Below, one piece after another: positions 1 to 64,000 of a DNA stretch of 64,000 nucleotides (the stretch's first letter is position 1; every line of letters begins with the position of its first letter). Made by a program: the position numbers and the translations under genes. Under the pieces are notes generated by a model. The model was not told the DNA's origin. It saw only the letters and a list, made by a program, of their open reading frames with translations, and ran no database searches. Origin of the DNA: Axinella damicornis (lineage: Eukaryota; Porifera; Demospongiae; Axinellida; Axinellidae); assembly GCA_963931865.1 (NCBI GenBank), contig OZ007511.1:13758189-13822188 (forward strand), written 5' to 3'.

Positions 1-691
1 TTGAGTAGAGACGTAGTGATGTGAACACACATCTCACTTGCTTGTCAAGCGGCCAAAATTCGTCTGCATTGCTACTGCTGTTGAAATTTCTTGGGCAGTA
101 AAATGCATCATCGAAATCAGTGAAATACAAAACAGCTACAAGAAAGCCAGCAGTCGATATGACCCACTGCAATACGAGTTTCAGGATGTACAAAATATAC
201 ATCCAGTTCTGTTTGTAGGTGCTGAAGGCCTGTAAAAGTTGGTGCATGATTAACCAGTTCTTGTCCGAGTATTCCCCCGTCTTCTCCTCTCGAGTTCGAT
301 CCATTAGGGAGGCCTGCGTGAAGAAGAAGTCAAAGTTGCCTCCATAATGATTCAGCCACAGGTAGTGAGGTATCGCAATTAAAATTCCGTGGACCACAAT
401 GAAGGCTGGGAAATACTCGGTCATGGGGAGACTCGAAGAGCAGAAATTGTTAATGTATTCCTCCTGCTTTTCGCTGATCGCCACACCGCTGGGAGCATAG
501 CACGACACGCTGCTGCCGCGAATAAATTCGGTCACCACGTCGATCGCGGCTAGTCCGACAATCGCTGAGACCACGTACAGCGCTACGCTGTCCCAGAAGA
601 ACTCTCGCGGTAGGAACTTTCCCTCCTCCCCCTCGGGCCTGCCCTCCAGCTGTTTAGCATCACTGCCGCCTGCTCCACCAGGGATGGACAT
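1..691 (-). CDS. LRRC8/pannexin-like four-helix membrane protein, copy 1 (partial, cut by window start)
   Basis: The frame is open from an ATG at 691 to the window edge. The protein starts MSIPGGAGGSD and matches the first exon of the 4299-7965 gene over its whole visible length: TM1, extracellular loop 1 with two Cys, TM2, a cytosolic loop, TM3, and loop 2 with FYCPRN and VRCVF. The start is placed at 691 because the further-upstream ATG that is open in the paralogue is followed here by a TAG. The 5' half of the exon (about 281-691) is much closer to the paralogue than the part at 1-240, where an in-frame length change is also visible. TM4 and the cytosolic tail lie outside the window. By resemblance to LRRC8 N-termini it may form a large-pore channel in the plasma membrane; that function is inferred. 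Confidence 0.75.
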   Translation of the reverse strand, partial: MSIPGGAGGSDAKQLEGRPEGEEGKFLPREFFWDSVALYVVSAIVGLAAIDVVTEFIRGSSVSCYAPSGVAISEKQEEYINNFCSSSLPMTEYFPAFIVVHGILIAIPHYLWLNHYGGNFDFFFTQASLMDRTREEKTGEYSDKNWLIMHQLLQAFSTYKQNWMYILYILKLVLQWVISTAGFLVAVLYFTDFDDAFYCPRNFNSSSNADEFWPLDKQVRCVFTSLRLYS

Positions 692-2592
692 GGCCGGCTA
701 TAGCAGAGTTAGCGTAACCTAAAATTGCAGGGACATACCCAGTACATGTAATGCGAAGAAATTGTCTTCATTTTCCCCCCTTTGCAGCTTGGAACACCAG
801 CACAAGCAACCACAGATAAATAGCAGTAGCTAGTAGGTTAATCAACACTTTTTCAGTTATCCATGCTATAGCTGTAATACAATTGGTCATGCAGATGCAT
901 GTAACAACTGGTGCATGTAGCTAACACTTGTTCGTGGATTTGATGAAAGTTTCTATTACGTAGCTACCAAATGCACTTGAATACTTCTGAACTCTGCAGA
1001 TTATCTTCGCTCTGTGTTGCAATAGTAATAAGAGTTTAACATGCTGGGAGAATTGGGGCCACTACATGACATGGGAGCTGGTATAGTGCATGCAGCATGC
1101 GTGAGTGCAGAGACATCCAGAGTGATCCCCCAAAATGCAGCGGGTCAAGCCTGAGAACTAAACCACTAAAAGCCTGACTCAAATCGACCAGTTTGGTCCC
1201 GGTCCACTGAACCCTGATTCAAATCGGGCGATATGACAACCCGAAAGCATCTAGCTAGCAAAATAGGAGTGGCCATGCATGCGACACTTTAGGAGATCGT
1301 AATCACTAGCTGCAGCTTGCGGATACCTTCACAGTCATATCAATTTTTAGTGTTTAGTATCCAGCTATCAATTCTGCTTGTCCTGCATAATCTAGGGTCC
1401 GTTACATGTAGCTGGTCCAAAATTCCGCAGACTGCAAATTGCTGCATATGCAACTGACATAGTGGCCATGGCCATTCCAGGGTGCATGAATATGTGACTG
1501 GATATACCCACTTACACAAGTCATTCACAATCGCGTACGCACCTGACAGTAACCAAAACTCTTCTATTCTATACAATCAATCAATCAAACTTTTTATGTC
1601 ACCTGCCAGGAGCAACCAGCTCATGAGAGCTTATGAGACACACATGGTTTTACAAAAACACGCTGATAACGATAAGTAAAGTAAACGGAAACGGCACAGT
1701 ACAAGTAAACGAAGACTTAGATAGAGGAACTTCAGTACATATGCAATACAGGGTAACAAAAGAAGAGGGAGTTAGCTATATATACAGAGACAGGCAGACA
1801 GGAATTGGGGAGTGCGGGAGAGAAGTAGCTATAAATCTTTTATATAGGAGGATAAAACCATGTGGATGATCAGGATAAAGATAAAACCATGTGGATGATC
1901 AGAAGAACTTCTGGGATGCATGATAAAAGTGAGCTTAGGGATTAGCTAAGGGATAGAGAAGTAGGATTTGGGGGTGGGAGTGAAATTTCCAGCTCCAATG
2001 TCTCATTCTCACACCCTAGCTCCCTCAATACGTGCTGAAGGGGTCTGGGCACAAGACCAATACATATCCAGCTCTGTATTATTAATATTGGCTAATGCTG
2101 TGGCTTATTGGGTACCAACAATTGCAATGCGTCCACCTGAATATTATAACTACTGTGGCCACACCATCTGACATGCATATAGTAACACTGTAGATGCCAT
2201 TATTCATCCCCCTCACTATAACATCACCACTGCTAGGTATTCACCCACTCAACAGCTCATCATTATGACCAAACCTGCGGCTTTTAGACACCAACCCTCA
2301 CATGCAACTGACCAATAGGATTCCAGCAGGTGGTCATACATATCAAAATATTGTCTGGTGTGTGGTTGCACGTGCTCCAAGTCCACGTCAACAGTCAACA
2401 GTCCCATGACCGGAACTTGATTGAGAATACCTGTGGGGAAAAACTTCGGCCATTGTGTGCATGAAGCTGCCATAAGCTACTGTCTCCTGAAGTTAGACCA
2501 TAATCCAGTAGACTAGTCTAAGAGCATGGCCACTTTGTGTCTGGCTGTGTGAATAGCTCAGCAAGAGGAACTCTGAGGACGTGGATTCAGCA
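692..2592. other. intergenic, between divergent gene starts
   Basis: This stretch separates the minus-strand channel-like copy 1 (start 691) from the plus-strand small Cys-rich gene (start 2593), so it should hold both promoters. I see no convincing exon. The short open frames at 1340-1869 and 1968-2473 lack coherent composition or splice partners. A direct duplication of about 24 bp (GATAAAACCATGTGG...) lies at 1851-1902. The first 200 bp or so share blocks with the sequence upstream of the 7965 start, so the duplication included promoter-proximal DNA. Confidence 0.5.
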
Positions 2593-3862
2593 ATGAGTTG
2601 TGAGCCAACAGGTGATGGGATGAACAACCAAACGGTGAGTCTGACCACTGTGTGAAACTGATATGACTTTACCAAGCCCTCTTGCCTCCACACATACACA
2701 CACACACACATACACACACCACTCCAGGGCATCCCCACACAAGCAAAACCTCCCTCACCGCCAGAGGGCGGAGTCTCAAATGACCTGACCCGCAAGCCTG
2801 AACCACAGCCACAAGCAACACAAGGGCCCGTACAGAAGAAAGGGGTATGTAGCTATGGATTAAAAATAATTAACTAATTCTGAGCTCAAACTGAACGCAC
2901 ATGTTCACAGCACTATCTGCATGTCCAACGATCAAGAAGATAGATAGCTATGATGAGGTGAACATGGGAATCATTGAATGTTCTGTGACTGCTAGCAGGA
3001 GTTTATGAGCACCACGAAGCAGCACTAGTACTCATAAGCTAGGTGCAAGAGTGCATGATGACATCTTTGTTTTTTCACGCCGTGAAAAAACAATGATGTC
3101 ATCATGCGCTCTTGGCTAGGTGCAAATGACCTCATAGCACAATAGTAACCGTAACTCCACTTGCAGGATCTATACCAGTTTGATGGTTTAAAACCCTGTA
3201 AGATGTGGCAGGTAGTGTCCGAGATTAAGAATAAAAGCATTCTGTTTTCCCCAAACTATGAAAAAATGTTTACATTTCAGCATTGAAGTTTGTTGACACA
3301 CCTTTGTCCTATAGCTAGCTATCCGCTGGAATCATCCATCATCAGTGTTCGTGCTGTCCGCTTTCACATTCAAGTGTGTGGTGGGAACTTTGAATTAGAG
3401 CTATGCACATTTATTTTGGCTCGAAAATGTTTACCACCAAAACAATTTTCAAGTGATTCCACATGCAATTGACTCAGCAGGTGAGCAGATAAAATACAGC
3501 TGGGCGGTGCCCATCCACGGCATCCAGGCCCATGGATAGTTCTAACCTGCATGGTAGCTATTCACCATGATCAGGAAATGTATTCACTCCTACTGCAGAG
3601 GTGCATTCGTGCAGGACAGCCGGACTGCCCAAACAGGGATCGGGACGATGTTCCTCTGTGGACTGGGGACTGTTATAGATGTCACAACCGCGGGACAAAC
3701 CTTACCCCAAAACAGAAGCAGCAGAACGCAGAACACAATTCCTTCTGTGAACCATGTGCCTGGGGTTACATAAGTGGCAAGTCACTCCAATGCCCGATAC
3801 ACAAGAAGACAGCTCACCCTCCAGCAAAAGGATACAAGCCCCAAAAGGTTTACATACAGTGA
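2593..3862 (+). CDS. small Cys/His-rich protein A (3 exons, 140 aa)
   Basis: Exons are 2593-2634, 2728-2844 and 3599-3862, all joining in phase 0 with donors GTGAGT and GTATGT and acceptors ending CTCCAG and CTGCAG. Exon 1 encodes MSCEPTGDGMNNQT, exon 2 a Pro/Gln-rich linker, and exon 3 a Cys-rich C-terminus with paired C-x2-C motifs (DCYRC, FCEPC) followed by LQCPIH, ending KPQKVYIQ-stop. This suggests a small intracellular zinc-binding protein. I do not recognise the family. The order CxxC ... HxxFCxxC ... LQ(x)CPxH is shared with the gene at 10170-11094, and the middle exon is 117 bp in both, so they look like diverged paralogues. It ends 436 bp from the convergent end of the channel-like gene at 4299. 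Intron 2 holds a hairpin element at 3044-3114. Confidence 0.6.
3044..3114. repeat. short hairpin (inverted repeat) element
   Basis: Arms of about 34 bp (GCAAGAGTGCATGATGACAT... and its near-perfect complement) meet at TTTTTTCACGCCGTGAAAAA. It lies within the second intron of the small Cys-rich gene A and looks like a palindromic miniature transposon. Confidence 0.7.
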
Positions 3863-4298
3863 CTGCCATATAACATGGTAAGTAGCTGGCAAAGTATAGG
3901 ATAGAAACCTTACATGAGCCCACATAAACTCCAGGGGCAGTGTTCCTGGGTGCTTATGTGGGCAAATGTGAGGGCTCTATCTTACTTAGCCTCGCGGCCT
4001 GGGAACGAGGCTATATTACTTAGACGGTATACTTCATAGCTTGATTGGTGAGCTTTAAGTTACATGCGTGTGGAAGCCTGCCAAGATCCAACCTTCCGCT
4101 GCATTAATCACTCATGTATGGTCTATTATAGTATTGCTTGGAACCTGCATTAGTTGCTAAGCAACAAAAAAGTGTAGACCAAATATGACAATTACGTACA
4201 TAAGAAGATCAGTACCATGTGCATGTAGTACAAACAACCAAAATAAACTTGGGGCTACAAAAAATAAACTAGGGTATGTACTTACAATAACGCAAACA

Positions 4299-5363
4299 CT
4301 ATGAACTGGGTATCTCCAGTCTAGCCTCAGCCGGCTGTTCCTTCTTGCTCTGTGGCTGCGTGGGAGGGTATTTGTACACCCCGAACACAATGGAGCTCTG
4401 TGAACACCCACACGATACAGTGTACTCAAAGGGACTTTTGTGGTCTGAATGGTGGGGCTCTTTAGACGGCTTCTGGGGTGGCCACTCCGGGTCACTGGCT
4501 GCTGGATCCAGGACAACCTTCTGATCAAAAGCTTCAAAACTAAGTGGAAAAAGTTGACATGTACAAGAGAGATTGTATCAAAGAGAGAAGCAACTTTGCT
4601 TACGACTACCTGTTCAAGGCTACATCTAGCTTCGCATTGAACAGCAATTATTATCTTAGTCCAATTGTCTACTACCAGACATTGGCTATGAATGACCAAG
4701 GTACAGATTATGGAAAGGATAAATAGAATTGAAGGTTCTCTGTTACAAACTTGAGATCGGAAATCTCTTTTGCCAACGTTTTGGATACTCTATCTATGAC
4801 CACTCACTAGTCACTGGGAGGACTGTAGGATTGGAATTCATCACCCGTCATCTTTCCGGATATGTTTTTGGGGTGTATGGTGAGTAGGACACAGTTATGC
4901 GAGAGATTCTCCTTCAAAGTCACCAGAAAGAGGGTCACTGAAGTGAGATGTGGATGAAATATCTGAATGGAATGGTGGGGCAAATACCTTTATAGTATAC
5001 TTACCAGTTGTAAGGTGTAGCTCATTGTCAATTGGCCCAACCACAATGAAATCTGCCTTATGCTCTTCCGGGTCTGGATCCCAGAATGCCCACAGTCCGG
5101 AACCAAACTACAGGAAAGCTACAATCATGCATGCATGTGCTTGACAGAGATATGCACATGCAGACACATGTGTACACAGACACATGTGTACACAGACACA
5201 TGTGTACACAGACACATGTGTACACAGACACATGTGTACACAGACACATGTGTACACAGACACATGTGTACACAGACACATGTGTACACAGACACATGTG
5301 TACACAGACACATGTGTACACAGACACATGTGTACACAGACACATGTGTACACAGACACATGT

Positions 5364-5415
<52 letters not shown>

Positions 5416-5419
5416 ATGT

Positions 5420-5485
<66 letters not shown>

Positions 5486-7965
5486 CCTCATTTGAGACTG
5501 AGAGTTCTGAAGAGAGAATGTCTTCTTGACACTGCACATAAACAATGTCTGGCTCTCCGTACATTGTGCATGAAACCGGATTCTCTGGATCTGGTGCTTG
5601 GTAGAAAGGATTGAAGTTCACCACACCAACCTGTGGGATGGAATATGACAATCACATTGTGCTTTGAGGCAAAACTGGACTCTTGAGAAAGTGGTCGGAA
5701 TTGGGATGTCCAACTGAATCAACTTGCTATCATGGTACTTCGAATCCTCAACACAGATTCCACATATTGTACACTGAGTCGCCTACCTTTTGAAATATCC
5801 TAGTCAGGGCGAGAGGGATGCCACGAGAAGTTGAACCAAATGTTATGTAGATAGCGACATCATTTCGTGGAGCACGAGATGCAAATCCCAGGATGGCACC
5901 TCTTATGGTATCCGGGAGTCTCTGCAAAGTATTGTAACAGCTGTCAAATACTTGGTAGCAATTACATGTACCAGGACCGTAGGCCTGTGAACTGGCAACA
6001 TATGCATGCATATGATGAGCTTACTAGTGTGTGTTCCAGAGAATACGGTTCACGATTTGCATGAAACAGTCCACTTCGATCAGCTTTTTTCGTGAAATTC
6101 CACTTCAAGTCACGCTTGAAACCTTTCACATCCCGGGAAGTGATCAGAGCTAGATACAGTAGTTAAGAAAGAATGAAACCCAATTGTATTAGTATGTAGC
6201 AGTACGTGACACCTGCATGTAGATAATAGTAGTAACCAGGGCAAAGCTCACAAGGTGACAGGTTGTACCGGTGCAGCATACCCCCACTTGAGTAGCATAC
6301 ACACGTACAAGCGTCACTAGGGAAGGGGGCATGCCCCCGGAAACTCATGCAGATGGATTTTAGTCTTCTTAATGAGCTATGAACCATGCAGCTATTTGCA
6401 CAGTGTGGTAGCGTGAAGACAACCTGTAAGTATAATCTGGTGGCGAAGTCCAGACATCAGCCACACAAATTTAAGGTGGCGGACAGGCTGGCCTTGCCAG
6501 AGGATAAAGCTCAAAACTCATGCACTTGATGGATAACTGGACTCGAGTATGTCATCTCTGTCTTTTGGGAAAAAACGACAGGAGGCTGCTTGGCTGATTG
6601 CTCTAGTGAGCCACGTTTAGTAATCATGTGATAGCAGAGGAGGCTGGGCAATGCCTGGGTAGGCCTGACCTAGCCTCGTTCTCAGGTGCTCAGTAATTAC
6701 CGAGCAACGAGACTCATTCCCAGGCGCTCAGTAATTACCAAGCACCTGGGAACGGGCTAGGCCTGACCGTACAGGTAGCACTGTGTAGCTATGTAACAAT
6801 ATGCCCTTCAAGACCAGGCTGACTTCAAACTACTAACACAAAGCCCTCCTTTACCTCCATCAGACATAGCCAGATCTTGCTGCTGCCTGGTATGGAGGTT
6901 GGTCCTTCTCAAGTCATCATCGTTCAAGTGTTTGATATTTTCGTGGATAAGCATTTCACGAAATATGTGTCCAAGGCCACTGTCTGTTCGGAATAGTTTT
7001 AACAACAGAAAGTCGAGATTCGTATGAATGCGGGGACCACGTCCCAACCATGGAATTGTGGTGATCAGCTTGCGAAGGCAGTTCTTACACGGCCTGCAGC
7101 ACCAACTAGGCAGCAAAAGCTTACTAATATGATGTTCAGGTGATATTCCAGATTGGAAGGAAAACAGTGCTACCTCTTCAAACCCCAGCTCTGTGGAGTG
7201 GGTGCTGGCACTCCAGATCAGAGACCAGCTGAAGCAGAGGACCACAAGGGCTAGGAGGATCAAGTCGGCAATGCGGATTGTTGAGAAAAGTCGGAGAGAA
7301 GTGAAAACACATCTCACTTGCTCGTCAAGGGGCCAGAATTCATCTGAAACAGTGGCATTGTTTCGTGGGCAAAAGAACACATCATCAAAGTCTGTGAAAT
7401 AGAAAATGGCCGCTATGAATCCAGCTATTGAAATCACCCATTGGCAAGTAAGTTTTACCACGTAGAGGATGAACATCCAGTTCTGCTTGTAGGTGGTGAA
7501 CGTTTGAGTGAGCTGCTGGATAATAAGGCGGTTGTTGTTCGAGTATTCGCCTGTGTTTTCGTCTCGAGTTCGATCCATTTTCGAGGCCTGCGTAAAAAAG
7601 AAATCGAAGTTCCCTCCGTAGTGGTTCAGCCATAGGTAGTGAGGAATCGCAATTAAAATTCCGTGCACCAAGATGAAGGCTGGGATGTACTCGGTCATGG
7701 GGAGACTCGCGGAACAAAAGTTGTTAATGTATTCCTCCTGCTTTTCGCTGATCGCCACACCGCTAGGAGCATAGCACGACACGCTACTGCCGCGAATAAA
7801 TTCGGTCACCACGTCGATCGCGGCTAGTCCGATTATCGCCGAGACCACGTACAGCGCTACGCTGTCCCAGAAGAACTCTCGTGGTAGGAACTTTCCCTCC
7901 TCCCCCTCGGGCCTGCCCTCCAGCTTTTTAGCATCACTGCCGCCTGCTCCACCAGGGATGGACAT
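4299..7965 (-). CDS. LRRC8/pannexin-like four-helix membrane protein, copy 2 (7 exons, 662 aa)
   Basis: Exons in coding order: 7965-6855, 6149-6025, 5921-5787, 5630-5487, 5107-5005, 4937-4808, 4539-4299. Phases agree at every join. Exon 1 carries the membrane domain: TM1 about residues 35-57, TM2 93-113, TM3 163-190, TM4 231-253, with loop cysteines 64/84 and 199/219, a Cys cluster (CCRPCKNC) near 289-296 and LDFLLLKLFRTDSG near 317-330. The two-Cys loops and the post-TM4 motif resemble LRRC8/pannexin large-pore channels. Exons 2-7 encode a cytosolic tail with predicted alpha/beta character (DVAIYITFG, ADFIVVGPIDN) and no LRRs. Exon 6 ends TA|GTGAGT, so reading through the intron would stop at once. 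The exon-4 donor is a weaker GTTGTG that opens into a CA-repeat intron. An upstream in-frame ATG exists at 8010, but the paralogue supports 7965. Channel activity is inferred; the family call is by eye. Confidence 0.72.
5154..5484. repeat. 16-bp palindromic minisatellite followed by (CA)n
   Basis: About thirteen head-to-tail copies of ACACAGACACATGTGT (16 bp, with a self-complementary ACACATGTGT core) run to about 5366. A pure CA tract follows, interrupted once by TACACATGTGTACAC. The array fills most of intron 4 of the copy 2 channel-like gene and reaches within 3 bp of the exon-4 donor at 5487. Long open frames across it on both strands are repeat artefacts. Confidence 0.95.
6671..6759. mobile_element. 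non-autonomous palindromic transposon with 9-bp target duplication
   Basis: The 89-bp element starts TAGCCTCGTT and ends GGAACGGGCTA with partly complementary halves. It is flanked by perfect direct repeats GGCCTGACC at 6662-6670 and 6760-6768. It lies in intron 1 of the copy 2 channel-like gene and belongs to the TAGYCTCG family seen across the window. Confidence 0.85.
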
Positions 7966-10169
7966 AGTAATACCGTTGATGGATCGTGGCTGATAAATTG
8001 GCAGGAACATACCCGTGATGCGATCGCGAGTCGGCAGGAAGTAGCTACATACTTTACGTGGACACGCATGCGCATTCAGAACTCGTCCTGGCCATAACTT
8101 ACCCTAACCCCATTGCCTTGCTACTTGCTGTACCAATAGGAAACAAAATCAGTGCTCAGTTTATATGCATATTATTTTTCTGCAGTTGGAACAACTTCAC
8201 AGTCACCAGCACAAGCCAGCCAAATTTTTAATCACAGTTGTAGTATAATTATGTAGCAATACTATAGCACTCTTGCAATATTTTCTGCATGTACAGTGTG
8301 CGCATGTTACCATTGCAGTATAGCAGTATATTGTATGCGTGTTAACGTTACTATTCTTATTGTATAGCTCAGTTCATTTTCCAATCATGACATCAGCTGC
8401 CCAAGACATCAGCTGCCCAAGACATCAGCTGCCCAAGAGCACATTTCTGCCACCGTCTGTACAATGTGAAGCAGCATGGGCAGTAATTACTTTGGTCGTA
8501 CTTTAATTGGGAACGTGCATGGTGGTGGGTATACTTTGATGTGACTGTATGACCTCTGTCCCTCATGCAACACTGTCCCCGTACTGTCATACGCCATGGT
8601 AGCTTGCTAGCGCTAGCTATACAATCAATCATCATGGGGAAAATTTAGAAATACAGGGAAGGAGTAGGTGACAGCATGCAGAGCCTCAAACCACTGCACT
8701 AGCATTTGTTCTAGATAAGTTACTCCATAAACCAGGAACAATTATTAAGGAGCAGTGTATAATTATAGTCTGGTACATGTAGGTGGTCTATAAAGTTACT
8801 TTCCAAAAGGGGGCCCATGCATCATCACAGTCAATGTTCCTTCACTCGAGGCAAACTTTGCATGCAGGAAAAACATATGACTACAATTACGTCTTGTATG
8901 ATTAAGGATCCCAGAGCTAACATGCATGGGTGAGATACTGGATGTGGAGTACTGTGCAGTGTACATTGCCTGAATAGGACTCCAATGTATTAAAATGGAG
9001 CAAGCTATAATAAGCACCCTGCATGGGGAGTAAAAAGATCAAGGTTATTAACTACAATTGTGACAGGGTGATTATAAAACACCTTAGTAGTTTGTATCAT
9101 AAGCATACTTGAATTTACAGCATTGATATCGTAATGGCTGATAAACAGCCATGCAGAAGCTATATAAGACATAATTATACAACTATCATTCACCTCCTGC
9201 AGTTGGGGTAGCAATATACATCCCCTGAAATAACTTACAGAATTATTCACGTCACATCATGCATAATGAATCCGATTGCATTTTGTGCTGAACTGCACAG
9301 TCTGACAATTATTCATTAGGCACTCAATTTGCCTTCTACGTACTAATCTGTGTACATTCAGCGCAAGGGAGTATCCCTTCAGAGGTATGTGTATACAGCC
9401 ACCCTACCAATGTGATAATTATTCATTAGACGTCGACACTCATTGCTGAATCCAGTCTCTTATACACACTTTATAATATCTGCACATTCTGCATAAGGTA
9501 TAATCCCTTCTGATCTATGTTTGCAATAACTTGTAGGCCGGCAATATCGACTACACATGCACACACAGCAATTGTATACCCTAGGGAAAATCTGCAATGA
9601 TGTAACATAGCCGATAAGACAAACACGTCAGGAAACTATATTGAGTATTACATAACTCTGCTAGCGGAAGGTATAAAAGCACGATCTGACAGAGCAGCCT
9701 GAGAGGGCTACCTTTGAAACAGAATTGTGTGATACTTCATAGCACGACAGCTCAGTTCTCTGGAAAAGTTGCAGCAAGCCAGTGAGAAAATGTTATAAGG
9801 CAGTTAAATTTGCAGCTTGCAATAGAAAGATGTATATGGAAATTTGATGCAGTTAAGCACTTCATTGTATAAATATAGCTGAGTTAGAAAATGTGCCAAG
9901 CAAAAGCTTGTGATATAGGGTGGAAGTAATTGCCTGACAATGAATGGTTTTATTGCTCGGAATAATTAAACTGAACTATACTGTACTAAAATAGAGCTGT
10001 AATGAATTAGCTGCAGATTCATAAGTGTAAATACTACAATTAATGCACTGCAGAGGTCAAGTCACACCAACACACACTTGACTTGAAGGCACAGCACCCA
10101 GGCATGGTGTTTATCACATAATATTACATGTTAGCACATTTTGAAACCACAGAAATCTGAAGGACAGAC
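7966..10169. other. intergenic, between divergent gene starts
   Basis: This separates the channel-like copy 2 start (7965) from the small Cys-rich gene B start (10170), repeating the layout at 692-2592. A 16-bp unit, ACATCAGCTGCCCAAG, is repeated three times at about 8391-8438, roughly 430 bp upstream of the channel-like start. Otherwise it is AT-rich, and I see no credible exon, RNA gene or clear core promoter motif. Confidence 0.5.
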
Positions 10170-11094
10170 ATGGCCACCAAAAACAAGGTAGAGTTCTCTG
10201 CTCTATTAGTCATGCGCCTAGCATGTCTTGATACAACGCTGGTCACCTTCTCAATCACACATGCCATCATCCATCCACCTGGCTCGGTCCTACGTCTGCC
10301 CCATCCATCATGCACGATTCAATTCACTGTAGAAGTATGGGGCAAATCTTGACAGTGACTCCGGTGATGAGCTAAACAACGTGAGTTGCGCAACTCAACA
10401 CTACAAACAAGAACAACAAAGGCTGATTCTCTAAACCAAATGTCCACAGGGGCCAAAGTATCACCTGCCAAATAGGCGGCAAGGGGCCCAGAGTCTTCAA
10501 ATCCAGTACAATGATCTTTCAGACGATAACTCCTCAAGCAGCTCTTCCAGTGACGATGAGGAAAAAGTGAGTTTACACATAGTTTTGAACGCTAAATGAT
10601 TGATGCAACACAGTATTCTGAGCATACTTATGCATAATCAGTCAGGCAAAGCAGAGAAGGGGAATACTTAGCAATAATCCGAGCTACAAAATGCATGTCT
10701 AGCATTGGGGGAAACTCCCTATATAAGTCCCCATTTTATGCATAATCTTATTCATGCTATACGCATCAGCCATCCAAGCACATTATACATACCTGTGGTT
10801 ACCACATAATTTGGTCGGGAACAAGGACAACATGAGGTTATTATGATTCATGCTAGTCAGTGGGGATTTGAATTCATCACCAAACTATAGGCTATGCTAT
10901 ATGAAAGTTGTACCACATGATCACTGATAATAAACTCCTATTTCTAGCAGTGTGAGGGGTGCCTGGAAGAACATGCAAGCGTTGAGACCTGCAATGCCTA
11001 TCTCTGTGGATATGACCACGAGTTCTGCGACTACTGTAGTAACCTGCAGTACTGTCCCTGCCACCCTGAGTATGCACGCAGGCCTGGTTACTAA
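10170..11094 (+). CDS. small acidic Cys/His-rich protein B (4 exons, 109 aa)
   Basis: Exons: 10170-10187, 10333-10380, 10450-10566, 10948-11094, all phase 0, with donors GTAGAG (weak), GTGAGT and GTGAGT. The protein begins MATKNK, continues with acidic text (LDSDSGDELNN), then a 117-bp exon ending in a Ser run and DDEEK. The last exon encodes QCEGC ... HEFCDYC ... LQYCPCHPEYARRPGY-stop. The Cys/His pattern suggests zinc binding. The same motif order and the same 117-bp exon occur in gene A at 2593-3862. It ends 264 bp from the convergent end of channel-like copy 3. Exon 1 is the least certain part because it is only 18 bp long. No known family recognised. Confidence 0.55.
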
Positions 11095-11357
11095 GCAACA
11101 ACTCACTTAATGTAATAGCAATCATCAGTGGCTCTGTGGACATACATACAGCTGCTAAGATACGTAGTTTAGTTTTGAACTGACTAAAAGCCTTTTAGTT
11201 TCGAGTTTGTTTTCCAAAACTGTATAATTATTACACATTGTTTGTCGAAATTATACAGTGTTGGTCGAAATGTTTGATCGAAAACAAGAACCTTCAAGGC
11301 AAGTGTAAAAGCAGAAGCAAGTGAAAGATACAAAGCAAAGAAAAGTTTTCACAAAAA

Positions 11358-14300
11358 CTAAAAGATTGAGTCTGTGTTGTCATTGTTGGGACAATCATAG
11401 CATAATGTAAATAGGGTTGGAATAGTCCACCTGCCACTAACATCCGCAGTGACGGGATATTGGTCCTGCGACATACCCTCCTTAACATACTTATATGTGG
11501 AGAAGGTGAAGCAACAGTTGGTATCACCACAACGTACTGACACTCTTGCACCATCTGTGGACTTGCACGCGTGCGGAAACTGTTCTCTAATCTTGCGCTT
11601 CATTCCGTCTTGTGCAACAGGGTCCCAGAAACTATGCAGGGATGGAGAGAAGAGAAAGGAAAGGAAGGGGAGAGAAGGGGAGGCGTTTGGGAGGTAGGGA
11701 GGGGAAGGAACAAATATGAGTGGGAAGGGGCATTAGGTGGCCAAGCAAAGGCTAATATACAGTCCCATTCTCAGGCCGAAACGGTATTTATATGTGTGAC
11801 ATTGTGAGCAGGGTTGACATGTGTATACCGTAGTCGCGCGTTATTAGGTGCATGCACCTATAACTCCACAGGAAGGGAATATGCGCCTATAAGCGAGATG
11901 CGCCTAATAACACATATAATAATAATTGAATAGGAAGCGCGCTTCAATTCGAATATAGCTGTTTTGCACTCCGAAGGATCGAAAATGACAGAGTTTCTGG
12001 AAGAAGACTGCAGCACTTACCTGGGACGAGAGTTGAACCTGCGCCTAACAGCGAATTATTATGCGCCTATAAGTGAGATGCGCCTAATAACGCGCGACTA
12101 CGGTAGTACATAACGATGTCACACACGATTGAATGTATACATGTACAGCCATCCTCTTCACTTGGCAAATGATCAAAAGTAGGAGATTGCATATAAATAT
12201 ATGTAATTTGCAGACCAATAAACATTAAGCTGACCAATAAACATTAAGCTCACTATCTGGATTGCATCTTCAGCTGGCGGAACCCCTTCACCCTCTGTCC
12301 TTCGACCTCCAGCGGTTTGAGGATCATAAGAATCGCACCTTCTTCAAAGTGGTGAGCAAAGGAAAGCATCTCAATCAGTTGGCTGACTGCAAGTACAAAA
12401 CATAGGGTAAAGCCTACAATCAGTTATGACTCAGATTCAACCAATCAGAGGGTTGTATTCAGTATCCAGACAGGAAGTAGAAGCCCCTAAAGTGGTACAT
12501 GGCCTCAGACTGAAAGTATAATAGCCTAATTCCAGGGCATTGACAATTGGGATCAAAATCAGCAGAGAAATGGGGAAAAAACCATCCAACTTTTACCATA
12601 GCTCCCCCAACTTTACATTATCCCTAAATTTTACAATCAACCCTTTCTTGCACGTGGAGACAGTATCTGCAAGTAGAGCGAAAGCAAGGCCTGGGCACAC
12701 GGCCCCAGCCCACATGCTCACCTGTGGCTTGCTTGGTATGGTCATCGATTCCACTGACAATGATAAACTGAACTTTGAACTTGGTCGACTGTTTCCTCTG
12801 ATCCCAGTCCAGAAACTTATTTCTAATAGTATCTGTCAGCTGTTGGAGATGATGGAACACAGCATGCATCAATGCCAAAATACAAATCAGTATAGGATGA
12901 TAACACTAACATCCTGTACGTGGAAACGGTTCTCTCATGGAAGCTTATTTCAAAATACATGCAATAACGGAACTAGTTCATACTACTATCACGCTGAGGT
13001 GCACGTGCATACCACAAATGCTCAACATTTTGTATCAGTACAGTAACCGATTATTACCAGCTAAACACTAACCCTGCAAGCATGGCAGAACCCACAGTGC
13101 AAAATATGAATCCACAACCAAAAATGCCAAAATGAGGTCAGACACCAATGTCCACCAGGGAACTAATGATTACACACACACACACACGGTGCACACACAC
13201 ACACACACACGGTGCACACACACACACACACACGGTGCACACACACATACACATACACACGTGCACACACACAGAATACACATACACATACATACTCATA
13301 CACACACACATGCATCACCAAAGTGTTATTCCTCAAGGGTGGTCTAGATCGAGGTCACAGTAGTCTTTGTTAGGATTCATACAATGTGCTTGCTTGTTAC
13401 GAAAGTGATGCTGAAAAGCATACAAAGTGCAAAGTGTCCCTTAAATGGAAATTACACCGTCAACAAAAGGTTTCACAAACATGGCACATTTGATATTATG
13501 TATCAGTAATGCACTCCTCAATCTGCATACGTATCATGACACATTTTGTGAATCCCCAACCAACCTCAGTTAAAACAACCCAGCTCTTTACATGTGCGCA
13601 CACACACACACATATTATTAATTTTACCTTCATTGATTCACTAAGAGGTAATGCTAGGATATTCGTTGGCACATGAATGGTGCATAGATTGGAGCCGTAC
13701 TCCGCATACTTCACTACAGAGGTCGGGTTTCGGTAGAACTCATCCAAATGTATCATAGCAACCTGCAGAAGTAATGCAACAAACGGGTACAGGGGTAGCA
13801 GGGGTAGCCCGTACCCGGGCCCTCTCACCCCACCGTACCCAGGCCCTCTCACCCCACCGTACCCGGGCCCTCTCACCCCACCATACCCGGGCCCTCTCAC
13901 CCCACCATACCCAGGCCCTCTCACCCCACCATACCCAGGCCCTCTCACCCCACCGTACCCAGGCCCTCTCACCCCACCATACCCGGGCCCTCTCACCCCA
14001 CCATACCCAGGCCCTCTCACCCCACCATACCCGGGCCCTCTCACCCCACCATACCCAGGCCCTCTCACCCCACCGTACCCAGGCCCTCTCACCCCACCAT
14101 TTGTCGGTCGCAGTACATACTAACGTGGGGGATGTCTTGGTAAAAGTCATCACGTGCAGTGATGAACCTGGACATTTGGTAGACATATGGAGAAGTATAG
14201 CTTCAGACCTCTCTACAAGTTCGGGACAGCTGTCTGTGATCCTGATAAAATTCACCAAGACTTCCTGATGTTGACTGCCTAGTTGCTCCATGGTCCGTGG

Positions 14301-14378
14301 TTGCAATTGGTAGCTTGATCACTCACCTGCTATTGTCTTGGAAATTATGTGCCACTCAACGTCCACTGAGTTTACAAG

Positions 14379-14414
<36 letters not shown>

Positions 14415-16799
14415 ACAGTAGTACGGCAAGCAACAAATGCTGGTGTGTAGACTTGGGTATATGCTGGGAACGTCGGCTTCATTTAGCCTTCATTCCCTCT
14501 CATGCAGTGGAGAAATAGTCATGTTGCCAAACAATTACAGCTGGTTACAACTGTGACAGTGTCACTGAATTGCTAGTCTCCCAAGATCTGGTAAATGGAC
14601 CACACGATGGAACTGCATGCTATATAGCTAGCTCAAAGACACAAACATACTGATTCACAAAGAGCTCTACTATTTACATAAACAGTGGACATAAAGCATT
14701 AGTGAATGAATGTACCTTCTCAAAATGTCGTGAGATGGCAAAGGTATAGGCGTGCGGACTGAACGCTATATCAATGGCTGCCCTCCGAAGTTTATCTTCC
14801 CCTGAAGTAGCTGCACAAAGGTCGGCAACATACTTGGAAGTTTGGCTGATGAATGATTCCATATAAGGGCCCATGATAACAACATGCCCCCTTGGGTTCT
14901 CCTGTAAACAGAGAGATGCTACTATAGTAACAGAGAGGTGTGCAACAGAACAGTGTTAGTAGCCATCACCATAGTAACACGATTTCATTCCTTCACTAGT
15001 GAGATGTGATCAAGAACTGTCGGTAGCAATGGCCGGGAGTGTAGCTAGTTTATCAATCAGTTAATGATAATGCTACAAAATAATTATGCTGGATTGTAGT
15101 GGATGCAAAGATGACATCATTCATCCTGATATTGATGGCTGGCTTGAATAGTTACTTCCTGAGTGTAGTCTTAGTCCAGTGAGCGAACGAAATAGCATCA
15201 TGTTTAGGAAGAAATGGTCTATCAAGTTAGATCGTACCTTGAAGTGTTTCATTCTGTGTATACATAACACATACATTAAGACACAACTAGCATAGGACAT
15301 CATCCCATGGCGACAGAGATATCCTACAACACCCTCCCTTTCATCACCCCTACACCCCACCACTTTCAGCTCACCAATCACGACCAGATGCTCACACAAT
15401 GGAACTCATGCACAAATAATTACAGAAGAGGCACCGTATAATAAAGGAGGGAGTGGTCAATGGTACTACTGCACATTCATGCTAAGAAGTGTGATACACA
15501 ACAGGACCCCTTTAATCCAGCACCAACCTGTCTATCCAAATGGCTGTCTAAACTGGTTTGCTGGTCATCCACTGGGGGATTATAAAATGATTGAAAACAG
15601 TTAAATATGCAGCAAACACACAGAACCAATGAATACGACTTACTTCTCTCCCTTCCTTTCACACGTATGGTAGCATAGATTTGAAGATTCTGGAAGTCAG
15701 CTTCTACTAACTTGGCAGCATAATCGGAAACCTGGATATCTTTGAAGATTTTACCATAGCCTGCATCAGTAGCAAAGAGTTTGAAGAGTAGAAAGTCTAA
15801 GTCGCTCATCAGATGAAATCCTGAGCAATAGCCCCTCTTCTTCGGCACAAAGTGGGATGGATGAAGGGCTGACTGATAGGCAAATTCGGCAACCTTCTTG
15901 TATCCCAGAGCTTCAACGTGGGTCACACCGAACACAGCAAGGCCACCCAGTATCACAATCAGCAGACCGGCCACTATCAGGATGACGTTTCCAAGTTGAA
16001 GAACAAGGAGGAAGCGGAAACGTGAGTACACGCACAGAACTCGACCAAAGATTACATGAGGGTCATCCTCTTTGTGGGGACAAAAGACATCAGATCCAAA
16101 GTCGGTGAACAATCCGCAAGTAATGGCGATAAATGAAACGAAGAGTAGTCCTTGAGCTAGAAGCTTCAGGAAGTAGCAAATCAAGATGCTTCTCCGATTC
16201 GCAAACTCTTCTTCAAGCCTGTGAATAATGGCTGAGTTCTTTGGGTTGTATTCGCCAGTTTTCCTGTCCCGCAGTCTCTCAAGAGTTCCGGCTAGTGCAA
16301 AGAAAAAATCAAAGTAACTGGAGAAGACTGAGACCCAGATGTATTGGGGTACAAGCAAGAGGACGCCTTGCACCAACGTAAACAATGGGTAGTATTCTGT
16401 ATAAGGGAGAAGCCTCGAGCACCAGCTGTTGATGTATGCCGTCTGGTCCCTGTCGTATTCTCTACTCGTGTCGTTAATGAAGCAGAGAACACCAAGAGAA
16501 CTTCCAGCTAGGAACTCAACCGAAAGGTCAATGAGTCCCAAAGCAATGATTGCTGATGCAACGTAAGAGAGCCAGTCATCCCAAAAGAAATCCTTTGCAG
16601 TGAGGGGTTTTTCACTGGAGACTTGGCTGCCTGATTCAGAACTATAAAGTGTTTCCAATTTGTTTGCTGAACTGGAGGAGTCATTCCGTTTTTCAGGCTT
16701 CCCATATTTTGGAGCCTTCCCTTCATTTGCTTTGGCTAGTACATTAGCTGCTGCATTCGGCACTTTCGGAAGAACTTCTAAGATCTTAGGCTCAGTCAT
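11358..16799 (-). CDS. LRRC8/pannexin-like four-helix membrane protein, copy 3 (8 exons, 729 aa)
   Basis: Exons in coding order: 16799-15644, 15571-15528, 14901-14716, 14264-14121, 13762-13628, 12839-12722, 12386-12254, 11631-11358. All joins keep phase. Exon 1 has TM1 about residues 76-98, TM2 136-157, TM3 204-230, TM4 264-292. Loop cysteines are 106/127 and 240/256, and [18 protein letters not shown] lies at 332-349. The N-terminus is longer and Ser-rich compared with copy 2. The tail aligns with copy 2: FIIVSGIDD with FIVVGPIDN, and the last exon ([19 protein letters not shown]) with VSCGCSQSSIVFGVYKY. Exon 7 also ends TA|GTGAGC, the same stop-overlapping donor as copy 2. The 3' end of exon 4 is chosen for its GTATGT donor and phase 0; a 24-bp minisatellite begins 22 bp into the following intron. 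Large-pore channel function is inferred from family resemblance. Confidence 0.72.
11826..12105. mobile_element. MITE-like element with long terminal inverted repeats
   Basis: It begins TACCGTAGTCGCGCGTTATT and ends with the exact complement. Inner GCGCCTATAAG..GAGATGCGCC motifs recur near both ends. The flanks suggest only a short TA or GTA duplication. It lies in the last intron of the copy 3 channel-like gene and has no coding capacity. Confidence 0.8.
13170..13312. repeat. (CA)n microsatellite with GGTG interruptions
   Basis: Runs of ACACAC are broken three times by GGTGC. It lies within intron 5 of the copy 3 channel-like gene. Open frames here only reflect the dinucleotide repeat. Confidence 0.95.
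13803..14099. repeat. 24-bp minisatellite in an intron of channel-like copy 3
   Basis: About twelve copies of CCCTCTCACCCCACCRTACC(C)(A/G)GG. On the minus (sense) strand each unit contains GGGGTGAGAG, a perfect-looking GTGAGA donor, and all three frames stay open through the array. The array starts 22 bp downstream of the exon 4 donor. Confidence 0.95.
14379..14414. repeat. poly(C) tract
   Basis: An uninterrupted run of about 36 C on the plus strand, within intron 3 of channel-like copy 3 (poly-G in the sense direction). Confidence 0.95.
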
Positions 16800-17055
16800 G
16801 GCGGCCGGACTTTAATAATTACGACCTCATGCGCAAGGAGGAGGTCACGTATGCGGCTATAAACGGAGCGGGAGACGGCCTGGGAAACGGGCTATCACGC
16901 TGCGTTACTACAAAACTCTGTACAATAAACGGTTGGGTAAGTTGTGCTAGAAATAGCTACCCGAGTTACATCTGACAAGCAGGTTCTGACTTTTGGCCAC
17001 AGCACTGATATAAAGCACTGATTAATGTTCCGCCACCACCAATAATCACAGAAAA

Positions 17056-17262
17056 CAGGAAGTAGCAGCCCCTCCCATTCATGCACTGGAGGATGCCGCC
17101 ACTCTATTGTTGTGCAGAACAGGAAGTAGCAGCTCCCATTTATGCACTAGAGGATACTTCCACTCTATTGTAGTTCAGAACATGCCCAGGCAGTAGCAGC
17201 CCCTCCCATTAATTCATGCACTGGAGGATTCCGCCACTGACTCTACTGTAGTTCAGAACTGG
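17056..17262. repeat. three tandem copies of a ~65-bp unit upstream of channel-like copy 3
   Basis: Each unit contains CAGGAAGTAGCAGC, CTCCCATT, TGCACTRGAGGAT and CACTCTATTGT. The three copies have diverged by small indels. They lie 0.26-0.46 kb upstream of the ATG at 16799, in the presumed promoter. Confidence 0.75.
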
Positions 17263-17459
17263 AGTACATGTAGCTGCTAGCTGTGGTGTTTCGGTCCTTT
17301 CAGTATATGAGTCACCACGACCTCGGACGACGAGGTTTCCAGGCACATAATTTGTAACGAAAATTGGCGGCATCTTCCAGTGCAGCAGCAGGGATGGGAG
17401 GGGCTGCAGCTGATTATTGGTGATGACCGAACATTGTCGGTCTCCACTGTGAAACCAAT

Positions 17460-17678
17460 GGTAAGGTAGGGCGGGGTAATTCGGGCCACGGGTAATTCGG
17501 GCCACTTCAACTTCAGGTCAACGGTAACTAAAAACGGACAGACTTTAGTCTGGCCATGTATATCCAGGGACTCAACCTGCCTACGACTCACTAGCAAGAA
17601 TCCATGCTTCTTTTCCTGTTGCAACGTTGAAGTGGCCCGAATTACCACGTGGCCCGAATTACCCCGCCCTACCTTACC
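17460..17678. mobile_element. foldback element
   Basis: Arms of about 55 bp start GGTAAGGTAGGGCGGGGTAA and contain two copies of GTAATTCGGGCCAC; the right arm is the inverse complement. The internal spacer is about 110 bp. No obvious coding content. Confidence 0.8.
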
Positions 17679-19098
17679 ATGCCGTGTGGGAGGGAGAAAG
17701 CGCTTTCTCTCCTCGCAAGCGGCCTGGGAAAGAGATGCGCTTCGTACCTGTTAAACTCGCTTTCCACGGATGCAGAAACGAGCGCGGCTGCAATGGCTCC
17801 GTGAATCGTGATCGTGTAGAAAAACGTCCCGAGAGAATGATTTTCCGATCAATCCCCAGAACGAGTTCAATCAATTTGCATTCCGGGAATTGATTGACTG
17901 ACTCGTTCTGAGAATTAACTGGACAATCATTCCGAGAATTGATAAGAAAATTGTTCCGAGAACCCATCACTCGATATCTGAGAATGAAAATTGGTGTGAT
18001 CTGAAACCCGTACTACATTTTGTCGCAGTTCGTTCAAAAGTACTCATCGCCTGTCTTGTAAACCCGCCGAAAGAGACGAGCACAAGGCGCCGACGGAAAT
18101 TAAGAGGGTTATCGCCAACCCTTGGTAAGTGTTGCCTGCAGGTGAACGCTTTCTTAATATAGCTACTTGCAATCTGGTTCCAAGTGTCTCGGATATCTCA
18201 CTGCAAGCAAAGTATACTGCTAGTTGTTTTGACTGCTTGGTGGCGCACTACAGTTCCACCTTGTACTATTGGAAAGCAATAGTGAGGATGTTGTAAATAG
18301 CAGAAACTCAATTAGCCTTGCCAGTACGATTAATCAAATTGCATGCCTCCTTCATGGAAACTCAATTAAGAGCTCCCTGCTAAATAACCTCGAGCATGCA
18401 GTTTTGACCCTCATTTATATAGCGCCCGGTTGTTTGTCATCAGCTGGCACCGCTCTGCATGGTGGAAAGGTCTTTTATATTCCACGACGTCCACGTGGGC
18501 AATGTGACGTACATAATGCCTACCTAACCCCTGGAGCGCCAGGATGGTGTGCATTGCATTCCACTCCATCATGCAGGCTTGTCAGTCAGGTCGGTGGGAT
18601 GTATACATATAGGCGGATGGGCTTGCAGGCCCATGGGGATCAACAGTAAAGGCACAATGCATGCCTTAGCACCTGCAGTTGCCACTTTGCACCAGAGTGG
18701 AGCCTGCTGATGATCATCGTCGACCCACCACAGTATAAACAAGACATCCTATGTGATCCTTCCCAGCAAAGACCACTTTGAAACCATGCAACTGTTGTGA
18801 GGGTGGAAACCGTCCATGGCTGTTTGAAGTTGCAGGGAGAGAGTGGAGCTCTTAATAAGTGTATTGAGTTTTCAGGAGATTTGATTAATCATGCTGCCAT
18901 ATAACTGCCCCTCTCACTGGCACACCCCATTATCAACCTGCATACTATTTTTTCAAAACCCTTATGCAAACCAGTGGCAACCGATGCTAATATGAATGAT
19001 AAAGGAGATAACAATATACATCCACAAGTTACACAAATCAGTGACAGGTATAATACACAGTTCTGGATTCGCCTTATTCCCAGGCCTCTCCCAACTCC

Positions 19099-19632
19099 TA
19101 GCCTCGTACCCAGTCCCACACCCAGCTTCTCGTCGCTTGCAGTACGGTAAAGCGGGGAGGGCCTGGTACATTTCCTCACGTGAGTGTGGAAGACCTAAAT
19201 GAGCGTGGGCGTACTGGGTCTCAGAACAGAAAAAAAAAGCGAAGGTACCAGGTAACATACCACATGTATCTAGCTAGCGGGGGGCGACTGTCTTACTCGC
19301 CGAGCGTTGAATGTGTAGATAGCTTTTACACTAGCCTGGAGGTTCAACAAGAACCTGTTTTTTCAACCAAACGTTTCGACCACACTACGGTGGTCTTCTT
19401 CAGTGGTAATACAATACAGCACATCAACAGACACTCTTATAGGTACACAAATGACAAAACTGATAAATGTGTAGCTAGTTGAATAACATCCAAAACGTAG
19501 CATCCTCATTCAGAAAATTTGACATTTGTCGATTACATCACGCTCACATGAAGAAATGTACCAGGCCCTCCCCGCTTTACCATACTGCATGCAAGCGTTG
19601 AAAAGCTGAGCGTGGGACTGTAAATGAGGCTA
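19099..19632. mobile_element. 534-bp palindromic-ended transposon with 9-bp target duplication
   Basis: Starts TAGCCTCGTACCCAG and ends AAATGAGGCTA. The subterminal GCAGTACGGTAAAGCGGGGA.. on the left is mirrored by CCCCGCTTTACCATACTGC on the right. Perfect direct repeats CCCAACTCC lie at 19090-19098 and 19633-19641. It is nested inside an older element whose arms are CCCAGGCCTCTCCC (about 19079) and GGGAGAGGCCAGCCTGGG (about 19690). Confidence 0.85.
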
Positions 19633-20338
19633 CCCAACTCCAGCTTTGATAGCTGTTTTTGGATACTGCAAGCAATAAAAGCTGAAAGTGGGAGAGGCCA
19701 GCCTGGGAATATTAATTAATGAGGCTAGGACGCTATCGGAATGTTTACTGTAGAAAGGTGGATACTTTGCTGTGGTCTGTGTAAACATCATATTCTCAGT
19801 TTATTAGGATAAGTTATTGCAGTGGAGTATGTGGTTTCCACAGTTACACTCATCATGTGTAGGAGTCAATGCCCCAATGATACAGCAAACATAAACTGCT
19901 GTATTGGCAATACGTTGAAGCCTGCATTGGCTCCTACATGCCCAACATTTTGTAACCATAGCAACAACCAACAAATTGGCTATTTTGATATCAAGAAGTG
20001 CATATACAGCTTCGAAAGTATTGCTTTCATTATGTAGGATAATATAATTGGATTGGTGGCAACTCTCCAATCATAACATTGACCTGAATAAGTCTGTCCG
20101 TTGGAGTGAGTAATTGCTCATCCATTCCCAGGTACATGTACATACTACACAAATGCATGCTGTGGCGTATCTACGGCAGGACCTAGCAGGGCACAGGCCC
20201 TGCCTGGCATTCAAAATGCAGAGAATGGCCATGCAGTATCGTCATATTGCTCTTTACATCAGGAATTCCCAGCAGGCTAAAAAGTGCATTGCATGTATAA
20301 TAAAATTAATATATTCCTTTCCTCATCTTGTTCGGGGT

Positions 20339-20562
20339 CACCAGTATACTAGTGTTGTGTATTACCAGTATACTAGTGTTGTGTATTACCAGTATACTAG
20401 TGTTGTGTATTACCAGTATACTAGTGTTGTGTATTACCAGTATACTAGTGTTGTGTATTACCAGTATACTAGTGTTGTGTATTACCAGTATACTAGTGTT
20501 GTGTATTACCAGTATACTAGTGTTGTGTATTACCAGTATACTAGTGTTGTGTATTACCAGTG
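20339..20562 (+). repeat. 24-bp minisatellite
   Basis: About nine near-identical copies of ACCAGTATACTAGTGTTGTG + TATT. Two frames are open because 24 is a multiple of three (QYTSVVYY and TSILVLCI repeats). No gene context, so coding is unlikely. Confidence 0.95.
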
Positions 20563-21124
20563 CACCAAGTGGAGTCCCACACGTACTGGAAGTGAAATTC
20601 TGAGGCTTTAATCCTCAACCTTTAGCACTCCCACCACTTCTGCTGGCACCATGCACCTCAAAGTTCTGCCATCAGGATAAACACTCATAATTATGGTGTT
20701 TAGCATAGCATTAGTTGAGTACAAGTGTATTAATGAGTCATTCTACACTTGTACGGGCGCTGGCACCACCTCCAACTCTACTCATCAGTGAATTTGTACT
20801 GACAGCACCCCCAATTAATGCTGTCCTGATAAACACTGATTATCCAGAAAGTTGGGAATTAAAAAATCATTCACTGGATGATGTTGCATAGTTCTGTTCT
20901 GATTGGCTCTCTTATTGGTTGCAACTGGCCTACCACTAAATTAGCCCTAATTATCAGCTGCTACGGTAACAGATTTTCAGTTCCAATTTGTATAGAAGTA
21001 CTTTGTATTCTTTGCCACTGTAAAAACAAAGTGTTTTTGGACTCACAATGTTACTACTGGGTGACCACTATAAGCACAACCTACTTCCTTTAATTGAATT
21101 GCGTCCACTGAGTGTAGCTATAGC

Positions 21125-21286
21125 ATGTGTTGGCGTCGTAGGTCTGAACCTGAATGTGTCATTGCGTCCACTGCAGACTGTGTTTCTAAGGGCAGCTGCA
21201 AGGGACTGCAGAAAGTTGGTGGAACTTCAATTGAGCTGGTTCTGCAGGGACACTGTGTGAGAACTGTATATACTCTGAGACCCTAG
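21125..21286 (+). CDS. possible 53-aa Cys-containing open frame
   Basis: ATG at 21125 to TAG at 21284-21286. The text (CVIASTADCVSKGSCKG, then SIELVLQGHCVRT) is protein-like and Cys-rich. A second Cys-rich open segment follows at about 21341-21658 in another frame. They may be exons or remnants of a lost gene; no splice sites join them clearly. Function unknown. Confidence 0.2.
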   Translation: MCWRRRSEPECVIASTADCVSKGSCKGLQKVGGTSIELVLQGHCVRTVYTLRP

Positions 21287-21867
21287 TTGAGATTATCTAT
21301 ACTAACCGGTTCAAGTCCATTGTGGGACCACTAGAAGTTTGTGCAATTTTGCTTTAGTCACACCCATTTCATCCAGAAGAAAATCAAATCTCCACCACAT
21401 CAACGCACAGAAAAAAGAAACAACTGTTCAAAAGTGTATCAAGTGTGCCACTGCTGTACACTTGCAGTTAAAAGTAACTGTGATGTTGGGGACAAGCAGG
21501 CCATTGTATCCTGCCACACTCACACCTTCATCTGTCTGTCAGCTATCTATTATGTATCCCCAAACCACAGGACCAGGACCCAATATACCACATTCATTTA
21601 TCTTCTGGGAGAAGCCATAGACAGTATTCCAGGAAAGGTATATATAGCCATCAGGTGAATGGTTGTGGGATTTGTTGAAGTAACAAACAATATCCCCTGA
21701 GTGTATGCTGTGTGTATGTGCAGGAATGAAGCAATTCCTGGCGATTTGTTTGATGGTAATGAACTGGAACGTAAACCTAGACATGGTACCAGCATTGCTA
21801 GTGCTCCATGTAGCATGATCTAGCTATGTACAGGCGATGATCTACATGATAGCCAGGGTTTCTTTTA

Positions 21868-22002
21868 GGGGGGGGGGCATTTGCCCCCCCTTGAATCTTT
21901 ACTGCCCCCCCCCCCCCCCCCCTTGAATGATACCCAAGAAGTATATTATGTATGCAAAGCTATTCATGCCTCCCCACCTTACCTCGCCGTGCTACGATTC
22001 CG

Positions 22003-22035
<33 letters not shown>
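21868..22035. repeat. poly(G)/poly(C) runs
   Basis: A run of about 10 G, C runs at about 21884 and 21905-21922, and about 33 C at 22003-22035. They lie 0.36-0.53 kb upstream of the receptor ATG. Run lengths may be unreliable in assembled sequence. Confidence 0.85.
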
Positions 22036-22038
<3 letters not shown>

Positions 22039-22395
22039 AACGATTTTCTGAAAGAAACACTGATAGCTATTTCCTCTTCCAAAGAAAAAGTTGATGTGGA
22101 AAGGCCAGAGAAATTATTCTTTTGCTGATAAGGCTTTTTGGCTGTTGAGTGAACATAGAGGCAGAACCGGTACCAGGGGGAGTTGGGAGGAGCTTGTTCC
22201 GCAACATGAGAGAAGTGGAGACATGCACTACCCTCACCCACTCACCGACGATGTACAGTTGTTAGCAAAAACTGCTCCTAGAGACGAGAGGGAAAGCTGG
22301 GGCCATGTCTAGAAATCGCACTACTGTCCGGAAATCCTCTCCTTTACCTTATCTTCTATATATTTACCCTGTGCAGGTCATCACAGCAGACTGAA

Positions 22396-24687
22396 ATGGC
22401 TGCCATCTGGATGCTGTTGTCCCTTTGCAATCTTGTTGCATTAGGGGCAGCTTCTCATTTCAGAGGAGCCATAATTCAGTGGGCACCAGTTAATGCAGAG
22501 CATTTTGATGGGCAGGTAAGCTGCTATAGAGGAGTAGAGTGATTTGTTATTGCCTTTGTCAACTGAATTGTATGACATGCAGCCATCAACTGTAACATAC
22601 ATGCAGTAGGGACTGAGGAAGTTTGCTTAGACTTTCTACAAAATAAACTAGCTTTTGGTTACAACTCCATGCCAATGCCAAATCCCTTGAAAGAATTTAG
22701 TGGTTTACTTGAGTAAACTTCAGTATAGAGACCCACAGCATTCTTTGAATTAGATGGCCATGGGAAGACAGTCATGCTCCTGAAAGGAATCAGTGGAGCT
22801 GATACTGGAGTCATACTTGAGTAAACTTCATGCAGTAGCTACACCCACTAATAACCACTACATTCTTGACTTAGCAATGGTATAGGATGGTCATGCAGCT
22901 GTCCAAATACTTCGCTAATATGTAGTGAGCTAGCTACTATATATAATTATATGTGATAATTATAATTGTGTGATGATAAAGTGTACGATTTGAGGTGCTG
23001 TTGGATTATTTATATTATTTGTCTTTGCAGATTAGAATGACACACCGCATTGCTTGGAGGAATAGTTATGGACGAAATGTAGCTGGATGTAGCCAGAGCA
23101 TTATTGACTCTCAAACCCTACTTGGTGCTGCGAGTGGAAGCCTAGATTGTCAGAGTGGCTGCAGCGGCACAGTGGGTAGCATGACCTACTTCTGCACAGA
23201 TTTCAGCCGGACAGAAGATTGGGCTACTGGAGAGAGAACCTATGTGTATAATATCGGCACAGTGCCTTACTTTGAAGCTTCGTAAGTTTGATTAATAAAT
23301 CACTTGCCTGTTGCATACCCCCCCTCCCCCTCCCCCTCTCTCTGTATCTGTATGTGTGTGAACCTGGTGCAAAATGCAAGGGCCGGGGTGGATAGTGAAG
23401 TCAGCACATGCTATACATTGCAGCTGTTATATGCGACTTCACGCAGGTTTTCTGGCAATGCTTGGATTCCGCTGGTTCGTGGAGGAAATTCCTACTGGGA
23501 GGTTCGAGTGAAAGGCAACCTGACTCAAAGAACGGACACAGGAAGGATTAATACTTCACCTATTTCTGCCACATCTCCAATTATACAACTGCAACACGGA
23601 TGCAATCACACAATTGAAATACCAGGTGTGTGTGCACTGTGTATCCGAACATGAAAGTAGGTTGCATTGCCCATCAAATGGTTTCCACATACAGTTGAGG
23701 ATGTTGATGGAGACGATATTAGGTGTCGGTGGGCAAAGAATAACCTTGATGAATGTGCGAGTGTCTGTCAAGTTTTTCCAGCAACTTTAAATGAGGTGAG
23801 ATAATTGCAAGAGAGTACAAATATGAAAAAGGAAGCCACGCCTGTATCTAACAACTCATATCCTGGCTATTTTTGCTGTGGAAAGGCAACTGCTATTCAT
23901 ATAGCATTAGTAACTTGGGGAAAGCTTGTACTTAGCACAGAGAGAGAGAGAGAGTGAGTTGCTTCCGTTGCAATTTCCATTTCGTACCATCACCGATGTC
24001 CCAGCCACACTGTGACTGTTCCTTTATAGACCAATGCTGACTCCGCTTTCAAACTACCGGCAGTTATACTATGGCCATGTATGTACATATATACTGTAGG
24101 CGCTCTAATTATGTGTCGTTTCTAATTCTGCATCGAAATTTCAAACCGCTCTTGTGTCACCCGATTATAGTGGCCACATGCAGTTTGAAAGTGGGGTCAG
24201 CGGGGTCAGTGGGGTCAGTGGGGTCAGTGGGGTCAGCGGGGTCAGTGGGGGTCAGCGGGGTCAGCGGGGGTCAGCGGGGTCAGAGGGGTCAGTGGGGTCA
24301 GTGGGGTCAGTGGGGTCAGGTGGGGTCAGCGGAGTCAGCGGGGTCGGCGGGGTCAGTGGGGTCAGTGGGATCAGCGGGTGTACCGAATATAATTACGTTC
24401 CCATGCACTCTACAGACGCAGTGCACTCTCCACTATCAAGCTACTGGCTCTACTGGATACTATGCTGTAGCTTTGCAGATTGAGGACTTTGACACTCCAG
24501 CAAGCACATTACCTCTGAGTAGCGTCCCTCTCCAATTTCTTGTGTTTGTATTCACATCCAATGCTCCCTGTAGCAGTCGACCTGCACTAATTCCTCCTAC
24601 AAGAGTCGATGCCTCCTGTATAGGAGTTCCATTCAACACAACCTACGATGAACCCATTATTGCTCAGAGCGGTGGTGAAACCACAAG
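22396..24687 (+). other. receptor domain block: signal peptide and N-terminal ectodomain module
   Basis: Exons 22396-22515, 23031-23281, 23447-23625, 23695-23795, 24416-24687 (residues 1-308). MAAIWMLLSLCNLVALGAAS is a signal peptide. RGAIIQWAPV, then many Cys, an NTSPISATSPIIQL segment, EDVDGDDIRCRWA and PLSSVPLQFLVFVF follow. This succession resembles an N-terminal ectodomain module I recall from invertebrate and bacterial secreted proteins: a W-rich start, SP..s.PPI, a DxDGDxxxCR strand, then a QxEDF and PLSSVPLQFL strand. I cannot name the family with certainty. Confidence 0.7.
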
Positions 24688-27600
24688 GTAAGGAGCCAAA
24701 CAAGCTTCCCTGCTGTTAATGTTAGACAATCACAACTGACAATTTCTGGGTTACACTGTATAGTGTTGCAAAAGGGCACCCATTGGCATTGTGCACCCTA
24801 ATGCTCACCAAACAGGGGCGTGGGTGCACGCTCTTTAAATGTTTCTGCATTCGTCTATGAAAGAGCGCCCATGCTTGTGGTTTACTCTCACTTCATTGGT
24901 TAGCATCCGCAACCCTCCACCTGACAGCTGCATAGGTTGCTGTTTCATTCTCAGGCAATGTAGCAGTACATCTCATAGCACACCTCCTGCACCTTATAGA
25001 TTCATGCTATAGCTAGCATCATGATGGCTGGAGCATGACATAATTATGCCATTAGTTCAGTATATACTCAGTGAGATATCTCTTTGCAGCATCACGGAGA
25101 TCATGACAGTCTCTCCCATTGGTGTGCACAAATCTGAACTGGCACCATATGAGGGTGAGGTGGGTCAGTGGTATGTTAACATCACGTGGAGTCCTACTCT
25201 GGAGCAGTATGGTCCTGGCATCTTCTGTTTCACTGCTGTTGATAGTATCGGGTGAGTACTGCATGCAGCATGCGTGATGTATACTATGTCTCACTCTTTC
25301 GTTCCCTTCCATTATAGTTTAACGTCTCCACAGAGGTGTGTCACCTTCCTGGGTGGAGGTATGTGATGATTGCAGTGCGCCTTGGCGTGAGGCATCTAAT
25401 CGTGCAGTATAGTGACACTGTGTTTGTATGTTTGTATACATATCAGTCACACTTTAATTGTGTGGCCAGGTGGGCACGTGTGGAATATAGCACTGCCATG
25501 TGGAATATAGCACTGCCATGTGGTTTTGTAGGCATTGCACTTTTGGTATCTGACTCTGCTCGATCTGTACTGGTCCATGGTGTGAACTTCTGCTGGTACG
25601 ATACAATGGAGCTGGAGCTGTCCCCGCTCGATTGGTCCATGGTGTGAACTAGGTGAGATCTACTGGGATTACATATGCTAGTAATGGAGCAGGAGCTGTC
25701 TCAGTGTGATCGTTCTAGCCGTAAATTCAGCTCTCTTTACTTCCATACGAAACTGCACCAACAAATATGCTGGTGGCGAGCACATGCGCGAGGCAGACAT
25801 ACTGCACATGCATACTAGTAATAAGACACTGCAAGGTAAACGTTTGTGAACTCAACCTGATTTCTCTTCTCTCAGTTGAAGCTCCAACGCTGGTTCCTAG
25901 CTCCATGACACCAACTGGAGAGATCTTTGCAAATAACACGCAATGGTCCCTGAGATTTGACAAGCAAGTAAGTATTTTCATTTTGTTCATTTTTTTTTTG
26001 CATGCAAAGTTTACCAATCTTGCTCTGGCCATTTAGTTCCACAGGCCAACCTACCATAGATTCATTCAGATTTTTGAAGAAGATGGGAGCAACGTGGTCA
26101 ACATCAATGTGGCTTCAACAACATCACCTGTGGTTTACCCATCAACGAATCTTAGCCAAGAATTGACCTTCACCACCAACTATGCCTTTGTTGAGAAACG
26201 AAGATACTACGTATTGCTAGATCCAGGTTTGTATATATGACCAAACCATATTAGTGTAAAGTCTGGAAGCTTTCAGTTGATACTGCATGTCTTCTCCACT
26301 ATCCAATCTCTATACAGGTGTAGCTGTAGGGCCCGAGTTTTGTGGTCCCGAGTCACCTGCAGTACGAGATTCCAATATTTGGGTTGTCAGTATTGGTAGG
26401 TCCAATGCATATGTCTGAAGGTTACACCTTGAAACTTGCAAACTACATACTGCACATGTAGTTGTTGTATGTGAGTACTTTTCGAAGTACCGTGCATAAA
26501 TTTATATATTTACAAGTCGAAATATAAAGACTGAGTGTCACCACAGGAAAAACTACCTGGGGACTGGACAGGTACTGTCATCGTCAAAGTTGCTCTGTGA
26601 TCGCAACGTCCACTTGCTGTTTGAGTCCGTGGCGGGACCACTTGAAGACAGTTTTGTATTAAGCTTTCTCAGCAATTATGCTTAGAGGGCTGCCCGTAGG
26701 TGTGGTCTATGCCGGAAATAACGTAATATTCAAGGTTCCCACCACGACTCGGACAGCAAGCAGACAGTGCAATCACGGAGCAAATTTGACGATGATGGTG
26801 CATGCCCGTCCAGTCCCATATTTTACAGGTAGTTTTTCCTGTGCAGCTACTGATCATTTGATTTCTTGCATACTTCAGCCGACGTTACACCCCCACTGCT
26901 GAGTTTTGTGAACAATCCATCCTACACCAACGAAAACATCACCTTCAGCTGGAGTTACAATGAAGAGGCTACTTCCTACTGCGTACTGCAGGCCCCGCAA
27001 ACTGTCCTGCTCCCTCTCTCCTGCAACACTTCAGTGACTTTAAGCAATCTGGTTGCTGGAGTCTATACACTTTACATACAGGGTACAGATTTAGCTGGCA
27101 ATATTGCATCCAATGTGAGACACACATGGACAGTTGGTGAGTGTATTACTGAATTTTAAACTGCTGAGCTATGTGTGGGTATATACCATACATTAAGTAG
27201 TGCATCTTGTATTATGCATCTCATTGAAATTCAACATGGAATAGCATTATTATATACACCATGGCCAGTTGGTGTATATCTGATTGATACACTAACTTGA
27301 GTGTCGCAACCAGTATGGTTTGTCTGACCATGGCTGGACCACTATATTTTCGGTATGCATTTACATTGTGTCAGAAACGGATTAGAACATCGGAGAATGG
27401 CATTGGTTACCAATGGCCTCCACCAGGTAGGGATGAAAGCATACTATACTTTCTCTGGGCTTCTGCAAGTTGTTGACGTGTCAAGGACAGTGCTCCCTGA
27501 CTGCTTCCAAACATTTTGCCGTGCACTTTGCATGTGGGAGACTGGCTACCTCACAATACCTTCCCTATATGGCCATACCACCTTCAAACTGCTTCCGACT

Positions 27601-30600
27601 CCCCTGTAATTATAACTGCTGGTGTTTGAAGGTTTATGGAGTTCACCCTAGGGCTTGTGGTCCTCAGGGGAATATCCTCATAAACCTCCACTCCTCCTGG
27701 CCATGGTCTATATACCTTACATGGCAGTGCATTGTCACAGTACCCCTACATGTATGTTTGCTTGAATAGATCTCACCTCACCGCGAGTGAGACTGTCGTC
27801 ATTGCCACCAAGTGTAAGCCAAAGGACACAGTGGACCATACGGTTCTCCTGCTTGAATGAGCAGAGCTGCACCTACATGTGCAGTGTTCACGACATTGAC
27901 GAGGCTGTGGCATACACATCATGTTCAGGAAGCTTCCAAGCCACTGGTTTACTTGGAGGACACAGCTATGAGTTTGCTGTTGTTGCTACTGATGGAGTGG
28001 GAAATGTTGGAGGTCCCTATCTCTACCGGTGGATAGTTGGTCAGTGGTTGTACATAAAATTATTCTGGACCTTCTACTGCATCATTAGAGTTGCCAGTAT
28101 GATGACCATTTATATTAGGTCATATATACTCTGTGTGTGTATGAGCCAAGTGGGTAAACAATTGGGTGTTGATTATAATGGTCCTTTGTCTCTGTGGGGC
28201 TATTTTTCTCTGTCAAAGTAGACTTCTATGTACCACAAACATAAGGTTTGTTTTACTTGAACCACCCACATTTAATCACAACACATTGGAGAGCTTGTGG
28301 TTGGATCAAGGACACTGTCAATGTGATGAAGCTATGCATTGGAAAATTTTGTGACTTGTAGCTAGGTGACCACAAATATGACGAAAATTGGCATCTCACG
28401 AAAATAACCCATTGTATGGTATCTCGATCTTTTTGCAAAAGTTGATAAGCATAATCAGTATAAGCTATAATGCTATTGGGAGGGGACAAAAGGGACCTAG
28501 GGAATTCCATTACTGAAGTGTGACAAGTCAACTTTGAAGCCAACTGCAAATTGTCTGCGCAGATCTTGGGATGGTTGTAAAAAAAAAGCTGTATTGCAGG
28601 GAATTTTAATTGGTGAACTTTGACCTTTACACTGACTCCCTTATTTGAAGCCAACCATTCTATACCTCAGACCTTATGCTTGGTTGGGCCATTTTAGCTG
28701 CAGACAGTAAAATCACACGGATTAATTCATTGTATAGATAACAGAATGCCAACTAGCTAAGTCTCTGCTCGTCTGTGATACCATGCTAGCTAACATTATG
28801 CCATCTTTTTGGAGTGCAGCATTGTGCTTGCATAGCAAACTGAAAAATGTGCAGCTGATGAGTAAGGTACAGGTTGTACATCTTTTAAACTGAATCCTGT
28901 TTCAGATACCTCACCACCCACACTGTCACTGCTAAGTGATGTTAGTTTGCCCTGTGGAAGTGACTACAGTCCAGATAGGGTGGGGTCTCCCACAGTAACA
29001 GACAACGAAGACACAGACCCCACTGTTGAATATTTTGATAACCCCTCAACTGGCTGCACGATAGCAAGAGAGTGGACGGCCACGGATAATGCTGGAAACC
29101 GAGCTACAGTGACACAAACCATCACTTTCACAAATCCACGACCACCACAAATAACATCCCCAAGTGAAATACCAATTCCGTGTAGTAGTATTGAAGATGC
29201 AGCTGAAAGTGCTGGACAAGCCAATCTCACCATTGTTCATCCCTGCGGTAGACCAGTCAGTATAACTTATACCGACTCTGCTGATATAGATAGGTGTGGA
29301 TTTATATTCACTAGAACATGGGTGGTAGTGGACGACTGTGGAAACACAGACACATTTCAACAGAACATTCGAGTATTGGACCAGCAGAATCCTGATGGCC
29401 CCCTAAACGGTGAACTCAATGTCGGGCTGAATGAACCACTGCAGTGGCCACAGTATCCTGGGGCGAACAGCTATGAAGTATATGTGTGGGTTTATGGAAC
29501 TGAGAGGCCAGAACAGCCAACCACTGTCGTTAACATTCGCCAGTACACACCCGGCACCAGCTACCCTCCCGGAACCCGACTACTGTGGCAGATTGAGTAT
29601 ATAACAGGGACTAATACGTCAGTTCCCAGCCCAGTGTGGGGATTTCAAACTCAATCATTTCCTGATTTGGTCGTGACCGATATCAACATACCAAATTATG
29701 CCTTTTCTGGACAAAGCTTTGATGTATCCTGGACTGTGATCAATCAGGGCAACGTTAGCACAAGGGTGTACCAATGGTACGACGCGATCTACATTGGACG
29801 TACTTTGGACTTCAGTGACAGCAGACGAGTGCGTAACATTCTCCAGAATAGATTTGTGGATCCAGAAGATGGTTATGTGGATGACACAACTGTTGATTTA
29901 CGAATTGATGACATAGGAAACTACTATGTGTTTGTGGTGACAGATCTTCAGTATCGTGTAAGTAGAGATAGCTACTGCAATACTAACTACATGGGCTGCT
30001 TAACAATGACTTGTCATTCCTATAGATGCACCATGTATTATGAATCTGGTCCATTGTGATTACGAGTCTGTGTGTCCACAGTGTAATGCATAGCTAGCTA
30101 TGTGTATTCAATAATGCATTGCTGTCTAAAGTTCCAAAGAGTAAAAATTACTCCAGTAGCCTTGGTAGCTTTATAGGAGATGATGTAAATAACTTGACTG
30201 TTCCCACAGTACAAACCTGCACATAACCGGACCATGGTGCACATCACCAGATGTTTATTATGCCTATTATATACAATGATAACTAGCCATACTGATTGTG
30301 GAGCATTAAGCTTGACCAATGTTTTATCACTCCTGACCAGGTGAACGACATTGACAGGAGTAACAACAGGAGACGCAGCATTGTTCCACTGGAAGTGAAC
30401 CTCACACCCCCTCCCAACCTTGTTGTTGACATGGTGGTTTTACCGACATCAACCTTCTCAGGTATGGATTCATAGCACAAATCCCCTAGATACGTCTACC
30501 AGTAAGAAAGTTCCAGGTAAACCCTGAGGGTGCAGCCCAAGGAGTTTACACTGGACAGGAAATGTGTTGGGTGTATTATGCGGTAAATGTGTCCAGGGGG

Positions 30601-33600
30601 TGGTTTAGCAGGTATGTAGCTTGGACTGACAACCATACAAGCGGTGAAATCTGATTGGCGTTGTTATAGCTACGGTTGCTTAAGAACTGCTTATTTGTGC
30701 AAAATTTATCAAACTGGAGTTGGTTTTACTAGGAGCAATTTAAGCTGGTGACGAGTCATTCTTTTGCATTACGTACACACCTGCAGAACATGTCTGCACT
30801 GTATAAACTGTGGGCAGTGCCTTTGATTTGTATTTGGTTGCCATGCTATAATTCTTATTCTTTATTCTTGTTATTCTTCATTCTTTATCACCAAGGTCAA
30901 GTTATCACTGTGAGGTGGACTGTCAGGAATGCAGGCATAGGTCCTACTGTTGTCAATAGTTGGAATGACAAACTGTTCTGGTCAGGTGATACACAGTTAG
31001 GTGAGCAAAAGTGGAGAGCTTCCTTACTTGGAATTGTAGCTAGTTCAGTCTTGTTGGTATAGTAGCACTGGCTCATTAACAGGCCGGTAGCCAGCCACTA
31101 TAACCAGTTGAGGGGGGTTTCTGCTGCCTAAAAGGGGAGTTCTAATTGAGAAAGCCACTCCCATTCTTATAGGTGCCATCAACCCCCCCCCCCCCCCCCC
31201 CCCCCCCACTCCCCTTGGCTACATGGGCCTGACTTACATTTGTAATTCATGTTCTCTATTTACAGATAGAAATGACAGGACTATTGGAACCTACAGATTC
31301 AATGGTGTTTTGACGGTGGGAGCAACCTACGACTATACTGCATCCTTTACTGTTCAAAATGCCATATATGGAAACTTCTCCGTTATCGTGCTTACTGACT
31401 CGGACAATCAAGTCTATGAGTATGTTGATGAAGATGACAACTCCCGTACCTCAGCGGTATGTCAACAATTATATTATACAAGCCGTTTTGTTTACACAAA
31501 TTATTATGAGGCAATTTGTTCATCGTAGGCTCCTATTCTGGTGATCTTGGCACCCCCACCTGATCTCATTGTGTCATATTTGAATGCCAGTGATGAATAT
31601 ACCACAGGTGATACAATGAGAGTGCAGTTCAATGTATCAAATGTTGGAGCAGGTGCACCGTTCGAATCCTATTGGCAGGATACATTAGTAAGTTTATTCT
31701 CTGTCTTTTAACTGAATAGGTGATCTATGCTCTCACACATGCACGGGAAAACCGCCTGAAGATGCGGACAGGACAGGCACCGTAACCATCAGAGCTTCTC
31801 CGTATTCACACTGTCTGCATGCTGTTCGAATCATTTGAAGTTTCATATTTGGCTTTTTCAGTGATTCTCCTACGTAGAGGAGTACCTGCAGGTGAGTCCA
31901 TGATGGACTGTGTGGACGGTGCGATCATGGAGCAACTTTGACGGTGACGGTACCTGTCCAGTGCCATATCTACAGCTAGTTTCTCCTGTGATGTGCATGT
32001 CTCCATTTTCGACCTCCATGCATATTCTGATGATTTGTTTTATTCACACAAGACATCCCTATGTATGTAATCCCTGTTGTACAATAACAGATGTTGGTGT
32101 CACTGTCAACTGGAGCTCGGTATAGACTTCTCCAATCGACACACTATGGTGCTTTGGAACCTGGGCAGTTCTACTCTACTGGGGTATCCTACACTATTCC
32201 ACCTAGTCTCTCTACCAGTCGATACAACCTCACTGCTCAAACCGACTTCCGAAACCATGTGTTTGAGTTCAATTCGGATGGGAATAATATTCGCTGGAAA
32301 GAGATTCGAATCGAGGAGCATCTCTCAAACCTTTTATTCACCAATGTAGTTGTGTCAGTGCAAACAGATGCTGAAGGAAATAGACTTGCAGTGAACTACA
32401 CCATCACAAACAATGGCACAGGTCCCACATTGAATGCTCCGTGGATAGACACACTGGCTTTTTCATTTTCACAGCTTTATTCTAATGCACAGGCAAGACC
32501 CCTTTCCAGAGTCCTACGTCACAATGACTTGGTTGCAAGTGAAGGGTATTCCCCTAGTGTCGTTGCCTTCATGCCAAGGGATGCCTTCGGGCAGGTCTTC
32601 TTGCATCTTCTAACAGACTCAAACAGGCGCATCGTAGAGGAAGATGAAAGTGACAATGTGTACAGCATAGGACCTTTTACACTGCCACCAGTGTTTCCGG
32701 ATCTTTCTGCTCTGAATCTTACAGCTGTTGATGGTGAGCACCTGGTAGCTGGTGATCCTCTCCGCATAAATTGGACAGTAGCAAATGAGGGAAATGGTTT
32801 ATTGAGAATGACAAGAAGGGTTGATACGATATACATTAGTACCTCACAGGAACTATCTCAGTCAACTATAAAACTGGCAGATATTCAAATCACTACTTCA
32901 CTGCAGCTTGAAGAGCGCTACACATGGTCTGCCGTCGTTCAAACAACACCGGACTTGGTCGGTTCCTACTACCTCATTGTTAGTGTTAATAGAGACAGGC
33001 GTGTTGATGAGAATGGTAGACTACTAAACAATATCGCTAGCACACAGGTCGACTTTTCTGTACCACCAACACCAGACTTTGCAGTCAGTACGATTGACTA
33101 CAGCTACATTGAGTCTGAGAGGGTGCTTACAGTGTTTTGGGCAGTATTGAACGAAGGGAACAGCATGAGGGCTACAAACCAGTGGAATGACCAGGTGTTC
33201 CTCTCTCCACAGCCTGCATTTGATCGTGTTTCAGCCATTCGATTAGGTAGTACAGCTGTATCGGCCCAGTTATCGTCCTCTCAAAGTTACCAATCATCTA
33301 TGAGCTTCTTGATCCCCGTAACAGCCTTCGGTCATTACCACGTACATGTGGAAGTGGACAGCTCAAACACTGTCGCTGAATCATTCGGAGAGGGCAACAA
33401 TATTGGACGTAGTTCTGATAGAGTAGAAATCCCCCAAGCTCCTTCACTTGGACTAAGCGTTGAAATCAACATTACCAACCTCCCAACTATGCTGGTGGCT
33501 GGACAGACTTTTGTAGTGGAATACATTGTTGTCAATACTGGTGAAGTCAATATTGGCACAGATTCTTGGGTGGACGGTGTTTACCTTACTTCTATGCCCA

Positions 33601-36600
33601 CTGCTAGCCGTGACATCATCATTAATTTGGGGATTCTTCTGACTCAAGTTGTAAATAACAGGCAGTTGTCTATCGGGGAAAGCTATTCGGTGTCCGTGAA
33701 TGTAACTGTTCCCTACTCCGTCAATGAACTGATGCACATAGTGGTAGTTGTTGACATCAATGAAGACCTTGGAGATGCATCACAAGTTGATGGTAATACC
33801 TACTTCCCAACCACGACTCCAATCTCAATAGTTGACGGACCTCTTTCGGATCTGACTGTGCTTTCAACTTCCAACAGTCTTTCTTTCCGAGGTGGCGAGC
33901 CAGCTACGATTCCTTACATGGTACTCAACAAGGGTGAGAATTCTGCCGTGGGGACATGGTACGAAGCAATTTACTTGAGTGCTGATGCGCTTCTGGATGC
34001 TTTTGATACCAGACTTAAATCTATCATTAGCATGCAATCACTGAGCATCAACGAAAGCTACACTCAGTCTGCAGTAGTTTTCGTCCCATATGATCTGACC
34101 AATGGTGCATACTACTTGATTTTTCAAGTGGATGTGAGCGATCACATTTTTGAGCTCAACGAAACTAATAACATTGCACGAAAGGTTGTCATGATTGAGG
34201 AGACTGTGAGTACAGATATTGTTTTGGCAAGTGTTACTGCTTCACCAGCAAACCTGGAGTATGGAAGTGGTAAGTGTAAGTTTGATGTTAAAAGATTGAT
34301 CATTTAGTGTCTTGTATAATAGATAATCAACCTGAATACTATGCACCACCCTCAATGTGATTACTATATCCTCTCCTCTCACAGAGCTGAATTTCCAATG
34401 GAGATTGAGCAATAATGGGAGCTTAGAGGCCATTGGATATAAATGTGACACTGTGTACCTTTCAGACGATGATCAATGGGATATCACTGATCATCAGATC
34501 GGAAACCCTCAGTGTAGTAGTGTTAGAATCCAACCACACGAAGGAGATATGATGAACGATGAATCGTTTTCTCTCGCCTCAAACACACCTTTCCTTGCTC
34601 AACACAACTACACTGGCATTGTACGAACCAGGAGCAACATCAGAGATTTGAACCTGGAGAACAACATTGGATATGCCGACACACTGCTTACCGTCAGCGC
34701 CCCGACTCTTGATCTGGGAGCTCCAACTGCAATTACTCTCACTCCAGGAGAGGAGCAAGTGTACAGGATTGATGGCATTCCCGGAGAGAGCACACTAATT
34801 GCTACACTGACTGTAACAGCCAATGATGCTCCATACCACGACCTGCTTCTGCGCCATGGAAACCCTCCTACTGGTTATGACCACGATGCCTATTCCCAGT
34901 ACGCACTCTCGTCTAATCAGAAGGCAGTAGTGAGAAGCACGAAATCTGGAGCATACTATCTCAGTATTGAGAACTCTGGAGCAGGAGAAGAGAGCTATGA
35001 GGTGAACGTTTTGGTGAAGATCGCCGTATTTGAGATTCTCAGCATCTCTCCGGTAAGAGCAGCTCCCTTGGGGAACGTGACTATTTTGTTTTCTGGAACA
35101 CTCTTTGGCAATACCTTGCAAGCCTCTTTGTTAAACGAAACAGACCCTGATATCGAATATAGCGCTCTAGCCCTCTATTGGTTCAATTCTGAAGAGGTAT
35201 ACGCCACTTTTGATGCTTCCGCTCTATCTGCTGGTTTGTACGGTGTGCAACTGACGGACACAGTAACCAGCGCTGTGACTCGACTGAACAGTAGCTTTCA
35301 TATAGCAGAAGGCATCCCAGGGCAGTTGTCAGTTGTGGTTAGACCTCCTAGACCGCTTAGAGCTGGTACTATTGGTACACTTGAGCTGTATGTGCGTAAC
35401 ACAGGCAACACTGACGCATTGACTCCACTGCTAACATTACAAAGCGAAGGAAATGCGCTTATCCAAATTGTAGGAGAGAGCTCCTCTGGACGTTCATCCC
35501 AAATAAGCTTTTACCCCATCACAACTAATGGCCCAGGTGGTATATTTCCTCCGAACGTTGGTGTTCAGGTGTTCCTAGACGTTATCCCAAGGGACGGTTT
35601 CGCAGGAAGAGAAAGACTGCGAGTATTCTACGTTGAGGAGGACACTGAGCCCCATTCCTACCTGGATCAGAGAGATGCTCTCAAGCCATCGTCAATTCCA
35701 GAAGAAGTGTGGGACATTATCTGGTCAAACTTTCAAGACTCTGTAGGTACCACTTGGGCAACTTTCAATCGCCGAATGTCTGAAGTTGCAACAGAGTTTA
35801 GTTTAGTCCAGAAGAAGGTGTACTCACTAGAGGAGTTGGTTGACTATCAACTTCATATAGCCTATGGTTTGCTAACAGGTAAGCCTGTCTTTACATAGAT
35901 GTACTTGGAAATTTTCTGTTATTCAACTTTTGTATCTCTAAACTTCCAGGAGATGTTCTACTAACAGTACAAGACATAGCCGAGGATGGAGTAGTGGGTA
36001 CAGCTCTGCCTCTAGCTGTGGAGAGGAAGTACTCAACGTACATCCACAAACGAAGGACATCTGGACCAATGGGGATTGGTTGGATACTACCGTGGTGGTA
36101 TGTCAGATAAATATTAAATTATGTAATATGACCTAATAATTGGACTTTACTTGCATTCAGGGAAGTGAGAGTACAGAGAAGAACTAATGATATGCTGCAG
36201 CTGTGGAGTGGAAGAGAACTGTTTGAACTTGAGTATATAGGCAATGGTGTGTACAGAGACCCTGTGAGTGGTACTACAGTCAATGCTGATATTACTGCAG
36301 GTAAGGAGTTGCTAAACACACCCATTGATACATTTAACCACTGTAGCACGCCATAAGGTTATGCCATCCCGTAGTTCAGCTGATACTATTTGTACGTAGG
36401 AGTGAAGTATGAAGACCCTGAAGTAGAAGAGATGTATACTTTTGACTATGCAACTGGCCTGCTGATGGAGATCACGAGCACAGATGACGGGAGCACCATT
36501 ACCTTGGAGTATGACAGTCTTCAACAGCCAATCCTCTTTGTGCATTCCAATGGAAAAAAGCTAAATGTGACCTACACTGACGATGGACTAATCAGTTTTG

Positions 36601-39600
36601 TGGAGATACTTGATGAAGATAATACCACTCTGAAGTCTAGGTAGGCGTTGCGATGTCATATTGAGTACAATCTTTATGATTTCAACCTTATACTTGACCT
36701 GTATAATATTTAGTATGCATCTGTACTGTGTTAGTTTAAGGCTTGCAACACAATAAGTATAGGTATTGCTCCTTTCCTTATACACAGTGTCTACAGCTAC
36801 AACGCTGCTGGCAGTCTACTAAACTCCATCACTGTTGGAAACAGCACTACTGAATACACTTACAGTGACAACGGAGACCTCACCAATATCAGTCATGCAT
36901 CTGGGAGCAGGCAATCGTTTCAGTACAACTCAAAGAATTTGCTGTCACAAACTGAGCGGTACAGTGACAGTAGAGAGTTAATTTCCTCCGCCACTTTCAT
37001 GCACAACTGGAATGGGAAACTTGAAATTACTCTTCAGCCGCAAAACAAGACACGAGAATTGCTTCTTGATCTATCTGGTGAAGTTCTTGCAACATTAGAG
37101 GAAGGAATTCCTCTTTATGAAACGGAAGTGGACTCCAGTTTACGGAAGATCATATTTGGCGATCAAGTAAGATGTCATAATATCAACCTTTGCATGCAGC
37201 CACTATAATGTTTATCTTATGAGATTCTACTGTGGGTAGGAGGGAGGTTTACATGTGGAAATCTTCACATTCTAGGAAACTGCATGTCCTATACATGGAT
37301 TGCGTCACCTATATTCTTTGAAGTACAATATGGATCACTGTACTGCATATATCACAGCTGGGAGACAACTGGATCTGATACATTAGTGAGGTGTAGTCTT
37401 GACTAAAATATGAATATCCACTCTCTTCTTTGTAGATTGTTTCGCAGTCTGCATTTGATCCGTCTGATAATATTCTCTATCAAACTGATGCCAATGAGAA
37501 TGAGATAGCCTACAAGTTTGGAGAAGACGAACAGCTTATGAGTTACACGGACAGTGGTGGAAATGTCTACATGTTTGAATACAATGAGGACAGCAGAGTA
37601 GTCAGGTCTGAAAACCCAGATGGAACGGCAAGAACTTTCAGCTATGACAGTGCTGGAGATCTCACTGGTGTCATTAATCCAGATGGCTCCACCATTCAAT
37701 ACATGTATGACTCAGATGGCAATCTGGTAAGCCTTGTACTTCTTTACTGTCACATGCTGTGCTCCAGTATAGGTGTCGTCCTAAGGCATAGGCATGCATG
37801 CATTTGGCAGTTTACATGAGCAAAGCATTTATGTATCTAGTTACTGTATGAGCGTTGTGAAATACATTTATTATTAATGACATTGCACACTACATTGCAC
37901 ATGCTTACACTAGATCTTGAAGCAGTTTGGAAATAACCACATCTCTTACGAGTATGACAGCATGAGACGTCTAATACGTGCCACCAACATCGATGGGACG
38001 ATGGACATTGTTTACGATGATAATGGATTGCCGTTACAACTAACATATCCCAGTGGTCATAGACTCACCTATGGCTACAACAGGCGAAGCCAGCGCGTGT
38101 CTTTGGCAGATAACAATGGATTCAGGGTCACATATCACTATGATGAGAAATACCGCCTGTCCGAAGTACGACTAGGTGAAAGTGATGATTTATTAGCCCA
38201 GTTTGAATATGGGAACAATGGATATCTAATCCGCAAAATCCTTGGAAATGGAGCACAGTCTACTTATTCCTATGTACCTGGTACACAGCAACTGTTTGAA
38301 CTGAGGAACTACTTTCCAAATGGAACGCTATCATCCATGTTTAGCTACACGTATGATGCAAAGCAGCGAGTAACAAAGATATCAACAGACGTGGGCCACT
38401 GGACATACACATATGATGCCATCGGACAGTTAATTGGCTGGGTAGATCCTAATGGAGACATCACCGAATTGAGGTACGATAGCCGTGGTAACAGAATTGT
38501 TGAGAAAAGGAACCAAAGGGAGATGAGCTACTCAGTGAATAACGTGAACCAGTACATGGCTTACAACAGCTCGGACAGCTTTGGTTTTGATCTTGGCGGC
38601 AATCTAAGGGTGAAGACATCAAATGGAAGTAGCGAACGCTTCACATTCAATGCAGAAGGAAAGCTAGTTGAAGTGGAAACAACTGACAAAAGGTCAAAAT
38701 TGCTGCATACACAATTATGTATACTGTACATGAAAACTCAGTGGATGCCTGCATGGGTGTAAGTTACATAGCTAATTCAGCATGGTTGGTCCTTGTCAAT
38801 GCAGTGTAGCATCCTGAGCTGACCAGCAGCTCTGACCACACAGACAGGCACATGCACAGAGTGATTTTGTCCTGTTATTACATTCCACAGGTGTATGTAC
38901 CATTATGATGCTCTTGGAAATCTGTACAGCAAAAACTGTTCTGATTCGTCTGTTTATCAATACCTGATTGACCCATTCGGCAAATATGGAGCTGACATTG
39001 TAGCTGAGGTACGCCTGAATAATGGTTTTTTTTACATATATACTTACCCAGCATGTACATTCTTAAATTTAGGTCTCTGATGGTGAGGTTACTCATTTTG
39101 TTCATTCATATGAGCAAGGTCTGATTGCATCGGTAGACCTAATTAATGGCAGCAAATTCTACCAAGAATATGACGGAGATGGGTAAGAATTGTAGTTATG
39201 GAATAGCAACAGTGTTAACTATATGACACATAATGGTTGAAATATGAACGTTTTCTTTTTGCAATCATTTCCAGATCTGTGATAAGCATAATGAACGATC
39301 AAGGTTCTATACAGAATACCTATAAATATGAACCTTTTGGAAAAGTTTCTTACCAATCAGAGAGGGTGCGGAACATCTTTTTGTATGTCGGAAAGTTTGG
39401 GGTCATTCGTGATGACGAACTCAAGGATATTTTTTTGATGAGGGCTCGGCACTATGATGCACAGCATGGTAGATTCATCACGCTTGACCCTGCAGGTCAG
39501 TGTTTCTCACATAGCTATGTTATTTAAGGAAATAATTTAGTGGTACTTTCTACCATCCACATGATACAGGTTTGGCTGGAAATAGCCCCAATCGCTACCT

Positions 39601-42600
39601 GTATGCATACAACAGTCCCCTGTTAGTGAAGGATCCTACCGGCAGGATAATTCCTGTTGTGATATGGGCAGGTGTAGCACTGGTGGGTGCAGCTGGAGGA
39701 GCACACGATTATATCGTAGCACAACAACGCGACAGTACTTTGGGAGGTATGTATAGTCTGCCTGCATTTAATACTGGTGTGTAGTGTTAAGCATATTGAA
39801 TTCAACCTTACCAGGTGCTGTTGGGGCTGCAGTTAAAGGAGGAATCAATGGCATTGGAAACCTATTGCCTCCAGGTAGACTAATTTTGCTGCATCAGTGC
39901 ATTTGTGACACATCCATCTCTACAATGTAATAGAGTAGAGATTGTATAATTACTTTGTAATTCCACATCAGGGGTGAGCAATGCTGTTGCCGTCATTGCT
40001 GATGTTGCTGGAAATGTAGCACAGCAGGCGATTGATGATCAATCCATTGATATAAACGAAGTAGTGGATGTTGCATATGACGCCATCGTTGACCAAATTC
40101 CAAATGAGATTCCATGTAAGTGTTTTTTGTTTCTGAAAGTGCTGAATTATCGCATGGTATACGTACCTTCTAATTGCTCATCCTCCTTGTACAGCATTGA
40201 CTAAGGCAGTAAAGAATCTGCTGAGAAAACGCTTGCGATTCCTGAAACCTCTAATCAAGCCAGTTCAGAAAGTATTATTGATGGAGTTGAAAGACTACTT
40301 GAAGGATCTGCCTACTCCCCGGTTACTGATTGAGTGGATACGTTCCTTAGACCCAGTAAGCCATGTAGAACAATTAGTACTTTCAAATGTACATATCCAA
40401 ATTTTTTTTGCACCAGGGTCAGAAACCAAGAGTAATTTGTATCTCCAAGTCATTGTGTATCAGTTACATTTCTGTTTCCTTATGCAGAATGACATAATAG
40501 GACCTGATGGCTATGGCAGTGCTCACTTCATTCCTTCTGACGTCACTTTGGATTACAAGATTCGTTTCGAGAACGATCCTAATGCCACAGCACCTGCCCA
40601 GAGGGTTTTAATCAAGCACCAGCTGGATGATGATCTGGATGTGAGGTCCTTCCGCATTGGATCCTTTGGGTTTGGAGACTTCACTCGTGATGTAACTGTG
40701 AGGAGAGCATTCCTGCAGGTCAGCTTCAAATTCAAATATGTAGTTATAATTATGCATCATTACACTACTGGTAGGGAAATAAAGCTAGCCAAAAAATAAA
40801 TAATTCCCGGAGGACGTGAAGAGATTATGACTATACCACTACTGAACAGAAGGCGCAGATAGCAAAATGCGATGCCAAACATGGTGTGACAGCTCCTGTT
40901 CGCTATGGACTCCACCGCATAGCTCTGTAACTCGCTCATCTTCTCACGTTCGCGGCTTGCTTACTGTACTAATTCTCAGACTACTGAGTCACATTCCAAT
41001 GAGTGTTAGTTGGAACATGTCACTCTTTTGCAGGATACACTGAATGTGTCCGACTCTCATGGGGTGTTTGTTCGGATCTCAGCTGGAATCAATGCAGTCA
41101 CCAGAGAAGCAACTTGGGACCTGCAAGCATTAGATCCTGAAACAGGTATAGCTGTAGAGAGTTAATTACCCTTTTTGGTATGGAATGTAAACTAGCAAAC
41201 TATAACAAAAATTCAGCGGCCAGACAACTATATTTCCGCAAAGTACAGTTGCTGGGCATCCATGCAGGATCTCTGGACTCCTTCTGTCAATCATGATCTC
41301 GACTGTGGTATGCAAATAGTGTTCACCCAAACAACATAGCTAGGTTTTTTAGCCCGACACTTTGCCCACTTGGCACGTACTTGCAGCCTCTACAGCACCT
41401 ATGACACCTTATTTACTTTCGCAAAAGGCCAGTATAAGGTGCATGAAATTGACAGTACAGGCGGAAAACAACACATGCTAATTGATGTGATACGCAGACT
41501 AGCCCGTGACCTTAATATCACTCACTCTGATGTTGTACAGCAACAGGTGCACAAATTGTGATTCTTTCCGGTAAAGTGGTGAATATTAATGCCCTGATGC
41601 AGGTGAACCTCCTGTGGATCCAACTGTTGGCTTCCTACCCCCTAACAATGGTACTACTGGACAAGGCTTTGTTACATTCATTGTCAGAGCTAAGCAGCGA
41701 GTGGGAAGCCTGTCACGCATCGATGCTGAAGCAGCCATAATCTTTGACCAGAATGAGCCAATAGACACGCCACCTATTTTCAACACCGTAAGTGAAGCAT
41801 TACGTGAGGGATGATATGTATATAAGAAATGTTTAATCGACAACATAAGATGGAATAACATGTATTCACACTCTCCTTACTGGTCGGTAGACTCTGTATG
41901 TAGGGATAGAGTGGACATGAAATGTATGATAGCTACGTAATATAACAAATCTAAATAACGGTCAAGCCTTATAACGGTCTTCTTCTTCATCATACGGGCT
42001 AGTTCAAAATCGCTCGACTCTCTCATGACAGTTTTAGCACAAAACAGCTATTGCACAAGTCATACCTTCAGCATTGTTGAAACTTGAAAGTTTGGTTTTC
42101 TGGGTACAGATTGATGACCTGGCTCCCTCAGTGAACATCAGTGTTATCCCAGACTTCCTGGCAAATGGGACACTTGCTCTGAGGCTTCAGGCGTATGATG
42201 TTGGGTCTGGTGTGAGAGGAGTTGACATATACCAACTTGCAGGTAATTATAAGGCTTAAAGTGATACCATAATATTATGTTTGTGTGGCTGCATCATGAA
42301 GAGAGTACACACATATAGGACTAGAAATCAGAAACCAACATTGACATAGTATAGTTTGGTAATGTCTAGTGTCAAATTACACATTTCCAACAGAATGTGT
42401 AGAGATATCATCAAATTGACTGATGGATGCATGATTTACCCTCACTATGTTTTTCCTTTATGCACACAGGAGACATGAGGGCCCAGCCTCTAGTGACTGG
42501 GTCACAGGACTCAATTGCCATCTTAAACCTGGCTCCTGGGTCTCAGTACAGGCTGTTTGCTTCAGCAGTTGACAATGTCGGCAATCAGAGGCCTTCACAA

Positions 42601-45364
42601 GAGCTGATAGCAGACTCACTGCTCGTTGATTTCCCCATCTCTCAAGCTCTCTGTGTTAACAACTGTTCTAACAGGGGAAGCTGTACAACCTTCGGCACCT
42701 GTGATTGCTCTCAAGGGTTTTATGGAAGTGACTGTAGCCGAGGTATAATATGTTGGCTTAGGTATATTGCATTCAGCTATATGTATCCCTATATCCTCAC
42801 TGCCTGCCTGTGCCTGCTGGAGAATAGGTATTGCATGGTTGGAATAAGTATAATAATTGTAGATATAATATGTATAGTACACATACAGTATAGTACACTT
42901 AATTATAGTACATAATATAATAAGTATAGTACACATATAATATAAGTATAGTACTTGAAACTTCCATGTTACTTTCTGTGTACCTTTGCTCTCCTCCCAG
43001 ACACGCTACCTGCAGAGCCCCCGGTTATTGAAATGTCCTCGCCAGGAGGATTAGAGGGTTCTCTTCTTCCCCTCTTATTGTCAGCAAGACCAGCCAATCA
43101 GAGCACTTCTCCTATGGGACTCCACTTGCAGGTGACAAACATTCCTGAAGGATCCACCTTTAACAAGGGAACGTTTAGTGACGGCATCTGGACCTTTAAT
43201 CATACTGAATTTGGATATATGGAACTTACTTTGCCACAAGATTTTTCAGGAAGCATCCAGCTAGAGACGACTGCTGTGAGCTCCGAGGCATCCAAAACAG
43301 GCTCCTTGCAAGTGTCAGTGCAAGCTGTGGCAGATCCCCCTAACCTTCATGTCGAAGACGTATGCTACGATCCAGCCAGTGAAAGCATTACTCTCGATAT
43401 CCAGAGCTCTCTTACAGATACTGATGGCTCTGAAAACCTCTCAGTCATCCTGGAGGTTCCTGAGAACTTCAGTGTCACTTCCGGTCAGAACATCACTAAT
43501 GGTTTCTACATGCTGAATTCGTCAGAATTAGGAATGGTTGAAATTTTCATTTTGGGAGGCTTCCAGCCTGTTGCTTTGAATGTCTCTGCAATATCAACAG
43601 AGGAAATGAATGACGATACTGCTTACACTAATGTTTCGCTATCTGTGCAGTTGTGTGAAGCAGGTGGTAACGCAACAGCAATACCTGAGGTCACACCAAG
43701 TTTTATTGTTACGGCCACACCTGAAGTCACACCCACACCTGAGGTCACACCCACACCTGAGGTCACACCCACACCTGGGGTCACACCCACACCTGAGGTC
43801 ACACCCACACCTGGGGTCACACCCACACCTGAGGTCACACCCACACCTGAGGTCACACCAGTTGATAATGTTACGGCCACACCTGAAGTCACACCCACAC
43901 CTGGGGTCACACCAGTTGATAATGTTACGGCCACATTTGAAGTCACACCCACACCTGAGATCATGCGAGTTGATAATGTAACAGCCATACCTGAAGTTAC
44001 ACCCACATCTGACAGCACACCCACATCCGATGTCGCACCAGGTGACAGCACACCCAGATCCGATATCACACCAGGTGACAGCACCACAGCCACACCTAAG
44101 GTCATAGTTGTCCCAGGTCAGTCATGATGGTGTATTCATGGCATAAAATTTACGTCATGTGTAGCTACCTGTGGTGTAAGCTTTCCCTGAAAATTTGAAT
44201 GAATGTGATCATAGCGGAACTTTAAAAAGATGTTTGCAGCTGTTGCAGGTGGCCCTTGGGTGAGAGAGCCAGATCAGAGCTGTGCAGTTGCAGTTGAAAA
44301 GAGATGGCACAGTTATAAGTCTTAGCAGACTGGTGTGGACTGCTTGCAGCAAGCTTTGCCTCACTTTTACTCCCTGAGTAGCATGACCGTCTTACTTTCT
44401 TCGGCAACTTTATAAATTATTGCTAGGCTCTGTTAGAAAGGCCTTCACATGTAGCACCGTTGTCATCTCACAAAATGTCTTTAACAAGGAAAATTTTCTG
44501 CTATAGCTACATCTGCAGTGGCGGCGCCGCCAGTCCGGCTGGTCCGGCTTTGGCTGGACCACTTTTCGAGCCGACCAGATAATTAATAACACAGACTCAG
44601 CAATGGCATCTGTTTCTCGTCCTAGTTCTGGGCCTACCGTTGATACTCCACACCAGCCAAGGTCTTTTCTTTCCCAAAACGGCCGTTTGGATGCTACGAG
44701 AGCGCTTCCTCATCGCTAAAAATACATGCGAAAAACTTTTTCTGCGCTTTGCGCGGACAGATCTGCGCTTCAGCGGTGTGCTATGATTGTGGGCCGTACC
44801 ACCCTTTCTATGCCGCTGCCGCCCCTGATCTGTTATGTAAATGATTGATGAGTTCAGAATTATACCCATAAGCCATTGTCAGGATGCGAGTGGTACACTG
44901 GGCAAGAGAGGGAGTTGATTAAGGGCGTCACCAATCAATCAACTTTCAAGGATCAAAAATGAGCTCCTGTGTGCCTCTTGCAAATAGAAATTGGTAATGT
45001 TTGATCACTTCAAATATGTACAACTTCTGCATTTAATCGCTCTCCACCACAGCTGCCATTGTGTTTATCTTCGGTGGATCAGTGCTGGTAGTCCTACTGG
45101 TGGCGGTGGTGCTTCTGCTCATTTGCTGTACCTGCTGGTGCAATCGGCAGAAGCATGATCCAGGTGAGATGAACTTCTAAGCAATTATACATTGTGATGA
45201 ACGGCTAGACCACAGGAAAGTGACAGCAAAATGAGTCCCATGTGTAACATTGCTCGGACTGCTGCTCACTGAAGGCATTTATTTTTTTTGCAGGTGAAAA
45301 CCACATGTACTTCATCCACAATTCTGATGTAACTGACGAATCGTTTAAAAATACTGAAATGTAA
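22396..45364 (+). CDS. giant CARDB-RHS-EGF type I membrane protein (40 exons, ~4171 aa)
   Basis: All 40 exons join in phase from ATG 22396 to TAA 45362-45364; exon coordinates are in the domain entries below. Order by residue: signal peptide 1-20; secreted beta-rich module about 21-310; Ig/FN3-like modules about 310-670; two hyalin-like modules 672-825; FN3-like 826-925; about nine CARDB-type repeats 926-2050; further beta domains to 2438; RHS/YD shell 2439-3248 with RHS core to about 3275; post-core Gly/Ala-rich and helical region 3275-3428; bacterial-type module 3429-3649; EGF about 3710-3738; two beta domains and a Thr/Pro stalk to 4111; TM 4112-4141; 30-residue tail. CARDB and RHS modules are typical of bacterial surface proteins, and RHS shells occur in animal teneurins. 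The secreted leader, EGF, stalk and TM mark it as an animal cell-surface protein. An adhesion or recognition role is inferred. No toxin or enzyme domain seen. Confidence 0.85.
24187..24380. repeat. 9-bp tandem repeat (GGGGTCAGY)n in receptor intron 4
   Basis: About twenty degenerate copies, with one-base length variants that change the frame. The array ends about 35 bp before exon 5 (24416). Intronic, so the Gly/Ser-Val open frames are artefacts. Confidence 0.95.
25090..28039 (+). other. receptor domain block: Ig/FN3-like modules
   Basis: Exons 25090-25251, 25318-25358, 25876-25967, 26037-26226, 26318-26395, 26879-27136, 27770-28039 (residues 308-672). Repeated DxTxP starts (ADVTPPLLSF, DLTSPRVRLSS) and endings such as GTDLAGNIASN and ATDGVGNVGGP are typical of bacterial-type Ig-like repeats that end in 'DxxGN'. 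The phase-1 borders of exons 11 and 12 make them symmetric, shuffle-ready modules. Confidence 0.7.
26548..26836. mobile_element. MITE-like inverted-repeat element in receptor intron 10
   Basis: Left end AAACTACCTG..GGACTGGACAGG with ATCGTCAAAGTTGCTC inside. The right end mirrors it (GAGCAAATTTGACGAT .. CCAGTCCC .. CAGGTAGTTT). A related, more decayed copy lies at about 31738-31999. The open frame at 26678-26902 runs through this element and is not an exon. Confidence 0.65.
28906..31687 (+). other. receptor domain block: hyalin-like modules, FN3-like and CARDB repeats 1-3
   Basis: Exons 28906-29957, 30341-30461, 30896-31000, 31266-31456, 31529-31687 (residues 672-1214). Two modules carry the hyalin-repeat style (LPCGSD .. 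TATDNAGNRATVTQTITF; IPCSS .. VVDDCGNTDTFQQNI). CARDB starts include FPDLVVTDINIPNYAFSGQS, PNLVVDMVVLPTSTFSGQ and PPPDLIVSYL, each followed by the typical 'W.V.N.G' strand (WTVINQGN, WTVRNAGIG, FNVSNVG) and a DxxxxVxExxE-like end (DNQVYEYVDEDDNS). Confidence 0.8.
31182..31208. repeat. poly(C) tract in receptor intron 15
   Basis: About 26 C in a row, roughly 60 bp upstream of the exon 16 acceptor (31265). Confidence 0.9.
31738..31999. mobile_element. decayed MITE-like element in receptor intron 17
   Basis: Contains GGACAGGACAGGCACCGTAA on the left and GGAGCAACTTTGACGGTGAC .. CCTGTCCAGTGCC on the right, the same motif order as the element at 26548-26836 but more diverged. No coding content. Confidence 0.5.
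32091..34269 (+). other. receptor domain block: CARDB repeats 3-9 in one 2179-bp exon
   Basis: Single exon 18 (residues 1215-1941). At least five full CARDB-like repeats follow each other at about 110-residue spacing. Their second strands are VNYTITNNGTG, INWTVANEGN, VFWAVLNEGN, VEYIVVNTGE and IPYMVLNKGE. Repeat ends carry VEEDESDN, VDENGRLLNN, VAESFGEGNN and FELNETNN, the usual CARDB 'D....V.E..E.NN' signature. The lack of introns through five repeats contrasts with the short exons on either side. Confidence 0.85.
34385..35878 (+). other. receptor domain block: CARDB 9, PPC/IPT-like domains (1494-bp exon)
   Basis: Single exon 19 (residues 1941-2439). It finishes a CARDB repeat (FQWRLSNNGS .. 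DLNLENN). A domain starting with LTPGEEQVYRIDG follows, like bacterial pre-peptidase C-terminal beta-sandwiches, then an IPT/TIG-like start (ILSISPVRAAPLGNVTILFS), another beta domain with LYVRNTGNTDALTP, and a helical linker (SIPEEVWDIIWSNFQDSVG) leading into the RHS part. Confidence 0.65.
35950..39495 (+). other. receptor domain block: RHS/YD-repeat shell
   Basis: Exons 35950-36097, 36161-36300, 36400-36640, 36788-37166, 37436-37726, 37914-38692, 38891-39008, 39073-39182, 39275-39495 (residues 2439-3248). The block opens with LPLAVERKYST .. GPMGIGWILPW, the usual start of RHS proteins. Many YD-type repeats follow: FSYDSAGDLTGVINPDGST, YMYDSDGNL, YEYDSMRRLIRATNIDGT, YTYDAIGQLIGWVDPNGD, LRYDSRGNRI. 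It then reaches YKYEPFGKV and MRARHYDAQHGRFITLDPAG, the RHS core. In bacteria and teneurins such repeats fold as a large hollow beta-shell. Confidence 0.9.
39570..40355 (+). other. receptor domain block: end of RHS core and post-core region
   Basis: Exons 39570-39746, 39815-39874, 39972-40115, 40195-40355 (residues 3248-3428). GLAGNSPNRYLYAYNSPLLV then KDPTGR closes the RHS core. After it come a hydrophobic Gly/Ala segment (VALVGAAGGAHDYIVAQQ, GAAVKGGINGIG) and ADVAGNVAQQAIDD. This resembles the Gly/Ala-rich linker that precedes C-terminal domains in bacterial RHS proteins. A basic helical stretch follows. No toxin domain comes next; the chain continues into another beta module. Confidence 0.7.
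40488..42242 (+). other. receptor domain block: bacterial-type 'NDP' beta module
   Basis: Exons 40488-40718, 41034-41145, 41603-41787, 42110-42242 (residues 3429-3649). Key text: DPNDIIGPDGYGSAHFIPS, IRFENDPNATAPAQRV, HQLDDDLD, WDLQALDPETGEPPVDP, FLPPNNGTTGQGFVTF, AAIIFDQNEPIDTPPIFNT. From memory, this series closely matches a domain of bacterial multi-domain surface proteins (F-x-N-D-P..A.A..V.I.D.LD.. and I.FD.N.PI.T....NT). I give no accession because I cannot check it. The last part starts an Ig-like unit (DDLAPSVNISVIPD). Confidence 0.6.
42470..42742 (+). other. receptor domain block: FN3-like end and EGF module
   Basis: Exon 37 (residues 3649-3740). LAPGSQYRLFASAVDNVGN closes an FN3/Ig-like unit. 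Then CVNNCSNRGSCTTFGTCDCS with GFYGSDC forms one six-Cys EGF-like module, the most clearly animal-type extracellular module in the protein. Confidence 0.85.
43001..44116 (+). other. receptor domain block: two beta domains and Thr/Pro-rich stalk
   Basis: Exon 38 (residues 3740-4112). Two domains have the pattern 'L..TDxDGSExLSV.LEVP.N....G.N..NGxYxL..SELG', close to repeats of bacterial large adhesins. They are followed by an in-frame 18-bp repeat (about 43710-43990) encoding PEVTPT units, with NVTATPEVTP variants. The stalk is rich in Thr and Pro and likely O-glycosylated, lifting the ectodomain from the membrane. Confidence 0.75.
45053..45364 (+). other. receptor domain block: transmembrane helix and cytosolic tail
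   Basis: Exons 45053-45163 and 45294-45364. AAIVFIFGGSVLVVLLVAVV and LLLICC form one hydrophobic helix of about 26 residues, ending in CTCWCNRQK, a Cys-rich, basic inner boundary suited to palmitoylation. The tail is about 30 residues (HMYFIHNSDVTDESFKNTEM at the end) with one Tyr in a MYFI context. No kinase or known signalling domain is present. Confidence 0.85.
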
Positions 45365-46051
45365 CTCTGCTGGTAGCTCATAGTTGCCATATCTATCTAG
45401 CTGCTTATTTTGTTGCATACATAGCTAGTTGTAGCTTAGCCTCATTCCCACGTGGCCTTGGAACGAGGCTAGTTGTTGAGTTGCATTTCACCCCCTTCAC
45501 AAATATTTTGTGCTGCAATAGCTAGATTGTGACTGAGTTTCCATACTTCCCTGCACTGACCTTGTTGTTAACCAAAATTTGTAAGTGCTGAGTACATAAC
45601 TAGTCTTTTGTTAATTGACACCCACACCCTAAAGTGAAAGAAAACTTCCTAAAGTGAAAGAAAACTTCCTAAAGTGAAAGAAAACTTCCTAAAGTGAAAG
45701 AAAACTTCAAGAAAAACTGAATGCCAGTCAATCAATTTTCAGATGTCTTCAGCTCTGTTTCCTTGATGACACTCTGTCATGAGAGCGCAAGTAATTTACT
45801 GAGAGACAGTTTCCAGGTAGGATTTAATCAGGTTTAGCTAATCAGGCTCGTAACCACCATACATTGTGAACTACTTAGCTTCAAGATGAACAGCTAGTGC
45901 ATGTAGGCATTTATTTTTGTGGCTAGTACAAGTGTGTTTGTAGCTTCTGGCTGCATAAAATGTGCACAATGAATCAGGTTTGCACCATCACTTTGCAGCA
46001 TGAAATAGTCTCAGCTATAGCTACATGTACCTTGCTAGTTCACAGGACAGA
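45365..46051. other. intergenic after the receptor gene
   Basis: Contains a short palindromic element of the TAGYCTCG family at about 45436-45471 with only imperfect flanking repeats, and four tandem copies of a 20-bp unit (CTAAAGTGAAAGAAAACTTC) at 45631-45709. No coding sequence supported. Confidence 0.6.
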
Positions 46052-47063
46052 ATGGCAGTTCCCAAATTAGCTATTGTGAGCGAAAGTCAGTACGACACTG
46101 GAAACAACCCTGCCATCAGTGAATTTCTCATTGAGATTCACACTGAACCACACTAGCTACAAACTTACATATGATCTATTCAAAGTAGAGGTACATTTAG
46201 CTGCATTTGCACTGGCAAGCACTAGCTATAATATATATGATTACGGATCTATGCTAATTTTGCAGCTGTAAATCACCCAAGAAGGTGCACAATGGCCCAC
46301 AAAATGCTCCGTCAAAAAACACACTGTACTACCATGTGGGCCAGCTGAACGGTGGCTGATGGTCGCAAAGTGAGCCATTCGATAATGGGCAGTCCCATAA
46401 CGGAGGATGGTAGTGTGGTTGTGCAGGTACACCGTTCCACAAGGGAACTCAGTTGTATTGGCAACTCAATACCTCAGAAGCTGCCACAATTACCTGGCAA
46501 GACGTTCAGCCTTATGAAAATATATTAATGCTACAAACCCTTCAGTCTGCATCACTAGCCATAGTCAAGTGATAGAGGTAGCTGCACAAGGGTATTTGGT
46601 ATTTGTGGTACGATGTATATTGTGCAGCTGGAACTGGATTCTGGCAAGCCACCATGCAGCTGGCTGTTGACGGCAAACAGGTTTGACATTGATTTCAATC
46701 CATGTGTGATAGTTGATTGCTTTGTTGTTGTGATGGAAGTGCACAACAATAACAAAGATGCTGCTACCGAGTTGGACCTGGAGGACATCTTCATTGCATG
46801 GCAAGGAGGTGGACCGACCAAACTGCTCAACAGTGGAAGTAGCTGCCCCATGCCAGCCAGTTGGCCAGAATGTCATCATTGAGTGCAACAGCAGTTCAAC
46901 TGGTGCTCACAGAAGAGCATGTTGGTGTGACTGTCTCCGTGCCAATGTCAACACAAGCCTAATTCCATTAGCTACTCCTGTATACTATTATCAATTCAGT
47001 ACCGCAAAAACTAGCTATTCCAAAAGCAAGAAAGTAACTGAATATAAGCCACTAGGCAGCTAG
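46052..47063 (+). pseudogene. possible gene remnant or unresolved small gene
   Basis: Several protein-like open segments lie close together on the plus strand in different frames: 46052-46156 (MAVPKLAIVSESQYDTGNN..), about 46430-46555 (TPFHKGTQLYWQLNTSEAAT..), 46613-46882 (DFNPCVIVDCFVVV, ELDLEDIFIAWQ) and 46758-47063 (CQPVGQNVIIEC .. RACWCDCLRAN). An acceptor GGTTGTGCAG precedes the second. I could not join them without a frame change, so this may be a decayed or mis-assembled gene. No family recognised. Confidence 0.3.
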
Positions 47064-47094
47064 CCTCTTTCACACAGGAGAGGAGACAACCATC

Positions 47095-47485
47095 TAACGC
47101 ACCCTCCCTCAATGGGCCGGGCAACCACCTCCCACACCCTCCCTCAATGGGGCAACCAACTCCCACACCGGGCAACCACCTCCCACACCCTCCCTCAATG
47201 GGGCAACCACCTCCCACACCCTCCCTCAATGGGGCAACCACCCCACACCCTCCCTCAATGGGACAACCACCTCCCTCAATGGGGCAACCTCCCCCAGTGC
47301 CTCCCTAAATGGGGCAACCACCTCCCACACCCTCCCTCGATGGGACACCACCTCCCACCCTCTCCCTTGATGGGACACCACCTCCCACACCCTCCCTTGA
47401 TGGGACACCACCTCCCACACCCTCCCTCAATGGGACACCACCTCCCACACCCTCCCTCGATGGGACACCACCTCCCGCACCCTCC
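47095..47485 (+). repeat. ~30-bp minisatellite
   Basis: About thirteen imperfect copies of CACCTCCCACACCCTCCCT + CAATGGGGCAAC. The second half is more uniform, with GATGGGACAC. The Pro-rich frames through it are repeat artefacts. Confidence 0.95.
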
Positions 47486-47766
47486 TTTGAAGATAATTAT
47501 AAAAGATATGCATTAAATTTTGTATTATTCGAGGGGCAACCGCACTCCTGGTAGCCGCGGTTAAACGGTAGCACAAGCTAAGTGTGACAGTTCGTTCCAA
47601 TTATCACACATCACCATGATAGCTATCTATATACAGGGAAGATCAGAAATTATTTAGAGTGCTCTCAATCATAAAGTAGCCGCGTAGCAACCCGGACCCA
47701 TAGAGCTATGCGCAATACGTTCCAATTAACGCACATGCCACGTGGCCACGCTCTCGATCGCGAGCG

Positions 47767-47988
47767 ATGGCGACCAAAAGGAAGACAAGACATTATTACA
47801 GCACTCACAACTTAGCCAGCACGGTGAGTTTCGGCATGTAAGCGTCAGTGAACGACAGCGATCACGGCCGTGTGGTCAGAATCTTCGTGTGCCTTTCCTA
47901 AGAACGGTACTGCCACCGGAAGTCGAAGAGAGCGCTCGAGCAATGGCAGCCACGGCGAGACAAAAGCGCTTCTATCTCCACCACCAAG
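47767..47988 (+). other. two duplicated first-exon-like segments
   Basis: ATG-initiated segments 47767-47823 (MATKRKTRHYYSTHNLAST) and 47943-47988 (MAATARQKRFYLHHQ) each end in a perfect GTGAGT donor. They are embedded in a tandem duplication of about 180 bp (shared GTGAGTTTC, GCGATCACGG, GTCAGAATCT). They could be alternative first exons, perhaps for the STYXL1-like gene, but their phases differ and I found no matching acceptor. Confidence 0.3.
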
Positions 47989-48159
47989 GTGAGTTTCAGC
48001 ACCAACTTTTTACATTCAGGTCAGTACATGATGGCGATCACGGCGGTGTAGTCAGAATCTCTGTAGGCCAATCCTAAGTACTCAAACATTATATTATATT
48101 AATTATATTATTTACGCGGCACAATTTTTCCCCTACCAGGAGTGTAATGAGGAGCAGCT

Positions 48160-48246
48160 GATTGCAGGCTGTTAGCTACATAGCTATTATTGCCGAGCGC
48201 CTTAGCGCGAGGCAACTAATCGTGCAGCGTAGTCACATCGCGTCTG

Positions 48247-48299
<53 letters not shown>

Positions 48300-48840
48300 C
48301 CGTCACACTTTAATTGCGAGGGGGGCAGGGGGCGGTTGCATCGCTGCGGTTTCTGTGGTCCCGTGCTCGTGCACGTACTGCGCGTGCGAAATGCAAAGAA
48401 GCGATCTATACAGGGAAAAGAGACACTGCCTCAGAAGAGAGTAAGGCAAAGGAGAGAGAGTCTGACAGATTGACGAAGAAGCGATGTATACAAGGAGAGT
48501 TTAGCGGAGACAAGTAAGACAAACGTTTAGTCTAGGCCATGGTACGTACATATAGAGTGTTGACAGTGTCGAAGGGTGTAGAACCTCGCTAACGTATTCG
48601 TATTCTTCCTGGCAACGCTTAACCATCTTCAACCTCAATCAGCAACTTCGCACAACTTCGAACAACTAAACTTCGCACGCTGAACTGACTTTCGCACCTT
48701 CGTTTTCTTCCACAGGAAACCACGCCTACTATACTATTACAGATTGTGAGCGTGCGCGAGGCACAGACACTGCGCATGCGTATTCCTAGTCTATCTATAT
48801 ACTGCACGAGTTTGGCAGGAAGCACATTTAGTAACAGCTA
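48160..48840. repeat. dispersed repeat with (TA)n core
   Basis: The left end (GCGCCTTAGCGCGAGGCAAC, then TAATCGTGCAG .. CGTCACACTTTAATTG) matches receptor intron 7 at about 25380-25460. GCGTGCGCGAGGCACAGACA with TGCGCATGCGTATTCCTAG near 48750 matches intron 7 at about 25778-25820. The (TA)n-GTA tract is at 48245-48299. It is probably one transposon family present twice in the window. Confidence 0.6.
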
Positions 48841-49142
48841 ACTTAGGCCTTGACAGAAACTAGCTAGCTAATAAGTGCATGATAATGATAGCTAGCCAGT
48901 GTCCACCGCACTGCTGCCATGTGCCAGTTGCCACGCCTAACTTGAAGAAATTTAAGCTTATTAACTTATGGTAGCGGAAGTTGCAGTTGCGACGCGAGCA
49001 CGTCACCTGTTAAGTACTGAGGATACTGCTGTCTCGCGCGACTACATTCGGATGTGCTCTGCGGCCCCTTTGACTTTGCGCCCCATTTCGTATTTCAAAC
49101 CTAAGAGTCAGTCTGGAGTCAACTGTTCTTTTCAAGTTGTGA

Positions 49143-50171
49143 ATGGCCACGCCCACAGTTGACGTCGACCCCAAAGTGGGATCCATTCTCAGGAAGGTGA
49201 CTCCAGAAGATCTCTTCAATCTTCCTCTGTATGAGCACCACCTGGTGATTGACACACGCCCTCAAGAGGAGTACTCCCGGGGCCACATTGCTACAGCAGT
49301 TTCGTACCCAAGTCTTGACCTCAATTGTTCGGAAGAGGAGAGAGAGAAAAGCCTTGTTTTGTTCATCAAAAAGTACATCAAGGAGTATTTTAGACCAGAA
49401 AATCCAAGTCCTGTCGTGGTGTATGGCAGTGAGCAACCCGACTGCCAGCTACATGCTGAATGGTTAGCAAGGAGACTAGACATGCTGCAGAAAGATCGGA
49501 AGACCGTTGCAAAGTTTGACTCAGAAGAGGCTTACATAGACACCGATGAAAAACCTTTCAACCATTTTGAGCACTTTTGCCTCACAATAGCTGACAGGGC
49601 TCGCGAGATTTGGATCTTGGATGGCGGATACGAAGCATTTCATGCAGAGTATGAGTTTCTGTGTGGAGACATTGACTTCGGTAGCATGTTTCCTCTACCT
49701 CACCAGATTACCAAGAACATCTTTTTGGGCACGCGCGTGTTGCCTCTGACCCAGGGTTGTCTCCGTAAGCTCCGAATCACACACATGATAGTGTCCGAAC
49801 ACCAAAGGATAGATTGGAATGAGCTGGAAGGAATATCAGTACTTCGATGTGCAGTGCGAGATGTTAATTCGCAAAACATGTTTCCGTGCTGGACAGCTTG
49901 CACTAAGTTCATATCTGAAGGAGCTTTATCAAGCAACAGTCGCATCTTGGTCATCCTGTTTGGACGATCAAGATCAACCTCGGTGATAATCGCACACATG
50001 ATGAAGACCCTGAAAATGCATTTTGAAGATGCATGGCAGTATGTGTGTAGCAAGTGTTGGCACCTAATTGACAGGTCACTGGTGTACGAGGACCAGCTTC
50101 AAACGTGGGAGAGAGCAGAAACTGCAGCCATTGCTTACCAGGAACAAAGCACTAATGCACATGTGCAGTAG
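49143..50171 (+). CDS. STYXL1: STYXL1-like rhodanese plus dead dual-specificity phosphatase
   Basis: Intact 342-aa frame in a single exon, close to the length of vertebrate STYXL1 (about 313 aa). Residues 1 to about 125 form a rhodanese/CH2-like domain (VIDTRPQEEYSRGHI). Its loop reads VVVYGSEQPD, with no catalytic Cys. Residues about 185-330 form a dual-specificity phosphatase fold (ITKNIFLGTRVLPLTQ; ILVILFGRSRSTSVIIAHMM). The P-loop keeps GRSRS, but the expected HC is VI, so the nucleophilic Cys is missing. The protein is likely a phosphotyrosine/threonine-binding pseudophosphatase that regulates signalling by binding, as STYX proteins do. The absence of introns in an intron-rich neighbourhood suggests a possible retrogene origin. 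A rearranged broken copy lies at 52850-53368. Confidence 0.8.
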   Translation: MATPTVDVDPKVGSILRKVTPEDLFNLPLYEHHLVIDTRPQEEYSRGHIATAVSYPSLDLNCSEEEREKSLVLFIKKYIKEYFRPENPSPVVVYGSEQPDCQLHAEWLARRLDMLQKDRKTVAKFDSEEAYIDTDEKPFNHFEHFCLTIADRAREIWILDGGYEAFHAEYEFLCGDIDFGSMFPLPHQITKNIFLGTRVLPLTQGCLRKLRITHMIVSEHQRIDWNELEGISVLRCAVRDVNSQNMFPCWTACTKFISEGALSSNSRILVILFGRSRSTSVIIAHMMKTLKMHFEDAWQYVCSKCWHLIDRSLVYEDQLQTWERAETAAIAYQEQSTNAHVQ

Positions 50172-51144
50172 CAGGTGCTAGGACCTGCCAAAGGCAATAT
50201 TATTATGCATCAGCATTCCTGGACCATGAGTTTAGCTTGCAATTCCGAGTTACAGTGCTCTCAGAGTATACATTTATAGTAACTTATACCAGCTAGTAGA
50301 GCCCCACTGTACATGCAGTCAGTCTGTTATTTCAGGACCCACGCCAGTTAAATGCATGCGCACAGTCGATCCAAGGAGCACTATGTATCCATCGTTCATT
50401 GTGCCATGGCTTTGCATGAATGTTACTGTTGTAGATCTGTCCAGATCCCTCTGGGTGGTAATAGCCTCGCCTTCTCACCCCTGTGTTTATCGCATTGCAG
50501 TGCCAATTAGCACTGTAAGCCACAAACACTGGCGTGAGAAGGCCTGGGCACGAGGCTAGTTGGAGACACTTGTAATCCGGCAAACGTCAATATAATTGCA
50601 TGCATGAAATTAATGTAGCACATGTCTAGCCTAGCACATAAATTGTCCCAGAATTCTATGGTTAATTGGGGCCTTGCTGCGTCAGCACCAGTCGAAAGCC
50701 AAGCAAGCAGGGTACGAATATCTTTCGAGAATACAGTTGAAGTTAATATCCATATGACATGGAAGTGCACATGCACATGGGTATATAGAACTAGACCAGG
50801 AAGACAGTGGGTAGTGAGAAGCCGAACTCAGTAGGCTGGGGCCCTGGCCCCTGGCTAGTGGGCCGATGGGGAAGAGGACGCACTGAAAGGTATACATGTA
50901 CAATACTGTAGAGACCGTCTTTATTTTTCTCTCCTGCTTCTCTATACAGAAATGTCACAGGCATTACTGGCCTATCTAAACATGAAAAAAGGGGGAAAAA
51001 GAAGGGGAAAAAAAAAGGAAGAAAAAAACAACAACCTAGCAACAACCCATCCCTCCGTGACAGGTCAGACACCGAAGTGTAAGCCTCAGGAGCGCTGGAT
51101 AGGCGCCGGTGACTGGAATCACAGGAGGCTAACCTGCTTTCATA
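50172..51144. other. intergenic between the STYXL1-like gene and the foldback array
   Basis: Holds a TAGYCTCG-family element at about 50464-50559 (starts TAGCCTCGCC, ends GCACGAGGCTA) and an A-rich patch at 50982-51027. The open frame 50952-51755 starts in the A-rich patch and runs into the foldback repeats, so I do not treat it as a gene. Confidence 0.5.
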
Positions 51145-51690
51145 CTATGGTGGCCGATAGGGGAAACCCGAAGCGGGCGCCCGACGCCCGATACCCGATG
51201 CATGTCGGCCTGTACCCGATGCATGTCGGCCAGTACCCGATGCATGTCGGCCAGTACCCGATGCATGTCGGCCAGTACCCGAACCTTGTCGGCAGTACCC
51301 GAACCATGTCGGCAGTACCCGAACCTTGTTGGCAGTACCCGAACCATGTCGGGGGCCAGTACCCGAACCATGTCGGCAGTACCCGAACCATGTCGGCAGT
51401 ACCCGAACCATGTCGGGGCCAGTACCCGAACCTTGTCGGCTATACCCGAACCGTACTGGCCGACATGGTTCGGGTACTTGCCGACAAGGTTCGGTACTGG
51501 CCGACATGGTTCGGGTACTGGCCGACACGGTTCGGGTACTGCCGACATGGTTCGGGTACCGGCGACAAGGTTCGGGTACTTGCCGACAAGGTTCGGGTAC
51601 TGGCCGACATGCATCGGGTACTGGCCGACATGCATCGGGTATCGGGCGTTGGGCGCCCGCTTCGGGTTTCCCCTATCGGCCACCATAGCT
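51145..51690. mobile_element. 0.55-kb foldback element built of ~20-bp repeats
   Basis: Terminal inverted repeats of about 40 bp (CTATGGTGGCCGATAGGGGA inward to GGGCGCCCGA). Inside, about thirteen copies of AGTACCCGAACCATGTCGGC on the left arm switch orientation near 51460 and continue as the complement on the right. The outermost units on both arms carry GATGCATGTCGG instead of GAACCATGTCGG. Flanks CTTTCATA and CTTTCAAC suggest an imperfect 8-bp target duplication. The open frames in all directions come from the repeat. Confidence 0.85.
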
Positions 51691-52849
51691 TTCAACCAGA
51701 ACACCTTTCTATAGCTTCGGTGGTCAGATGGGAACCGGCGTACTCGAGCTGCTAGGCGGGGAAGTCGAGAACCGGTGTGTACGGAGTGGCCCAGACTCGT
51801 ACTCGGTTATTGGGGAGGCGAACACTCAACCCCCAGGCTGCAAAGCAAGTGCTTAGCGAGTGTGCCATCCCGACTTCCCGCCAAAACTTGGTGCAAATTC
51901 CTTATTTAAACCCAAACCGGATGTTCAAAGTTCAAAGTTCAAAGTTGATCGATGAAGCCCAAGTGAGCACGATATAAATGTACAAATCAGACATACAGAT
52001 TTTTAAATTTAGATAAGAAGTCTAAGTGGAATTGCTCTAGTAGGCTCAATAGTTTATTGCCGTCAAGTCCTGGATGTATCCGGTTGCGCATGCGCGGGCC
52101 ACCTGGACCTGACTTCCCGCCAAAAAACTTTGTTCAAATTTAGTCTAGTAAATATGCAAAGGCACCTCACCCTACTTCGAAAGCTCATGTTGCCAAGCTG
52201 CCAAGGTGAGTGTTCTGCACTTGCACACGTAGAGGTGCTTTTTCAACTCTAGCGGGGAGTTTAGTGACTCTAGCTACCCATGTTTTCAAAGAGGTTACTA
52301 CTCACTAGTGAGTTTCAGCTCAGAAAGGTGGTAATATAAATTAGAAACGGCAAAGGCCCTGAGCCTTGAGGGACACCAGACTGCATGTGTCACTGTATAA
52401 GCTTTTCTCAACAATGACATATTGTTGCCTATTACATAGGTAAGAGGAAACCCACTGCGGGTTGTGATCAATACTCTGCGAGAGGTAGTTGAACATTATC
52501 AAGGGCCTTGCGCAAGTCAAAGAAAACGAGGGAGGCATCATTCAAAGACCAGTTTCTCGCAAGCCAGCCTCTTTTTCCGTGCCCCCTACTTAGAAAAAAG
52601 AGGCTGGCCTACGAGACTAAATGTTTCTAAGTGACGCTGTGAAGTGAAGTAAGAGCAGTGATTGTATGTGGAATCCCATGTTCAGTGATCCCCTGGGAGT
52701 ATAGTTCCCCCTTGAGCATCTTTCCCATCAGTCTAGCTGCTAGCCCCTCTCCGCCCGGCCGGTCAAGTGGGTGTGTAACCGGCCTAGTGGAGAGGGGCTG
52801 ATGGCTAGACTGCTTTCCAGTAATCTCATCGGTCCAGAAGCTCTTACTG
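51691..52849. other. intergenic, repeat-derived sequence
   Basis: No gene seen. It includes small inverted segments at about 52550-52615 (GAGGCTGGC.. / ..GCCAGCCTC) and 52738-52812 (CTAGCCCCTCTCC.. / ..GGAGAGGGGCTG.. with CCGGCC centre), typical of decayed foldback elements. Confidence 0.5.
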
Positions 52850-53368
52850 CACGGTCTCAAGTTGTGAATGACCATGCCCATAGTCGACCCCAAACTTCAA
52901 CAGCCCAAAGTGGGTTCCGTTCTCCAATGGTGACTGCAGTTGCATCTTGGTCATCCCGTTTGGACGATCAAGATCAACCACAGTGATAATCACACACATG
53001 ATGAAAATGTATTTTGAAGATGCATGGCAGTTTGTGCTGGCACTTAATTGACAGGTCACTGGTGGACCAGCTTTGAACATGGGAGAGAGCAGAAACTGTG
53101 GCAGGGAAGACCAGCAGAGACCCCTGGAGACCAAGGGAGACCAGCAGACACCACTATATGTGTCTAACCCATGCACATCAAGGCAGCTATACGATTCATT
53201 AGTCTCCCACCATGAAACTGTCCTTAGCTTCGATGTGGACAGGGACGAGACTAGTAGTACATACTGGAGTGTAAGCTACATGTAAAGTCACAGGAAGGTG
53301 ATCCCTTTGGCAGGTCCTAGCTCTTGCTACTGCACATGTACATTAGTGCTTTGTTCCTGGTAAGCAAT
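52850..53368 (+). pseudogene. rearranged, truncated copy of the STYXL1-like gene
   Basis: 52850-52940 matches the parent around its start codon (TCAAGTTGTGAATG). The copy then jumps to the P-loop region (GCATCTTGGTCATC .. GGACGATCAAGATCAACC) and follows the parent to GAGAGAGCAGAAACTG at about 53095, with small deletions. At about 53297-53368 the parent 3' end (50130-50195) reappears in inverted orientation (GGCAGGTCCTAGC .. TTTGTTCCTGGTAAGCAATGG). Most of the coding region is missing and frames are broken, so this is a dead copy. Confidence 0.8.
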
Positions 53369-53489
53369 GGTGCAAAGGGGTGGGGCTAGTCTCGTCCCCA
53401 GACCAGACCCTCGACGCGCGCCCGTTTTGGTTCCTGGCTAAGCCATGCAGTAGCCTCGTTCCCAGGCTACCGAAAAGCTGGGCGATGGC

Positions 53490-53541
53490 TAGCCTCGTAC
53501 CCAGGCCTTCAATCGCGATTGAAGGCCTGGGTACGAGGCTA
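53490..53541. mobile_element. 52-bp perfect palindromic element with 9-bp target duplication
   Basis: TAGCCTCGTACCCAGGCCTT is followed by CAATCGCGATTG and the exact complement. Perfect direct repeats GGCGATGGC flank it at 53481-53489 and 53542-53550. It sits inside another partial element of the same family and ends 51 bp before the MICAL start codon, probably in the 5' UTR or promoter. Confidence 0.9.
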
Positions 53542-53592
53542 GGCGATGGCCTATTAGAACGAGGCTACTACTTGATTGGCCGTCATGCAAAA

Positions 53593-56084
53593 ATGGAAGA
53601 CGTGGACGTCCCGCTTGAGAAATTGTACGAATGCTTCTCTCAGTCGAAAAACGGAGAAGACATAATCCGCTCCTTTAAGAATCTAAAATCCAGGCTGAAG
53701 CTGAACAGCCTTCACGGATTGGACTTGTACAAAGCACTGAAAGAGAAACTAGGCACTCAGAAGACATGGAAAGCGCGGGAGGTGTTTCAGTTGCTAGAAA
53801 AGCGAGCGAACCAAAAAGAATACATGCAGCAAACAGCAGCCGAGGGGTTACGAGTCATGATTGTTGGAGCTGGACCGATTGGTCTCAGGCAAGCCATCGA
53901 GTGTGTCCTCCTCGGGACAGAAGTAATTGTTGTTGAAAAGAGGAGTTCATTTGCCAAAAGGAACAATGTTCTGCATCTGTGGCCGTGCACTATTGAGGAT
54001 CTACGACAGCTGGGGGCCAATAAGTTCTATGGGAAGTTCTGCGCTGGAGTTATAGACCACATCAGTAAGTTGTCCCTAGCTACTCAATGTACTGTCCAGG
54101 ACATGAAGGCCTACCCAAGACACCTAGTCTCGGAACCAGACCCTTCGCGCGGGGGAGGAGGAAAGGGTCTGGGCACGTGCCTACATTCGAGTTGTCCTCA
54201 CGGAATGCAATTAGGCATGGTAATTAGAGATCAACTGCGATACCACGCGTGCGATCACAGTCGACCTGCTCGTTGTTCTCCTCGACTTTTGCAGACACTC
54301 GCGGGTAACGCAGTACGGCACAGCGATTTGCCGTGTCTAGTTGCTGGCGACACCGAAAGTCTGGAGAAAAATCGTTTCCCTGACGTCATTTGCAATCAAC
54401 GCTTCTGATTCGTTAGGTCAACATTCCGACCTGGGGACAACTCGAATGTAAGATGGTGCCCAGACCCTTTCCTCCTCCCCCGCGCGAAGGGTCTGGTTCC
54501 GAGACTACAAGACACCCACTTGGAACACTGGGTTGGCGTTAATTTGTGATCCAAAGAGTTATCAGATAGAGAGCCGTGGGTGAAGATTGGGCTACCAGCT
54601 ATAGCCCTCTTCTCGCAGCATGGAGGTCTAGTGTTACAGTCTGGATGACAAAAACGTATGGCAGTGAACGGTATTGATGTTTTGCTCCACAGAAGCGCAG
54701 GCATGACTAAACACGGAACGGAATGGAAAACAGACCAGTAAATGGACCGAGTTTTCTGTGTTCTAGACACTGAGACACTGTCTAGTTGATCGCGCAGTGA
54801 ACTACAGTCTAGTACACTGCAGGTCCACAGTCCAGCAGACAATCTTCAGTACCCAGGTCTGCAGTTGTGGATGAACTGGTGGCAGCCAGGCTACCACAGT
54901 GTGTGGGCGATCCTTTGATGTATTGCGGAGGATAAATCGGTTATCCTCCGCGATGACCTAATTGAACCAAGCTGTGCTGAGAATCAGAGCTATAGCTGTC
55001 CTAGCAGCCGGATCCATCCAGCTACTAACTTGACTTGGAGGCTATGTCTGTGGTAGAAGTTGGATCTACTACGTCGACTCGGAGGTTATGCGGTTTATCC
55101 TCCTGGCCTCGGCCAAACTTTCCCGCAGAGGATAAATCGCATAACCTCCACGTCGATGTAGTAGATCCTATATGTTACTTTATCTCTGAATCTGAGGATG
55201 TCACCGAGTGAACGGAATGACGCGTGAACGCTTTAGTAACGTTGTTGCATTGCTCCTGTACACTAGAGTCTTTCTTACAGCATGTATACTACAGGCAGTA
55301 GTACATTATTATTCTCATTCCATGATGTAATTGCATGTTCTGACGTGAGTGTGTACCGGAGTTGAAAGAGTAGTCAATTGTCTGACTGTGAGGTGCCGGT
55401 CACCAGTTCATCCATGACTGTGCAGACCTGCAGTATTAGTGATCGTCTGCTGGACTTCAGACGCAGTACTAAAGCTTAAACTAAACTTGTACATGTCTTT
55501 GACTGTTGATAGTAGGTGTGATGATATATGACGGTTGTGCCGCAGATTATGCAAGAAGATTCCCCAGGCCTTCCCCCTCCGTTTTTGCATACTGCAAGCG
55601 ACCAAAAACTGGAGGCATAGAAGGCCTGGGAACGAGGCTCATATACCACCACATCCCTAATGATATTTGTTGTAAGAATTCTACGTTCACAGGATTTTGT
55701 TAGACAACTCAGCAGACAGCCGGAATGGGACTGAGGATGGGTAATGGCATTTCCTTTTCTTTTTTGAGAGGTGGAGTCCGACATGCCGAGAAAATTCTTG
55801 TTTGTTAGGTTTTTAGAGCGCATGAAATGTATAGCTTTGGGTCATTTTGTTAAGTCTTGCTACTTGATCACCATGTCAAGACAAAATCGCCGCATCTCCC
55901 GTGATGGCACAGTGACGATGGACCAGGAACCTATTCCTCGGGTTTTGATGCTTCACCCATTAATAATGTTATGCCATGCACTATAGATGTTGCTGGGGAG
56001 GAAGAGTGGGGCATTTACCCTTAATCAGAGAGCTCAGTGATTCATCCTCCCCATCTATCCCTTACCCTCTCCTTTCATTGTCTC

Positions 56085-56121
<37 letters not shown>

Positions 56122-57500
56122 TACTGACAACGCAGTGAACCCATCTCAATCTCACCCCTCTCCGCCCCTCTCCTTCCCTCAGGCATTCGCTCTCTGCAGT
56201 GCATCCTGTTGAAGGTTTGCCTCTTGCTTGGTGTCACCATTCACAGTGGCGTGGAGTTCCTGGAGATCCTGAAGCCGGATGAGACAAGAGGATGGCACGC
56301 CAAGGTAGCCAGCCACAGACCAAATGAACCTTTACGTGTGTGTAAAATTCTTCATTGAATTTGCAATATACCAATGAGGGGTGGAGTAGTCCAAGATCAA
56401 TTTGTAATGTCCTACAAAATTATTGCACACATCACTTGGACGGACAGTGGGATCTGGGGCATCACTGGGGTGTGGGTGGTATTCCATAGGACATCCCACC
56501 TATCCTACATGGTACAGTAGGATAGGACGGACAGTGGGATCTGGGGCAGCACAGGGGTATGGGTGGTATTCCATTGGACGTCCCACCTATCCATGGTACA
56601 GTAGGATAGGACAGACAGTGGGATCTGGGGCAGCACTGGGGTATGGGTGGTATTCCATTGGACGTCCCACCTATCCTACATGGTACACTAGGATATGGTG
56701 TGGTCAGGTGGTACATGGGATTCCCATGGTCATTCCCACCTGTCCTACATGGTATGGTGGCAGTGGTATATAGTGGACCCAGGTAGGACAGTGGATTCCC
56801 ATGGACACCTGTCCCATGGTACAGTGGGATTCCCACCTGTGTACAATGGATTCTGATGGCAGACTTGGACATCCCTGAGGTTGGTTGGCACAATACCTCC
56901 CTCCCTCCCTCCCTCCCTCCCTACCTCCCTCCCTCCCTCCCTCCCTCCCTCCCTCCCTCCCTCCCTCCCTCCCTCCCTCCCTCCCTCCCTCCCTACCTCC
57001 CTCCCTCCCTCCCTCCCTCCCTCCCTCCCTCCCTACCTCCCTCCCTCACTCACTCACTCACTCACTCACTCACTCCCTCCCTCCCTCCCTCCCTCCCTCC
57101 CTCCCTCCCTCCTCCCCTCCCTCCCTCCCTCCCTCCCTCCTCCCCTCTTTCCATCCTTCGCAGGTCAGTCCTGAAGACCACGAAGCAGCAGACTTTGATT
57201 TCGATGTCCTCGTTGGTGCAGATGGTCACAGAAGTACCATCCCGGGATTCAATTGGAAGGAACTGCGAGGGAAACTGGCACTTGCAATCACAGCCAACTT
57301 TGTGAACTGCTATTCGAGAGAGGAGGCAGCGGTGGACGAGATCAGCGGAGTAGCCTCGATCTTCAACCAGAAGTTCTTCGAGGTATTCCATTCTCTCTGT
57401 GTGTGTGTGCTTGTGTGTGTGCTGGGGGTAGCCTGGGAATGTCTTGAATGTGAATTACTTATGAAATATCAGTTGCAAAGGTGCAAAATTTCAAGCCATT

Positions 57501-57565
<65 letters not shown>

Positions 57566-60500
57566 CATACAGGATCTGAAGGTGGAAATGGACATAGACC
57601 TGGAGAACATTGTCTACTACAAGGATGACACTCACTACTTTTTCATGACTGCCAAGAAGGACAGCCTGCTCAAGAAAGGAGTCCTAAAGAGTGTAAGAGG
57701 AGGAGGAGTTGGGAGGGATGTATGTGTGTGTTGGGTGAGATGGGTAGCCTCATTCCCAGCCCCCGCCCAGCTTTTCATCGCTTGCAGTACGGAAAAGCGG
57801 GGAGAGCCTGGAATGTTTCCTCACGTGAGGATGTCACAGTAATCGACAATTGGCAAAAATTCAGAATGAAAAAGCGTATTGTTCAACCAACTACACGTTC
57901 AACGATGACAGTTGCCCCCCGCTAGCCCACATAAGCGTGGTAATTAAGTTATCTGGTAGCTTACTCCTCTTGCTGTTCTGAATCCCAGTTCGCCCACGTT
58001 CAATTAAGTCCTTTCTACCACCATTCTACCCTTGACCTCACGCACGAGAGGAAAGATACCAGGCCCTCCGCGTTCTTTTGTATAACCGAAAAGAGTGCAG
58101 GCCTGGGAATGAGGCTATGAGATGGGAAGGACAATGATGAGACCAGCTGTGTGTGAAACAAGGTGTGTGGAGAGAGAGCCTGCAGGGTCAGCTGCGACCG
58201 CTGACCTGATCTGCCACATGCAGACTGGCTTCAGGTCCTATCCAGCCAGTAACTGAGACTCCTTGGGGCTGACATCAGAGTGGTTATTGTTGATTGTGCC
58301 GGTGTGCATACATGATGTCATGGACTTCCCACAAACAGGCTTTCCTCTCCTCTTGGAAACAGCAGGCAGTGTATCCTGCGTGTACACCTCGAGTCAGTAG
58401 AGTCTGAATGTGGAGACAGCACAGACACACAGCGATAAGGTGTAAATCTTGCGAAATCTCAACAACTGTGAACTTCTAAGACTTTAGAACAACATACCAA
58501 TCAAGTGTTTACATGTCAATCCATACATAGACATTATGACAATGGGTTTTAATTTGGCGATTTGGCGATTCATATCTTACCTACATCTTCATTTCATTTT
58601 ATACACAACGTCGTAATGATGCCTGTCAGAGCTAGCTAGGGTTGTATGCTGAACTGTTGTATGCCATCATCCCTCCTTTGTTTCCCTACTTTTTGTTGTT
58701 CCGCTATCCCTACATCTTGATGATAATTGTTGGAGTGAGCCTGAGTGAGCCCCACGCAGATCACACTTAGTACGTATGTACGTACGTACATGTATGTACG
58801 ACCAGTTCAGTGGTCCTTACCATAAATTACTTAACGGGAAGTTTTTTTACGTTACGAGGCTCCTGAGCAAGGATTTACTTACTTCAATTCTTTCCTCAAG
58901 TTTGTTCCTCCCTAGTCTATCGAGCTAGACCACTTCTCTCGCTTTCCGGAAGCCCCGCCCCCAACTTCCGGAAAGCGAGAGAAGTGGTCTAGCTCGATAG
59001 ACTAGTTCCTCCCCTTCCCACCCCTCTTCCAGGACTCTGATGACACTGAATTGTTGAAGCCCTCTAACGTTGAAACGGATGAGCTGCATGAGTATGTCGC
59101 TGATGCAGCTGAATTTTGCACTGACTTGCAGCTGCACGACTTTTCTGTAAGCACACACCAGCTGTTCAACTGTGTAGTCATAATTCAGCGTTTCCAGTTC
59201 GAATTTTCTTATCCACGCATTCCTCAACTTTAGTTGTTGAGACAGAGAGTAATTGTTTGTATAACTGCTTATAACACTATCTCAAGAGTAGTGTTTGGGA
59301 TACAGGTAGTGTATGCTGTTTCTCACTGCAAGAGAAGTGAGTTGTCGGTACACATGAGGCAAACAAGTGGGTGTGGAGATGGTAAAGTTAACGTTCAACA
59401 CACCCACTGGTAGTCTCATTCTCAGGCTAAAGTGGCATTCCCTCCCTCTCCCTCATACCACACGCCCTCACACCCTCTCCCTCCCACCCTGTCCCTCACA
59501 CCCTCTCCCTCACACCCTGTCCCTCACACCCTCTCCCTCACACCCTGTCCCTCACACCCTCTCCCTCATACCACACGCCCTCACACCCTCTCCCTCACAC
59601 CCTCTCCCTCACACACTCTCCCTCACACCCTGTCCCTCACACCCTCTCCCTCATACCACACGCCCTCACACCCTCTCCCTCACACCCTCTCCCTCACACC
59701 CTCTCCCTCATACCACACGCCCTCACACCCTCTCCCTCACACCCTCTCCCTCACACCCTGTCCCTCACACCCTGTCCCTCACACTCCCTCTCCCTCACCT
59801 CACACTCCCTCTCCATCACCTCACACTCCCTCTCCCTCACCTCACACTCCCTCTCCCTCACCTCACACTCCCTCTCCCCCACCTCACACTCCCTCTCCCT
59901 CACCTCACACTCCCTCACACTCTCGATCCTTGATTCACACCGGCCCTCCCCAGCTGCACGTGCACCCTCATGCCCTTAATTAATCTCCCTCACGCCCTCA
60001 CAGTTGAACCACCATGGTAGTCCGGATGTGGCTCTCTTTGACTTCACCTCCACCTACCAGGCTGAGCATGCTGCCTGGGCCATCAATCGGAAGGGAAAGG
60101 ACCTCCTTCTCTGTGTCGTGGGTGATGCCCTGCTAGAGGTTAGCCACACACACACACACACACACAAAATCAAAATACATTTCAGATACATGTAGCTGAA
60201 CCAGTCCTTAATTACACAAGTAATAAAAAACATTTAAAAATGTAACAGGATGTACATGTAGGGATACCAGAACGGCAAAAAGTAAGGAAACAAGGCAGGG
60301 ATGATCGCACAAAACAGTGAAGTATACAATCCCCCCTACAGAGATCTTTTTCCATATACGTGTATAATGAAGAAAGATATGTAGGGGGGATTGTATACTT
60401 CACTGTTTTGTGCGATCATCCCTGCCTTGTTTCCTTACTTTTTGCCGTTCTGGTATCCCTACATCCTGTTACATTTTCAAATGTTTGTGATTACTTGTTT

Positions 60501-63500
60501 ATGTCATTTTTTATGTCATTTTTTTAGCAGCAGGCGCATGTTTGAGCTGAAATTTGCCATCACAGAGCAGAAGTCAGTGTCTTCACAGGCAGTAGGTGCC
60601 CTTGCTGTGGAATATGGACATGCAACATTGACTCCGGTGTTTTACACTGCCAGCATTGGCTGAAGAATCAGACCCTAGCATCTCCAGTCAACCCTTTTCT
60701 GGATGGATACTAAGCCAGCGCTCCCTCAGTCTGAAGACCATAGTATTAGGCTGAGCTATACCAGGTGGTAGCCAGATTTATTGAGTCTTTAGATAGGCAT
60801 TCACCCTTCTCACAAAAACACAGTAGATATAAATAATACAAGTAGCTTCGCTTGCTTCGCTTGCTCAGCTACTTCCCCCTCGTTCGCCTACCGTGTGTAA
60901 TCCGGTGCCGGACAGCTCTCTGTGCAGAGCTGCTGCTCCCCGATTGCTTCAGCTGCTGCTCGCCGTTTGCATCCGCTTCAAATCAGCTGCTGCTCCCGGG
61001 CTCCCCGTTTGCGCCCAGCTTCTGCTCCCCGATTGCACCCGCTTCAGCTGCTGCTCCCGATCGATCATGTCCGCTTCAACTGCTGCTCCCCGATTGCCAA
61101 CCGCTGCTCGCCCGATTGCGTCCGCTTCGACTGCTGCTCCCCGATTGCATGCATCCGCTTGCAGCCCCAGCTGGATTTCAGCCCAATGTTCTCAAAAATT
61201 CTTCATGGAGTTCGAAATTCAGTAAATATATATGTACAAAGGTCGCGCGTCACTATAGTCTAGTCCCGCCCCACGAACATCCCACTTCCGTCACTCACAG
61301 ACAGACACACAGACACACGTTAAAATCTTAATGTATTGACGCACAGAGAATTTACCTCAGCTTATGAAGTACCTTGTTGGAACTCGATACAACGCACTTC
61401 TAATTCAGCGATCTTGAGTAATAATTACTTACGTTGCTAAGTGATCGTTTAAGTGCGCATGTGTACAAACGAGAAAATGGCGTGACAAACGAAACCATAG
61501 TTATTTAGTGGGCAGCTGCAGCTACCTGGTGAAGACTTGAAAAAGCGATGGGACGTTGCACTGCTCAGTTGAATATGGTGCTGTTTTGTGCGGAAACCAT
61601 CGTTAGAGATTGAAGCAACGTTGAGCTAGCTTGTCTGAAGAAAGAAGAAAGAAAACAATTTGCCCATTTTGCGAGTTTCTGGTTTGGTACTTTCGCAATG
61701 GTTTTTCGCAACGCTGGGAGTGTTGTTGGCCATGAAAATACTCGAAGATGACTGGTATGTTGTTATAAAGGCTTATAAGTCGGCCGTTTGAGATTTTGAG
61801 AGATATGTTTGTATTGTCATGTATTGCGTGTATGTCGTATCCCTACATATAGTCTACCGACTCTGTGATGTATGTGCCAACTGGAAGTACTGTAGTCTTA
61901 CTACTGCTTCAAGTTGAATCAACACACACCTTGGAAATGACACCAGTAGTAGCATGTAGTGGTTGACCATTATCTCCCTCCTCCTCTCCTTGTCCCCTCC
62001 TCCCCATCCCCCCTTCCCTCCCTCCTTCCTTCCTTCTCGTTTCCTTCTTCTCTCCTCCTCTCCTTCCCTTTTCCTTCCCTCCATCTCTGCCTCCCTACCT
62101 CCATTCCTCTCTCCCTCCCTCTCTCTCCCACCCTTCCCCACAGCCATTCTGGCCACTGGGTACCGGCTGTCCCAGGGGATTCTTCAGTGCTATGGACACA
62201 GCATGGCTGATCCGGGGGCTGGGTCAGAAGCGAGAGGTGCTTGATCTCCTCCAAGAGAGGGAGTCTATTTTTCAGCTGCTTCCACAAACTTTTCCCGAGA
62301 GTCTACCTTCCAACATAAAGGCATACACCATCAATCCCCAGGTAGAGATGAGGCAGTAGTCATTAACTTAGCCTCATTCCCGAACAAGGCTGTCAATGTA
62401 TATGCATACGATCCCTATTAGAAATGCAGTTAACTATACTTTGCCATGCAGTCACATGAAACTCACATGATCTATCCGACTAGTCACATGACACATTTCC
62501 TTTCTCTCCTCAAATCCTTCCCAGACACGTTATTCAAACCTCAGAGTCCATTGTGCCCATTCTCAGACAATCAAAGAGCTCTATGATGTGGATGTTAAAT
62601 CTGGCTGTGATGAAGAACTTCATGAAGGTTCTGTGTAGAGAGATAGAACACTCACTACACTAACTGTACTGCTTCCCATAGGCTGTCCATTATTTTCCTG
62701 TATACGTACTTTGGGAAAAATTTGTTAAAATATTTTCGTAGGCCTACATGTATAGACAGCTACGAAAATTAAACTCACGAAAATTTATCACAACGATACA
62801 TGATTTTACCGTCCGAAAATAACACGTGCACAGTGTGGCCATGCATACGCGTAGCCGTTCAACAACGGTATCGGCTTGACAGTCCGTTATCTCAATGATT
62901 TGCCCTTTGGCGCAGAAACCAGATGATGTGCTGCACTGCCGTGAGTTTTACCAGGCATTAGTACTGCAAGCAACAAATGCTGGGGTGAGAAGGCCCGGGA
63001 AGGAGGCTAGATATTGTCTACTGACATAAATCTACGTACTCTATGATGGTTTGTGTACGTGTGCACGAGGCATACTCTATGGTTCAAGTCCAGCTCACTC
63101 ATGTTTACATCACAGTATACATAATCTCCACATCTGGTAATGTTACTAGCTGCCATTACATCACCATGATGTCATCAATGTAAATTGTTCACCATACTCC
63201 ACGTCATTAGCTTTCCATCCACTGTATCACCAGCACACCATGATGTCATTGGTCAGTAGGGTAGAGTAAACTTTGTAGTCACCTGTTTTATACATTCTTC
63301 TCCCTCCCTCCCCTTCCCTCCCTCCCTCCCTCCCCTGGCCCCTCTCCCCTTCCCTCCCTCCCCTTCCCTCCCCTTCCCTCCCTCCCCTGGCCCCTCTCCC
63401 CTTCCCTCCCTCCCCTTCCCTCCCTCCCCTGGCCCCTCTCCCCTTCCCTCCCTCCCCTTCCCTCCCTCCCCTGGCCCCTCTCCCCTTCCCTCCCTCCCCC

Positions 63501-64000
63501 CTCTCCCCTTCCCTCTCTCCCCTGGCCCTCTCCCCTTCCCTCCCTCCCTCCCTTTCCCTCCCTCCCTCCCCTGGCCCCTCTCCCCTTCCTTCCCTCCCTT
63601 TCCCTCCTTCCCTCCCCTGGCCCCTCTCCCCTTCCCTCCCTCCTCCCTCCCTCCCCTGGCCCCTCTCCCCTTCCCTCCCTCCCTTTCCCTCCTTCTCTCC
63701 CCTGGCCCCTCTCCCCTTCTCTCCCTCCCCTTCCCTCCTTCCCTCCCCTGGCCCCTCTCCCCTTCCCTCCCTCCCTTTCCCTCCTTTCCTCCCCTGGCCC
63801 CTCTCCCCTTCCCTCCCTCCCTTTCCCTCCTTCTCTCCCCTGGCCCCTCTCCCCTTCCCTCCCTCCCTTTCCCTCCTTCCCTCCCCTGGCCCCTCTCCCC
63901 TTCCCTCCCTCCCTTTCCCTCCTTCCCTCCCCTGGCCCCTCTCGCCCTCTCCTCTCACAGACAAGGTGAGTCTGATGGACCCTAATGTGTTGCAGGAACT
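53593..64000 (+). CDS. MICAL: MICAL flavin monooxygenase, N-terminal part (9 exons seen, runs off window)
   Basis: Exons: 53593-54064, 56183-56304, 57164-57382, 57573-57692, 59033-59146, 60004-60138, 62144-62341, 62525-62627, 63961->64000; all phases agree. Together they give the MICAL FAD-monooxygenase domain, which oxidises actin methionines to disassemble filaments. Motifs: [12 protein letters not shown] (dinucleotide fold), [90 protein letters not shown] then PFWPLGTG. Exon 8 ([19 protein letters not shown]) leads to the linker before the calponin-homology domain, which would lie past the window. The exon 8 donor is a weak GTTCTG; reading through it would stop after GSV. The start Met was chosen at 53593 because upstream sequence in the same frame is transposon-derived. 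Probably the sole or main MICAL of the species, acting in the cytosol on actin. Confidence 0.9.
54125..54507. mobile_element. 383-bp inverted-repeat transposon with 9-bp target duplication, MICAL intron 1
   Basis: Starts TAGTCTCGGAACCAGACCCT and ends with its complement; arms are about 55 bp (through GCGCGGGGGAGGAGGAAAGG). Perfect direct repeats CAAGACACC lie at 54116-54124 and 54508-54516. The internal 270 bp shows no transposase. It sits just 60 bp downstream of the exon 1 donor. Confidence 0.9.
56086..56120. repeat. poly(C) tract before MICAL exon 2
   Basis: About 35 C in a row, ending about 60 bp upstream of the exon 2 acceptor at 56182. Confidence 0.95.
56424..56850. repeat. ~100-bp tandem repeat in MICAL intron 2
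   Basis: Three clear copies of a unit starting GGACGGACAGTGGGATCTGG, containing GGGTGGTATTCCATTGGACG and ending in ATGGTACAGTAGGATA, followed by decayed units. The Tyr/Gly-rich open frames here are not coding. Confidence 0.9.
56899..57160. repeat. (CCCT)n tract before MICAL exon 3
   Basis: About 250 bp of CCCT units with CCTA and (CACT)n interruptions, running almost directly into the exon 3 acceptor at 57163. Confidence 0.95.
57507..57569. repeat. poly(C) then (CA)n before MICAL exon 4
   Basis: About 28 C followed by about 14 CA units, then ATCATACAG, the exon 4 acceptor. Confidence 0.95.
57745..58107. mobile_element. 363-bp palindromic-ended transposon with 9-bp target duplication, MICAL intron 4
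   Basis: Starts TAGCCTCATTCCCAG and ends CCTGGGAATGAGGCTA. Perfect direct repeats TGAGATGGG lie at 57736-57744 and 58108-58116. Its left subterminal block (GCTTGCAGTACGG.AAAGCGG) is shared with the element at 19099. Confidence 0.9.
58912..59005. mobile_element. 94-bp perfect hairpin element just before MICAL exon 5
   Basis: Arms of about 41 bp (CTAGTCTATCGAGCTAGACC ...) are exactly complementary around a CCCCGCCCCCA loop. Direct repeats TTCCTCC flank it. It ends 27 bp before the exon 5 acceptor. Confidence 0.85.
59450..59935. repeat. CCCTCACA-type pyrimidine repeat before MICAL exon 6
   Basis: About 480 bp of CCCTCTCCCTCACA units with higher-order variants (CATACCACACGCCCTCACAC; CTCACCTCACACTCCCTC). 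Exon 6 starts about 70 bp after the array. Confidence 0.95.
60228..60490. mobile_element. foldback element in MICAL intron 6
   Basis: Arms of about 110 bp (ACAGGATGTACATGTAGGGA .. CAGTGAAGTATACAATCCCC and complement) flank a spacer of about 35 bp. A related fragment (CTACTTTTTGTTGTTCCGCT .. ATCCCTACATC) lies at about 58683-58725 in intron 4. Confidence 0.85.
60491..61964. other. MICAL intron 6, remaining part
   Basis: Contains a degenerate repeat around GCTGCTGCTCCCCGATTGC at about 60940-61165 (roughly eight units, some with GCATCCGCTTCA). The rest is unremarkable intron with no exon-like segments; GD..LLE joins PFWPLG in phase across it. Confidence 0.6.
61965..62140. repeat. C/T-rich simple sequence before MICAL exon 7
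   Basis: About 175 bp almost free of A and G, made of CCCTCC and CTTCCTT units, ending at the exon 7 acceptor (CCCCACAG). Confidence 0.9.
63300..63945. repeat. ~60-bp pyrimidine minisatellite before MICAL exon 9
   Basis: About eleven copies of a C/T-rich unit containing CCCCTGGCCCCTCTCCCCTT and CCCTCCCTTTCCCTCC. It ends within 16 bp of the exon 9 acceptor (CTCTCACAG, 63960). The minus-strand Glu/Gly/Arg open frame of 245 aa is a repeat artefact. Confidence 0.95.

Follow-up and report, generated by a model that had tools for sequence, protein, structure and literature searches.

A type I receptor gene with a CARDB, RHS and DUF7619 block of probable bacterial origin

Receptor gene A lies in the window, the whole stretch of 64,000 nucleotides that was analysed. 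It likely encodes a type I receptor whose central ~2,800 residues derive from one bacterial block, with animal modules and introns added, and for which adhesion or recognition is the most likely role. The gene is spliced, it has homologues in animals and bacteria, and its central block is colinear with single bacterial proteins.

Gene structure and protein architecture

A splice-aware dynamic program joins gene A into a single unbroken reading frame (22396-45364, from the ATG at 22396), the same start, end and single frame as the spliced gene proposed for this position in an earlier note made from the DNA. The exon count of the program output is 43 to 53, depending on the intron penalty. The working model, from which two exons in and beside a tandem repeat were removed and whose 3' end was joined by hand, predicts 44 exons that encode 4,165 residues; its only stop is the terminal one, at 45362-45364. 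The 40 exons and 4,171 residues given earlier are close to these figures, and the end at 45364 was borne out, although the exact counts differ. In a 46-exon version that keeps both repeat-associated exons, all 45 introns are GT-AG (the program also permitted GC). Some small 5' exons are uncertain. At the 3' end, the stalk exon leads in frame into the transmembrane exon and then into the last exon, which ends in TAA. The tandem repeat within the gene (24171-24360) is short, reads SGVSGVSG in one frame and is probably intronic. The contig that carries the gene measures 14.5 Mb, and the whole assembly 226 Mb. Chance and contamination are excluded by the introns, this contig and the neighbouring genes, and gene A is an intact animal gene. 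Its parts, and the neighbouring frames, are as follows.

2-697, 6811-8103 and 15480-16811, minus strand: three innexin-like reading frames (Pfam, 5.8e-7, 2e-6 and 1.7e-3, the last below cut-off)
22396..22515, plus strand: exon 1, with the start codon, signal peptide and beginning of the N-terminal 'SHFRG' module (gene model, hydropathy)
23031..28039, plus strand: animal-type N-terminal region with SHFRG module and Ig-like domains, several small exons uncertain (gene model, Pfam, P0121 alignment)
28906..29957, plus strand: large exon with HYR_4C domains, an fn3-like domain (from about 29397) and the first CARDB (gene model, Pfam, P0121 alignment)
29712..34695, plus strand: CARDB array, including a 2,179-base exon at 32091-34269 (gene model, Pfam)
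34696..35878, plus strand: linker between CARDB and RHS (same position in bacterial proteins)
35950..39647, plus strand: RHS/YD shell, DUF6531-like at its start, with an RHS core of bacterial type that ends in DPTGR (gene model, Pfam, core motif)
39648..40487, plus strand: post-RHS hydrophobic segment, Gly/Ala-rich, exon 38 uncertain (gene model, comparison of A with paralogue B)
40488..41787, plus strand: DUF7619, three exons (Pfam, A/B comparison, tree)
42110..42742, plus strand: post-DUF7619 domain, then an EGF-like domain at about 42640-42741 (gene model, Pfam, P0121 alignment)
43001..44116, plus strand: large exon with further extracellular region and Thr/Pro stalk (gene model)
45053..45163, plus strand: transmembrane exon (hydropathy; in frame with the stalk exon)
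45294..45364, plus strand: last exon, with short cytoplasmic tail and stop codon (gene model)
49143-50168, plus strand: dual-specificity phosphatase with rhodanese domain (Pfam)
53347-54405, plus strand: flavoprotein frame (Pfam), which we take to resemble MICAL

Four pieces of the translation, reaching into the stalk, were scanned with Pfam. CARDB is the strongest match (3.8e-51; 171.9 bits against a cut-off of 22.7) and falls in 7 stretches; nine copies are counted by eye, in line with the roughly nine repeats of the earlier note. RHS_repeat (4.7e-43; 145.2 bits, cut-off 22; 8 stretches), HYR_4C (2.1e-7) and, downstream of the RHS core, DUF7619 (2.8e-15; 57 bits, cut-off 27) are also matched. 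DUF6531 (2.5e-4) is below its cut-off, as are all of the weakly matching EGF models, the best of which is a teneurin-type EGF (4.4e-5). The RHS core, RHYDAQHGRF...DPAGLAG...NSP...DPTGR, is of the bacterial form. The linker presumably resembles PPC, TIG and NEW3 folds. Type I topology is indicated by the hydrophobic N-terminus together with a single pronounced hydrophobic segment at the C-terminal end (mean hydropathy 3.17 over 19 residues), and the stalk contains 38 Thr and 32 Pro among 151 residues. No signalling motif was recognised by eye in the cytoplasmic tail of about 30 residues. The profile search proposed in the earlier note thus recovered HYR_4C, CARDB and RHS_repeat. Its RHS/YD shell with core is upheld by the above-cut-off repeat match and the canonical core motif; hydropathy and stalk composition agree with the signal peptide, Thr/Pro stalk, transmembrane helix and type I topology described there; the EGF domain is matched below cut-off; and the post-RHS module is present and can now be identified as DUF7619.

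A full-length paralogue, gene B, is found on another contig of 13 Mb (G000:C9, about 12644000-12673000, L006-L009), with the same module order and its own transmembrane helix. Across 3,946 aligned residues the two proteins share 54.6% identity, and 29 introns have the same place and phase in both (of 50 in the model of A used for this comparison, a version other than the 44-exon model, and 49 in that of B). With pS at 0.739, where synonymous differences are saturated, and pN at 0.293, the pair is, as read from the coding sequences, under purifying selection. Among eight A/B segments DUF7619 is the most constrained (pN 0.139, 76% identical); constraint is weakest in the post-RHS segment (pN 0.457). 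The start of exon 1 is resembled by paralogue B and by the metagenomic members P0124-P0130. In the genome that carries genes A and B, at E up to 0.001, at least five RHS_repeat, at least four DUF7619 and at least four CARDB matches were found, all inside genes A and B.

A genome-wide innexin search lists a single further site (C7:13171709, E 4e-4); the three frames near gene A are not among the matches listed. Since innexins are stated to be absent from sponges and placozoans in the part of a review that deals with them (PMC9816575), these frames are worth attention if the DNA is that of a sponge.

Relatives in animals and metagenomes

Among the best 120 of 733 matches to the RHS-to-DUF7619 region, the top match is a protein of the snail Gigantopelta aegis (36% identity, 8.8e-256). 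P0002 and P0007, metagenomic members of the family, rank among the first seven, and the remainder of these 120 are bacterial wherever the source name is telling. The Gigantopelta protein in turn matches 53 sequences with E no higher than 1e-60, including those of the corals Montipora foliosa and Oculina patagonica and eight metagenomic proteins of the same module order (P0123-P0130, 3,445-4,246 residues), four of which also carry the TSP1 model PF00090. A ninth metagenomic match, P0132, covers the N-terminal and CARDB-to-linker parts only. After these family members, the matches are bacterial or unnamed proteins. The homology search that the earlier note had proposed therefore yields relatives in corals, a snail and bacteria.

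The main matches between the coral protein P0121 and receptor A are collinear from residue 2 to 3754, with a few extra matches between repeats, and the coral protein likewise ends in EGF domains followed by a hydrophobic helix and then a tail. For both the N-terminal and the C-terminal block, matches are confined to family members (best 60 of 266 sequences compared). The contigs of the metagenomic members are short for the length of the gene, so that P0123-P0130, P0132, P0002 and P0007 are perhaps intron-poor relatives of animals. No description of a CARDB-RHS-DUF7619 animal receptor family was among the results listed by the literature searches.

Colinear bacterial proteins

Scanning GTDB genomes for DUF7619 yielded 45 bacterial loci, and the reading frame was read out for 16. 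Over the whole loci, RHS is matched in 10 of the 45 and the fn3-like domain in 5, and neither the N-terminal block nor the EGF-to-C-terminal block is matched in any of the 45. In 4 of the 16 frames read, the CARDB array, linker, RHS and DUF7619 occur in the same order within one frame: L019 (Clostridia), L027 (Crocosphaera), L029 (Anaerolineae) and L036 (Planctomycetaceae). Coverage in these is at least 0.99 for CARDB, 0.74 for the linker, 0.80 for RHS and 0.97 for DUF7619, and the best matches are ordered alike. The fn3-like domain also precedes CARDB in L019 and L029. In a fifth frame, L050, the linker, RHS and DUF7619 are present and CARDB coverage is 0.47. P0131 and P0013, like the first four, carry the module set in order.

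Bacterial proteins such as P0131 and the four colinear loci thus resemble receptor A in modules and order over most of the block. However, they are intronless, do not match its SHFRG/HYR or EGF/stalk/transmembrane parts, and carry different attachments on the bacterial side, such as SLH domains in P0131 and a dockerin in P0006. CARDB and DUF7619 are also present where bacterial loci have no RHS match, as would be expected had the modules been acquired separately and assembled in animals, but the whole order within single frames of four different bacterial groups makes this very improbable. These four frames strengthen the bacterial origin that the earlier note had proposed.

A bacterial surface protein would then have been taken up whole by an animal or pre-animal ancestor. 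The captured block of about 2,800 residues would comprise the fn3-like domain, CARDB array, linker domains, RHS shell and DUF7619. A signal peptide and Ig/HYR-type modules would have been added afterwards in front, and EGF, stalk and transmembrane parts behind, together with introns. We infer a single acquisition, in the direction from bacteria to animals; because the trees below are unrooted, the case for this direction is the wide occurrence of the modules among bacteria.

Phylogeny

None of the trees is rooted, and resemblance to the family decided which bacterial sequences went into them. The DUF7619 tree unites the 15 family rows in a single clade (99/100), with 70 other rows beside it. 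In the linker-RHS-DUF7619 tree (1,523 columns), the 11 family rows form one clade (97/94) with the other 17 rows on the far side. Within this clade the corals and the snail group together (98/95) against the A/B pair, and the metagenomic set lies outside. P0144, a divergent metagenomic protein of 2,005 residues, adjoins the family in this tree (100/100) and may be another eukaryotic member.

Gigantopelta, Montipora and Oculina are the only named animals found by the protein searches, and the spread of the family is patchy for that reason. Such a distribution could reflect recent transfers between eukaryotes, or several from bacteria, in place of ancient acquisition and loss. We consider this unlikely, given that the family is one clade in all three trees, including that of the RHS core described below, that corals and snail stand together against the A/B pair, and that the animal-type N- and C-terminal modules are common to the family. 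A more favoured but still tentative reading, to which we give somewhat less than even weight, is capture before or at the origin of animals. The family would then run parallel to teneurins, inherited vertically and lost in most lineages, and would supply an RHS-shell receptor for adhesion or self-recognition in animals that have no teneurins. Under vertical descent the metagenomic members, perhaps not animal, would branch outside, followed by the A/B species and then by the corals and snail.

The tree of the C-terminal RHS core (350 columns, with eight vertebrate teneurins) also recovers the family (14 rows) as one clade (91/78, not starred). The teneurins form one clade (100/100) on a very long branch, apart from the family in the best tree. 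Forcing the two together costs 1.96 log units (p-AU 0.306; RHS core, vertebrate teneurins only), so this tree alone does not decide teneurin kinship. The RHS tree envisaged in the earlier note therefore places the family outside teneurins at its optimum, but their union is not rejected.

Comparison with teneurins

Teneurins (bilaterian; Ten-m/Odz) share with receptor A an RHS/YD shell, bacterial in origin, within a cell-surface protein of animals that also has EGF and transmembrane parts. They are type II proteins whose Pfam listings contain Ten_N, EGF, TTR, FN-plug, NHL and Tox-GHH (some of these names as we take them to be). Receptor A differs in being type I, with its signal peptide N-terminal and its transmembrane helix C-terminal, and in having CARDB, a bacterial-type core and DUF7619; ahead of the shell its CARDB array stands where teneurins have TTR, FN-plug and the NHL propeller. 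When the four pieces of receptor A were scanned with Pfam, none of Ten_N, TTR, FN-plug, NHL and Tox-GHH was matched at E values up to 1. A genome-wide search for the C-terminal Tox-GHH/TCAP gave no match, and none was obtained in control genomes either. The core of the two teneurins compared contains an insertion and is missing the DPxG end, which receptor A keeps.

Receptor A could nevertheless have gained its CARDB domains as a divergent member of the teneurins or of a related group such as the TRIPs. A bacterial homologue is predicted to have the same shell fold as teneurins (the structure prediction for a family member is poor, mean pLDDT 54.8), the AU test leaves a family-plus-teneurin clade standing, and teneurin EGF models match weakly. 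Furthermore PF25023, presumably the teneurin YD shell, is in the precomputed Pfam of relatives (e.g. P0001 and P0121), as it is for most bacterial matches; our hmmscan did not return it. A profile built from family and bacterial shells finds teneurin shells, as expected for distant kin. Against this stand the unmatched teneurin domains, the opposite topology and the retained bacterial core end. Moreover, CARDB and DUF7619 are missing from the Pfam listings of 92 teneurin matches, yet are colinear with RHS in bacteria. The 15 matches of a PDB sequence search at E up to 0.1 include RHS proteins of bacteria and entries named 'Teneurin-Like Protein', but no animal teneurin. Descent from a teneurin thus seems highly unlikely, and on its core and domain content receptor A is not a member of the teneurins. 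The teneurin-independent animal use of the RHS shell advanced in the earlier note is supported by the module order, DUF7619, the bacterial-type core and the absence of teneurin-specific matches in the scanned pieces.

Mosquito SGS1 and the arthropod Tox-SGS proteins have RHS repeats, presumably with partner domains other than those of receptor A. TRIP (teneurin-related immense protein) of lancelets and acorn worms has a teneurin-like first 2,600 residues followed by more than 4,000 others; judged from this description, receptor A, at about 4,165 residues and with no teneurin-specific domain match, is not a TRIP. The arthropod association of RHS with Tox-SGS is listed in one paper (PMC3482391), so an animal RHS shell outside teneurins is not wholly unprecedented. 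Bacterial Teneurin-Like Proteins (PDB 9ifo), described in the portion of the report concerned as bacterial relatives of teneurins with toxic C-termini (PMC13018210), would have the RHS shell fold in common with the family of receptor A. Teneurins are reported absent from corals (PMC6425310, PMC6428715), among which relatives of receptor A occur; PMC13018210 agrees with PMC6425310 on the absence.

Possible function and significance

From its anatomy and the teneurin precedent, receptor A is probably an adhesion or recognition receptor. The Ig-like CARDB domains would form a long stalk presenting a closed RHS beta shell outside the cell, with ligands that would lie on other cells, the matrix or microbes. 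A single helix and the short tail would anchor the receptor, the tail acting through partners. For adhesion in particular the balance is about even. The receptor-like anatomy could also suit recognition or binding of bacteria, in immunity or symbiosis, but it fits cell-cell adhesion equally well, and we think a bacterial ligand the less likely of the two.

The identity of DUF7619, the coral and snail relatives and paralogue B are new with respect to the earlier note. Together the data suggest a second family of RHS-shell receptors that arose by wholesale capture of a bacterial protein, a course of events also proposed, separately, for teneurins. If so, RHS-shell captures from bacteria were repeated, and the second family, in corals and a snail among others, has its own, longer bacterial block. 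Whether RHS shells served adhesion from the start would become testable, and the colinear loci point to donor-type proteins in named bacteria. The family may also be relevant to cell recognition in animals that lack teneurins.
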